Below, in pieces: positions 1 to 64,000 of a stretch of 64,000 nucleotides of DNA. This stretch comes from Owenia fusiformis (Eukaryota; Annelida; Polychaeta; Sabellida; Oweniidae), in contig CAIIXF020000006.1 of the NCBI GenBank assembly GCA_903813345.2, positions 11,476,348 to 11,540,347 of the forward strand, in the 5' to 3' direction. The translations under genes were made by a program, and so were the position numbers. Numbering within the stretch: position 1 is the stretch's first letter; every line of letters begins with the position of its first letter. The notes under the pieces are model-generated. The model was given only the letters and a program-made list of their open reading frames with translations. It did not search any database and was not told the DNA's origin.

Positions 1-840
1 TTTGGTTGATTTTAAAAAAGTATCTTGTTAATGAAATAAAAGGTTTATCTTGATTTTTATCTATTTTGGGGGGATTTTGTTTTAATTTTTTGAATACTTT
101 TTTAAAATCAACCAAAAATTCCTTTGTATAACTATAACATTGAGAGGTCCAAAAACATGTTGTATATGCTATTTTGTTCCAAAAAGGTTCGGAAAGACAT
201 TTCATTTCATTCTCAAGAATTGGTAGAAAGGAGCAAAAACAATTGCACTAAAAAAACAAAAATGTTAACTAAAACAGTAATATAAAATATTTCTAAATAA
301 TTTTCGCATTAAATTGTTGTCAATCAGTCAACATTACATGACCGTGTCTTTACAGAATGTTTTCAATGATTGGTTTAAGAGAAAAACATTGTTGAATTCA
401 GTTCTCCATATCGATACCCCTCCTTTTTCTAATGAAATGTATTTTCCTGGTTTCTTTGAGAAAGTTAAAATTGCAGTATAAGTTCGGCTGAAAACTTATA
501 CCGAAAACTCTCTAATAACGTCATTTCTGCGGGCAATATTGTGAAATATTGAATCTTGGGCCTTCGGTCCTTTATTCGAATTGTACTATTATACTTCATG
601 AGACGTCGAGTATCCCAGTTGAATTAGGTGTTCGGATAGTCCAGGCTACGAGTGTCCGTCTCCAGGTGGTATCAAGAAATATCAGGTTTTGTGACGGTGT
701 TTTCTGATACATCGAGTATTTTTTCAGGATACTTCCGTTAACGTTCCATATTCACATAATATACGGGGCAAACTAAATGATCAATACTTTTTCGGAGCGT
801 TATACATTTTTATTTCATCCTTTTACATTTACCTTTCTAG
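1..840 (+). other. P450 copy A intron 1 (3' part)
   Basis: Matches the intron 1 sequence of copy B from about 22762 to 23598. It is AT-rich and holds no coding exon. It ends in a pyrimidine-rich tract and CTAG just before exon 2. The start exon of this copy must lie left of the window. Confidence 0.75.
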
Positions 841-917
841 GGGAACCAGGGTTCACATGCTCCAATGGTCACATCCAAACAGAAACCAGAAGCTTCATTA
901 ATAAATCTCTTATACAG
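841..917 (+). CDS. P450 copy A exon 2 (helix C region)
   Basis: Acceptor TTTCTAG and donor GTAGGT. It encodes EPGFTCSNGHIQTETRSF, the helix C segment. The usual Trp of the WxxxR motif is Gln here, while the Arg is kept. Enters in phase 1, leaves in phase 0. Confidence 0.8.
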
Positions 918-3900
918 GTAGGTCAAAGTCAACACTTTTTGCTATTTATTTTTCAAACGGTTTCTTATACATTCACCCCTAACCATAGACGACGTACAGT
1001 GACAAAATATACCGTTTTACACTTTCGATGTACGGTGTCACTATAAAGGGACAACAAGGCCTTTAGAGAGAAAATAGGGAAATTTTTACTTTTTCTGAAC
1101 TATCAGGGCAACATTTGGCTTAAAATCTTCTTTGACATACCCATTTTCTTAAAATGAATAGATAAACTATCAATTTTAGCATTAAGAAGTGTAAATTCAG
1201 TTCAAAGCTTCTATAAAGGTAGTCCCACTTATAGATTTCTAGGATCCACCACGTTGAAGAGGAATATTAGCTGAAATAATGTTCATTTCTGGGGGTTTCT
1301 TTGGAAATAATAAAAATATATGTTAGTCTTGATGAACTAACCAAACTTAAATGTATTTTGACGTTGGCTGGAACCTCTCCACTACTTGTTGCACCTTTAA
1401 CTGATTTGAAGCAAAAACTATGATGTAGGTTTGATATAGCTTTTAAAAAACTTCTCATAAAAATATTTGACACTCTTAGGCGACAGGGGAAAAATGATTA
1501 AAGGAAATCTTTTAACGTAATCAGAAAGCACTCGTAAGCACTCGTCACTGTACGTTGTCGATGGTTAGGCGTGAAATTATCGACTATTTCGGTTAGACAC
1601 ATGAGACAAGAGGTCAGACAAACGGATTTTCTTCATATATGATAGACTCCACACTCCCCTACAATAGCAACCGGAAACTCTCTTTTAGTATGCTATCCAA
1701 GGAAAACTTCCGGTTGACAACTTTCTGGAGGGGAGTGTATTCCATATGAACTTCCGGGTGCCAACTTTCTGGAGGGGAGTGTATTCCATAAGAACTTCCG
1801 GTTGCCAACTTTCTGGAGGGGAGTGTATTCCATATGAGCTTCCGGTTGACAACCTTTTGAGGGGGTGTATTCCATATGAACTTCCGGGTGCCAACTTTCT
1901 GGAGGGGAGTGTATTCCATAAGAACTTCCGGTTAACTTTCTGGAGGGGAGTGTATTCCATATGAACTTCCGGTTGCCAACTTTCTGGAGGGAAGTGTATT
2001 CCATATGAGCTTCCGGTTGACAACCTTTTGAGGGGGTGTATTCCATATGAACTTCCGGGTGCCAACTTTCTGGAGGGGAGTGTATTCCATAAGAACTTCC
2101 GGTTAACTTTCTGGAGGGGAGTGTATTCCATATGAACTTCCGGTTGCCAACTTTCTGGAGGGGAGTGTATTCCATATGAGCTTCCGGTTGACAACCTTTT
2201 GAGGGGGTGTATTCCATATGAACTTCCGGGTGCCAACTTTCTGGAGGGGAGTGTATTCCATAAGAACTTCCGGTTAACTTTCTGGAGGGGAGTGTATTCC
2301 ATATGAACTTCCGGTTGCCAACTTTCTGGAGGGAAGTGTATTCCATATGAGCTTCCGGTTGACAACTTTCTGGAGGGGAGTGTATTCCATATGAACTTCC
2401 GGTTGACAACTTTCTGGAGGGAAGTGTATTCCATATGAGCTTCCGGTTGACAACCTTTTGAGGGGGTGTATTCCATATGAACTTCCGGTTGACAACTTTC
2501 TGGAGGGGAGTGTATTCCATATGAACTTCCGGTTGCCAACTTTCTGGAGGGGAGTGTATTCCATATGAGCTTCCGGTTGACAACCTTTTGAGGGGGTGTT
2601 TTCCATATGAACTTCCGGTTGACAACCTTTTGAGGGGGTGTATTCCATATGAATTGACATACTGTACATTTTTATTACTATGAGTGATACAAGTTCGTAT
2701 AATTAACGTTCGTCGATCAATGCCTATTTCTCAAAAATGACAAAAAGGTTACTCAAAATAGCGCCCATGAGCGTTATTAAAGAGTGAAAACAAAATTAGC
2801 CTTAAATCAGCCTTCCAATTAAATGTTAAGTGCGCTGTCATTTTTTATCGACAAGAAGTACTCTATAAACCATTTAAAGGGTAGTACTCATCATTATGAC
2901 GGGGAAATTAACCATTTGTGTATTTACAGCACTTTCAAATGGGAACAATCAAATTTGAAAATAAAATTATTGAAGAAATTCTAGTCCTTCTGGATGAATT
3001 GGATGAACATACTTCGAAATATGGCCCTGATGCTAACAGTGGTGACGCATACGCAGAGAATGGACAAACTGACGAGGGGATTGATTTGTTGATGCCTTTG
3101 ACAAAGTGCACGGCTAATATCATTAACAAGATTCTAATAGGACAGAGATTTGATTATGATGATGAAATGTTCATGGAGAGAGTAAAACGTAATTACAGGA
3201 ACTTATATACTAGTATTATTTCCAAGTATGCATGTAAATTATAGAGCGCAGTAATTACTGTACATAGTATCACAGGCTGGTATCGAAAGATTTGTCCGCT
3301 GTGACGGAGCATGCTATTTTTCATAAAAACACTAAGAATGCTTCACGATTTATTTTTTAACTCATATGTTTCGTTATATTAAAGATAATTACTTACCCCA
3401 TGCAATGGATATATCATTTGCGTGTAACATTCACTTCTGTTTGAAGTCCAATAACGCTAGGAGTAAAATCTATTGAAAACGGCGCCAGAGTATCAAACTC
3501 TAAAATGTACCATTTATTTTTTATCTTTTTAATGGCATGATATAGTGACACGATAATATTAACATATGTTTTCAGCATAACTCTGAATGTATTAATGAGA
3601 TATTAATGCATTGGGTCTTTTTAATCATTTTATAAAAAATAATATTAATATTTTTTGTCCGCTGTGACGGAGCATTTTCACAGTTCATATTTGCAACTGC
3701 TCCGTCACAGCGGACAAAAAAATTAAACATTAATTTTTATAAAAGAATTAAAAAGACAAAATACATCAACATCTCATTTATACCTTCATAGTTATGCTGA
3801 AACCATGTGTAAATATTATTGTGTCACTTTATCGTGCCATTAGAAAGTTAAACAAGAAATGGTACATTTTGAAGTATGATACTCCGGTGCCATTTTCAAT

Positions 3901-6900
3901 AGCTTTTCTTCCCAGCGTAATTGGACTTCAAACAGAAGTGAAAGCTACCCGCAAATGATATATCCATTGCATGGAGTAAGTAATTTTGTATGGTATAACG
4001 AAACATATGAGTTAAAAAATAAATCGTGAAGTATTCTTAATGTTTTTATGAAAAATAGCATGCTCCGTCACAGCGGACAAATATTTCGATACCAGCCTGT
4101 GAGTATAAGTGACTCGATCAACATGTTGGACTATACCTGTCTCCATACATGAATATGTAAAAGGTTCATGTGCAGTATGGCAAGTGATTTTAGACAGTCA
4201 TATCTTTCACCATGTGTACTTTCTGGCCATCAATACAGTGGTTTTTATTAAAACAATATATTTTCTTTCAAGTGAAGTCCCCATGATAGTAAAATTTCAT
4301 TCTAACTCTGAAAAATTATGGATTAAGTTTCTTCTACACTATTTTAATGATTTCTGAAAACGGAACTTGCGTATTGAAATCCGTTAAAGTTAAAAACCAC
4401 ATATCCCATGTTATTTTCCCAAAGGGAAAAATCGTGCTATCCATTGTTTTCAGCATAATTTTGGTCATCGAAAATTGATATCTTCAAAACTTTCAATACC
4501 ATTCTACTTTTGAAGAAGTTTTAGACCTCTTGTTGAATAATCTTTTCATGCAATAAAATCCAGAAAAAGAAGATCCTCTTTTGAGTAAATAGGTTCAACA
4601 TTTTGAAAAAAATGTTGACATGTTGACAAATTTTCGAATTGTTCGAATGATATTTTTATCATCATGGGTACTTTACTTGAAAGAAAACATATTGTTTTAA
4701 TAAAAAACACTGTATTTATGCCCTGAAAGTATTCATGGTTCAATATATGACTGTCTAAAATCACTTGCCATACTGCACATGAACCTTAACGTGCTTTTGG
4801 ATGAAGAAATGAAATTATGAAATTATGTCCTGTGCAAAAATTATATTTTTTAATTTCGAGGTGCAAAAACAGTCGTCGCATAAAAATTGTTGTGGGAAGT
4901 GACAATTTCTAGATAATCAAATTCACTCAAAAATTCTTATATACTTTTGATTTAAAAGGAAAGTGTCAGAAATGATTTTCTGTTTTAGTTTTTGAACAAG
5001 ATATGCTATTTGTTCAGAAGGCCCAGATTCTGAACATATATCCATCGTTGCGCTTCCTTCCCATTGATGTCTTTGGCTTACAAGATTTTAAGCAGCACCA
5101 ATTGCAAAACGAACGATTTTGGGAGAAATTGATTAATGAAAATAAGGAAAAGGATAGTCTTATGAAACTGTGGATTCAGAAAACAAAAGAAAATTCCGGG
5201 AGTGACGTTTTCAACAGTAAGATACATGTTTAAACATATATTTTCAGAAAAAAATATTTTTACAAATAGTATTCATTATTTAACTTCTATCTATGATGTA
5301 TTTTAGGTTACTTTTAAAGTATAACAGTATCAGTCACCGTATTGAGGGTTCCATACTCGTATTGTTCGTCCGGGGAAAATAAATTCAAAATATAGAGCAA
5401 AGCTTACTAATCGAAACATTCATAACTTCGATCGGCCTATATTCAGCTTAATAGTCATGCCTGAATACGAGGTTTCTTATCAAATGCTCTCATTTTTGTT
5501 TTGTTTTGGCCGTAAGATGACATAAATCATGTATTAATTGATTAAAATTTACACAAAATATAGAGTTTATGTATTCGAAATCAGGGAGAGTGGAGCAACT
5601 GTTTCACTTTCTGTATTAAGGTTGATTTGATACGTATATATGTAAGGGGCATATGAAGACTCATTACATGCCGTAGTGCCTTCAAAATAATTTCTTCCGA
5701 ATGAAATACACTTCCTGCATCTACCTGTCTACTGACATGATATTTCAATACATGAAGGAGCTATGTCATTAGAATCAGGTATTTTGTTGAGTTGCTTTTA
5801 AAGTCTTCGATTATTGATTTCTTGTCGTCAACGCTCAATCCACGGAGAGGCTTTATTGTCTCATGAAACAAATAGTAACCACATGATGCAAGCATGTCAC
5901 TCATGAACATATTCACGAGACACGACCCATTTAAATACATTCTGTATTTTCTGTAGTGTATGCGTATTTTACACAAAATTGAATGTCTATACGCTGTTTT
6001 ACTCTTATAAGTAGATTGTTTCACTCATTTTAGAAATTAGCCATGAACAAATTTGCTGAATTGAATCCGGCGAACAAAGAACTTTGTTGATGACCCTCCT
6101 ACACCGATTTCTTTTTGAATTGACAAATTGATTTCAAGGAAAGTTGCTACTGGAGCTTACATCCTCATGATGAAGTGTTACAGTGTCCATTGCATTTTTA
6201 AAAATGCCCTGCCTGGGTTGCAATAAGCAAACATGGAATCATGTCTTGCTATCACAAGGACAAGCAGACCGTTATATTCAAATTCTTATAAGCTTTGGAG
6301 ATCGCTATGCACCAGAAGGGGTATTCAAAGAGATAGGCAATGGTTTCAACAAGACGGTGCCATCTCTTCGACACTGCAAATGATTTGCTGGAATGGCTTG
6401 AGCAATATGCTTTAGTAGTCAGCTCATCAGTCGCAGAGGCAAAAGATATGGGCAGCTCAGTCACTAGTTCAACAAGTTAAACCCAATACCACGGCTTTCA
6501 TTTATAATCTGAGTGTTCTTGTTGCCGTGGTTGGGTTTAACTTCCGTGCTATGCTTTCATTGGTTGCAAATTCTCACAATCAGTTATAAATAAAACGCGC
6601 ATAGAATTCAATGCGCTGCCATAGGCCATCATTAAAATATTTTGCATCAAGGGCCGAATAGGCACGGATGTTAAACCTAGGGCGGGCCACAAGAAATGTC
6701 AGATAAGAAATAAGGCCCAGACTAGGTTTAACTTGTTGAACTACTCAGTTACAAGATCCCCCAGATTTTTATCCGTGGGGATATCTCAATGTGTATGCTT
6801 ACTGACCTTGGGTGGGCAATAACTACCCAAATTCGTGGCATCCATGTTGGTATTGGTAGGAGGGTCATCAACAACTTCGTTCGCCGCATTTAATTGTGCA

Positions 6901-8240
6901 CAAAGGCTCACTTGGAGCATGTTTTGTAAAGAATTGTATTTCTTGACTCAATAGGTAAATTATCATCAAAATTCACACTAAATAGGCCAAATAATTTTCG
7001 GATTTCAAAGCAGAATATGCAAAATGACTGAGTTATTCAACTTTTCTTCAGTCCTGTTTTTGGACACCCTGTACAAATATGTATGTCAGGTATGTGACTG
7101 CTTTAAGAGATAAGAGGATCAGTCTTAAAATACTGCTGCCCCATCCTCCCTTAAATTTGGTTGCTTTGGCAACCTCTTAATCAACAGTAAACATGGGAAA
7201 TGATATCGTGCATAGGTTATCGTGTTACAACATCTAGTAATAAAAAATGAGATCATTTGGTAAGAAACTTTCTGATCGGGCCACGTAGATGTCAATATGT
7301 TTAGAAGAAAATATCTGTTATGATACCGCTATGCATCTAGTTATATAAATAGTGTTATTTTTTATGCAGTGAACCGTCTTAGGTTTGTTTTTGGAGACGT
7401 TTTCAGTGGAAGCACTGAAACTGTGAAGTCTGTCGTTGATATTACAATTGCCTACCTGCTTCACTATCCAGATGTACAGACGAAGGTAAAAACATTCCCG
7501 TAGTGGGTTTCTAAAATGGTGTTAGCGTTTCATATGACATAACACATATGGTCCCTGATTATTTTTGATTTTAGATACACGAGCAGATAGATGAGGAGAT
7601 AGGTAGAGACCGTCTTCCTACATTATCTGATAGGGAGAATCTGCGCTACGTGGAGGCCGTTTACTACGAGGTGATGCGCCTAAAGCCACCAGTCCCGCTC
7701 TCAGTTCCACATGTATGTACTGAAGACACCACTATCGCAGGATACGACATACCAAGTGGAACAATTGTTATGCCAAACATTTACGCTGCACATCGGGACC
7801 CAAACGTTTGGGCGAATCCGGAGAAATTTGACCCGAAGCGGTTCATTGATGAGAACGGACAATTCAAAGATCTTCACAGAATGATAGCGTTTTCTATGGG
7901 TGAGTAATGTGAGTTAAGAGAACATTACCCTTAACGGCATTCTCAAGAAACCAAAGTTTCACAAAAATTAAGGCAGCCATTTTGGATTTTCCATGTAGGC
8001 CGTCATATTATAACATGGTCCGAATGAGTATAAGTCACGTAATGCAAAATTATTTCAGGTAAACGAGTGTGTCCGGGTGAAGCTGTTGCTAGGATGAAGC
8101 TCTTTCTTTTATTCACTGCTCTTCTACAACGGTACAAGTTCTCAGTGCCCCCTGGTGTAGAATTACCTGACCTGAATTGTGAAGTGGGCTTGACACTAAC
8201 GCTTAAACGTTACAAGGTCTGCATTACTAGAAGATATTGA
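841..8240 (+). CDS. Cytochrome P450 (CYP2 clan), copy A, start exon outside window
   Basis: A heme-thiolate monooxygenase of the animal CYP2 clan, expected on the ER membrane and fed electrons by NADPH-P450 reductase; the substrate cannot be read from sequence. Coding exons are 841-917, 2930-3212, 4989-5216, 7370-7485, 7575-7899 and 8059-8240. All junctions are GT-AG with matching phases. Seen in the translation: ExxR in YYEVMRLKPP, FDPKRF at the PERF position, and the heme loop FSMGKRVCPGE. No stop or frameshift was found. Exons 3-7 are almost identical to copy B, so this duplication is recent. Intron 3 carries an extra foldback transposon absent from B. The exon with the membrane anchor must lie left of base 1. 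The exon 3 donor is ambiguous (after 3212 or 3233, both in phase). Confidence 0.88.
1704..2652. repeat. 41-45 bp minisatellite in P450 copy A intron 2
   Basis: About 22 head-to-tail units containing GGAGGGGAGTGTATTCCATA and CTTCCGGTTG. At least three unit types (full 45 bp, a 42-bp GAGGGGG type, a 41-bp type lacking GCC) alternate in blocks, showing multi-unit duplications. Copy B has about 9 units and copy C a single one. Long minus-strand ORFs here only reflect the repeat. Confidence 0.95.
2930..3212 (+). CDS. P450 copy A exon 3 (helices D-F region)
   Basis: Acceptor TATTTACAG. Encodes HFQMGTIKFENKIIEEI and then ANIINKILIGQRFDYDDE, the typical third exon of CYP2-clan genes. The end is set at a phase-1 donor GTATTA because exon 4 needs phase 1; GTAAAT after 3233 is an equally phased alternative. 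Confidence 0.8.
3270..4102. mobile_element. Foldback DNA transposon with 3-bp target duplication GTA
   Basis: An 833-bp near-palindrome with ends TCACAGGCTGGTATCGAAA and its reverse complement. It is flanked by GTA at 3267-3269 and 4103-4105; copy B has the empty site with a single GTA. Each arm is about 410 bp. The motif TTTGTCCGCTGTGACGGAGC occurs near the outer and the inner end of each arm, four times in all. No coding capacity is seen, so it is a non-autonomous element. One arm also occurs at 32195-32621. Confidence 0.9.
4161..4787. mobile_element. Foldback element in P450 copy A intron 3
   Basis: Ends AAGGTTCATGTGCAGTATGG and its inverse. The arms (about 4161-4330 and 4620-4787) pair over some 165 bp with divergence, separated by about 290 bp of unique sequence. 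It is present in copy B but absent from copy C, where the flanks nearly meet. The target duplication could not be settled. Confidence 0.75.
4989..5216 (+). CDS. P450 copy A exon 4
   Basis: Acceptor TGTTTTAG, donor GTAAGA, phase 1 on both sides. Encodes ILNIYPSLRFLPIDVFG, the helix F-G region with the conserved P-LRFLP motif, then a charged helix. Confidence 0.88.
6058..7071 (+). mobile_element. Decayed Tc1/mariner-superfamily transposon in P450 copy A intron 4
   Basis: The right end is TTTTTGGACACCCTG followed by TA. The left terminal repeat is missing compared with the copy C relative. Inside, three frames of + strand together give transposase-like motifs: GDRYAPEGV, WFQQDGA, TANDLLEWLEQY, LISRRGKRYGQLSH and PDFYPWGYL. 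These match the DDE transposase region around the second Asp and the PPDFYLWGYL motif. Several frameshifts and a nested insertion (6467-6741) show it is dead. Confidence 0.8.
6467..6741. mobile_element. 275-bp MITE nested in the dead transposase
   Basis: Terminal inverted repeats GTTCAACAAGTTAAACC, flanked by TA on both sides (6465-6466, 6742-6743). It splits the transposase reading frame between LSH and PDFYPWGYL. An internal hairpin pairs TTAAACCCA with TGGGTTTAA. Confidence 0.85.
7370..7485 (+). CDS. P450 copy A exon 5 (I-helix)
   Basis: Acceptor TTTTTTATGCAG, donor GTAAAA. Encodes FVFGDVFSGSTETVKSVVDI, then LLHYPDVQTK. SGSTETV stands where CYP2-clan enzymes usually show AGTETT; the acid-alcohol pair (Glu-Thr) is present. 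Confidence 0.92.
7575..7899 (+). CDS. P450 copy A exon 6 (ExxR and PERF region)
   Basis: Acceptor GATTTTAG, donor GTGAGT in phase 1. Holds the K-helix ExxR (EVMR) and FDPKRF. Ends inside the heme loop after FSMG. Confidence 0.95.
8059..8240 (+). CDS. P450 copy A exon 7 (heme cysteine)
   Basis: Acceptor TTATTTCAG. Begins KRVCPGEAVARMKLFLLF, with the heme-ligand Cys, and ends TRRY plus TGA. Confidence 0.95.
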
Positions 8241-9580
8241 CAAACATTTTATCTATTGTCACTGGACAATTACTATTAGTGGAGTCAGTTAGCACTTCAA
8301 TTGAACGTTCTTTATATAAAGCACCATTTTTTGACCACAAAGTATCACTTAACATATATTTTTGATATCTACCGAAGTGGTAATTAATCAATCGTCAGAC
8401 ATACACCTCGCTTCAATCAATTATAATCTGGTTAAGTACGGTTAGAGAATTTATTTCTGTTTTTTCAATTAAACTTAAAACAGACCCATGTAATTAAGAG
8501 TTTGAATGTTTATTATAAAATTCAACTGTTTATTTAGTAAGTTACGTATAAAGTAAATTATCCTCTCGTTTATAAATTAACAGATTACAATCTGTCTGTA
8601 AATCTCTCGTCAGTACCTATACAAGGTGAGTCAAATCATGAGCCAGAAACCGAAAAAAGTTCTATAGAGTGTGTGCCAGAGAGGCAATTATTGCTTCACA
8701 TAACCTACAGTATCTTAATTTACAAGGTTTCATAGCTTGGACAACTTAGCTTCGACAACTTCACTTATGGTTCTCTCTAAGCAAACATATCATCTAAACC
8801 CCAGTTGTTTTCTTTCTAAAATACAATATTTTGGCACATGAAAGTTAATATTAGATCAATCAGAGGGAGAAGAAACACGTTACAGCCAGCTAGAAACTGA
8901 ATGGAAACTTTCCAGATGACAAAATGGCCTGCCTGCATACAGTTGAAATATGTTTCTTTTTATAAAATTGTTTTGAAATGAGTGAAAAGGATTTAAGCAC
9001 TGACCTCAATGCTTTATAAAATATATCACTCGTGACTATCCACTTGTGATATATTTTACAAACAAAGTGACAAAGCGTCGAGTTCAGTGCTTAAATCCTT
9101 AAGCCTTCCAAAAATAAATAGTGAACTTTTTGCCTAACAAAGATTGAGTTCAAGATAACGTACATGTACATGCTATTGTCTCATACATGTATTTTCTTTA
9201 AAAGTACACAAATGGTGCATCCAAATTAGTATATTTGGTAACAACTTTGTTCAAGATAGCGCTGCTCCTATGCAAATAATTTGATTTGATGTTTCTTTAG
9301 GAAAGCATCATCAACACTCTTTGAGTTAAAAACAATCCCTTGATTTATCCTTCCCCTGGTAGAATATGATTGATCAAAATCCAGTTACCAAATCAAAAAA
9401 GTGGTCACCAAACTGCATGTTTTCATAAATAGCTGACATTTAACACATACTAAAACCCATTAAAGGCCATGTGACAGCTACTTATGGGGTTATTAAGGTC
9501 TTTCTCCTATCTGAATATACTAGGCTCTGACACTCAGAATAAATATACTGTTCCAGTAAGTGTCTATTATTGGTAATGTA
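8241..9580. other. Tail-to-tail spacer, P450 A to PPIL3 A
   Basis: The 3' ends of the convergent P450 and PPIL3 genes. It contains one 114-bp palindromic MITE (8987-9100) and otherwise no recognisable gene. The same sequence follows copies B and C. Confidence 0.7.
8987..9100. mobile_element. 114-bp palindromic MITE
   Basis: Ends AAGGATTTAAGCACTGA and its inverse; the inner part also pairs (ATATATCACT / AGTGATATAT type). Found at the same place in all three modules, so it predates the triplication. Confidence 0.75.
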
Positions 9581-9707
9581 TCACCCTGCTATAGGGTTAG
9601 CATGTATGGTGATGTCTCTAATTCTGATTTCATTCAAAGGTCTGTAGCTTTTCTCATTTACTGGCTGTTTTTCTAATTCGTCTAATGTGTCAAAGCCATC
9701 AATAACT
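9581..9707 (-). CDS. PPIL3: PPIL3 copy A exon 6 (last)
   Basis: Acceptor CTTTCAG. Encodes [19 protein letters not shown], then [12 protein letters not shown] and stop, matching the PPIL3 C-terminus. Confidence 0.9.
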
Positions 9708-10124
9708 CTGAAAGAAAAATACATAATTATTAAATTCATTTGGGAATTTATAAGTGTACATAATGCATAAGCAGAGATAACTGCTGTTAAAAATGTCTAA
9801 TTTCTGTACATTACCTACTCTTTATTAATCTTTGTCTGATACTTTCACTTTTTAATTAGTTTGTATAAAATTGTGAATGTAACTCCCTGTTATTAAGAGG
9901 CAAATAAATTATACATACATACATACATATTGCCATTTGCATCTCCAGTCTAGCAATCTGAATATTCAAATTTTAAGTTCATAAAGATGTTTACATAACA
10001 TTTATTATTTTGATCTAATTTTTCTTCATCGTAATTAAATGAATATATACATTGGTTGGCTAATTGTAAATGTTGTTTCCAATTTTGTCAGTGAGAGATT
10101 TGACCTTTTGTAAATAAAATTTAC

Positions 10125-10377
10125 TTACTTTCAAGTTTACTTACTTTCCAAATATGGTGTATTTTAGCTTTATTTACTTCCCGAATATGGTATATTTCAG
10201 CTTTACTTACTTCCCAAATATGGTGTATTTTAGCTTTACTAACGTCTTCCCAAATATATATAGTTCATCTTTACATACTTTCCAAATATGGTATATTTCA
10301 GCTTTACTTACTTCCCAAATATGGTGTACTTTAGCTTTACTTACTTCCCAAATATGGTGTATTCTAAATTTACTTAC
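10125..10377 (-). repeat. 33-bp array from the PPIL3 exon 5 end, copy A
   Basis: About 8 units. On - strand each unit is the last 17 nt of exon 5 plus 16 nt of intron 5, including a strong donor (GGGAA then GTAAGTAAAGC). The array lies directly downstream of the real exon 5 donor. Confidence 0.92.
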
Positions 10378-10496
10378 TTTCCAAAAATGGTGTATTTCAA
10401 ATCGAGAGACGTCTGCTTAGCATATGTTATGAAAAACTGAGAGCCATTTTTGTTGGAACCATTATTCGCCATGGAAACTATTCCTCGTTTATCATG
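10378..10496 (-). CDS. PPIL3: PPIL3 copy A exon 5
   Basis: Acceptor TTTTCAG, donor GTAAGTA in phase 2. Encodes [13 protein letters not shown] and [15 protein letters not shown] is the cyclophilin active-site segment. A Pro-to-Ser change (NGSN) is seen compared with the other copies. Confidence 0.9.
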
Positions 10497-10584
10497 CTGA
10501 AAAGAGTAGAGAAAATTAAAATAAAATATAGTAACAGATGCTTGAAATGTTCATTGTACTGTTGGTAATTCAAGTAAGTCAAAC

Positions 10585-10830
10585 TAGACAACAGCAATGC
10601 CAAAGCGTAGCAAATCCCATCAAACAGCCATGGCTGGCATGTTTTCAAACAAAGTATATAGAAAAAATGGCAGCCATCACCTTCTACCAAAAGTGTCATT
10701 TAGACAGTGTGCCATGCTTATAGTATTCACATACCAAATATGAACAAAATTGCTCCACTACTTTTAGAGTTACAGCAAAAATCGTGAAATAACGAGTAAG
10801 GATGGACGGACAACTTTGTTCGATGGGATA
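10585..10830. mobile_element. Short pearl/Helentron-like element in PPIL3 A intron 4
   Basis: Starts TAGACAACAGCAATGCCAAA and ends TTTGTTCGATGGGATA; copy B has the empty site near 33518. Contains one degenerate core unit (CACATACCAAATATGAACAA) and a remnant GGAC run. Same family as 11631-12966. Confidence 0.65.
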
Positions 10831-11316
10831 ACAATGACATGAAAATAAGGAACTTATAGTTGTCCAAACTTTAATATTTGATATGCATGTACCTTGTGTG
10901 TGGTTGTACTTTAGCTTATGAAATAAATGAATAAAATTCATGTGTAGAATTTTATGTTAAACTTTACATGTATGTTTTAAAGTTAAACTCTTCTATACCT
11001 TCACCATAACATACCCCCATTGCACTTTGGATACAGCCAAAGGAAATACCATCTTCTTGCATAGGACTCTTTAAATATGTAGTCCCTAAATCAATTTCTA
11101 TTTCAAGCTGAGCATGAATCATGTAAGCTCAAGTGTCAAAGGCCAGAATACAAAAAAAGGTATTAAAACTGTTCGTAAAAAGTTTTGGACAAATTATATT
11201 TGTTAATGAATTGGCAATAAAACACCACTTTTGTTCTTGAATTTTAAAGTCTACATTACACGGCATATAATCTTTAAGTGTCACTACATAACAGAACTTC
11301 ACTGACATGCTCCTCC

Positions 11317-11384
11317 CTTCAAATTGTCATCAAATTCATCATCAAATTTTTTGCCATAGATACTGTCTCCTCCTTTATCAGTGC
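11317..11384 (-). CDS. PPIL3: PPIL3 copy A exon 4 with broken donor
   Basis: Acceptor ATTTCAG. Encodes [18 protein letters not shown]; human PPIL3 has GTGRGGNSIWGKKFEDEY. The base after the exon G is mutated, so the donor reads GGAGGA instead of GTAGGA. Confidence 0.85.
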
Positions 11385-11630
11385 CTGAAATGTAATATAA
11401 TATCATGAATAAAATGGCAACACTTCACCAATCATGTGATACACATACATGTATATCGTATTAGAATGTAAAGAGATATCTAATTTCTTGGCAGTACCTT
11501 TGGAAAGTTACAAACAGCATACTAACTTTTTAAATGAAAAACATACATTACCCAGCAGTTCTTTGGTCTTAAGTTAATCTTACTTACATAAGAATAGGTC
11601 ATAAATTGACTTAAATCCAGATATATAAAA

Positions 11631-12966
11631 ACCAGAACAACGGCAACGCCAAAGCGTAGCGAATCCCATCGAACAGAAATGGCTGGCATTTTTACAAACG
11701 AAATATATAGCAAACATCATAAAACAACACACCAGAAAGGCCACCATTTTCAAAATGGTTGCTCACTAGCCAAGTTGTCATCAGAAGAAATAATATGCTT
11801 TTAAGTAGCCACCTATAAAATCTTTGAAAAATCGCATACATGTACTTGTAAAATAACACACATAAAAATGGTGGCCATTTTTCAAAATGGCTGACTACTC
11901 CCCAAAGTTTTATTAGACAATGTGCCATGCTTAAAGTATTCACATATCAAATATGAACAAAATTGCTCCACTACTTTTCGAGTTATAGTAAAAAATGTAA
12001 AAATGACAGCCATTTTTATAAAATGGCTGCCTACTATCTGAAGTGTCATGAGACAGTGTGCAAGGCTCATGAGTATTCACCAAATCTGACCAAAATATGA
12101 CCAAATCGCTTCACTACTTTTCAAGTTATAGTAAAAAACATAAAAATGGTGACCATTTTTCAAAATGGCCACCTACTACCCAAAGTGTCATTAGACAGTG
12201 TGCCATGCTTATAGTATTCACATATGAAATATGAAACATACCAAATATGAACAAAATCGCTTCACTACTTTTCCAGTTATAGTAAAATACGTTAAAATGG
12301 CGGCCATTTTTCAAATTTTTTTTCAAAATGGCCGCATTCTACCAAAAGTGTCATAGGACAGTGTGCCATGTTTATAGTATTCACATACCAAATATGAACA
12401 AAATCGCTTCACTACTTTTCGAGTTATAGTAATATACGTTAAAATGGCGGCCATTTTGAAAAATGGCTGCCTTCTACCAAAAGTGTCTTTAGGCAGTGTG
12501 CAATGCTTATAGTATTCACATACCAAATATGAACAAAATCGCTCCGATACTTTTCGAGTTATAGCAAAAATCGTAAAATAACGAGTAAAGGCCGCCATTT
12601 TTCAAGATGGCTGCCATGTGCTTCTTTAATGTCTACATTTATAGCTTTATTAATGTCCTTCATAATTTTTTTACATTTAAAACATATTGCTATTACAGTT
12701 TTACATATTGCACCTAAATTACTGTAAAATCGGCACTAAAATGGCCGCCATTTTGAATTGAGCGACCATTTTGAAAATCGGCTTTCGAGCAGAACTTCTA
12801 CCCCCATAGGGTATATGTGTACAAAATATGAACAAAATCGGGCCAACGGTATTTGAGTTATCGCCCGGACGGACGGACGGACGTACGGACGTACCGTACG
12901 GACGGACGTACGGACGGACGTACGGAGGCGTTCCCTATATCCCTCCGAACTTCGTTCGATGGGATA
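11631..12966. mobile_element. Pearl/Helentron-like element with tandem core and ACGG microsatellite
   Basis: The left end is AACAACGGCAACGCCAAAGC. The core is about six to seven degenerate repeats of some 110-145 bp, each with CAAATATGAACAAAATCGCT and AAAATGGCGGCCATTTT. It ends with a (GGAC)n tract at about 12865-12925 and CTTCGTTCGATGGGATAA. Tandem core plus ACGG microsatellite is the known layout of bivalve pearl elements. It is unique to copy A. Confidence 0.7.
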
Positions 12967-13962
12967 ATAATTTTAATATGATATGTGACGTCACAACGTC
13001 TATATTGGAGTGTATTACATACCTAACAAAGCATTTGTATGGAAGTCAATGGGAAAGTTAGTGGACTATATCCAACGCTATTGCCAGATTACCCCGATAT
13101 TGCCCCGTTACCACATATAATGTGGCCATGGGAATAAAGGTATGTATGACATCAGTTATGTCACTATGACATGAAATATGCCTTCATTCTTGCCCAAATA
13201 TATTGGGAGAACTCATACATATTTCATGTCATGTGACATAACCTCTAGATGTATGACCGCTAAATTCATGAATGCAAATAGTTTTGTTTCTTGTCTGTTT
13301 ATCATAGAATCGTAACAAAGAGCTCGATTTTATGATTAATGATTGTGTGGACAAATTATCATTTAAATGGTAAAATGTTGTTTTTTGATTATTGTGCTTT
13401 AATTATCAATTTGCAATTATCATTAATTCCTCAATATGGATCTTTCTATTTTGAACTCAAGTGAGAATCAGATCTTGCGAGAAAGAAAAAATTGTTTCAA
13501 TTTCAGAAAATTATTCATATCATGTATATTTTCTAAAAATCCAGCAAAAGTGTACTTTATTCCAGGAAAGCTAAAGATTTTTAGAATAATGTATTTTTTT
13601 ATTTCTATGGTTGCCATTTCTATTATGTGGGAGAATTTAAACACTTTCCCCCATTTATGCACTCTGAATCCTTAATAACTTCACCAAATAACATTTTCAG
13701 TCAAGGCATGCTCCCAGTGAAATCAAAAAATGTTCAAAAATACAATTTTCTGGAATCGGGATGGGTGGTATTTTTTGTGTCACCTTGTATTTGATATCAT
13801 AAGGAATGAATTAGTAGACCAATTGTACATGTAGCTTGCAGTTTTGTTATCCTATATGGATCTGATTCTGCATTTAAACAATCCTAGATGACTGTAGTAC
13901 TATGTATCATATTGGAAAACCCACTTTACAAAATATTGAATGTTCGTGCCTCCCATAGTCTG
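12967..13962. other. PPIL3 copy A intron 3, unique part
   Basis: No gene or clear repeat was recognised apart from a short remnant near 13315 of the small MITE seen whole in copies B and C. The sequence runs up to the first 96-bp unit. Confidence 0.5.
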
Positions 13963-16900
13963 ATAGTGAAGACCAAGAACATGTATTGAACATTAGTTAC
14001 CTGTTGGATCTCCTGTTTGGACCATAAATCCCTTGATGTTCCTATGGAAGAGAGATCCATAGTGAAGACCAAGAACATGTATTGAACATTAGTTACCTGT
14101 TGGATCTCCTGTTTGGACCATAAATCCCTTGATGTTCCTATGGAAGAAGGATCCATAGTGAAGACCAAGAACATGTATTGAACATTAGTTACCTGTTGGA
14201 TCTTCTGTTTGGACCATAAATCCCTTGATGTTCCAATGGAAGAAGGATCCATAGTGAAGACCAAGAACATGTATTGAACATTAGTTACCTGTTGAACATT
14301 AGTTACCTGTTGGATCTCCTGTTTGGACCATAAATCCCTTGATGTTCCTATGGAAGAGGGATCCATTGTGAAGACCAAGAACATGTATTGAACATTAGTT
14401 ACCTGTTGGGTCTCCTGTTTGGACCATCAATCCCTTGATGTTCCTATGGAAGAGAGATCCATAGTGAAGACCAAGAACATGTATTGAACATTAGTTACCT
14501 GTTGGATCTCCTGTTTGGACCATAAATCCCTTGATGTTCCATTGTTCCTATGGAAGAGGGATCCATAGTGAAGACCAAGAACATGTATTCAACATTAGTT
14601 ACCCGTTGGATCTCCTGTTTGGACCATAAATCCCTTGATGTTCCTATGAAAGAGGGATCCATAGTGAAGACCAAGAACATGTATTGAACATTAGTTACCT
14701 GTTGGATCTCCTGTTTGGGCCATAAATCCCTTGATGTTCCTATGGAAGAGGGATCCATAGTGAAGACCAAGAACATATATTCAACATTAGTTACCTGTTG
14801 GATCTCCTGTTTGGACCATAAATCCCTTGATGTTCATATGGAAGAGGGATCCATAGTGAAGACCAAGAACATGTATTCAACATTAGTTACCTGTTGGATC
14901 TCCTGTTTGGACCATAAATCCCTTGATGTTCCTATGGAAGAGAGATCCATAGTGAAGACCAAGAACATGTATTGAACATTAGTTACCTGTTGGATCTCCT
15001 GTTTGGACCATAAATCCCTTGATGTTCATATGGAAGAGGGATCCATAGTGAAGACCAAGAACATGTATTCAACATTAGTTACCTGTTGGATCTCCTGTTT
15101 GGACCATAAATCCCTTGATGTTCCTATGGAAGAGGGATCCATAGTGAAGACCAAGAACATGTATTCAACATTAGTTACCTGTTGGATCTCCTGTTTGGAC
15201 CATAAATCCCTTGATGTTCCCATGGAAGAGAGATTCATTGTGAAGACCAAGAACATGTATTGAACATTAGTTACCTGTTGGATCTCCTGTTTGGACCATA
15301 AATCCCTTGATGTTCCTATGGAAGAGAGATCCATAGTGAAGACCAAGAACATGTATTGAACATTAGTTACCTGTTGGATCTCCTGTTTGGACCATAAATC
15401 CCTTGATGTTCCTATGGAAGAGGGATCCATAGTGAAGACCAAGAACATGTATTCAACATTAGTTACCTGTTGGATCTCCTGTTTGGACCATAAATCCCTT
15501 GATGTTCCTATGGAAGAGGGATCCATAGTGAAGACCAAGAACATGTATTCAACATTAGTTACCTGTTGGATCTCCTGTTTGGACCATAAATCCCTTGATG
15601 TTCCTATGGAAGAGGGATCCATAGTGAAGACCAAGAACATGTATTCAACATTAGTTACCTGTTGGATCTCCTGTTTGGACCATAAATCCCTTGATGTTCC
15701 TATGGAAGAGGGATCCATAGTGAAGACCAAGAACATGTATTGAACATTAGTTACCTGTTGGATCTCCTGTTTGGAGCATAATTCCCTTGATGTTCATATG
15801 GAAGAGGGATCCATAGTGAAGACCAAGAACATGTATTCAACATTAGTTACCTGTTGGATCTCCTGTTTGGACCATAAATCCCTTGATGTTCCTATGGAAG
15901 AGGGATCCATAGTGAAGACCAAGAACATGTATTGAACATTAGTTACCTGTTGGATCTCCTGTTTGGACCATAAATCCCTTGATGTTCCTATGGAAGAGGG
16001 ATCCATAGTGAAGACCAAGAACATGTATTCAACATTAGTTACCTGTTGGATCTCCTGTTTGGACCATAAATCCCTTGATGTTCCTATGGAAGAGGGATCC
16101 ATAGTGAAGACCAAGAACATGTATTGAACATTAGTTACCTGTTGGATCTCCTGTTTGGACCATAAATCCCTTGATGTTCCTATGGAAGAGAGATCCATAG
16201 TGAAGACCAAGAACATGTATTCAACATTAGTTACCTGTTGGATCTCTTGTTTGAACCATAAATCCCTTGATGTTCCTATGGAAGAGGGATCCATAGTGAA
16301 GACCAAGAACATGTATTGAACATTAGTTACCTGTTGGATCTCCTGTTTGGACCATAAATCCCTTGATCTTCCTATGGAAGAGGGATCCATAGTGAAGACC
16401 AAGAACATGTATTCAACATTAGTTACCTGTTGGATCTCCTGTTTGGACCATAAATCCCTTGATGTTCCATAGTGAAGACCAAGAACATGTATTGAACATT
16501 AGTTACCTGTTGGATCTCCTGTTTGGAACATAAATCCCTTGATGTTCCTATGGAAGAGGGATCCATAGTGAAGACCAAGAACATGTATTGAACATTAGTT
16601 ACCTGTTGGATCTCCTGTTTGGACCATAAATCCCTTGATGTTCCTATGGAAGAGGGATCCATAGTGAAGACCAAGAACATGTATTCAACATTAGTTACCT
16701 GTTACATTAGTTACATGTTGGATCTCCTGTTTGGAGCATAATTCCCTTGATGTTCATATGGAAGAGGGATCCATAGTGAAGACCAATAACATGTATTCAA
16801 CATTAGTTACCTGTTGGATCTCCTGTTTGGACCATAAATCCCTTGATGTTCCTATGGAAGAGGGATCCATAGTGAAGACCAAGAACATGTATTGAACATT

Positions 16901-19268
16901 AGTTACCTGTTGGATCTCCTGTTTGGACCATAAATCCCTTGATGTTCCTATGGAAGAGGGATCCATAGTGAAGACCAAGAACATGTATTCAACATTAGTT
17001 ACCTGTTGGATCTCCTGTTTGGACCATAAATCCCTTGATGTTCCTATGGAAGAGGGATCCATAGTGAAGACCAAGAACATGTATTGAACATTAGTTACCT
17101 GTTGGATCTCCTGTTTGGACCATAAATCCCTTGATGTTCCTATGGAAGAGAGATCCATAGTGAAGACCAAGAACATGTATTCAACATTAGTTACCTGTTG
17201 GATCTCTTGTTTGAACCATAAATCCCTTGATGTTCCTATGGAAGAGGGATCCATAGTGAAGACCAAGAACATGTATTGAACATTAGTTACCTGTTGGATC
17301 TCCTGTTTGGACCATAAATCCCTTGATGTTCCTATGGAAGAGGGATCCATAGTGAAGACCAAGAACATGTATTGAACATTAGTTACCTGTTGGATCTCCT
17401 GTTTGGACCATAAATCCCTTGATGTTCCTATGGAAGAGGGATCCATAGTGAAGACCAAGAACATGTATTGAACATTAGTTACCTGTTGGATCTCCTGTTT
17501 GGACCATAAATCCCTTGATGTTCCTATGGAAGAGGGATCCATAGTGAAGACCAAGAACATGTATTCAACATTAGTTACCTGTTGGATCTCCTGTTTGGAC
17601 CATAAATCCCTTGATGTTCCTATGGAAGAGGGATCCATAGTGAAGACCAAGAACATGTATTGAACATTAGTTACCTGTTGGATCTCCTGTTTGAACCATA
17701 AATCCCTTGATGTTCCTATGGAAGAGGGATCCATAGTGAAGACCAAGAACATGTATTCAACATTAGTTACCTGTTGGATCTCCTGTTTGGACCATAAATC
17801 CCTTGATGTTCCTATGGAAGAGGGATCCATAGTGAAGACCAAGAACATGTATTCAACATTAGTTACCTGTTGGATCTCCTGTTTGGACCATAAATCCCTT
17901 GATGTTCCTATGGAAGAGGGATCCATAGTGAAGACCAAGAACATGTATTCAACATTAGTTACCTGTTGGATCTCCTGTTTGGACCATAAATCCCTTGATG
18001 TTCCTATGGAAGAGGGATCCATAGTGAAGACCAAGAACATGTATTCAACATTAGTTACCTGTTGGATCTCCTGTTTGGACCATAAATCCCTTGATGTTCC
18101 TATGGAAGAGGGATCCATAGTGAAGACCAAGAACATGTATTGAACATTAGTTACCTGTTGGATCTCCTGTTTGGACCATAAATCCCTTGATGTTTCTATG
18201 GAAGAGAGATCCATAGTGAAGACCAAGAACATGTATTCAACATTAGTTACCTGTTGGATCTCCTGTTTGAACCATAAATCCCTTGATGTTCCTATGGAAG
18301 AGGGATCCATAGTGAAGACCAAGAACATGTATTCAACATTAGTTACCTGTTGGATCTCCTGTTTGGACCATAAATCCCTTGATGTTCCTATGGAAGAGGG
18401 ATCCATAGTGAAGACCAAGAACATGTATTCAACATTAGTTACCTGTTGGATCTCCTGTTTGGACCATAAATCCCTTGATGTTCCTATGGAAGAGGGATCC
18501 ATAGTGAAGACCAAGAACATGTATTCAACATTAGTTACCTGTTGGATCTCCTGTTTGGACCATAAATCCCTTGATGTTCCTATGGAAGAGGGATCCATAG
18601 TGAAGACCAAGAACATGTATTCAACATTAGTTACCTGTTGGATCTCCTGTTTGGACCATAAATCCCTTGATGTTCCTATGGAAGAGGGATCCATAGTGAA
18701 GACCAAGAACATGTATTCAACATTAGTTACCTGTTGGATCTCCTGTTTGGACCATAAATCCCTTGATGTTCCTATGGAAGAGGGATCCATAGTGAAGACC
18801 AAGAACATGTATTCAACATTAGTTACCTGTTGGATCTCCTGTTTGGACCATAAATCCCTTGATGTTCCTATGGAAGAGGGATCCATAGTGAAGACCAAGA
18901 ACATGTATTCAACATTAGTTACCTGTTGGATCTCCTGTTTGGACCATAAATCCCTTGATGTTCCTATGGAAGAGGGATCCATAGTGAAGACCAAGAACAT
19001 GTATTGAACATTAGTTACCTGTTGGATCTCCTGTTTGGACCATAAATCCCTTGATGTTCCTATGGAAGAGGGATCCATAGTGAAGACCAAGAACATGTAT
19101 TGAACATTAGTTACCTGTTGGATCTCCTGTTTGGACCATAAATCCCTTGATGTTCCTATGGAAGAGGGATCCATAGTGAAGACCAAGAACATGTATTGAA
19201 CATTAGTTACCTGTTGGATCTCCTGTTTGGACCATAAATCCCTTGATGTTCCTATGGAAGAGGGATCC
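13963..19268 (-). repeat. 96-bp array from the PPIL3 exon 3 end, copy A (about 55 units)
   Basis: On - strand each unit is 58 nt of exon 3 (encoding [18 protein letters not shown]) followed by 38 nt of intron starting GTAACTAATG. The unit nearest exon 3 is the real exon end. At the other end the intron continues from CTTCACTAT into unique sequence, which shows the original junction. Units differ by few bases. Blocks of ten units (960 bp) are repeated. Since 96 is a multiple of 3, frames stay open for up to 844 codons, but in the PPIL3 frame each unit stops right after the donor (ACA GGT AAC TAA). Confidence 0.97.
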
Positions 19269-19304
19269 ATTGTAGTAATCACTGGCACATAGAGCTAAGA
19301 AGTT
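19211..19304 (-). CDS. PPIL3: PPIL3 copy A exon 3
   Basis: Acceptor TTTGTAG, donor GTAACT in phase 1. Encodes [31 protein letters not shown]. It carries the cyclophilin catalytic Arg and the FMxQxGD segment. It heads the 96-bp array. Confidence 0.92.
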
Positions 19305-19595
19305 CTACAAATTAACGAAATACAAAATATATTACATGCATCTAATCTATCAATCTTACATTCATGTAACACCATTTCAATAACAAATATGTATATACAT
19401 GTACTACAAAATCCCCAAAATCTGTATGGGAGTAACCACACTGTTAATCAATAGGGTCATGCTGGGAATAAAACCAACTGGAATGGTAACTCCATTGTGT
19501 AACTATATTATTGTAGTATATTCTTTTGGTACATTGTTAATTCGTTATGTCTCATTTTGTTAAAATAACAAATCTCATGTTGCATTGTTGAACTA

Positions 19596-19612
19596 CTATG
19601 TTACACAAAACA
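19596..19612. other. Module A/B duplication junction
   Basis: Up to ACTACTATGTTACA the sequence follows PPIL3 intron 2 (as at 53760 in copy C). After that it follows the DNA upstream of the P450 start. The same junction lies at about 39105. ACA is shared by both parents, a possible microhomology. Confidence 0.85.
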
Positions 19613-19635
19613 TGTATTAAAGATGCTTTACTAAC

Positions 19636-19700
19636 CTTCGTCCAGATGCCACTAAGGCAAAGCATAATGCAAAAAGAGTTAATAAAACAACTGCTTTCAT
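19636..19700 (-). pseudogene. Orphan signal-peptide exon (A/B junction)
   Basis: On - strand, ATG at 19700 opens MKAVVLLTLFALCFALVAS, then GR, and a donor CGAAG/GTTAGT in phase 2. This is a textbook signal peptide: short positive start, hydrophobic core, small residues before the cleavage site. Only about 30 bp of intron follow before the module junction, so the rest of this secreted-protein gene is missing here. The mature protein is unknown. The intact parent gene is expected upstream of copy A, outside the window. Confidence 0.65.
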
Positions 19701-20147
19701 TTAATGACAACAAATTTTGTACTCCATTACCAGTGATCGAGTCTCATCGTTATCTTGAATTGATGCAAATATTGCAACGACCCCCTTTTGAAGAGGAAAC
19801 GCCAAAAAGATTTACGAATGCAAAAAAATAAAATGTTTCTAGACTTTCAATGTGACCAAAGCAAATCTTTTGAATTAAAAGGTTTTAGTAAGAAAATTAA
19901 GAAAGACATTGAAGGCGTGTCTTGAATCTGAAAAGTCTGGTGATCAAATTTTTAATTAATTTAAGGTTTTGCAAGGTGATTTATTATGACATGAACCTCC
20001 AACGTAAACCTATACATTCCCGTTTACGTTCTATGAACAAAGTGCTTTAAGCTAAGCCCTTTAGATTAAGTATGACTCTTTCTGACATTACAAATCTAAT
20101 CGTTGTAGAACAAACTTAGGTGATATAAATGACCACCTCTAAACTAA

Positions 20148-20665
20148 GGTTCTAATACACCATTGGAAAGCTGAAAGGGTCAGTTTTTAAGAGTTTGAAC
20201 CAAGATAGGCTGAGATAGGGGTCCTTAAGTGCAATGGCCCCATTATGCTACAAAATGCTTCAGAATTCTTGTTTTCGGTCGAATCGAGATTTGATATTTG
20301 AAAACAGTCTGTCGTTCCAATACACCATTGGAAAGCTGAAAGGGTCAGCTTTGAGAATCTGACCTTCATTTGAATTTTTAGAGAACGCAAAATGAGATAT
20401 TGATTCTTTCATCTCCAATGGGTCGTTTATTAATTTTATGCAAATCAATTACAAAATGACAAGTCGTTCTGTGGCCAGAATGGATTATTTTTAGATTTAC
20501 AATAGCTAATTCAATGACAAATTATACTTTGAGAATATTTAAGAGTTTGAAGCCAGATAGGCTGAGATAGGGGTCATTTAGTGCAGTGACCCCATAATGC
20601 TACAAAATGCTTCAGAATTCTTGTTTTCAGTAGAAATGGGGTTTGATATTTGAAAATAATATGCT
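20148..20665. repeat. Degenerate tandem repeats upstream of P450 copy B
   Basis: Three partial copies of a segment with CCATTGGAAAGCTGAAAGGG, GAACCAAGATAGGCTGAGA and GCTACAAAATGCTTCAGAAT. Function unknown; the same set stands upstream of copy C. Confidence 0.8.
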
Positions 20666-21802
20666 GTACTTTTATGTGTAATTTAAGTATTTAGGAATGT
20701 ACGTTCCAAATAACTAATTTTCTCCTGAGAATATAAAATTGCAGCAAGTGTGTATTGACTTAACATGAGAATGTGCACCTTTGACTTAACATAAGGTATC
20801 ATCATATCCATTTGACCTTAATATTATATTTTTGAATATATCCTTATAAGTTTACTTACCAATGATATAGTTAATTCCAAAGGCGCACTATATATATACT
20901 ATTCACTACGTACTCATAAAGGCTAGTGGAATCCAAGCCAAATATTTGACCTCCATTGTCAAACCTATTTACTCACACAGCATCTTTTTATTTTACTCTA
21001 ATGTAGAATTCCATCTCAAACATGCCTAATGTCTAATATGGAATGATTCCAATTAATAGTTTTTTAGACATAACAGTCTATATAGGCATTCTAAAACCAT
21101 ATATTTCAACATACACCCCCCCCACTCATAAACTAAGGACTGAGAATCAAATTCACACACCATAGCACGAGATCACTAAGCATAGGATGTTACCTGCAGC
21201 TTTTATATTCATACTTAGATAGAGATTTTTATTGAATTAGAAGATGAACTTTAGGAACAAACAAAATCTCAACTATAAGTCCCAACAAGACACGGACCTC
21301 TGCCAGAGGTATCTGTTGGTATATTGGCTCAATTAATTTACTCAAGAGTCGGACATAAAATCTTCGGAAATTTTTTATTTCCTTGATTCTGGAGTCAGTT
21401 TATCAATAAATATAAAATGTTATACCTCAAACGATACGTACCCTTTCCACAACCTGTGAGTCTGTGACCATTATATATGTATTCAAATGTATTCAAATGC
21501 GGCTATTAATTTTTAATCACAGCCGCTACTTGTATTTGTATTTTGAACCGATCGTTTTAAATGAATAAAACTGAGTGAATAAATAGAAAAAAATTCTTTA
21601 CTACAGTTTCTCAAGTTTATGGCTACCATGATAGCATCCGTCCAAGGTTGCAATTGGATAATGTAAAACACAAGTCTTACTGAAGTAACTTTATTGCAAA
21701 TACGTAGCATACCAAACGATAAAAGAACATAAGAATTTGAAACGTTAACCTTTTTTATTTTTTGCACTAACATGCATTTGTTTTTTCGTTTAGTTTAGAA
21801 CA
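20666..21802. other. 5' flank of P450 copy B
   Basis: AT-rich, no gene recognised. Nearly identical to the flank of copy C. Holds the presumed promoter at its right end. Confidence 0.6.
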
Positions 21803-21809
21803 TATAAAT
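21803..21809 (+). promoter_or_regulatory. TATA box, P450 copy B
   Basis: TATAAAT about 100 bases before the ATG, conserved in copy C. A plausible core promoter; the start site is not known. Confidence 0.45.
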
Positions 21810-21908
21810 TATTAACACAAAAACATGAGCTCAAACAACCTGGACACTGTTCAGATAATCTACTCTGTTAAAGTTAAGGTCAAGCCCGAGCTCAATAAGT
21901 AAACAAGA

Positions 21909-22236
21909 ATGGCGGTTCTATTAGCAATAGGTGTAATCGTTGTGCTGATGATTGCTGGGTATTTGGTGCTGAGACCCAGGCCTAACTTGCCCCCAGGACT
22001 TCCAGCACTCCCTGTGATAGGAAGCCTTCCTTGGCTAGACAGCAAGGATCCACTTGGACAACTCGTTAAGGTGCACAGACAATATGGCGATATCGTCACC
22101 ATCCACTTGGGCATGAAACCGTGTGTCTATCTTAACAGTTATGATGTCAACAAAGAAGCTCTTGTCACACAGAAGAAAAACTTTTCTGACAGACCTGACA
22201 TGTTCATCTTAGAAACAATGGGGACTACAAATAAAG
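21909..22236 (+). CDS. P450 copy B exon 1 (membrane anchor)
   Basis: Encodes MAVLLAIGVIVVLMIAGYLV, then the proline hinge and GDIVTIHLGMKPCVYLNSYD. Donor GTAATT in phase 1. Confidence 0.93.
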
Positions 22237-25200
22237 GTAATTGTGCATTGCGTTTCTCCATGTGTTTTCTCTTGGAGAATGGCTTCAGAAACTTTCAAGG
22301 AACTCAAATCACAACAAAATATTCGGCAAGTATTTACTAGTTCGATAATGAGGGAAATGGTTGTATTTAGGTCACCATATAAATCAATGGAGAGTAGGAC
22401 CATAATTTGATAAGACCTCCTACCCTTTTACACCGGTTTCAAAATTTTCAAAACTTAGAAATTAATTCTGCCACTGCTGGGATATTCCCAAATCAACTCC
22501 CTCGATTAGAAAACGAGGAAAGGAGTGGTATCGATATGGAGAACATTTTGAACACACGTTTCTCTTAAACCAGTCATAAAAAATTCTAAAAATTTAACAC
22601 ATCGTCAATTTAATGGTCATCTTTTGAATGGTAACAATATAATTTGAAAAAATATATATATACTTTCATTTATATTGTTTTAGAAAACACATTAAACACT
22701 TGTTTTGTTCTTGGTATCAACATGTTTAGGTCTCTCAATATTGTAATTGTACAAAGGAAATTTTGGTTGATTTAAAAAAAGTATCTTGTTAATGAAATAA
22801 AAGGTTTATCTTGATTTTTATCTATTTTGGGGGGATTTTGTTTTAATTTTTTGAATACTTTTTTAAAATCAACCAAACATTCCTTTGTATAACTATAATA
22901 TTGAGAGGTCTAAAAACATATGCTATTTTGTTCCAACAAGGTTCGGAAAGACATTTTATTTCATTCTCAAGAATTGGTAGAAAGGAGCAAAAACAACTGC
23001 ACTAAAAAAACAAAAATGTTAACTAAAACAGTAATATAAAATATTTCTAAATAATTTTCGCATTAAATTGTTGTCAATCAGTCAACATTACATAACCGTG
23101 TTTTTACAGAATGTTTTCAATGATTGGTTTAAGAGAAAAACATTGTTGAATTCAGTTCTCCATATCGATACCCCTCCCTTTTCTAATGAAATGTATTTTC
23201 CTGGTTTCTTTGAGAAAGTTAAAATTGCAGTATAAGTTCGGCTGAAAACTCTCTAAAAACGTCATTTCTATTATATATTTCAATATTTCATTATATTGTG
23301 AAATATTGAATCTTGGGCCTTCGGTCCTTTATTCGAATTGTACTATTATATTTCATGAGACGTCGAGTATCCCAGTTGAATTAGGTGTTCGGATAGTCCA
23401 GGCTACGAGTGTCCGTCTCCAGGTGGTATCAAGAAATATCAGGTTTTGTGCACGGTGTTTTCTGATACATCGAGTATTTTTTCAGGATACTTCCGTTAAC
23501 GTTCCATATTCACATAAAATACGGGGCAAACTAAATGATCAATACTTTTTCGGAGCGTTATACATTTTTATTTCATCCTTTTACATTTACCTTTCTAGGG
23601 GAACCAGGGTTCACATGCTCCAATGGTCACATCCAAACAGAAACCAGAAGCTTCATTAATAAATCTTTTATACAGGTAGGTCAAAGTCAACACTTTTTGC
23701 TATTTATTTTTCAAACGGTTTCTTATACATTCACCCCTAACCATAGACGACGTACAGTGACAAAATATACCGTTTTACACTTTCGATGTACGGTGTCACT
23801 ATAAAGGGACAACAAGGCCTTTAGAGAGAAAATAGGGAAATTTTTACTTTTTCTGAACTATCAGGGCAACATTTGGCTTAAAATCTTCTTTGACATACCT
23901 ATTTTCTTAAAATGAATAGATAAACTATCAATTTTAGCATTAAGAAGTGTAAATTCAGTTCAAAGCTTCTATAAAGGTAGTCCCACTTATAGATTTCTAG
24001 GATCCACCACGTTGAAGAGGAATATTAGCTGTTAAATAATGTTCATTTCTGGGGGTTTCTTTGGAAATAATAAAAATATATGTTAGTCTTGATGAACTAA
24101 CCAAACTTAAATGTATTTTGACGTTGGATGGAACCTCTCCACTACTTGTTGCACCTTTAACTGATTTGAAGCAAAAACTATGATGTAGGTTTGATATAGC
24201 TTTTAAAAAACTTCTCATAAAAATATTTGACACTCTTAGGCGACAGGGGAAAAATGATCAAAGGAAATCTTTTAACGTAATCAGAAAGCACTCGTAAGCA
24301 CTCGTCACTGTACGTTGTCGATGGTTAGGCGTGAAATTATCGACTATTTCGGTTAGACACATGAGACAAGAGGTCAGACAAACGGATTTTCTTCATATAT
24401 AATAGACTCCACACTCCCCTACAATAGTTTAGCAACCGGAAACTCTCTTTTAGTATGCTATCCAAGGAAAACTTCCGGTTGACAACTTTCTGGAGGGGAG
24501 TGTATTCCATATGAACTTCCGGGTGCCAACTTTCTGGAGGGGAGTGTATTCCATATGAACTTCCGGGTGCCAACTTTCTGGAGGGGAGTGTATTCCATAT
24601 GAACTTCCGGTTCACAACTTTCTGGAGGGGAGTGTATTCCATATGAACTTCCGGGTGCCAACTTTCTGGAGGGGAGTGTATTCCATATGAACTTCCGGTT
24701 GCCAACTTTCTGGAGGGAAGTGTATTCCATATGAACTTCCGGTTGACAACTTTCTGGAGGGAAGTGTATTCCATATGAACTTCCGGTTGCCAACTTTCTG
24801 GAGGGAAGTGTATTCCATATGAACTTCCGGTTGACAACCTTTTGAGGGGGTGTATTCCATATGAATTGACATACTGTACATTTTTATTAGTATGAGTGAT
24901 ACAAGTTCGTATAATTAACGTTCGTCGATCAATGCCTATTTCTCAAAAATGACAAAATGGTTACTCAAAATAGCGCCCATGAGCATTATTAAAGAGTGAA
25001 AACAAAATTAGCCTTAAATCAGCCTTCCAATTAAATGTTAAGTGCGATGTCATTTTTTATCGACAAGAAGTACTCTATAAACCATTTAAAGGGTAGTACT
25101 CAGGGCGTTCATCAATCATTATGACGGGGAAATTAACTATTTGTGTATTTGCAGCACTTTCAAATGGGAACAATCAAATTTGAAAATAAAATTATTGAAG

Positions 25201-28200
25201 AAATTCTAGTCCTTCTGGATGAATTGGATGAACATACTTCGAAATATGGCCCTGATGCTAACAGTGGTGACGCATACGCAGAGAATGGACAAACTGACGA
25301 GGGGATTGATTTGTTGATGCCTTTGACAAAGTGCACGGCTAATATCATTAACAAGATTCTAATAGGACAGAGATTTGATTATGATGATGAAATGTTCATG
25401 GAGAGAGTAAAACGTAATTACAGGAACTTATATACTAGTATTATTTCCAAGTATGCATGTAAATTATAGAGCGCAGTAATTACTGTACATAGTATAAGTG
25501 ACTCGATCAACATGTTGGACTATACCTGTCTCCATACATGAATATGTAAAAGGTTCATGTGCAGTATGGCAAGTGATTTTAGACAGTCATATCTTTCACC
25601 ATGTGTACTTTCTGGCCATCAATACAGTGGTTTTTATTAAAACAATATATTTTCTTTCAAGTGAAGTCCCCATGATAGTAAAATTTCATTCTAACTCTGA
25701 AAAATTATGGATTAAGTTTCTTCTACACTATTTTAATGATTTCTGAAAACGGAGTGCGTATTGAAATCCGTTAAAGTTAAAAACCACATATCCCATGTTA
25801 TTTTCCCATAGGGAAAAATCGTGCTATCCATTGTTTTCAGCATAATTTTGGTCATCGAAAATTGATATCTTCAAAACTTTCAATACCATTCTACTTTTGA
25901 AGAAGTTTTAGACCTCTTGTTGAATAATCTTTTCATGCAATAAAATCCAGAAAAAGAAGATCCTCTTTTGAGTAAATAGGTTCAACATTTTGAAAAAAAT
26001 GTTGACATGTTGACAAATTTTCGAATTGTTCGAATGATATTTTTATCATCATGGGTACTTTACTTGAAAGAAAACATATTGTTTTAATAAAAAACACTGT
26101 ATTTATGCCCTGAAAGTATTCATGGTTCAATATATGACTGTCTAAAATCACTTGCCATACTGCACATGAACCTTAACGTGCTCTTGGATGAAGAAATGAA
26201 ATTATGAAATTATGTCCTGTGCAAAAATTATATTTTTTAATTTCGAGGTGCAAAAACAGTCGTCGCATAAAAATTGTTGTGGGATGTGACAATTTCTAGA
26301 TAATCAAATTCACTCAAAAATTCTTATATACTTTTGATTTAAAAGGAAAGTGTCAGAAATGATTTTCTGTTTTAGTTTTTGAACAAGATATGCTATTTGT
26401 TCAGAAGGCCCAGATTCTGAACATATATCCATCGTTGCGCTTCCTTCCCATTGATGTCTTTGGCTTACAAGATTTTAAGCAGCACCAATTGCAAAACGAA
26501 CGATTTTGGGAGAAATTGATTAATGAAAATAAGGAAAAGGATAGTCTTATGAAACTGTGGATTCAGAAAACAAAAGAAAATTCCGGGAGTGACGTTTTCA
26601 ACAGTAAGATACATGTTTAAACATATATTTTCAGAAAAAAATATTTTTACAAATAGTATTCAATATTTAACTTCTATCTATGATGTATTTTAGGTTACTT
26701 TTAAAGTATAACAGTATCAGTCACCGTATTGAGGGTTCCATAATCGTATTGTTCGTCCGGGGAAAATAAATTCAAAATATAGAGCAAAGCTTACTAATCG
26801 AAACATTCATAACATCGATCGGCCTATATTCAGCTTAATAGTCATGCCTGAATACGAGGCCCGATCAAAAAGTTTCTTATCAAATGCTCTCATTTTTGTT
26901 TTGTTTTGGCCGTAAGATGACATAAATCATGTTTTAATTGATTAAAATTTACACAAAATATAGAGTTTATGTATTCGAAATCAGGGAGAGTGGAGCAACT
27001 GTTTCACTTTCTGTATTAAGGTTGATTTGATACGTATATATGTAAGGGGCATATGAAGACTCATTACATGCCGTAGTGCCTTCAAAATAATTTCTTCCGA
27101 ATGAAATACACTTCCTGCATCTACCTGTCTACTGACATGATATTTCAATACATGAAGGAGCTATGTCATTAGAATCAGGTATTTTGTTGAGTTGCTTTTA
27201 AAGTCTTCGATTATTGATTTCTTGTCGTCAACGCTCAATCCACGGAGAGGCTTTATTGTCTCATGAAACAAATAGTAACCACATGATGCAAGCATGTCAC
27301 TCATGAACATATTCACGAGACACGACCCATTTAAATACATTCTGTATTTTCTGTAGTGTATGCGTATTTTACACAAAATTGAATGTCTATACGCTGTTTT
27401 ACTCTTATAAGTAGATTGTTTCACTCATTTTAGAAATTAGCCATGAACAAATTTGCTGAATTGAATCCGGCGAACAAAGAACTTTGTTGATGACCCTCCT
27501 ACACAGATTTCTTTTTGAATTGACAAATTGATTTCAAGGAAAGTTGCTACTGGAGCTTACATCCTCATGAAGTGTTACAGTGTCCATTGCATTTTTAAAA
27601 ATGCCCTGCCTGGGTTGCAATAAGCAAACATGGAATCATGTCTTGCTATCACAAGGACAAGCAGACCGTTATATTCAAATTCTTATAAGCTTTGGAGATC
27701 GCTATGCACCAGAAGGGGTATTCAAAGAGATAGGCAATGGTTTTAACAAGACGGTGCCATCTCTTCGACACTGCAAATGATTTGCTGGAATGGCTTGAGC
27801 AATATGCTTTAGTAGTCAGCTCATCAGTCGCAGAGGCAAAAGATATGGGCAGCTCAGTCACTAGTTCAAGACAAGTTAAACCCAATACCACGGCTTTCAT
27901 TTATAATCTGAGTGTTCTTGTTGCCATGGTTGGGTTTAACTTCCGTGCTATGCTTTCATTGGTTGCAAATTCTCACGATCAGTTATTAATAAAACGCGCA
28001 TAGAATTCAATGCGCTGCCATAGGCCATCATTAAAATATTTTGCATCAAGGGCCGAATAGGCACGGATGTTAAACCTAGGGCGGGCCACAAGAAATGTCA
28101 GATAAGAAACAAGGCCCAGACTAGGTTTAACTTGTTGAACTACTCAGTTACAAGATCTCAATCCCCCAGATTTTTATCCGTGGGGATATCTCAATGTGTA

Positions 28201-29583
28201 TGCTTACTGACAATTGATCTTGGGTGGGCAATAACTACCCAAATTCGTGGCATCCATGTTGGTATTGGTAGGAGGGTCATCAACAACTTCGTTCGCCGCA
28301 TTTAATTGTGCACAAAGGCTCACTTGGAGCATGTTTTGTAAAGAATTGTATTTCTTGACTCAATAGGTAAATTATCATCAAAATTCACACTAAATAGGCC
28401 AAATAATTTTCGGATTTCAAAGCAGAATATGCAAAATGACTGAGTTATTCAACTTTTCTTCAGTCCTGTTTTTGGACACCCTGTACAAATATGTATGTCA
28501 GGTATGTGACTGCTTTAAGAGATAAGAGGATCAGTCTTAAAATACTGCTGCCCCATCCTCCCTTAAATTTGCAACATCTAGTAATAAAAATGAGATCATT
28601 TGGTAAGAAACTTTCTGATCGGGCCACGTAGATGTCAATATGTTTAGAAGAAAATATCTGTTATGATACCGCTATGCATCTAGTTATATAAATAGTGTTA
28701 TTTTTTATGCAGTGAACCGTCTTAGGTTTGTTTTTGGAGACGTTTTCAGTGGAAGCACTGAAACTGTGAAGTCTGTCGTTGATATTACAATTGCCTACCT
28801 GCTTCACTATCCAGATGTACAGACGAAGGTAAAAACATTCCCGTAGTGGGTTTCTAAAATGGTGTTAGCGTTTCATATGACATAACACATATGGTCCCTG
28901 ATTATTTTTGATTTTAGATACACGAGCAGATAGATGAGGAGATAGGTAGAGACCGTCTTCCTACATTATCTGATAGGGAGAATCTGCGCTACGTGGAGGC
29001 CGTTTACTACGAGGTGATGCGCCTAAAGCCACCAGTCCCGCTCTCAGTTCCACATGTATGTACTGAAGACACCACTATCGCAGGATACGACATACCAAGT
29101 GGAACAATTGTTATGCCAAACATTTACGCTGCACATCGGGACCCAAACGTTTGGGCGAATCCGGAGAAATTTGACCCGAAGCGGTTCATTGATGAGAACG
29201 GACAATTCAAAGATCTTCACAGAATGATAGCGTTTTCTATGGGTGAGTAATGTGAGTTAAGAGAACATTACCCTTAACGGCATTCTCAAGAAACCAAAGT
29301 TTCACAAAAATTAAGGCAGCCATTTTGGATTTTCCATGTAGGCCGTCATATTATAACATGGTCCGAATGAGTATAAGTCACGTAATGCAAAATTATTTCA
29401 GGTAAACGAGTGTGTCCGGGTGAAGCTGTTGCTAGGATGAAGCTCTTTCTTTTATTCACTGCTCTTCTACAACGGTACAAGTTCTCAGTGCCCCCTGGTG
29501 TAGAATTACCTGACCTGAATTGTGAAGTGGGCTTGACACTAACGCTTAAACGTTACAAGGTCTGCATTACTAGAAGATATTGA
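21909..29583 (+). CDS. Cytochrome P450 (CYP2 clan), copy B, complete
   Basis: The only complete P450 of the window. Seven exons (21909-22236, 23599-23675, 25155-25437, 26376-26603, 28713-28828, 28918-29242, 29402-29583) sum to 1539 nt, 512 aa, the normal size. Residues 1-21 form an ER membrane anchor, and a proline-rich hinge LPPGLPALPVIG follows at about 27-38. Helix C has Gln122 where Trp is usual, with Arg126 kept. Later landmarks are the I-helix GSTET, ExxR at 376-379, FDPKRF at 429-434 and the heme ligand Cys457 in FSMGKRVCPGE. All introns are GT-AG. The start is set by the anchor, an A at -3 and a TATA box upstream. The substrate is unknown, so no CYP number is given. It faces a truncated PPIL3 tail to tail. 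Confidence 0.93.
22237..23598 (+). other. P450 copy B intron 1
   Basis: No coding exon. Shares its last 840 bases with the left edge of the window. Confidence 0.7.
23599..23675 (+). CDS. P450 copy B exon 2
   Basis: As copy A exon 2 but with a Leu-to-Phe change near the end (NKSFIQ). It also lacks the helix C Trp. Confidence 0.82.
24470..24865. repeat. 45-bp minisatellite in P450 copy B intron 2
   Basis: About 9 units of the family seen at 1704-2652, more uniform and mostly of the full 45-bp type. Confidence 0.95.
25155..25437 (+). CDS. P450 copy B exon 3
   Basis: Acceptor TATTTGCAG. Same protein as copy A exon 3. Intron 3 here has the empty site of the copy A foldback element (CATAGTATAAG at about 25487-25497). 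Confidence 0.82.
25550..26174. mobile_element. Foldback element in P450 copy B intron 3
   Basis: Same insertion as at 4161-4787, two bases shorter, so it predates the A/B duplication. Confidence 0.75.
26376..26603 (+). CDS. P450 copy B exon 4
   Basis: Identical in protein to copy A exon 4; acceptor TTTTAG, donor GTAAGA. Confidence 0.9.
27458..28493 (+). mobile_element. Decayed Tc1/mariner-superfamily transposon, P450 copy B intron 4
   Basis: Same insertion as 6058-7071. One frame stays open for 88 codons and shows TANDLLEWLEQY. A nested MITE lies at 27864-28140. Confidence 0.8.
27864..28140. mobile_element. 277-bp nested MITE (copy B)
   Basis: Same nested insertion as in copy A, flanked by TA. 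The left end reads GTTCAAGACAAGTTAAACC, two bases longer than in A. Confidence 0.82.
28713..28828 (+). CDS. P450 copy B exon 5 (I-helix)
   Basis: FVFGDVFSGSTETVKSVVDI as in copy A; junctions intact. Confidence 0.93.
28918..29242 (+). CDS. P450 copy B exon 6
   Basis: Holds EVMR (ExxR), HRDPNVWANPEKFDPKRF and the start of the heme loop. Confidence 0.95.
29402..29583 (+). CDS. P450 copy B exon 7
   Basis: Heme Cys in KRVCPGE; ends TRRY, then TGA. Confidence 0.95.
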
Positions 29584-30329
29584 AAAACATTTTATCTATT
29601 GTCACTGGACAATTACTATTAGTGGAGTCAGTTAGCACTTCAATTGAACGTTCTTTATATAAAGCACCATTTTTTGACCACAAAGTACCACTTAACATAT
29701 ATTTTTGATATCTACCGAAGTGGTAATAAATCAATCGTCAGACATACACCTCACTTCAATCAATTATAATCTGGTTAAGTACGGTTAGAGAATTTATTTC
29801 TGTTTTTTCAATTAAGCTTAAAACAGACCCATGTAATTAAGAGTTTGAATGTTTATTATAAAATTCAACTGTTTATTTAGTAAGTTACGTATAAAGTAAA
29901 TTATCCTCTCGTTTATAAATTAACAGATTACAATCTGTCTGTAAATCTCTCGTCAGTACCTATACAAGGTGAGTCAAATCATGAGCCAGAAACCGAAAAA
30001 AGTTCTAGAGAGTGTGTGCCAGAGAGGCAATTATTGCTTCACATAACCTACAGTATCTTAATTTACAAGGTTTCATAGCTTGGACAACTTAGCTTGGACA
30101 ACTTCACTTATGGTTCTCTCTAAGCAAACATATCATCTAAACCCCAGTTGTTTTCTTTCTAAAATACAAAATTTTGGCACATGAAAGTTAATATTAGACC
30201 AATCAGAGGGAGAAGAAACACGTTACAGCTAGCTAGAAACTGAATGGAAACTTTCCAGATGACAAAATGGCCTGCCTGCATACAGTTGAAATATGTTTCT
30301 TTTTATAAAGTTGTTTTGAAATGAGTTAA

Positions 30330-30441
30330 AAGGATTTAAGCACTGACCTCAATGCTTTATAAAATATATCACTCGTGACTATCCACTTGTGATATATTTC
30401 ACAAACAAAGTGACAAAGCGTCGAGTTCAGTGCTTAAATCC
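30330..30441. mobile_element. Palindromic MITE downstream of P450 B
   Basis: Counterpart of 8987-9100. Confidence 0.75.
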
Positions 30442-30480
30442 ATAAGCCTTCCAAAAATAAATAGTGAACTTTTTGCTTAA

Positions 30481-31285
30481 AGGCCCCATGTAAAGTTTAA
30501 ACCACTTTGGCTTATATTGTAGTCTTACCCAATGTTATCAAAGTGTGATATGTGAAACTTTTTTTTTTAATTTGTTCCAAAATTTGTGAATTTATTTAAA
30601 ACCAACTTTAAGAGGTCACTCATATATTTTAATTAGCCACAATTCATACCAATGCATAGCATACATTCTCCCATGTTTTTTGCCGAAAACATTAAGAAAA
30701 TCGGTTGATAAACAAGCGAGAAATGAACTTGTCAGTGCATGAAAATGGTTCTGAGAAAAATGCATTTCAAAATTTTAGTTCTCATAGAAACCAATGGTAC
30801 AATGATATCTAAAACATAATTATTCTTCCTTTTAATCTGGTTAGACAATCAACATTGGTTTTTATGAAAGTCTAGCATATTTAGAAAAGATTGACATCGA
30901 AAAAAAAAATTCAATTTTTTTCAAAAAGTTTTTGTTACCTTAGTGACATCACTAATGTTTCAAAATATTTTTGATAAGCTAAAACATTGAAGTGGCCCAT
31001 TAAATATGACATTTTATTATTGAAATAGTGTGTCTTTTGTTCAATCTTTGCATTGGTGTTAAAAATATAATATTTTTTGAAATGCATTAAGAAATATTTG
31101 ATGATTAAGAAATTTCAACTTTTTTTGAAAAATGGCGGGAAATTTGAATATTTGAGAAATGAAATGCTCACAACTTTTTTTTCAAAAAAAATTTTTTGTT
31201 CAAAATTCTTTAAAATCACTTTTTAAGTCCTGACAAATAGTAAATGAATGATAAAAAAATATTTTCAAACTTTAGACGGGGACTT
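30481..31285. mobile_element. 805-bp MITE with TAA target duplication
   Basis: Ends AGGCCCCATGTAAAGTTT and the inverse of AAGTCCCCGTCTAAAGTTT, flanked by TAA (30478-30480, 31286-31288). Copies A and C have the empty site GCCTAACAAAG. A 3-bp TAA duplication suggests the PIF/Harbinger superfamily. No coding capacity. Confidence 0.82.
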
Positions 31286-31747
31286 TAACAAAGATTGAGT
31301 TCAAGATAATGTACATGTACATGCTATTGTCTAATACATGTATTTTCTTTAAAAGTACACAAATGGCGCATCCAAATTAGTATATTTGGTAACAACTTTG
31401 AATTTCGTTCTAGATAGCGCTGCTCCTATGCAAATAATTTGATTTGATGTTTCTTTAGGAAAGCATCATCAACACTCTTTGAGTTAAAAACAATCCTTCG
31501 ATTTATCCTTACCCGGGTAGAATATGATTGATCAAAATCCAGTTACCAAATCAAATAGTGGTCACCAAACTGCATGTTTTCATAAGTAGCTGATATTTAA
31601 CACATACTAAAACCCATTAAAGGCCATGTGACAGCTACTTATCATCACCAAAACTGTATATTTCTCCTATCTGAATGTACTAGGCTCTGACACTCAGAAT
31701 AAATATACATGTACTGTTCCAGTAAAGTGTCTATTATTGATAATGTA

Positions 31748-31874
31748 TCACCCTGCTATAGGGTTAGCATGTATGGTGATGTCTCTGATTCTGATTTCAT
31801 TCAAAGGTCTGTAGCTTTTCTCATTTACTGGCTGTTTTTCTAATTCATCTAATGTGTCAAAGCCATCAATAACT
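31748..31874 (-). CDS. PPIL3: PPIL3 copy B exon 6 (last)
   Basis: Open to the stop after HANPIAG. One conservative codon differs from A and C (ISEIRD-type region). Confidence 0.88.
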
Positions 31875-32194
31875 CTGAAAGAAAAATACATAATTATTAA
31901 ATCATTTTATTAGTGTACATAATGCATAAAGCAGAGACAACTGCTGTTAAAAATGTCAAATTACTGTACATTACCTACTCTTTATTAATCTTTGTCTGAT
32001 GCTTTCACTTTTTAATTAGTTTGTATAAAATTGTGAATGTAACTCTCTTCTTATTAAGAGGCAAATAAATTATACATACATATTGCCATTTGCATCTCCA
32101 GTCTAGCAATCTGAATATTCAAATTTTAAGTTCATAAAGATGTTTACATAACATTTATTATTTTATACATTTATTATTTTGATCTAATGGCGCC

Positions 32195-32621
32195 ATTTTC
32201 ACTGTTCACATTTGCAACTGCTCCGTCACAGCGGACAAAAAAATTAAACATTATTTTTTATAAAAGAATTGAAAAGACCAAATACATCAACATCTCATTT
32301 ATACCTTCATATTTATGCTGAAACCATGTGTAAATAGTATCGTGTCACTATATCGTGCCATTAGAAAGTTAAACAAGAAATGGTACATTTTGAAGTATGA
32401 TACTCCGGCGCCATTTTCAATAGCTTTTGTTCCCAGCGTAATTGGACTTCAAACAGAAGTGAAAGTTACCCGCAAATGATATATCCATTGCATTGAGTAA
32501 GTAATTTTGTATGGTATAACGAAACATATGAGTTAAAAAATAAATCGTGAAGTATTCTTAGTGTTTTTATGAAAAATAGCATGCTCCGTCACAGCGACAA
32601 ATATTTCGATACCAGCCTGTG
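32195..32621. mobile_element. Half copy of the foldback transposon
   Basis: Matches the right arm of 3270-4102, from GCAACTGCTCCGTCACAGCG to GATACCAGCCTGTG. Only one arm is present, joined directly to the 33-bp array region of PPIL3 intron 5. Confidence 0.85.
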
Positions 32622-32626
32622 TAAAT

Positions 32627-33304
32627 AAGCTTTACTTACTAAACAAATATGGTGCATTTTAGCTTTACTTACTTCCCAAATATGGTGTATTTTAGCTTTG
32701 CTTACTTCCCAAATATGGTGCATTTTGGCTTCACCTTCTTCCCAAATATGGTGTATTTTAGCTTTATTTCCTTCCCAAATATGGTGTATTTTAGCTTTAC
32801 TTATATAACTTCCCAAATATGGTGTATTTTAGCTTAACTTCCTTCCCAAATATGGTGTATTTTAGCTTTACTTCCTTCCCAAATATGGTGTATTTTAGCT
32901 TTACTTCCTTCTCAAATATGGTGTATTTTAGCTTTACTTACTTTCCAAATATGGTGTATTTTAGCTTTATTTACTTCCCAAATATGGTGTATTTTAGCTT
33001 TACTTACTTTCCAAATATGGTGCATTTTAGCTTTATTTACTTCCCAAATATGGTATATTTCAGCTTTATTTACTTCCCAAATATGGTGTATTTTAGCTTT
33101 ACTTACTTCCCAAATATGATCTAGTTCATTTTTACTTACTTTCCAAATATGGTGTATTTCAGCTTTACTTACTTCCCAAATATGGTGTACTTTAGCTTCA
33201 GATACTTCCCAAATATGGTGTATTCTCGAATTACTTACTTCCCAAATGTGGTGTACTTTAGCTTTACTTACTTCCCAAATATGGTGTATTCTAGATTTAC
33301 TTAC
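32627..33304 (-). repeat. 33-bp array from the PPIL3 exon 5 end, copy B (about 20 units)
   Basis: The longest of the three arrays. On - strand each unit brings ATTTGGGAA followed by GTAAGTAAAGC, i.e. the exon 5 end with its donor. Some units differ at single bases. Unit length divisible by 3 explains the open frames here. Confidence 0.95.
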
Positions 33305-33423
33305 TTCCCAAATATGGTGTATTTCAAATCAAGAGATGTCTGCTTAGCATATGTTATGAAAAACTGAGAGCCATTTTTGTTGGGACCATTATTTGCCATG
33401 GAAACTATTCCTCGTTTATCATG
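33305..33423 (-). CDS. PPIL3: PPIL3 copy B exon 5
   Basis: [28 protein letters not shown], donor GTAAGT. Intact. Confidence 0.9.
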
Positions 33424-33999
33424 CTGAAAAGAGTAGAGAAAATTAAAATAAAATATAGTAAGAGAATGACAGATGCTTGAAATGTTCATTTTGCTGTTGG
33501 TAATTCGAGTAAGTCAAACAATGACATGAAAATAAGGAACTTACAGTTGTCCAAACTTTAATATTTGATATGCATGTACCTTGTGTGTGATTGTACTTTA
33601 GCTTATGAAATAAATAAATAAAATTTATGCGTAGAATTTAATGTTAAGCTTTACATGTATGTTTTTAATTTTAACTGTTCTATACCTTCACCATAACTTC
33701 CAACCCCATTGCACTTTGGATACAGCCAAAGGAAATACCATCTTCTTGCATAGGGACTCTTTAAATATGTAGTCCCTTAATCAATTTCTATTTCAAGCTG
33801 AGCATGAACCATGTGAGATTAAGTCTCAAAGGCCAAAACACAAAAAAGTATTAAAACTGTTCGTAAAAAGTTTTGGACAAATTATATTTGTTAATGAATT
33901 GGCAATAAAACACCACTTTTGTTCTTGAATTCTTAAAGTCTACATTACATGGCATATAATCTTCCAGTGACGCTACGCTACATAACAGAACTTCACTGA

Positions 34000-34042
34000 T
34001 CAAACTTTTTGCCATTGATACTGTCTCCTCCTTTACCAGTGC
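34000..34042 (-). pseudogene. PPIL3: PPIL3 copy B exon 4 remnant
   Basis: Only [15 protein letters not shown] is left. About 36 bases covering the exon end and donor are deleted compared with copy C. Confidence 0.8.
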
Positions 34043-34193
34043 CTGAAATGTAATATAATATCATGAATAAAATGGCAACACTTCAGCGATCATGTGTTAC
34101 ACATACATGTATATCGTATTAGAATGTATATCTAATTGTTTGGCAGTACCTGTGGAAAGTTACAAACGGGATACTAACTTTTTAAATGAAATA

Positions 34194-34322
34194 CAAAGAC
34201 CTCGATTTTATGATTTATGTCAAATATATGACTTCAAATTTTATTCTGGCCATTTAACAATGAACAGAATGAAATTCTCTGTCATTTATTACGCCATATA
34301 AATCATAAAATCTCGGTCTTTA
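34194..34322. mobile_element. About 130-bp MITE, PPIL3 B intron 3
   Basis: Terminal inverted repeats AAAGACCTCGATTTTATGAT. Also in copy C; only a remnant in copy A. Confidence 0.7.
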
Positions 34323-34521
34323 TTCCTTAAACAAATGATTGTGTGGAAAAATTATCATTTAAATGGTAAAATGTAATTTTTTCGATTATTTAGCTTTGAT
34401 TATCAATTATCATTAATACCTCAATATGGATCTTTCTATTTTGAACTCAAATGAGAATCAGATCTAGCGAGCAAGAAAACAAAAAATTGTTTCAATTTCA
34501 GATTGCTTTTACTAACATATA

Positions 34522-36241
34522 CAGGGTGATCATTAAGTTCTGGTAATTGGTCTGCCATTTCAAGATTTCTCAACCATTTGAGTTGAAATTTTCAGCAGGT
34601 GTACATTGTATAATTCTGAGTTGACAGACAATGTTTCATATACATATCACTTCTACAATTTATTTTATTGTAATTATAAAAAAAAAGTAAAAGTGGTCCG
34701 AGGTTAAGCGAATTTTGACTGATGTTAATCTGAAAATTTCCTGCCAAACATATTCATCTTGCCTAGATGGTTGCTTCAAACTACTCATACTAGAGACAGA
34801 ACAGCACTCTTGAAATCATTTATTCAAAAGTATTCTTAATTGCTGAGAGGATCATTTCATTTATAATTGTTTCAAGTAGCCTGGACGCAAATGCGTTGTT
34901 GACAAACCTAGTCCAGAAAGATGTGTTCCAAACCTCCCTTTGGTGTCCCTTGAAGATTTGCTCAAGCTGTTGAAATCAGTCCCTTATCGGAATCAAACAT
35001 ATGACCTCTCATATGATGCTTTAGCACTCCAAATGTAGTGAAGCCCAATGGTGCTTCATCTGGTGAATATTGTATGGTGAATATGGGGCAGTAACAACTT
35101 GTGTGAACCCTAATTCTTCAAGAGTAGTATGGGCAGTTTGAGAAGTGGGGAGGAGCATAGCCATAATGGAGGATGACTCCTCGCTATTTTGAGTCATGAT
35201 TGTGACTTTAACCCTAGAAGCCCTAAGGTAAAAATAGTCACACGAACACCTAAGGGGGGGTCAAAAGGGCACCCCCCTTGTAAAATTTTTATTAGTAGAG
35301 CTAGGATGTTCAAACTTTTTCCACATATACTTCATTCAATTATCTACAACTTGGTATAAAAGTTTTAACAACTACGATGATGTGAGATTGCGTAATTTTA
35401 TTTTTAAGACAACACGTATGGTAGAATTAGTGCTAGCTTTTTTCTGATTTTGTCTATTGGAGCTGATGATTACATCATAATAAATAAATAACAAATTAGT
35501 AAAGCTAGGATGTTCAAACTTTTACCAAAATATACTTCATTCAATTATCTACAACTTGGTGTAATAACTTTAACAACTATGATGATGGAAGATTGTGTAA
35601 TCTTATTCGAAAGATAACACATATGGTAGAAATAGTGCTAGCTTTTTCCGATTTTGTCTATTGCAGCTGATGATTACATCATAATAAATCAGTAACCCTA
35701 TGTACAATTCTGCTGATTTTTTCAGAAAACATGTCTCATATCTGTAGCTTTAGCTACTGGAAATTTGAAGACTCTACCAGATGCCAATAAAAAGTTATGG
35801 GGAAAAAACTTCACAGGGGGGTCATTTTGACCCCCCCCCCCCTTAGGGCTTCTAGGGTTAAGACTCTGACGAATGATAAGAAAATAGAGCAAAGTACACT
35901 CGTATATCACAATACAAAAGTTACTTTAGAAACTAAAGTTAAAAGTATTTGAAAATATAAAAATCACAGAAATATCATAATAATATGTCCACCAAATAGG
36001 TATTAATTAACCATACTTTTGAATCAAGCAAAATTTGAATTCATTTTTATTTTACTTGACCCGCTACGCCATTTGTCATGTTGCTATAGTAACAATAATT
36101 ATCCATTGTGACATCAGATGACAATGAGACTGTTTTATACAACCCAAATTCACAATCCCCATTTACCTTGAAAATCTCAAGTAAATTGGTTGAAAAATAA
36201 TGGAATGACAGATATATTCCCAGAACTTAGTGATCACCCTG
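34522..36241 (-). mobile_element. Mariner-like transposon relic, TA flanked
   Basis: Terminal repeats CAGGGTGATCATTAAGTTCT with TA on both sides. The - strand has broken transposase frames: LEELGFTQVVTAPYSP, then FGVLKHHMRG-like and FDSDKGL, GLEHIFL. These match the mariner region LEELGW-LPHPPYSPDLAP-D-FLF. A TTAA-type MITE is nested inside. Dead. Copy C carries a different element at the same TA. Confidence 0.82.
35212..35857. mobile_element. 646-bp piggyBac-like MITE nested in the mariner relic
   Basis: Ends CCCTAGAAGCCCTAAGG and CCTTAGGGCTTCTAGGG, with TTAA duplicated exactly (35208-35211, 35858-35861). CCCTAGAA ends and a TTAA target are typical of piggyBac. It contains an internal imperfect duplication (GCTAGGATGTTCAAACTTT twice). 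Confidence 0.88.
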
Positions 36242-36643
36242 TATTATCAATAGTATGTCATATTTGCCCATTTCCTTAGATACTTTTGTCAAATTTGATT
36301 CAGGGTATTCTGTGTCAGAGCATACCTCCACTGAAATTGAGATATCTCTTAATTTCCAATTTATTCATGCTATGCAAGCTGCAGCATACCAATCTTTTTT
36401 CAATTGAACACTCTATCTGCACATAAAAAATCATGAAGATTCTTTAATTCTTGAGAGAGTTATTCCAAAATTAGTGTGTGGTATTTTTGTGTCACCTTGT
36501 ATTTGAGATCATAAAGAATAAATTAGTAGACCAGTTTTGTAGACCAGTTTTGTCATCCTATAGATCTGAATCTGCATTTACTATGTATCATATAGGAAAA
36601 CCCACTTTACAAAATATTGAATGTTCGCGACTCCCATAGTCTG

Positions 36644-38775
36644 ATAGTGAAGACCTGGTAAGAACATGTATTGAACATTAGTTACCTGTTGGATCTCCTG
36701 TTTGGACCATAAATCCCTTGATGTTCCTATAAAAGAGGGATCCATAGTGAAGACCAAGAACATGTATTCAACATTAGTTACCTGTTGGATCTCCTGTTTG
36801 GGCCATAAATCCCTTGATGTTCCTATGAAAGAGGGATCTATAGTGAAGACCAAGAACATGTATTGAACATTAGTTACCTGTTGGATCTCCTGTTTGGACC
36901 ATAAATCCCTTGATGTTCCTATAAAAGAGGGATCCATAGTGAAGACCAAGAACATGTATTCAACATTAGTTACCTGTTGGATCTCCTGTTTGGACCATAA
37001 ATCCCTTGATGTTCCTATGAAAGAGGGATCTATAGTGAAGACCAAGAACATGTATTGAACATTAGTTACCTGTTGGATCTCCTGTTTGGACCATAAATCC
37101 CTTGATGTTCCTATGAAAGAGGGATCTATAGTGAAGACCAAGAACATGTATTGAACATTAGTTACCTGTTGGATCTCCTGTTTGGACCATAAATCCCTTG
37201 ATGTTCCTATGGAAGAGGGATCCATATTGAAGACCAAGAACATGTATTGAACATTAGTTACCTGTTGGATCTCCTGTTTGAACCATAAATCCCTTGATGT
37301 TCCTATAAAAGAGGGATCCATAGTGAAGACCAAGAACATGTATTGAACATTAGTTACCTGTTGGATCTCCTGTTTGAACCATAAATCCCTTGATGTTCCT
37401 ATAAAAGAGGGATCCATAGTGAAGACCAAGAACATGTATTGAACATTAGTTACCTGTTGGATCTCCTGTTTGGACCATAAATCCCTTGATGTTCCTATGG
37501 AAGAGAGATCCATATTGAAGACCAAGAACACGTATTGAACATTAGTTACCTGTTGGATCTCCTGTTTGGACCATAAATCCCTTGATGTTCCTATGAAAGA
37601 GGGATCCATAGTGAAGACCTGGTAAGAACATGTATTGAACATTAGTTACCTGTTGGATCTCCTGTTTGGACCATAAATCCCTTGATGTTCCTATGGAAGA
37701 GGGATCCATAGTGAAGACCAAGAACATGTATTGAACATTAGTTACCTGTTGGATCTCCTGTTTGGACCATAAATCCCTTGATGTTCCTATGAAAGAGGGA
37801 TCCATAGTGAAGACCTGGTAAGAACATGTATTGAACATTAGTTACCTGTTGGATCTCCTATTTGGACCATAAATCCCTTGATGTTCCTATGAAAGAGGGA
37901 TCCATAGTGAAGACCTGGTAAGAACATGTATTGAACATTAGTTACCTGTTGGATCTCCTGTTTGGACCATAAATCCCTTGATGTTCCTATGAAAGAGGGA
38001 TCCATAGTGAAGACCTGGTAAGAACATGTATTGAACATTAGTTACCTGTTGGATCTCCTGTTTGGACCATAAATCCCTTGATGTTCCTATAAAAGAGGGA
38101 TCCATAGTGAAGACCAAGAACATGTATTGAACATTAGTTACCTGTTGGATCTCCTGTTTGGACCATAAATCCCTTGATGTTCCTATGGAAGAGGGATCCA
38201 TATTGAAGACCAAGAACATGTATTGAACATTAGTTACCTGTTGGATCTCCTGTTTGGACCATAAATCCCTTGATGTTCCTATGGAAGAGGGATCCATAGT
38301 GAAGACCAAGAACATGTATTGAACATTAGTTACCTGTTGGATCTCCTGTTTGGACCATAAATCCCTTGATGTTCCTATGGAAGAGGGATCCATTGTGAAG
38401 ACCAAGAACATGTATTGAACATTAGTTACCTGTTGGATCTCCTGTTTGGACCATAAATCCCTTGATGTTCCTATGGAAGAGGAATCCATAGTGAAGACCA
38501 AGAACATGTATTCAACATTAGTTACCTGTTGTATCTCCTGTTTGGACCATAAATCCCTTGATGTTCCTATGGAAGAGGGATCCATAGTGAAGACCAAGAA
38601 CATGTATTCAACATTAGTTACCTGTTGGATCTCCTGTTTGGACCATAAATCCCTTGATGTTCCTATGGAAGAGGGATCCATTGTGAAGACCAAGAACATG
38701 TATTGAACATTAGTTACCTGTTGGATCTCCTGTTTGGACCATAAATCCCTTGATGTTCCTATGGAAGAGGGATCC
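36644..38775 (-). repeat. 96-bp array from the PPIL3 exon 3 end, copy B (about 22 units)
   Basis: Same unit as in copy A. Five units at the low-coordinate side carry an extra TGGT that gives TTCTTACCAG on - strand, a 3' splice site just before the exon piece. Those units are 100 bp. A Phe-for-Ser-type change in the shifted frame marks this block as a local expansion. Confidence 0.96.
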
Positions 38776-38811
38776 ATTGTAGTAATCACTGGCACAAAGA
38801 GCTAAGAAGTT
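38718..38811 (-). CDS. PPIL3: PPIL3 copy B exon 3
   Basis: Same protein as copy A exon 3; acceptor TTTGTAG and donor GTAACT intact. Confidence 0.9.
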
Positions 38812-39095
38812 CTACAAATTAACGAAATACAAATACAAATAATAATCTATCAATCTTACATTCATGTAACACCATTATAATAACAAATATGTATATACAT
38901 GTACTACAAAATCCCCAAAATCTGTATGTGAGTAACCACACTGTTAATCAATAGGGTCATGCTGGGAATAAAACCAACTGGAATGGCAACTCCATTGTGT
39001 AACTATATTATTGTAGTATATTCTTTTGGTACATTGTTAATTCGTTATGTCTCATTTTGTTAAAATAACAAATCTCATGTTGCATTGTTGAACTA

Positions 39096-39112
39096 CTATG
39101 TTACACAAAACA
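39096..39112. other. Module B/C duplication junction
   Basis: Same junction sequence as at about 19605, so the two junctions are copies of a single event. Confidence 0.85.
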
Positions 39113-39135
39113 TGTATTAAAGATGCTTTACTAAC

Positions 39136-39200
39136 CTTCGTCCAGATGCCACTAAGGCAAAGCATAATGCAAAAAGAGTTAATAAAACAACTGCTTTCAT
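39136..39200 (-). pseudogene. Orphan signal-peptide exon (B/C junction)
   Basis: Identical to 19636-19700: MKAVVLLTLFALCFALVAS and a GTTAGT donor that leads into PPIL3 intron 2. Confidence 0.65.
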
Positions 39201-39649
39201 TTAATGATAACAAATTTTGTACTCCATTACCAGGTGATCGAGTCTCATCGTTATCTTGAATTGATGCAAATATTGCAACGACCCCCTTTTGAAGAGGAAA
39301 CGCCAAAAAGATTTACGAATGCAAAAAAATAAAATGTTTCTAGACTTTCAATGTGACCAAAGCAAATCTTTTGAATTAAAAGGTTTTAGTAAGAAAATTA
39401 AGAAAGACATTGAAGGCGTGTCTTGAATCTGAAAAGTCTGGTGATCAAATTTTTAATTAATTTAAGGTTTTGCAAGGTGATTTATTATGACATGAACCTC
39501 CAACGTAAACCTATACATTCCCGTTTACGTTCTATGAACAAAGTGCTTTAAGCTAAGCCCTTTAGATTAAGTATGACTCTTTCTAACATTACAAATCTAA
39601 TCGTTGTAGAACAAACTTAGATTATATAAATGACCACCTCTAAACTAAG

Positions 39650-40165
39650 GTTCTAATACACCATTGGAAAGCTGAAAGGGTCAGTTTTTAAGAGTTTGAA
39701 CCAAGATAGGCTGAGAGGGTCCTTAAGTGCAATGGCCCCATTATGCTACAAAATGCTTCAGAATTCTTGTTTTCGGTCGAATCGAGATTTGATATTTGAA
39801 AACAGTCTGTCGTTCCAATACACCATTGGGAAGCTGAAAGGGTCAGCTTTGAGAATCTGACCTTCATTTGAATTTTTAGAGAACGCAAAATGAGATATTG
39901 ATTCTTTCATCTCCAATGGGTCGTTTATTAATTTTATGCAAATCAATTACAAAATGACAAGTCGTTCTGTGGCCAGAATGGATTATTTTTAGGTTTACAA
40001 TAACTAATTTAATGTCAAATTATACTTTGGAGAATATTTAAGAGTTTGAACCTAGATAGGCTGAGATAGGGGTCATTTAGTGCAGTGACCCCATAATGCT
40101 ACAAAATGCTTCAGAATTCTTGTTTTCAGTAGAAATGGGGTTTGATATTTGAAAATAATATGCTG
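39650..40165. repeat. Degenerate tandem repeats upstream of P450 copy C
   Basis: Counterpart of 20148-20665 with small indels. Confidence 0.78.
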
Positions 40166-41294
40166 TACTTTTATGTGTAATTTAAGTATTTAGGAATGTA
40201 CGTTCCAAATAACTAATTTTCTCCTATATAAAATTGCAGCAAGTGTGTATTGACTTAACATGAGAATGTGCACCTTTGACTTAACATAAGGTATCATCAT
40301 ATCCATTTGACCTTAATATTATCTTTTTGAATATACCCTTATAAGTTTACTTTCCAATGATATAGTTAATTCCAAAGGCGCACTATATATATACTATTCA
40401 CTACGTACTCATAAAGGCTAGTGGAATCCAAGCCAAATATTTGACCTCCATTGTCAAACCTATTTACTCACACAGCATCTTTTTATTTTACTCTAATGTA
40501 GAATTCCATCTCAAACATGCCTAATGTCTAATATGGAATGATTCCAATTAATAGTTTTTTAGACATAACAGTCTATATAGGCATTCTAAAACCATATATT
40601 TCAACATACATCCCCCCCCCCACTCATAAACTAAGGACTGAGAATCAAATTCACACACCATAGCACGAGATCACTAAGCATAGGATGTTACCTGCAGCTT
40701 TTATATTCATACTTAGATAGAGATTTTTATTGAATTAGAAGATGAACTTTAGGAACAAACAAAATCTCAACTATAAGTCCCAACAAGACACGGACCTTTG
40801 CCAGAGGTATCTGTTGGTATATTGGCTCAATTAATTTACTCAAGAGTCGGACATAAAATCTTCGGAAATTTTTTATTTCCTTGATTCTGGAGTCAGTTTA
40901 TCAATAAATATAACATGCTATACCTCAAACGATACGTACCCTTTCCACAACCTGTGAGTCTGTGACCATTATATATGTATTCAAATGTATTCAAATGCGG
41001 CTATTAATTTTTAATCACAGCCGCTACTTGTATTTGTATTTTGAACCGATCGTTTTAAATGAATAAAACTGAGTGAATAAATAGAAAAACATTCTTTACT
41101 ACAGTTTCTCAAGTTTATGGCTACCATGATAGCATCCGTCCAAGGTTGGATAATGTAAAACACAAGTCTTACTGAAGTAACTTTATTGCAAATACGTAGC
41201 ATACCAAACGATAAAAGAACATAAGAATTTGAAACGTTAACCTTTTTTATTTTTTGCACTAACATGCATTTGTTTTTTCGTTTAGTTTAGAACA

Positions 41295-41300
41295 TATAAA
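41295..41300 (+). promoter_or_regulatory. TATA box, P450 copy C
   Basis: TATAAA at the same distance from the ATG as in copy B, so the promoter may survive although the gene is damaged. Confidence 0.4.
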
Positions 41301-41400
41301 TTATTAACACAAAAACATGAGCTCAAACAACCTGGACACTGTCCAGATAATCTACTCTGTTAAAGTTAAGGTCAAGCCCGAGCTCAATAAGTAAACAAGT

Positions 41401-41728
41401 ATGGCGGTGCTATTAGCAATAGGTGTAATCGTTGTGCTGATGATTGCTGGGTATTTGGTGCTGAGACCCAGGCCTAACTTGCCCCCAGGACTTCCAGCAC
41501 TCCCTGTGATAGGAAGCCTTCCTTGGCTAGACAGCAAGGATCCACTTGGACAACTCGTCAAGATGCACAGACAATATGGCGATGTCATCACCATCCACTT
41601 GGGCATGAAACCGTGTGTCTATCTTAACAGTTATGATGTCAACAAAGAAGCACTTGTCACACAGAAGAAAAACTTTTCTGACAGACCACACATGTTCATC
41701 TTAGATACAATGCTGACTACACATAAAG
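41401..41728 (+). CDS. P450 copy C exon 1
   Basis: Same anchor and hinge as B; differs in GDVITIHLGM, RPHMFILDTMLTT. Donor GTAATT intact. Confidence 0.88.
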
Positions 41729-42307
41729 GTAATTTTGCATTGCGTTTCTCCATTTGTTTTCTCTTGGAGAATGGCTTCAGAAACTTTCAAGAGAAATATC
41801 GAAATGCCCAGGGGGGAAGATTGCCCAAAGATGACCTTGAGCATTGGCACGTTCGATAACCAATTTTATAAACAGGTCTCATTTGCCATTGAAATCTACC
41901 TCAGAGCAAGTTTGGATCGGGTAGAAATAATACTAATAGAGAGGTTTCGATATGCGTTTTTTGGAGTACGTATACGCAAACCTGTACTTGTGCAAGTCAG
42001 GTATAGCACTGGAAGGAACTCAAATCACAACAAAATATTCGGCAAGTATGTTATGTTCGTGAGTTCCGGTTTCAAAATATTATTACAACTTAAAAATTAA
42101 TTCTGCCACTGCTGGGATATTCACAAATCAATCCCCTCGATTAGGAAACGAGGAAAAATTTTCCAATGAAATGTTATTTCCTGGTTTCTTTGAGAAAGTT
42201 AAAGTTGCAGTATAAGTTCGACTTAAAACTTATACCGAAAACGTTCTAACGTAATTTCTGCGGGCAATATTGTGAAATATTGAATCTTGGGCCTTCGGTC
42301 CAATATT

Positions 42308-42447
42308 GAACAAATATTTCACTCTATTGAGGTGAATACCTGTACATCTTTCACAAGTGATATTCCACGAAGCCCGAAGGGCAAGTGGAATATCACCTTG
42401 TGAAAGTGCTACAGGTATTCACCGAAAATAGAGTGAAATATTTGTTT
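42308..42447. repeat. 140-bp perfect-type hairpin in P450 C intron 1
   Basis: Arms AACAAATATTTCACTCTATT and inverse around GAAGCCCGAAGGGC. Specific to copy C. Confidence 0.75.
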
Positions 42448-42915
42448 TATTATATCACTGTCTAGCTAAACATCCCTAATATTATTAAGTCATAGGTTAA
42501 CATTGAAATACATACCATCTTGAGTCCGAATTTCACTGAATTGTTCCAATTTTGAATTGAGTTCAGATTTTGGCACGTTTTCTAAGTCCATATGAATATC
42601 AGATGCCTTCATCCAATCATGAAAACTTTAATAGATCTTTTAGTCTCTGCATGTACACTCTTTAATAACATCAACTTTTCGTCTTCAGATATTTTTACGA
42701 ATCTACTCGGTTCGTCTGCAATTTACATTGAACTAAATTATTTACACTGAACGAAAATAAATTCTTTGAAAATTCCCGGGAGCGTGGGATATCGCTAGAT
42801 ATCTCACGGTTGTATTATCTGATTAGCATTGCCATTGAATATCGCCAGATATCCCACGACATGTGACCCGGTTTTGACCAGTCATACTGTCGCTAGCTAG
42901 ATAGTGATATAATAA
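42448..42915 (-). mobile_element. TIR element with a Crypton-type recombinase fragment
   Basis: Ends TTATATCACTGTCTAGCTAG and inverse (one mismatch). On - strand, with one frameshift, 42516-42668 reads ETKRSIKVFHDWMKASD, then DLENVPKSELNSKLEQFSEI, then RTQDG before a GTATGT donor. This resembles the N-terminal part of the Crypton-derived (DUF3504-like) tyrosine recombinase family (W-L, DLE-P-ELN, VR-KDG). Only this fragment is present. Confidence 0.55.
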
Positions 42916-42969
42916 TTCACTTTATTGCCCTTCATACATTTTTTCATCCTTTTACATTAATCTTTCTAG

Positions 42970-43046
42970 GGGAACCAGGGTTCACATGCTCCAATGGTCA
43001 CATCCAGACAGAAACCAGAAGCTTCATTAATAAATCTCTTATACAG
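42970..43046 (+). CDS. P450 copy C exon 2
   Basis: Same peptide as copy A exon 2, again with Gln in place of the helix C Trp. Confidence 0.8.
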
Positions 43047-43084
43047 GTAGGTCAAGGTCAACACTTTTTGCTATTTATTTTTCA

Positions 43085-43111
43085 AACAGACCAAACCAAA
43101 CCAAACCAAAC
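43085..43111. repeat. (AAACC)n microsatellite
   Basis: Five to six copies of ACCAA in P450 C intron 2. Confidence 0.85.
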
Positions 43112-43291
43112 AAGCAGAGGTCAGACAAACGAGTTTTCTTCATGTTTGTCATTCATCTTTGTTACTTTTATAACTTTTATAACAATGTGCAATTGATAAT
43201 TTTCTATCTTGTTTGTACATATCCACAGTCTCCATACTCCCCTACAATAGTTTGGCAACCGGACGCTCTCTTTTAATATGCTATCCAAAAA

Positions 43292-43339
43292 AACTTCCGG
43301 TTGCCAACTTTCTGGAGGGGAGTGTATTCCATATGAATT
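43292..43339. repeat. Single unit of the 45-bp minisatellite, copy C
   Basis: One copy with the same outer flanks as the arrays in A and B, so it is the likely ancestral state. Confidence 0.85.
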
Positions 43340-43629
43340 GATATACTGTGCATCTTTAGTATGAGTGATACAATTTCGTATAATTAATGTTCGTTGAATA
43401 ATGCACATTTCTCAAAAATGACAAAAGAGTTTGCTTAAAATAACGCCCATGAGCGTTAATAAAGAGTGAAAACAAAATAAGCCTTAAATTAGCCTTTTTC
43501 AATTATATGTTGAGTGCGATGTCATTTTTATCGACAATAAGTACTCTATAAACCATTTTAAGGGTAGTACTCAGGGCGTTCAGCAATCATTACATTTATG
43601 ACGGATATTAACTATCTGTGTTTTTGCAG

Positions 43630-43902
43630 CAATTTCAAATGGGAACAATCAAATTTGAAAATAAAATTATTGAAGAAATTTTAGTCCTTCTGGATGAATT
43701 GGATGAACATACGTCGAAATATGGCCCTGACGCTAACAGTGGTGATGCAGAGAATGGACAAACTGACGAGGGGATTGATCTGTTGATGCCATTGACCAAG
43801 TGTACGGCTAATATCATCAACAAGATTCTAATAGGACGGAGATTTGATTATGATGATGAAATGTTCATGGAGAGAATAAAACGTAATTACAGGAACTTAT
43901 AT
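43630..43902 (+). pseudogene. P450 copy C exon 3, donor lost
   Basis: Acceptor TTTTTGCAG intact. GDAENG lacks the Ala-Tyr found in A and B. The bases ACTAGTAT with the usable donor are missing, so the 3' end cannot be placed. Confidence 0.75.
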
Positions 43903-43955
43903 CATTTCCAAGTATGCATGTAAATTATAGAGCGCAGTAATTACTGTACATAGTA

Positions 43956-44527
43956 CAGGGTGGTCAAAAAACGGAAACCCTGTATTTTCCTTATATCTTT
44001 GTCACTTTATTAAATTACTCCCTGATATTTCACACATTTGTACATCATTCAATTTCCTACCACCCTACCATATTTCATGACCATCAGACTGATAGTCACA
44101 ATTTTATAGCACTTTGAATAACATGCTTCAGGTCTGGCCATCATCGCGTTGTAGGCAAAACAGTACAGTTGTCAATGACCCGAATGAATTCTTCAGCAGG
44201 TATGGCCTGAATGACAGGGATGATCTCACCTTTGAGGTTTGCAATTGTCCTGAGGTCATTCCCATATACTCCATCTCTGCCATATCCCCACAGGTAGGGA
44301 CATTTTAGACGACGAGTACAGGTTTCCCGAGACCGCAATAGTGGCCACTGAACATGTTCTTTAAAGTGCTGTAACATTGTGACTATCAATCTTATGGTCA
44401 TGAAATAAAATAGGCTGGTAGCGAATTGAATGATGTACAAATGTGTAAAAAATCAGGGAGTTATTTCTTAAAATGACAAAGATATGAGGAATATGGTATA
44501 AGGATTTCCATTTTTTTGACCACCCTG
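43956..44527 (-). mobile_element. 572-bp Tc1/mariner-type element, TA flanked
   Basis: Ends CAGGGTGGTCAAAAAA and inverse, TA at 43954-43955 and 44528-44529. On - strand it keeps a transposase C-terminal piece (44141-44330): LWGYGRDGVYGNDLRTIANL, then GEIIPVIQAIPAEEFIRVID, matching the WGYLKD-VY-N-P-T-LK-EI family pattern. The rest is deleted. The insertion site overlaps the one used by the foldback element in copy A. Confidence 0.85.
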
Positions 44528-44791
44528 TATAAGTGACTCAACATGTTGGAGTATACCTGTCTCCATACATGAAGATGTAAAATTAACGTGCTTTAGGATC
44601 ACTGTGTAGGATGAAGAAATGAAATTGTGAAATTACGCAAAAATTATATTTTTTAATTTCGAGGTGCAAAAACGGTCATCGCATAAAAATTGTTGTGGCA
44701 AGTGACAGTTTCTAAATAATCAAATGCACTCAAAAATTCCTATATACTTTTGATTTAAAAGGAAAGTGTCAGAAATGATTTTCTGTTTTAG

Positions 44792-45019
44792 TTATTGAAC
44801 AAGATTTGCTATTTGTTCAGAAGGCCCAGATTCTGAACATATATCCATCGTTGCGCTTCCTTCCCATTGATGTCTTTGGCTTACAAGATTTTAAGCAGCA
44901 CCAATTGCAAAACGAACGATTTTGGGAGAAATTGATTAATGAAAATAAGGAAAAAGATAGTCTTGTGAAACTGTGGATTCAGAAAACGAAAGAAAATTCC
45001 AGGAGTGACATTTTCAACA
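44792..45019 (+). CDS. P450 copy C exon 4
   Basis: Open, with three changes from B (Met to Leu at the start, Gly to Arg and Val to Ile near the end). Junctions intact. Confidence 0.85.
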
Positions 45020-45947
45020 GTAAGATAAATGTAAACATATATTTTCAGAAAAAATATTTTTACAAATAGTATTCATTATTTAACTTGGGTCTATAATGTA
45101 TTTTAGGTTACTTTTAAAGTATAACAGTTCGTCTGGGGAAAATAAAGGCTTACTTAATCGGAACATTCATAACATCGATCGACCTATGTTCAGCTTAATA
45201 GTCATGCCTGAATACGAGGCCCGATCAGAAAGTTTCTTACCAAATGCTCTCATTTTTGTTTTGTTTTGCTAGTAAGATGAAATAAATAATTTATTAATCG
45301 ATTAAGATTTACAAAAAATATAGAGTTTATAACTTTATGTATTCGAAATCAGGCAGGGTGGAGCAGCTGTTTCACTTTCAGTTTCTGTACTAAAGTTGAT
45401 TTGATACGTACATATGTACGGGGCGTATGAAGACTCATTACATGCCCTCAAAATAATTTCCTCCGAAGGAGATGCACTTCCTACATCTACTGACATGATC
45501 TCTGAATACATGAAGGAGATATTCATTGGAATCAGGTATTTTCTTGAGTTGCTTTTGAAGTCTTCGATTATTAATTTATTGTCGTCGACGCTCAATCCAC
45601 GGAAAGGCTTTATTGTCTCATGAAACAAATAGTAATCACATGATGCAAGCATGCCACTCATGAACAGATTCACGAGACAAGACCCATTTAAATACATTCT
45701 GTATTTTCTATAGTGTATTTTACACAAAATTGAATGTCTGTACGCCGTTTAACTCTTATTAGTACAGTAGATTCTTTCACTCAATTTAGAAATCAATTAG
45801 CCATGAACAAAATTTCTGCCAATCAAAAGTGAGTGGATGCCACATATTGTGACTTAAATATTATGATATCACATAAGCAGTGTTGTGTAACCATAACAAC
45901 ATTTCAGCTGAACACATTTTTTCAAAATAATACAAAATCTGATGATA

Positions 45948-46466
45948 CAGGGTGTCCACAAACAGGACCGAAGAAAAACTACAGCGCTTTACAAAAAAAT
46001 GCTCCAAGTGAGCACTTCTCCTCTCTATGCACAATTGAATCCGGCGAACTGAAAGTTGTTGATGACGACCCTCCTACACACACACTTCTTTTTAAATGGA
46101 AAATTGATTTCAAGTACAGTTGAACAGCTTACATCCTCCTGATAAGTGTCCATTGGATTTTTAAAAACGCACAGCCTGGGTGGCAATAAGCAAACATGAA
46201 ATCATCGGTCCCTAATTCGAAGATGACTGGGGACTTGCTATCACAAGGACACGGACCGTTATATTAAAGTTAGGTTCGTTCGCCGGATTCAATTGTGCAT
46301 AGAGAGGAGAAATGCTCAATTGGAGCATGTTTTTTGACTCAAAACTGTAGGTAAATTATCGTCAAACTTTCACAACAAAAGTCACTGGATGAACTAAATA
46401 ATTCAGAATATGCAAAAATGACCGAGTTATAAAACATTTCTTCGGTCCTGTTTTTTGGACACCCTG
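45948..46466. mobile_element. Internally deleted TIR transposon, TA flanked
   Basis: Ends CAGGGTGTCCACAAACAGGA and the inverse of CAGGGTGTCCAAAAAACAGG, TA on both sides. Long subterminal inverted repeats (GAATCCGGCGAAC). Same family as the decayed copies in A and B, but here both ends survive and the transposase is gone. Confidence 0.82.
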
Positions 46467-46649
46467 TACAAATACATGTATGTATGCGACTGCTTTAAGA
46501 GATAAGAGGATCAGTCTTAAAACACTGCTATTCCATTCTCCCTTAAATTTGGTTGCTTTGGCAACCTCTTAATCAACAGTAAACATGTAATACTGGAAAT
46601 AATATGTGCCTAGGTTATCGGGTTATATAACCTCTAGAAATAAAAAATG

Positions 46650-46735
46650 TTTTTAATGGAAGCACTGAAACTGTGAAGTCTGTCGTTGATATTACAATTG
46701 CCTACCTGCTTCACTATCCAGATGTACAGACGAAG
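46650..46735 (+). pseudogene. P450 copy C exon 5 remnant
   Basis: Keeps GSTETVKSVVDI to QTK and the donor. The acceptor and first half are deleted, joined at AAAAATG. Confidence 0.85.
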
Positions 46736-46824
46736 GTAAAAACATTTCCCTAATGTGTTTGTTAAATGGTGTTCGCGTTTCATATGACATAACGCATATG
46801 GTCCCTGATTATTTTTGATTTTAG

Positions 46825-47149
46825 ATACATGAGCAGATAGATGAGTTGATAGGTAGAGACCGTCTTCCTACATTATCTGATAGGGAGAACCTGCGCTACG
46901 TGGAGGCTGTTTACTACGAGGTGATGCGCCTAAAGCCACCAGTCCCGCTCTCAGTTCCACATGTATGTACTGAAGACACCACTATCGCAGGATACGACAT
47001 ACCAAGTGGAACAATTGTTATGCCAAACATTTACGCTGCACATCGGGACCCAAACGTTTGGGCGAATCCGGAGAAATTTGACCCGAAGCGGTTCATTGAT
47101 GAGAACGGACAATTCAAAGATCTTCACAGAATGATAGCGTTTTCTATGG
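46825..47149 (+). CDS. P450 copy C exon 6
   Basis: Open; IDELIGRD where B has IDEEIGRD. After base 46907 it is identical to A and B. Confidence 0.9.
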
Positions 47150-47308
47150 GTGAGTAATGTGAGTTAAGAGAACATTACCCTTAACGGCATTCTCAAGAAA
47201 CCAAAGTTTCACAAAAATTAAGGCAGCCATTTTGGATTTTCCATGTAGGCCGTCATATTATAACATGGTCCGAATGAGTATAAGTCACGTAATGCAAAAT
47301 TATTTCAG

Positions 47309-47490
47309 GTAAACGAGTGTGTCCGGGTGAAGCTGTTGCTAGGATGAAGCTCTTTCTTTTATTCACTGCTCTTCTACAACGGTACAAGTTCTCAGTGCCC
47401 CCTGGTGTAGAATTACCTGACCTGAATTGTGAACTGGGCTTGACACTAACGCTTAAACGTTACAAGGTCTGCATTACTAGAAGATATTGA
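47309..47490 (+). CDS. P450 copy C exon 7
   Basis: Heme Cys present; a single Val-to-Leu change (NCELGLT). Confidence 0.9.
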
Positions 47491-48236
47491 CAAACATTTT
47501 ATCTATTGTCACTGGACAATTACTATTAGTGGAGTCAGTTAGCACTTCAATTGAACGTTCTTTATATAAAGCACCATTTTTTGACCACAAAGTATCACTT
47601 AACATATATTTTTGATATCTACCGAAGTGGTAATTAATCAATCGTCAGACATACACCTCGCTTCAATCAATTATAATCTGGTTAAGTACGGTTAGAGAAT
47701 TTATTTCTGTTTTTTCAATTAAACTTAATACAGACCCATGTAATTAAGAGTTTGAATGTTTATTATAAAATTCAACTGTTTATTTAGTAAGTTACGTATA
47801 AAGTAAATTATCCTCTCGTTTATAAATTAACAGATTACAATCTGTCTGTAAATCTCTCGTCAGTACCTATACAAGGTGAGTCAAATCATGAGCCAGAAAC
47901 CGAAAAAAGTTCTTGAGAGTGTGTGCCAGAGAGGCAATTATTGCTTCACATAACCTACAGTATCTTAATTTACAAGGTTTCATAGCTTGGACAACTTAGC
48001 TTGGACAACTTCACTTATGGTTCTCTCTAAGCAAACATATCATCTAAACCCCAGTTGTTTTCTTTCTAAAATACAATATTTTGGCACATGAAAGTTAATA
48101 TTAGATCAATCAGAGGGAGAAGAAACACGTTACAGCCAGCTAGAAACTGAATGGAAACTTTCCAGATGACAAAATGGCCTGCCTGCATACAGTTGAAATA
48201 TGTTTCTTTTTATAAAATTGTTTTGAAATGAGTGAA

Positions 48237-48350
48237 AAGGATTTAAGCACTGACCTCAATGCTTTATAAAATATATCACTCGTGACTATCCACTTGTGAT
48301 ATATTTTACAAACAAAGTGACAAAGCGTTGAGTTCAGTGCTTAAATCCTT
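48237..48350. mobile_element. Palindromic MITE downstream of P450 C
   Basis: Counterpart of 8987-9100. Confidence 0.75.
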
Positions 48351-48664
48351 AAGCCTTCCAAAAATAAATAGTAAACTTTTTGCCTAACAAAGATTGAGTA
48401 CAAGATAATGTACATGTACATGCTATTGTCTCATACATGTATTTTCTTTAAAAGTACACAAATGGCGCATCCAAATTAGTATATTTGGTAACAACTTTGA
48501 ATTTCGTTCAAGATAGCGCTGCTCCTATGCAAATAATTTGATTTGATGTTTCTTTAGGAAAGCAGGTCTTATCATCATCAAAACTAGTATATTTCTCCTA
48601 TCTGAATGTACTGACACTCAGAATAAATATACTGTTCCAGTAAGTGTCTATTATTGGTAATGTA

Positions 48665-48791
48665 TCACCCTGCTATAGGGTTAGCATGTATGGTGATGTC
48701 TCTAATTCTGATTTCATTCAAAGGTCTGTAGCTTTTCTCATTTACTGGCTGTTTTTCTAATTCGTCTAATGTGTCAAAGCCATCAATAACT
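48665..48791 (-). CDS. PPIL3: PPIL3 copy C exon 6 (last)
   Basis: Acceptor CTTTCAG in phase 2; ends HANPIAG and TGA. Confidence 0.92.
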
Positions 48792-51700
48792 CTGAAAGAA
48801 AAATACTTAATTATTAACTCATTTGGGAATTTATTTCCATTATCATCTCCAGACTAGCAATCTGAATATTCAAATTTTAAGTTCATAAAGATTTTCACAT
48901 AACATTTATTATTTTGATCTAATTTTTCTTGGCTAGTTGTAAATGCTGTTTCCAATTTTGTCAGCCCTCTTTGAGAGAATTGACCTTTTGTAAATACTTA
49001 CTAAACAGATATGGTGCAATAGCTTTACTTCCTTCCCAAATATGGTGTATTTTAGCTTTACTTACTTCCCAAATATGGTATATTTCAGCTTTACTTACTT
49101 CCCAAATATGGTGTATTTTAGCTTTATTTACTTCCCGAATATGGTATACAGTATTTCAGCTTTACTTACTTCCCAAATATGGTGTATTTTAGCTTTACTT
49201 ACTTCCCAAATATGGTATATTTCAGCTTTACTTATTTCCCAAATATGGTGTACTTTTGCTTTACTAACTTCCCAAATATGGTGTATTCGAGAATTACTTA
49301 CTTCCCAAAAATGGTGTATTTCAAATCGAGAGACGTCTGCTTAGCATATGTTATAAAAAACTGAGAGCCATTTTTGTTGGGACCATTATTCGCCATGGAA
49401 ACTATTCCTCTTTTATCATGCTGAAAAGAGAAGAGAAAATATTAAAATAAAATAAAGTAACAGACGCTTGAAATGTTCATTGTACTGTTGGTAATTCAAG
49501 TAAGTCAAACTAGACAACAGCAATGCCAAAGCGTAGCAAATCAAATCGAACAGCCATGGCCATTTACAGTTTTACATATTGCACCTAAATTACTGTAAAA
49601 TCGGACGTTGGACGGATGGACAGATGGACGGACAGAGGGACGGATGGAGGCGTTCCCTATATCCCTCCGAACTTTGTTCGATGGGATAACAATGACATCA
49701 AAATAAGGAACTTATAGTTGTCCAAACTTTAATATTTGATATGCATGCACCTTGTGTGTGATTTTACAAATAAAATTCATCTGTAGAATTTTATGTTAAA
49801 CTTTACATGCATGTTTATAATTTTAACTCTTCTATACCTTCACCATAACATCCCTCCATTGCACTTTGGATACAGCCAAAGTAAATACCATCTACTTGCA
49901 TAGGAACTCTTTAAATATCTAGTCCCTTAATCAATTTCTATTCCAAGCTGAGCATGAACCATGTAAGCTTTGAAGTATCAAAGGCCAAAATACAAAAAGG
50001 TATCAAAACTGTTCATAAAAAGTTTTGGACAAATTATATTTGTTAATAAAGTGACGCTACGCTACATAACAGAACTTCACTGACATGATCCTACCTTCAA
50101 ATTGTCATCAAATTCATCATCAAACTTTTTGCCATAGATACTGTCTCCTCCTTTACCAGTGCCTGAAATGTAATATAATATCATAAATAAAATGGCAACA
50201 CTTCAACGATCATGTGTTACACATACATGTATATCGTATTAGAATGTATATCTAATTGTTTGGCAGTACCTGTGGAAAGTTACAAACGGGATACTAACTT
50301 TTTAAATGAAATACAAAGACCTCGATTTTATGATTTATGTCAAATATATGACTTCAAATTTTATTCTGGCCATTTAACAATGAACAGAATGAAATTCTCT
50401 GTCATTTATTACGCCATAAATCATAAAATCTCAGTCTCAATTCCTTAAACAAATGATTGTGTGGACAAATTATCATTTAAATGGTAAAATGTAATTTTTC
50501 GATTATTTAGCTTTGATCATCAATTATCATTAATTCCTCAATATGGATCTTTCTATTTTGAACTCAAATGAGAATCAGATCTTGCGAGCAAGAAAACAAA
50601 AAATTGTTTCAATTTCAGATTGCTTTTACTACTTTATACATATACAGGGTGGGCCAAAAAATTTTGCAACTTTTTTATAAGGCTAGAAAAGTATCATAAC
50701 ATGGATGTATTGACATAAAAATTGATTTACAGAAAGTTTAGGATAGGCATATTTTACTATTCAAATATCTAAGCTTATACTGAGTTCTAATTTTTTTGAC
50801 AGTTCTTTGAATATCTATGGTAAATTGTTCATATGTCCAGGATTTACTGTTTTTCCAAGAAAATTTGACTTTTTATGATTTTATGTGATCAACAATAACA
50901 CATTCATTATGTTCACTGAATCTGCTACAATCTTGGATAACTGTTTATTCAATATCTAGGACAGTTTTATATTAGTATCTACTCACAATGGTATTATGTT
51001 ATACTGTATCTATAAAACTATTATTAATCATATGTTATTACATCCACCTTTCACCTTCACTATCGCTCCCAGCCATCGGGCAAGGGTTGCTTTGGAATAT
51101 CTGGAGGAAGATATCTCTAGATTTATTAGTCCTGATGAATTGCTGCCCAATACACCAGATGCCAACCCCTGTGACTATCACACATGGAGGCACCTGGAGC
51201 AGTTTATTGCAATTAATGGTAATCCATACACAAACTATTTAACAACTAAAAAAGGTTCTGCAGGAGAAATGGAAACTACCGCAAGAATCGCTGAATGGCG
51301 CCATTGCAGTTCCGCCCTCGTGTCTGTGTGATAGTGAAGATGAAGGCGGATGCATGGAACATTTTTAAATATATAATTAATAGATACAGTATAACATAAT
51401 ACCTTAGTAAGTAGATACAGATATAAAACTGTACTAGCCATTGCTTAAACAAATATCAAAGATTGTAGCAGATTTAGTGAACATAATGAATGTGTTACTG
51501 TTGATCACATAATATCATGAAAAGTCACATTTTCTTGGAAAAACAGTAAATCTCGGACACATGAACAATTCACCATTGATATTCAAAGAACTGTCAAAAA
51601 AAATTAGAAGTCAGTATTAGCTTAGATATTTGAATGATAAAATATGCCTATCCTAAACTTTCTGTAAATCAATTTTTATGTCAATACCTTCATGTTATGA

Positions 51701-54700
51701 TACTTTTCTAGCCTTTTAAAAAAGTTGCAAAATTTTTTGGCCCACCCTGTATTATCAATAGTATGTCATATCTGCCTATTTCTTTAGATACTTTTGTCAA
51801 ATTTGATTCAGGGTATTCTGTGTCAGAGCATACCTACACTGAAATTGAGATATCTCTTAATTTCTAAGTTATTCATGCTATGCAAGCTGCAGCATACCAA
51901 TCTTTTTTCAATTGAACACTCTATCTGAACGTAAAAAATCATGAAGATTCTTTAATTCTTGAGAGAGTTATTCCAAAATTAGTGGGTGGTATTTTTGTGT
52001 CACCTTGTATTTGAGATCATAAGGAATGAATTAGTAGACCAATTGTACATGTTGCAGTTTTGTCATCCTATAGATCTGAATCTGCATTTACTATGTATCA
52101 TATAGGAAAACCCACTTTACAAAATATTGAATGTTCGCGACTCCCATAGTCTGATAGTGAAGACCAAGAACATGTATTGAACATTAGTTACCTGTTGGAT
52201 CTCCTGTTTGGACCATAAATCCCTTGATGTTCCTATGGAAGAGGGATCCATAGTGAAGACCAAGACGTGTATTCATCATTAGTTACCTGTCGGATCTCCT
52301 GTTTGGAACATAAATCCCTTGATGTTCCTATGGAAGAGGGATCCATTGTGAAGACCAAGAACATGTATTGAACATTAGTTACCTGTTGGATCTCCTGTTT
52401 GGACCATAAATCCCTTGATGTTCCTATGGAAGAGAGATCCATAGTGAAGACCAAGAACATGTATTGAACATTAGTTACCTGTTGGATCTCCTGTTTGGAC
52501 CATAAATCCCTTGATGTTCCTATGGAAGAGAGATCCATAGTGAAGACCAAGAACATGTATTGAACATTAGTTACCTGTTGGATCTCCTGTTTGGACCATA
52601 AATCCCTTAATGTTCCTATGGAAGAGGGATCCATAGTGAAGACCAAGAACATGTATTGAACATTAGTTACCTGTTGGATCTCCTGTTTGGACCATAAATC
52701 CCTTGATGTTCCTATGGAAGAGAGATCCATAGTGAAGACCAAGAACATGTATTGAACATTAGTTACCTGTTGGATCTCCTGTTTGGACCATAAATCCCTT
52801 GATGTTCCTATGGAAGAGAGATCCATTGTGAAGACCAAGAACATGTATTGAACATTAGTTACCTGTTGGATCTCCTGTTTGGACCATAAATCCCTTGATG
52901 TTCCTATGAAAGAGGGATCCATTGTGAAGACCAAGAACATGTATTGAACATTAGTTACCTGTTGGATCTCCTGTTTGGACCATAAATCCCTTGATGTTCC
53001 TATGGAAGAGAGATCCATTGTGAAGACCAAGAACATGTATTGAACATTAGTTACCTGTTGGATCTCCTGTTTGGACCATAAATCCCTTGATGTTCCTATG
53101 GAAGAGAGATCCATAGTGAAGACCAAGAACATGTATTGAACATTAGTTACCTGTTGGATCTCCTGTTTGGACCATAAATCCCTTGATGTTCCTATGGTAG
53201 AGAGATCCATAGTGAAGACCAAGAACATGTATTGAACATTAGTTACCTGTTGAACATTAGTTACCTGTTGGATCTCCTGTTTGGACCATAAATCCCTTGA
53301 TGTTCCTATGGAAGACGGATCCATAGTGAAGACCAAGAACATGTATTGAACATTAGTTACCTGTTGGATCTCCTGTTTGGACCATAAATCCCTTGATGTT
53401 CCTATGGAAGAGGGATCCATTGTAGTAATCACTGGCACATAGAGCTAAGAAGTTCTACAAATTAACGAAATACAAAATATAGTACATGCATCTAATCTAT
53501 CAATCTTACATTCATGTAACACCATTTCAATAACAAATATGTACATCCTATGAACACATAAAAAAATCCCCAAAATCTGTATGGGAGTAACCACACTGTT
53601 AATCAATAGGGTCATGCTGGGAATATAACCAACTGCAATGGCAACTCCATCATGTAACTATATTATTGTAGTATATTCTACTGGTACATAATGTTAATTC
53701 GTTATGTCTCATTTTGTTAAAATAACAAGTCCCATGTTGCATCGTTGAACTACTATGTCACATCTTGTCACAGTTGTTGTTACTGTAATTTGTAACTCCA
53801 TACCTATATAATTGTGAAGACATTTTCTTACCAAAATCTATCATTGGAAATATAACCTTTTAAGAATCTACAAATTAATTAATTAATTACTGTAGATATA
53901 CTTATTTTGACGCTACTTAATTTGATGGATTTGCTCAGTTTCAAATATTGGTGGCTCTTCAATTTGGAGGATTTAATCTGATGTTTACGAAGATATTTTC
54001 TGCATTTCTTTGGAATAATGTAGAATTGATGACATGTTGAGAGAAAAAGGGGCACCTTTAATTTCTGAAGTGCATTGCATAAAAATTCCAAACTGAAATT
54101 TGACGGATTTTTAATTTAACGGAGTTTCTGAATCAGCCAATCAGTCAAATTAAAACAGGAGCCAAATTAAGTGTATCTACAGTATGTAGCTGATGTAGGC
54201 ATATACACATGCTTGAATTATTTGAGACAGACATGGAACAGTGGGAGACATGAGGTACCATTCCCATTGTGTCTAATGTAGGGTAACACCATATGTAATT
54301 GAATATAGGATAACACCATATAATCTCCAAAGTAGTGATCATGTCAACTGTAGAGTAACTCTTGATATGGCCATATAAGATCACAGAGTAACACCTTAAA
54401 TACTGTATGGTCATGTCAAATGAAGGGCATATTGTAACTTACCTCAGATGCTCTTGGGATTTGATCACAGAAGACTTCAATCTTTATGTCTCCCACATCA
54501 GTGTGCAGTGTCACCGACTGAAATAAAAACGCTACACATCAATATGCAGTGATACAGAGTAAAACTTGGGACTTCATGGGGCAACTCAACGAGGTTCATG
54601 AGACTGGATGGGATATGGTTGGACTCAATTAGTTCAACGTCGTTAAACTCAATAACGGCATTCTTTACTATTAGGGATTTTCTTGGGGCCGTTATTGAAA

Positions 54701-54881
54701 GAGGTCCAGGCTAAGTCTAATGTTGTTGGGCTAGGACTCAATGTGACTCCATGGGACTTTAGACAAAAAGGTTCATGGGACTGTATGGGACATGACTGGA
54801 TTCCATTGGGCAGGTGGGACTTTGCCAAATCAGTGTGTTTCTTACATGTAGATACACATCAGCATTCAGTATCACAGACAT
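48665..54881 (-). CDS. PPIL3: PPIL3 (cyclophilin-like peptidyl-prolyl isomerase), complete copy
   Basis: Catalyses cis-trans isomerisation of proline peptide bonds; PPIL3 proteins are spliceosome-associated cyclophilins. Coding exons on - strand: 54443-54517 ([16 protein letters not shown]), 53361-53454, 50095-50162, 49302-49420, 48665-48791. They join in frame to 160 codons; with an ATG this is 161 aa, the length of human PPIL3. Active-site segments [14 protein letters not shown] and NGSQFFI are intact, and LDLKYTIFG has the family-typical Tyr. The start is uncertain: the best candidate is ATG at 54881 with donor GTAAGA after 54846, which would add 12 residues ([12 protein letters not shown]) resembling the exon 2 start. 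Introns 3 and 5 contain the exon-end arrays, fewer units than in A and B for the 96-bp unit. All other PPIL3 copies lack exon 2, so this is likely the working gene. Confidence 0.9.
48992..49301 (-). repeat. 33-bp array from the PPIL3 exon 5 end, copy C (about 9 units)
   Basis: As in copies A and B, directly after the exon 5 donor. One unit carries a 5-base insertion (ATACAGTATTTC). Confidence 0.94.
49302..49420 (-). CDS. PPIL3: PPIL3 copy C exon 5
   Basis: [38 protein letters not shown]; donor GTAAGTA. Confidence 0.93.
49511..49688. mobile_element. Short pearl/Helentron-like element, PPIL3 C intron 4
   Basis: Same start and end as 10585-10830 (TAGACAACAGCAATGCCAAA; TTCGATGGGATA), with a GGAC/GGAT tract before the right end and almost no core. 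Confidence 0.65.
50095..50162 (-). CDS. PPIL3: PPIL3 copy C exon 4
   Basis: [18 protein letters not shown], then DDNLK; donor GTAGGA intact, unlike A and B. Confidence 0.93.
50314..50438. mobile_element. About 125-bp MITE, PPIL3 C intron 3
   Basis: Counterpart of 34194-34322. Confidence 0.7.
50645..51749 (+). mobile_element. 1.1-kb foldback Tc1-like relic, TA flanked
   Basis: Ends CAGGGTGGGCCAAAAAATTT and inverse; the inverted repeats extend over some 350 bp. In between, + strand 51058-51200 reads [20 protein letters not shown] and [20 protein letters not shown], matching the APxH-A to PNSPDLNP-DY-W-LE region of Tc1/IS630 transposases. It occupies the same TA as the mariner relic of copy B. 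Confidence 0.8.
52154..53418 (-). repeat. 96-bp array from the PPIL3 exon 3 end, copy C (about 13 units)
   Basis: Shortest of the three and located in the copy that is likely functional. No unit here has the extra TGGT. One unit has an internal duplication of GAACATTAGTTACCTGTT. Confidence 0.96.
53361..53454 (-). CDS. PPIL3: PPIL3 copy C exon 3
   Basis: [31 protein letters not shown]; catalytic Arg present; donor GTAACT is the first of about 14 consecutive identical donors. Confidence 0.94.
53761..54442 (-). other. PPIL3 intron 2, unique part
   Basis: Sequence beyond the module junction, single copy in the window. Contains a degenerate GGTAACACCATAT repeat at about 54280-54330. No exon seen. 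Confidence 0.6.
54443..54517 (-). CDS. PPIL3: PPIL3 copy C exon 2
   Basis: Acceptor TTTATTTCAG, donor GTAAGT. Encodes [20 protein letters not shown]; human PPIL3 starts [20 protein letters not shown]. Confidence 0.93.
54532..54558 (-). repeat. Partial duplicate of the PPIL3 exon 2 start
   Basis: Reads SVSLHIDV and a stop on - strand, just upstream of the real acceptor. A decayed copy of SVTLHTDV. Confidence 0.65.
54846..54881 (-). CDS. Candidate PPIL3 exon 1 ([12 protein letters not shown])
   Basis: ATG plus 11 codons, donor CTACAT/GTAAGA in phase 0. The first residues copy exon 2 (MSV-L--DV). Follows a 40-base leader that is repeated in inverse at 55467-55507. If the donor is not used, the true start exon remains unidentified. 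Confidence 0.4.
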
Positions 54882-54922
54882 CGGACTAGGTTACATCGTG
54901 GAACGCAGCCAAACACGACAAT
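54882..54922 (-). repeat. Inverted repeat arm: 5' leader of PPIL3 side
   Basis: GTTTGGCTGCGTTCCACGAT to CCTAGTCCG on - strand. Pairs with 55467-55507 with one mismatch. Confidence 0.85.
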
Positions 54923-55309
54923 GAAGCCAGTATTCTGAGGTTATAAAATCTAAATCTAAATAATTTCCCATTTGCAGCTCCTTGGAGATTTCCGGAATTG
55001 AACAAAGTAACGAACGTTGCGATCTTTCAACTTTAGTTCGTTCTTTTTCACCACCTTAGGTGTAGTGTTTTCATTTAGGAGGCGGTCTTATTTGAATGCA
55101 TCATTTCAGGTCTTTATGAATCAATAGATCAATAAGCAGACTAAAAATACAATTTAGCAGTTTCTTTCATTGCATACTGCGCCTGTTAGGCACGAAATAC
55201 AATTTAGCAGTTTCGTTCGTTATTGGGCCTTCTATAATCAGTAGCAAATGCTCGGAAAACATTTTCCAAAATATTTACTTCTACCGTTTTCCTTGAAGAC
55301 ATGGTTTGG

Positions 55310-55400
55310 TGACACGTCATTGACACGTGATTAAGTCACATGATCGATACAGTAACTAGTCACGTGATCAGACACGTGTCACGTGTCAGTCACGTGAGCT
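55310..55400. promoter_or_regulatory. Cluster of CACGTG E-boxes
   Basis: Five CACGTG cores within about 75 bases, several as GTCACGTGAT or GACACGTGTC, plus GTCACATGAT; another lies at about 55539. Sites of this type are bound by USF/TFE-class bHLH factors. The position between the two outward-facing leaders suggests a shared bidirectional promoter. Confidence 0.6.
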
Positions 55401-55466
55401 TGCAAAATGGACGATCTAAATTTCCAAAAATTCGGCTAAGATCAAGATAGATATGCTGTTGCCTTC

Positions 55467-55507
55467 AGTGTCGTGTTTGGCTGCGTCCCACGATGTAACC
55501 TAGTCCG
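55467..55507 (+). repeat. Inverted repeat arm: 5' leader of + side
   Basis: Same leader as 54882-54922 but reading on + strand away from the E-box cluster. Confidence 0.85.
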
Positions 55508-55529
55508 ATGGATGACATAGAACAAGCCG
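55508..55529 (+). CDS. Candidate start exon MDDIEQA (+ strand)
   Basis: ATG directly after the copied leader, seven codons, then donor GCCG/GTAAGT. No downstream exon was recognised. May be a real divergent gene or a by-product of the inverted duplication. Confidence 0.25.
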
Positions 55530-55595
55530 GTAAGTAGACACGTGGTTACATCACATTCTTTCCTTATTTCAACCATATGAACTGATTCCCAGAAT

Positions 55596-56016
55596 AAAAA
55601 AAATGACTGTAGAGTCCATTTCACTGCTTCATTTCGTCAGTAGAACGGCAAAAATAAGAAATTGGGAGACCATTGTGCAATAATATATGGAAAAGTATAT
55701 TCATTATGTACATGGATGACATTTGTATATTTCAGATTTTTTAGTTTTTTGTGCAATAAGCCTGTGCCGTCTTGTAATTTGAAGAATTTCAGCCATGTTA
55801 ATCTTATTGAAAATAACATGGCAGAGAAACATCCAAATATAAGAGGCCACACACTTTATAAGCCAAACTAGAAGCAATCCAAGATATACAAATGTCATTC
55901 ATGTACATTATGAATATACTTTTCCATATATTATTGCACAATGGTCTCCCAATTTCTTTTTTTTGCCATTCTACTGACGAAATGAAGCAGTGAAATGGAC
56001 TCTACAGTCATTTTTT
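55596..56016. mobile_element. 420-bp foldback (long hairpin)
   Basis: Arms of about 135 bases (AAATGACTGTAGAGTCCATT and inverse) enclose about 155 bases of unique sequence. No coding capacity or clear target duplication. Confidence 0.78.
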
Positions 56017-56018
56017 AC

Positions 56019-57280
56019 AGTGGGGATCATAAAGAATTGCAAAAGCTATGAAAATTAAATGCTGTTGCACATGTAATAAATTCTTACCTCAGTGTATTCA
56101 GTGCTCTATTTTCTCCGTCTGATTAAGTCCAAATATAGTGGAATTTGTGTCCCTAATGACAAATAAGAACTTCAAAAGTTGAAGTGGATATTCACATGTT
56201 ATGCCGACTCTTCAAATGTTGAGGTGATTTTGTCGCCCGATTCCGCCGGAACGGAGGATTGGCTCCCAGAATGCAACATGACACATGCCAGCTTTCAAAA
56301 TGCTGTTCCGCCATTTTGAAACCTAGTAGATGGGTTAACTACATTTGGACTTCATTGTATGATGCAAATGTCCCCTTTGGCATGGAAGTACCCTAGGGCA
56401 ATATAAATAAATTTATCCAAAGACACAAGCTAGATGGCGCTTTATATTGGAAATATACACATTTTTCAAAATGGCCGCCAAAAATTCACCAGAGACAATA
56501 TCTTTAATTCTGTGCATGCTACAATTATAAGATTGGTGTCAAAAATACAGCAATGTGGTCGTAGAATCTATTTTATTAGATCTTGAGTCTTGAAAATTAA
56601 GAACTTCCACTTTATATTCAATATATACGCGCTTTTCAAAATGACTGCCAGAAATATAACAAAGAAGATATCTTGCCTTACGAATACTTACAAATTAAGA
56701 TATCTTACCTTACAAAATGTCCCATTTGGTATGGATATACCTTGGGGCAATAGAAACAAATTTATCCAAAGACACAAGCTAGATGGCGCTTTATATTGGA
56801 AACATACACATTTTTCAAAATGGCCGCCAAAAATACATCAGAGACAATAGTTTTGCTTCTGTGCATGCTACAATTATAGGAGTGGTGTCAAAAAATACAT
56901 TAATGTAGTTGTAGAATCTATTTAATTAGGTTTCGAGTCTTGTAAATTCAGCACTTGCACTTTATATTCAAAATATATGCATTTTTCAAAATGGCTGCCA
57001 GAAATATAACAAAGAAGGTATCTTCGCTTCTCAGCATGCTACAATGATAAGAGTGGTGTCAAAGTATACATTAATATCGGTTTGTAGAATCCATTTAAAT
57101 AGGTCTTTCATAATAAGAATTTTGCGTTTTTAAAAATGGCCACCAGAAATATAACAATGATGATATCTTCACATCAGTGCATGATACACTGATACGATTG
57201 GGTGTCAAAATTTTATATTCATGGGGTAGGAGAATCAATTTTATTAAGCCTTGTGAGGTTATAGTTTTCACTTTATATTG
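56019..57280. repeat. Left arm of a large imperfect inverted repeat, with degenerate about 170-bp tandem units
   Basis: CTCAGTGTATTCAGTGCTCT, GATGGCGCTTTATATTGGAA and TTTTCAAAATGGCCGCCA recur. From 56430 on, four to five units of about 170 bases repeat this pattern with TGTGCATGCTACAATTATA. The inverse is at about 59250-60085. Confidence 0.7.
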
Positions 57281-57305
57281 GAAATATATGCAGCTGAAAA
57301 TAAAA

Positions 57306-57390
57306 CAAAAATTGTATCTTTGCTAACAAAGATTGTACCTTTGCTAACAAAGATTGTATCTTTGCTAACAAAAATTGTATCTTTGCTAAA
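57306..57390. repeat. 21-bp tandem repeat, four units
   Basis: Unit AAAGATTGTATCTTTGCTAAC with single-base differences. Confidence 0.9.
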
Positions 57391-58419
57391 AGTTTCTTTA
57401 TTTCTGGGCATAATATTTCATAAAATTGGCTTCAAAATCTACAATTTTGGGAATGTAAAATCTATATAATTACTCAGATGCAAGGGTAGTTACCATTTTC
57501 CCCACCAGGTGGTTAATTCGGGTGAAATAACATTGCAGGGAATTACAAAGTTCCCTTAAACTTGAATATTCTTAATTTCTAGTGGTTCACATTTCATATT
57601 ACTCGTTTGTATCTGATAGTTGTACAAATTAAAATATCTCCAGTTAAAGAAAATATTATCTGCACAACACAAGAAAAGATATTTCACTTTTTGTGTTTTA
57701 CAACATGGCGACTATGGGGAATCTCCCTGACCTAAACGTCACATTTTCGAAAAAAATCAATTTTAAAGTTGATGGACTCATTTCAAAACCACATTTCTTG
57801 ATGTATTTTTTCATTAAGATTCAAAATTTAACATCAGTTAGACTGAATTTTGAATTTTTAATAACAAAAATAAAGATTGTTACTACTCCCATCTAGCAAA
57901 TTGGATTATGAGCCTTAAAAATAATCGTTTTCGCCTTAACACAGCAACTGTGTATTTATCTTTCAATGTTCTTTTTACTCAAATTCACCAGAAACACCAG
58001 TGTCTCTTTAATAACTTGAAATAAACATGCATCTGCAATGGTAGTGCAATTTTAGTTGTTGCAATGCAACATACATAAGAGAGAAATGTGATAGATAGAG
58101 ACCACGCAGAACAGACATACAGTTAGAAAGGGCCAGAAACCTTCTGGCGAGAGAAGTTCGGAATAGATTTCAAGGGCTGCATATTATGACAGTATTTCAG
58201 AACCCTCTTCCTCTCCTCTGACCAAATCATGGATGATGTCTCTGTTTACCAAGTCTTCCACTAATCCAACCAACAAACTATTAAGCTTGTTGTTGATTGG
58301 CAACCATTTTGAAAAAGACATGTATGTACACACATACAGCACTGAATATTGTCATATTGAGAAAAATATTCTTATTTTCTCATTTGAACATTTAAGAGAT
58401 TAAGATTTTAAGATTTTAA
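57391..58419. other. No recognised gene
   Basis: AT-rich. A short - strand frame at about 58184-58300 (LLVGLVEDLVNRDIIHDLV) might be an exon remnant; no family recognised. Confidence 0.4.
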
Positions 58420-58740
58420 ACGGCAATATGTCTTTCACCATAAGTACTTCCTGGCCATAAAAACAATGTGTTTTATTCCAAGTGAAGTTCCCATGATTGT
58501 TAAATATGAATCCAACTTTCTGGAAAATTATGGATTAGGATCCCACATTGGCACTTTTTTAAAATGTTAAGCTTATTTTGTAAAAAGATGATCTTCTTTC
58601 TCAATTAAAACATATCAAAAGTTGCATCACTTTATATCAACAATTACTTAAAACACTTCAAACTATTCTACTTTTGAAGAAGTTTAAGAGCCCTTGTTAG
58701 ATATAATTCTTTGTAATATTTTCCACAGCCATTGAAAAAA
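58420..58740. repeat. Diverged copy of the P450 intron 3 repeat
   Basis: CCAAGTGAAGTTCCCATGAT and CTACTTTTGAAGAAGTTT match the segments around 4194-4330 and 4500-4540 at moderate identity. Shows that the intron sequence belongs to a dispersed family. Confidence 0.65.
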
Positions 58741-59249
58741 GGCATACATTTTCAATAAAAGGTGAAAATGTTTGTTAACTAATAGACATACAGTACAATT
58801 TCCACTGATTTCAACATTTTGGTGACATTTAGTCAATGGTAAAAATTATATTTAGACAATAAAAGAATTGAGATCTAACTTAATATAATGTAAGTTACCA
58901 TACCTTGACGACATATCTTGTAAGTAATAGCTAACCAACTCCTTCTCTGCGACATTTTGAATTTTCTGAGCCATTAATCATAAAATTAACGCCATCTTCA
59001 ATTTAATTGAGTACATACACGTATGGCCATATGACTTTGAAGGAATCTGACAATAATTGCAAAATCATACATAAGACAGACGATGAACTGACAGACTGAC
59101 GGACGGAGGACTTCATTATATCCCCACTGAACTTTCTTCGTTGGGAAAATAAAGACTATAAACCTTATCAAATGAATTCTACCACCCATTAATGTATACT
59201 TGGACATCAATCTTACTGTTGTAGCATGCATACAAGTGAAGATATCATC

Positions 59250-60085
59250 TTTGTTACATCTCTGGCAGCCATTTTGAAAAAGGCATAATTTTTTGATATG
59301 AAGAGGAAGTTCTTAACTTTCAAGACTCACACCATACTAAATTGATTCTTCACCCACAAAATGTATATTTAGGCACCAATCGTATCATTATAGTATGCAT
59401 AGAAGAAAATATATTGTCTCAGTTGTATTTTTGGCGGCCATTTTGAATAATTTGAATATTTCCAATATAAAGCGCCATCTGGCGTGTGTCTTTGGATAAA
59501 TTTGATTCTATGGTCCTAAGGTACTGTCATGCCAAAGTAAACGTTTGCATCATAGATTGAAGTCCAGACCCCCTTAAATGCAGTTAACCCATCTACTAAC
59601 CTGTCATGAGTAAATACGGTAACTGATGTTGCATTCTGGGAGTCAACCGTCCTTGGATAACAAACATGGCGATTCTTGAAAACATTCATTCGTTTTGGTA
59701 GGGATTTATCCATTATTTGCAGGTATGAAGCTTTGGATTCATTTATTGTGCTACTTTAGTGAACGGGAATTATTTTTCTACCGCTTGGGAGAGTTTGAGA
59801 CACGAAACTTGGAAATTAGCTCATTGTGACAACCATAGGCCAAGGGAAAAGTAATACTAAGCTGTATATAGAAGAGACAGTCTCTTCTATATACGGCTTA
59901 CTATTACTTTACTCTTGGCCTATGGTGACAACTTGTGAACGTTGAGTTTTATTTTTGTCCCCCACTGTAGTCTCTGGATTTACTAGGACGGAGAAAATAG
60001 AGCACTGAATACACTGAGGAAAGAATTTATTCAGCATGTAATTTTCAAAGCTTTTGTGATTACTTATGTTCCCCACTGTAGATCT
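59250..60085. repeat. Right arm of the large inverted repeat
   Basis: Inverse of 56019 to about 56480 and beyond: TTGGCGGCCATTTTGAATA, TTTCCAATATAAAGCGCCAT, TAACCCATCTACTAACCT, GAGAAAATAGAGCACTGAAT. Confidence 0.7.
59833..59925. repeat. 93-bp hairpin
   Basis: CCATAGGCCAAG to CTTGGCCTATGG, with TATATAGAAGAGAC pairing at the centre. MITE-like, inside the right arm. Confidence 0.85.
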
Positions 60086-60127
60086 AAATTCTAACAAATG
60101 ACAATGTTTGTGAACTTCATTGCATTC

Positions 60128-60414
60128 TAGATCTACACTCTGTTAAGCATGATAAAAGGCAAGAAGTTTAGTTAGAAATAAAAGAGTTATCTCATGAATG
60201 GGACCCTTACATAGCTCCTAAAAGGTAGAAGACACTAAATGGTGTAACACTATAAGCTGAATTTTGTCCACATAGAGCATGTGCACAATACTAAAGACAT
60301 GTAAAATTGAACTGTCAAAAGAACTGAAATATACTTACCAGCTCGCCTCTACCGGAAGTTATGATACGTTATGGTGTAACTACGGTAATTAATTTTAAAA
60401 TATTGAAAAAATCA
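60128..60414. repeat. Inverted repeat arm, left
   Basis: Nearly identical inverse of 63099-63395 (about 290 bases). Includes CATAACTTCCGGTAGAGGCG followed by AGCTG/GTAAGT on - strand. Confidence 0.88.
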
Positions 60415-60459
60415 ACAACATTCAATTTCTAGGGTGTACAACCATCAGTACTGTCAACC

Positions 60460-60780
60460 CCCAAAGATTTTCTCGCGGGACAGATTTTTTAGACCCAGTT
60501 CCAAAAATTCGCGGGATTTTGCGGGACATCCACCTAAATTCGCGGGATTTCGCGGGACATTTAAGGGATTTGCGTGATTGCGCTAAAAGGTCAAATTTTG
60601 ATCAAATTCGCGGGATTTCGCGGGGCCATTCGAGGGACAAACACGCTACTTGCGGGACAATTAACAGGGTAACCACCAAAGACTTCAGAGAGGGATAATT
60701 TTTCTAGACAAAGTGCCCTAAATTCGCGGGATTTTGCGGAACATCCACCTTTTGCGGGATGTCGCAGGACATTCAAGGGA
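60460..60780. repeat. GCGGGA-rich degenerate repeat, part 1
   Basis: TTCGCGGGATTT and GCGGGACATT recur about a dozen times with irregular spacing. A related block with GTCAAATTCGCGGGAT is at 61510-61635. Confidence 0.75.
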
Positions 60781-61509
60781 TTTTTAATGTAAAAGTACTC
60801 TTGAATCAAACTTTCAGATACTGATTTATCAAATATAATGCACTTAACTTAAGTAAACGTCAACACAATTCCACACAATTCCACACAATACGCATAGAAC
60901 TATTATTAAACTATCAAAAACCACGCTTTAGGTGTGAGTACCGTAATCCGACACGAAATTCAAAAATTCTTGTGAATACTTTGCACTTATGGCGTTCGTG
61001 ACCAACTATGAAACATTTACCCCCATAGTGTTATATATCAAAATGTACCTATTCGTATAGGGGTTCGATTATTCTACATCAAATTATGGGGAGTCAGGTT
61101 TCTTTTCGAGATATCAGTGTCCATTTATATTTTGGAACTCGCGTTTGCTAACATTTGTTCAGTTCTGAGATGAAGGCCGTGACACGCGTAGTAAAAAGGC
61201 CAACGTTGGAACTAATCGTGACATACATCCCTTTTTCCGTAATTAAAATGAAATTTGCACTCTTCCTCTTTATTTTGATACCAAACGGCATGCTAGAAGC
61301 CAACTATGGTGTTATTTGGATCAAAATCATAGTTTTATAAATGTACTATATGCTCCTTCCAAAAGCAGTCTTCGATGATCTGATGCACTGGGAGTTCGGC
61401 AGCACTTTTCAAATTAGGTAAACTTGACTCCTCAAAAGTGCAAAAACCTTAGCTTCTTATATCACAATATAATCACAATTATTTAGCCTCGGGGATTGTT
61501 ACAATTTTG

Positions 61510-61635
61510 AAAATTCGCGGAGGTCAAGGCCGTCATTTGCGGGAATTCGCGGGACATTGCGGGACACGCGAATAAGCCAAATTTTGGTCAAATTCGCGGG
61601 ATAATCCCGCCATTCGCGGGACACTTGACAGCTCT
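61510..61635. repeat. GCGGGA-rich degenerate repeat, part 2
   Basis: Ends in GCGGGACACTTGACAG, the inverse of the CTGTCAA near 60455. The two blocks may be the ends of one repeat element of about 1.2 kb. Confidence 0.6.
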
Positions 61636-63098
61636 GAACCATTTTCGAGCGAATTTGCCGATATAATAACAATATTTTTGAGTTCCCCTAGGCTATATAA
61701 ACTTCATCAATACACAGTATATTCAACATAGGTTTTGCTTCTCGATTTTTAAATATCACTATGCAAAGACAGGGACTCATTTTAGGTAAAATCATTGCTT
61801 CACCAATGAAAATTAAAGGGAACGTTAGCTCACAAAATAAATAAATCCATTACAATGTTAAGTATATGATTTGAAAGATTGTCTGGATTATATGTGTGAT
61901 CGATTGATGCATAAACAAACATATTCATTTCAACTTGCAGACCTCCATTCTGGCTCATGTATAGGCCTAAGACGCCATATTGCCTTATGTATTGTACTGC
62001 CCATGCGTGCATACTTAATGCGTGACGTCACATCGACAGAGATCAGCGATCAAGTTTGACTAAAAAATTAAAAGATCCACACTTAACAGCACAAAAATGA
62101 TATCAATGATCGCCTATTTCATATCAAATAAGTGTAGGATGTAAGGTTTAACATTTTTCATGTTATTTAGTATTTACAGAAGCAGAGCTTGTAAAGAAAC
62201 CAAGTTTTAAATTCCGATTTTGACTGTTGACAAAAATAAAGAAAAGAGAGAAAGAGGCGACTTGTTAGAAACAATGACATGAAATTGTGAATAAAAAAGA
62301 TATTATTGTGGGTTTTATTTTTTGAGAGTTCATCAAATACACTCATGTGTATTAATTTAAATATGTATTGTAATACCTCTCAGTTCTACCAAAGATTATA
62401 AAAACTGATCGAAATGCCTTCGTTTTTAAAGTACAAAAAACACTACCCTACCCGGAAGTAGTATAACATCTATATTGAAACCATGTGTAAACTGTAAATC
62501 ACGTGAATTGGCTGATGCAATCAGGATGTGACTAGTACAAAGTAACTATGATGCAATCAGGATATGACTTGTGCAAAATAATTGGCTTCACCTAGAATTC
62601 GCGATCTTTGCTCTTTAGCATAACACGAAGACATGTTTTGTGTTTAAGTAGCTAGATTCAAATACAAACTAAATGAATAAAACATAAACCAACCATCATT
62701 TGTTCCAATCATGGCGAATTTTCAAGGAAATATGTGTAACTGAATGTAAATCAACAGCGGGGCTCTTCAATTATGAGGTGAGAAAAATGTAAAAATAAAA
62801 ACAAAAATAAATCTCACAGAAAAGAGCTATTTATACGATTCTAAGTACATTTTAAGTGCTCCATACATTAATGTAAGTATAAAAGCCATTAACCTCAACT
62901 GGGAAGCACTTTCCAACTATTTTTACGGCTTGAATTGTAAGAAAATGGCACTTATCTCAAAAAATGGAAACTTGAAAGAAGCTCAATTTATTGTGAATAT
63001 GAAGTTTATATATATCTGTATTTGGGGGTGCGAATATATAGTCACAGTATGGGCTAATTCGCTTAAGAATGGCGATATATACCTCAGAACTTGTATTT
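61636..63098. other. No recognised gene
   Basis: AT-rich. A short direct repeat GATGCAATCAGGAT(A/G)TGACT at about 62513-62570 is the only structure noted. Confidence 0.4.
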
Positions 63099-63395
63099 TG
63101 TGATTTTTTCAATATTTTAAAATTAATTACCGTAGTTACACCATAACGTATCATAACTTCCGGTAGAGGCGAGCTGGTAAGTATATTTCAGTTCTTTTGA
63201 CAGTTCAATTTTACATGTCTTTAGTATTGTGCACATGCTCTATGTGGACAAAATTCAGCTTATAGTGTTACACCATTTAGTGTCTTCTACCTTTTAGGAG
63301 CTATGTAAGGGTCCCATTCATGAGATAACTCTTTTATTTCTAACTAAACTTCTTGCCTTTTATCATGCTTAACAGAGTGTAGAAAGTAGATCTAG
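63099..63395. repeat. Inverted repeat arm, right
   Basis: On + strand it carries ACTTCCGGTAGAGGCGAGCTG-type sequence and a perfect GTAAGT donor. It lies 216 bases before the next coding start, so it could be a promoter with a non-coding first exon; ACTTCCGG is an ETS-type site. Confidence 0.85.
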
Positions 63396-63610
63396 GTCTA
63401 TTTCTCTATTTAGTTATTTTAGAAACAATGTTCTTGAATTTTGAAATTAAATGCAACAAGATACAAATTAAACAACTATTAATGAAGGATAAAAGCTTAC
63501 CATATTTCGATAATAACGTAGAAATCATGAGCCCAAGTTTAAAAGTTGTTGTGGGCGATAATAGGTGAATTTATAAACGATGTTGACCTACATCCGGGCA
63601 GTTTCGGAAA

Positions 63611-63685
63611 ATGGCGGCCTCCTCGAAAGACCTAAATTTTGCCTGGAACGTTATTTCATCAACACTATCACCTGTCAAAGATTCC
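63611..63685 (+). CDS. First coding exon of an unidentified gene
   Basis: ATG at 63611 in a good context (GGAAAATGG, in a GC-richer patch typical of starts) opens MAASSKDLNFAWNVISSTL, then SPVKDS, and a donor TCC/GTAAGT in phase 0. The intronic continuation has a stop at once, which fits a real exon end. The family was not recognised from 25 residues; the rest lies right of the window. Confidence 0.6.
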
Positions 63686-64000
63686 GTAAGTTGATAGGAT
63701 GAAAGAACTGTTATCGAAAAGTTTTTACATATTGAGATTTGGTAAAACTGAGAAATTTCGTGTTATATAACACATAATTTGAACTTATGTTTTGAGACAT
63801 CAAAATAATGAAATAGTGTGGGTGATAATTGACATCCATCAATTTGCAAACTTGCAATCATCTCAATAATACCTTCATAAATCTAAGGATAGGACGGTTC
63901 CACACATCCATCTGTCTTTGGTTAATGAGGAAGACAGGATACAGAAGACACATTTCAAAATATTCTTCTTTATCCTAAAGCCCGAGATCTTATCCCGTGC
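63686..64000 (+). other. Presumed intron 1 of the unidentified gene
   Basis: No acceptor or second exon recognised up to the window end. Confidence 0.5.

Follow-up and report, generated by a model that had tools for sequence, protein, structure and literature searches.

In the annelid Owenia fusiformis the end of exon 3 of the PPIL3 gene, together with its 5' splice site, forms a local minisatellite that spans the exon/intron boundary of a real gene at one locus. We found 90 units, each composed of 58 nt of the exon 3 end and 38 nt of intron 3, spread over three PPIL3 copies (A, B and C) within the window, that is, the whole 64,000-nt stretch of DNA that was analysed. We favour reading the array as a side product of tandem duplication that is tolerated, rather than as a device, and similar arrays were found at splice sites of other genes.

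Exact decomposition of the minus strand yielded 55 units in copy A (positions 13963..19268), 22 in copy B (36644..38775) and 13 in copy C (52154..53418), and TRF reported a period of 96 with copy numbers of 55.0, 21.9 and 13.0 at 13963-19270, 36660-38777 and 52154-53420. These are the numbers that a sequence-only reading of this DNA had estimated, and its description of the unit as 58 nt of exon plus 38 nt of intron with a GTAACT donor proved exact to the base, the donor being present and unchanged in 90/90 units. Most units are 96 bp long: copy A holds 51 of these together with units of 112, 80, 104 and 114 bp, copy B holds 17 together with five 100-bp units that carry an ACCA insert, and copy C holds 11 together with units of 114 and 95 bp. 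The string GTAACTAATG occurs 57, 22 and 14 times in copies A, B and C, respectively (93 in all). Both parental junctions had been reported as visible, and indeed the three copies are identical at each of them, TACTACAAT/GGATCC on the 5' side and CTTCACTAT/CAGACT on the 3' side. The array lies in intron 3 directly after the true donor, its edges run on into exon 3 on one side and into intron 3 on the other, and the proposed descent of the unit from exon 3 and its donor is upheld. Unit ends read CCAACAG/GTAACT, and every donor of the 96-bp array is followed at once by an in-frame TAA (ACA GGT AAC TAA). When the unit was searched against the 498 Mb genome, a search that scores the best candidates only and whose counts are lower bounds, all 90 reported matches fell within the window; the word 'satellite', as used in the sequence-only reading, does not suit a repeat whose reported matches are all at one locus.

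The gene was identified as PPIL3 by phmmer against PDB chains (1xyh, E 6.8e-88, residues 1-160) and by Pfam (Pro_isomerase, E 2.8e-51), the query being a protein joined from the exons of copy C with a start methionine added. Copy C is the sole copy of the three with exons 2-6 in open frame, all on the minus strand: exon 2, present in this copy only, at 54443..54517 (donor gtaagt); exon 3 at 53361..53454, its last 58 nt being the exonic part of unit C01 and its true donor GT lying at 53360-53359; exon 4 at 50095..50162 (donor gtagga); exon 5 at 49302..49420, ending GGGAA/GTAAGT; and the coding part of exon 6 with the stop at 48665..48791. A simple ATG/GT search over 3.4 kb upstream found no start-codon exon for copy C, which leaves the completeness of this copy unproven. 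Copies A and B are damaged, 5'-truncated fragments: exon 2 was not found upstream of their exon 3 regions (19209..19304 and 38716..38812, minus strand), the exon 4 donor of copy A is broken from GT to GG (ggagga after 11317), and exon 4 of copy B is truncated and frameshifted near 34046-33963. The picture of a spliceosome facing dozens of equivalent donors in a functional gene is not supported: the 57- and 22-donor arrays lie in these fragments without exon 2 and with exon 4 damaged, and the open-frame copy C carries 13 units with 14 donors. Outside the window, a genome search with the PPIL3 protein (111 matches, all 124 candidates scored) returned nothing above 57% identity. The window itself shows a threefold segmental similarity, and P450 exons, assigned by Pfam on two sampled peptides, lie on the opposite strand within the same duplicated units as the PPIL3 copies; A and B apparently arose as passengers when the P450 gene was tandemly duplicated.

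A second donor-spanning array, with units of 33 bp, was detected by TRF at PPIL3 exon 5 in all three copies, again on the minus strand. It occupies 49020..49321 in copy C, where the unit combines the exon 5 end (LKYTIFGK) with GTAAGT, 32628..33324 in copy B (21 units, with 10 exact GTAAGT in the stretch) and 10136..10399 in copy A (about 8 units). Its layout matches that of the exon 3 array, GTAAGT followed by TAA, and its donors are decaying, many having been lost. Both unit sizes, 96 bp and 33 bp, are of minisatellite scale and fall inside the 10-160 bp range that the accessible text of one report gives for lancelet examples (PMC3087553).

Comparison of the units with one another gave no sign of coding constraint on their exonic part. 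The 86 of 90 units used for this count (A29, A30, A49 and A50 were dropped as misaligned) contain 27 distinct exonic variants, of which 7 are synonymous, 20 nonsynonymous and 0 stop, the possible changes standing at 38:128:5. GTAACT lies within the longest invariant run (sites 55-68), and its invariance could be a hint of donor constraint, a weak one because 64/96 unit sites and 15/91 six-site windows are invariant as well; donor constraint in the 96-bp array finds no support beyond the expectation from the 64/96 invariant sites. With the misaligned units dropped, exonic versus intronic variation is.0112 v.0144 in copy A,.0196 v.0120 in copy B and.0159 v.0142 in copy C, and once the one common intronic polymorphism (site 71) is left out, every copy varies less in its intronic than in its exonic part. 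Copy number (55, 22 and 13) differs between three paralogs of a single assembly, which are not alleles. Assembly may have influenced the lengths of the arrays.

Splice-site arrays are not confined to PPIL3. Among six donor-motif loci inspected elsewhere in the genome, four start at apparent exon ends, one of these four being an apparent Muted exon (Pfam E 5.9e-15); a tetraspanin-like exon also bears a similar array. A survey of 80 targeted Ras-family exons revealed clear acceptor-spanning arrays at 2, a possible weak acceptor-spanning array at 1 and a two-copy donor duplication at 1, and a clear acceptor-spanning array is also present at an additional Ras exon that lies outside the targeted set but within the same DNA pieces. 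One Ras-family exon is preceded by seven acceptors. These sequences suggest that such arrays are a recurrent mode of gene change in the Owenia fusiformis genome. The point that the sequence-only reading had stressed, a repeat made from the active-site exon of a spliceosomal gene, seems incidental because similar arrays occur at apparent Muted, tetraspanin-like and Ras-family exons. The genome also holds three matches to the annelid erythrocruorin linker domain that pass the Pfam cut-off; one exon peptide scores Pfam E 5.2e-10, and the closest PDB entries by name are hemoglobin linkers (best E 0.0025). These matches make a lancelet origin of the DNA unlikely. Genome searches for GFP and COX1 returned nothing, the GFP result being uninformative since its control likewise matched nowhere.

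Broader counts were less informative. Three successive AGGTRAGT words with gaps of 20-50 gave 1056 matches in the genome versus 529 for the reversed pattern, gaps of 51-81 gave 1024 versus 692, and a permuted control word taken three times gave 280 versus 271 when reversed, all of these being counts of matching rows and not of arrays, with long arrays dominating. Among the rows listed we counted by eye 7 arrays for AGGTRAGT (gaps 20-50) versus about 18 for the permuted word; total array numbers for the two may be similar, and donor-array enrichment is not established by the comparison with permuted and reversed patterns. A protein-level look for tandem exons (111 matches; at least 154 matches with 150/302 candidates scored) showed no other close cluster by eye among the rows listed, and is an insensitive approach that missed the acceptor arrays later found by the DNA survey.

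We consider it very probable that the PPIL3 array is a 'mirage'-type minisatellite, a neutral by-product of tandem duplication, with copy C using its authentic first donor. A 96-bp segment over the exon 3 end and the intron 3 start would have been tandemly duplicated between two AT dinucleotides, and this founding duplication would then have expanded via unequal exchange or slippage. Afterwards a tandem duplication that took in the P450 gene along with the neighbouring 3' portion of PPIL3 would have given copies A and B. Splicing of copy C would use the acceptor of exon 3 and the first donor, the remaining array being spliced out as the start of intron 3. Since an in-frame TAA follows each donor, use of a later one would include that TAA and yield a truncated, probably degraded RNA.

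The same TAA could be seen as functional. The number of downstream donors might govern the rate at which mis-splicing of intron 3 produces TAA-containing RNA, array length tuning PPIL3 output, and it is true that every unit keeps GTAACT and the TAA directly after it, that the exon 5 array has the same layout, and that CWC27, labelled 'spliceosomal protein', is among the phmmer-related PDB chains. PPIL3 is itself a component of the spliceosome. We nonetheless regard regulation of this kind as very unlikely: many donors have been lost from the exon 5 array, the biggest arrays belong to damaged fragments, the exonic part of the units shows no sign of constraint, and similar arrays occur at acceptors and at exons of unrelated genes. 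Recursive or stepwise splicing, in which each unit, with its GT start and CAG/GT end, would be excised as a mini-intron of 96 nt, each time re-forming the exon end and donor and making the array self-correcting, would draw on the fact that joining a donor to the CAG of CCAACAG/GTAACT restores the exon end. CCAACAG is without a good polypyrimidine tract before it, however, and 96 nt is short for an animal intron, most of which are longer, leaving this an extremely improbable account.

That the assembler expanded the repeats is hardly credible. Assembly is difficult for arrays whose units are nearly identical, and the paralogs do differ in length, but the three loci have common boundaries yet distinct variant patterns (ACCA inserts in B only), A22-A27 are nearly echoed by A32-A37, and other genes have arrays built of other units. 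We found nothing in favour of a dispersed satellite that resembles exon 3 by chance, a practically negligible prospect with 90/90 reported matches inside the window and both array edges continuing into exon and intron. Going beyond the neutral mirage reading, it is possible, although we think it rather doubtful, that the annelid lineage has an active process which, independently of lancelets, preferentially seeds arrays across donors and acceptors of many genes and would give reservoirs of spare splice sites for new exons and introns.

What is new, as read in the genome sequence, is a mirage-like structure in an annelid, where it affects several genes and both donors and acceptors. This points to minisatellites across splice junctions as a general product of tandem duplication that is tolerated. 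Fourteen near-identical donors in one intron, and seven acceptors before a Ras-family exon, are natural test cases that bear on spliceosome site choice and on models of intron gain.

In the literature searched, which covers few subscription journals, we found no report of splice-site-spanning arrays in annelids; the available part of a paper on earthworm metallothionein (PMC12783039) describes minisatellites inside an intron, and that part holds nothing on splice-site-spanning units. Intron gain via AGGT tandem duplication (the Rogers model, with ATP2A1 and fission yeast cases in the portion consulted of PMC4974935) is alike in that potential splice sites of both kinds, 5' and 3', come from a duplicated AG/GT segment, and differs in that the PPIL3 segment already holds a real donor and a new intron is not in evidence. 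The sequence-only reading knew of no precedent, a claim that does not hold. Tandem repeats at exon-intron boundaries, averaging 30-bp units times 4 and tied to altered transcripts, are described for human segmental duplications in the accessible sections of PMC2812944; they too are boundary minisatellites in recently duplicated genes, whereas the PPIL3 arrays are larger and are seen in genomic DNA. Closest are the lancelet 'mirages', minisatellites spanning exon/intron boundaries that, in the passages available from the two reports, are cited also for Adh3, PGBD5 and TnC (PMC3087553; PMC3902484) and reportedly leave regular splicing undisturbed (PMC3087553). At an Adh3-like locus in our genome we observed tandem repeats inside an intron, and noticed none on exon boundaries in a look that did not go exon by exon. 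Lancelet and annelid arrays share tandem units across an exon/intron boundary with splice signals mostly kept, occurrence on both donor and acceptor sides, and a copy number that varies, in PPIL3 between paralogs. They differ in that the host here is an annelid, that arrays reach 55 units versus the 6 and 3 units of the two BflGb6 haplotypes mentioned in the available text, and that PPIL3 has two arrays at two donors.

The cyclophilin gene PPIL3 is represented by three copies (A, B and C), partial or complete, on the minus strand of the window, and in every copy a segment running from the end of exon 3 into the beginning of intron 3 is repeated in a head-to-tail array. By unit decomposition, copy A (19268-13963) has 55 units, copy B (38775-36644) has 22 and copy C (53418-52154) has 13, counts that agree with TRF and with a whole-genome search for the 96-bp unit, for which all 90 matches listed fall inside the window. 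Each unit is composed of 58 nt of exon (GGATCC...CCAACAG) followed by 38 nt of intron beginning GTAACT. Since the three copies share their edges, TACTACAAT/GGATCC on the 5' side and CTTCACTAT/CAGACT on the 3' side, the array most likely had a single origin that predates the gene copies. The junction sequences also bear out the sequence-only reading that AT is common to both break points. Copy C has 14 donors for its 13 units, unit C02 having gained a second through an 18-nt duplication, and five copy B units (37608-38103 and 36644-36743) carry an ACCA insert giving TTACCAGGTCTTC, a possible extra AG/GT.

Variation among the units is low. For 86 of the 90 units (four misaligned ones were left out) the mean pairwise difference was 0.020, 0.027 and 0.025 within copies A, B and C, and 0.028 (A-B), 0.026 (A-C) and 0.031 (B-C) between them. 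Mean minor-variant fractions with misaligned units removed, exonic versus intronic, were.0112 versus.0144 in A,.0196 versus.0120 in B and.0159 versus.0142 in C; when the one common intronic polymorphism, at site 71, is omitted, variation is lower on the intronic than on the exonic side in every copy. Distinct exonic variants number 27, of which 7 are synonymous and 20 nonsynonymous, set against 38 and 128 possible ones, so that the units look unconstrained as coding sequence. GTAACT is invariant in 90 of 90 units, a weak sign of constraint given that 64 of the 96 sites are invariant anyway. Units A22-A27 are nearly repeated by A32-A37, which points to block duplication.

With human PPIL3 as query against the window, exon 2 was found in copy C only (54517-54443). 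Exons 3 (53454-53361), 4 (50162-50095), 5 (49420-49302) and 6 (48791 to the stop at 48665) of this copy were read from the sequence; joined, exons 2-6 are in frame, and the resulting protein aligns with human PPIL3 across 160 residues (E 6.8e-88). A simple ATG/GT search of 3.4 kb upstream found no start-codon exon. Since the best matches to the PPIL3 protein outside the window reach at most 57% identity, copy C is the only PPIL3 seen that is likely to work. In copy A the exon 4 donor is gone (GT to GG), exon 4 of copy B is truncated and frameshifted, and the likeness of both to copy C ends within intron 2, near 19605 (A) and 39105 (B).

The plus strand of the very repeated units that bear the PPIL3 copies contains P450 exons. 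Eight exon-like open frames (2912-3244, 7575-7907, 21903-22340, 25137-25469, 28918-29250, 41395-41859, 43612-43923 and 46825-47157; Pfam p450 for the two peptides sampled) look like exons of a P450 gene present in three tandem copies. On the simplest reading, the P450 gene was tandemly duplicated along with the ends of its neighbours, with A and B as passengers; the 55- and 22-unit arrays would thus lie in gene fragments, and the 13 units and 14 donors in the putatively working copy C. A signal-peptide-like exon, MKAVVLLTLFALCFALVASGRR, lies upstream of fragments A and B (minus strand, from 19700 and 39200) and again left of the window (L007:6878, minus strand); its phase 2 donor faces the phase 0 acceptor of PPIL3 exon 3, so a fusion of the two would be out of frame. 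The A and B versions of the repeated unit also hold a 44-bp array (1705-2653 and 24470-24865); TRF reported none in copy C, where one unit-like stretch occurs near 43284. The 833 bp at 3270-4102 are self-complementary at 87%, possibly an inverted-repeat mobile element.

A second boundary of the gene is also repeated. Exon 5 ends GGGAA/GTAAGT, and TRF located 33-bp units of this boundary on the minus strand in copies A (10136-10399), B (32628-33324) and C (49020-49321). Exact GTAAGT occurs 10 times in a 21-unit stretch of B and 6 times in C, and the donors of this array are decaying.

Judged from sequence, the first donor of intron 3 would be used and the whole array removed along with the intron, and splicing errors would yield RNA containing TAA. 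Both PPIL3 arrays have an in-frame TAA after the donor, such that use of a later donor would terminate the protein. It is very probable that the 96-bp array is neutral and tolerated. Removal of the array stepwise in 96-nt units has in its favor that every unit runs GT...CAG/GT, and is nevertheless considered less likely than a tolerated array, as are a regulatory role, to which the invariant donor might speak, and an assembly error.

PPIL3 is not alone in this genome in having splice-site arrays. Three AGGTRAGT words spaced 20-50 nt apart gave 1056 matches genome-wide; control patterns also gave several hundred, and hence we make no claim of donor enrichment in arrays. In four of six loci inspected, those covered among the matches listed and all on contig C1, the end of what looks like an exon forms the first unit, and the open frame of that exon runs on upstream of the array. 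One is a Muted exon (52-bp unit, 29 donors; Pfam E 5.9e-15), another is tetraspanin-like (54-bp unit, 17 donors; E 0.016, below cut-off), and the other two of the four had no family match. A 67-bp array at C1:13516457-13517804 has donor-like words on both strands.

For the Ras family, 68 pieces totalling 77,918 bases were taken around 80 matches to internal exons, a hand-picked subset of the eligible matches listed, with whole-domain and domain-end matches excluded; TRF arrays were checked against all 80 targets plus 40 nt of flank, together with reading of the sequence. Clear acceptor-spanning arrays were found at 2 of the 80: seven 65-bp units on contig C7 (three in piece L078, four in L090), the last running into exon APMYYRNANAALLVYDIT, and a 41-bp array on C11 whose units each include only a few exonic bases. 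One further target has a possible, weak acceptor array, an old 18/36-bp repeat with about 8 exonic bases per unit ahead of the C7 gene's next exon, and one has a donor-side 20-bp two-copy duplication, at the C12 exon ending NRIL(G) in L075. Other overlaps (L045, L052, L063 and L066) were flanking-intron repeats, the sequence itself being read for L045. Piece L075 holds an additional acceptor array (113 bp x 2.8) at a Ras exon outside the target set. The Ras-family genes in L075 and L078, like PPIL3, have boundary duplications at two splice sites each, and splice-boundary arrays may therefore be concentrated in certain genes. Elsewhere, the long intron of a class III Adh-like gene contains one tandem-repeat set twice, about 5 kb apart (L004, 2334-4408 and 7307-9382), which suggests that 5 kb were duplicated internally. 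Three places in the genome match the annelid erythrocruorin linker domain above the Pfam cut-off (63-aa peptide, E 5.2e-10), the nearest PDB names being hemoglobin linkers (best E 0.0025); an annelid source is likely.

No annelid report of splice-boundary arrays was found in the literature searched, most subscription journals lying outside it. Passages of two reports (PMC3087553, PMC3902484) describe "mirages", minisatellite-like duplications of intron/exon boundaries on either side of introns in lancelet globin genes, cite Adh3, TnC and PGBD5 for the same type, and state that splicing is reportedly undisturbed; part of a third describes boundary repeats able to create introns in human genes within segmental duplications (PMC2812944). 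As far as these passages go, the PPIL3 unit resembles the lancelet mirages in spanning an exon/intron boundary, in being minisatellite-sized and in carrying splice signals. The number of 96-bp units differs among the paralogs (55, 22 and 13). Compared with the mirages, the PPIL3 arrays are in a different host, differ in size and occur twice in one gene.
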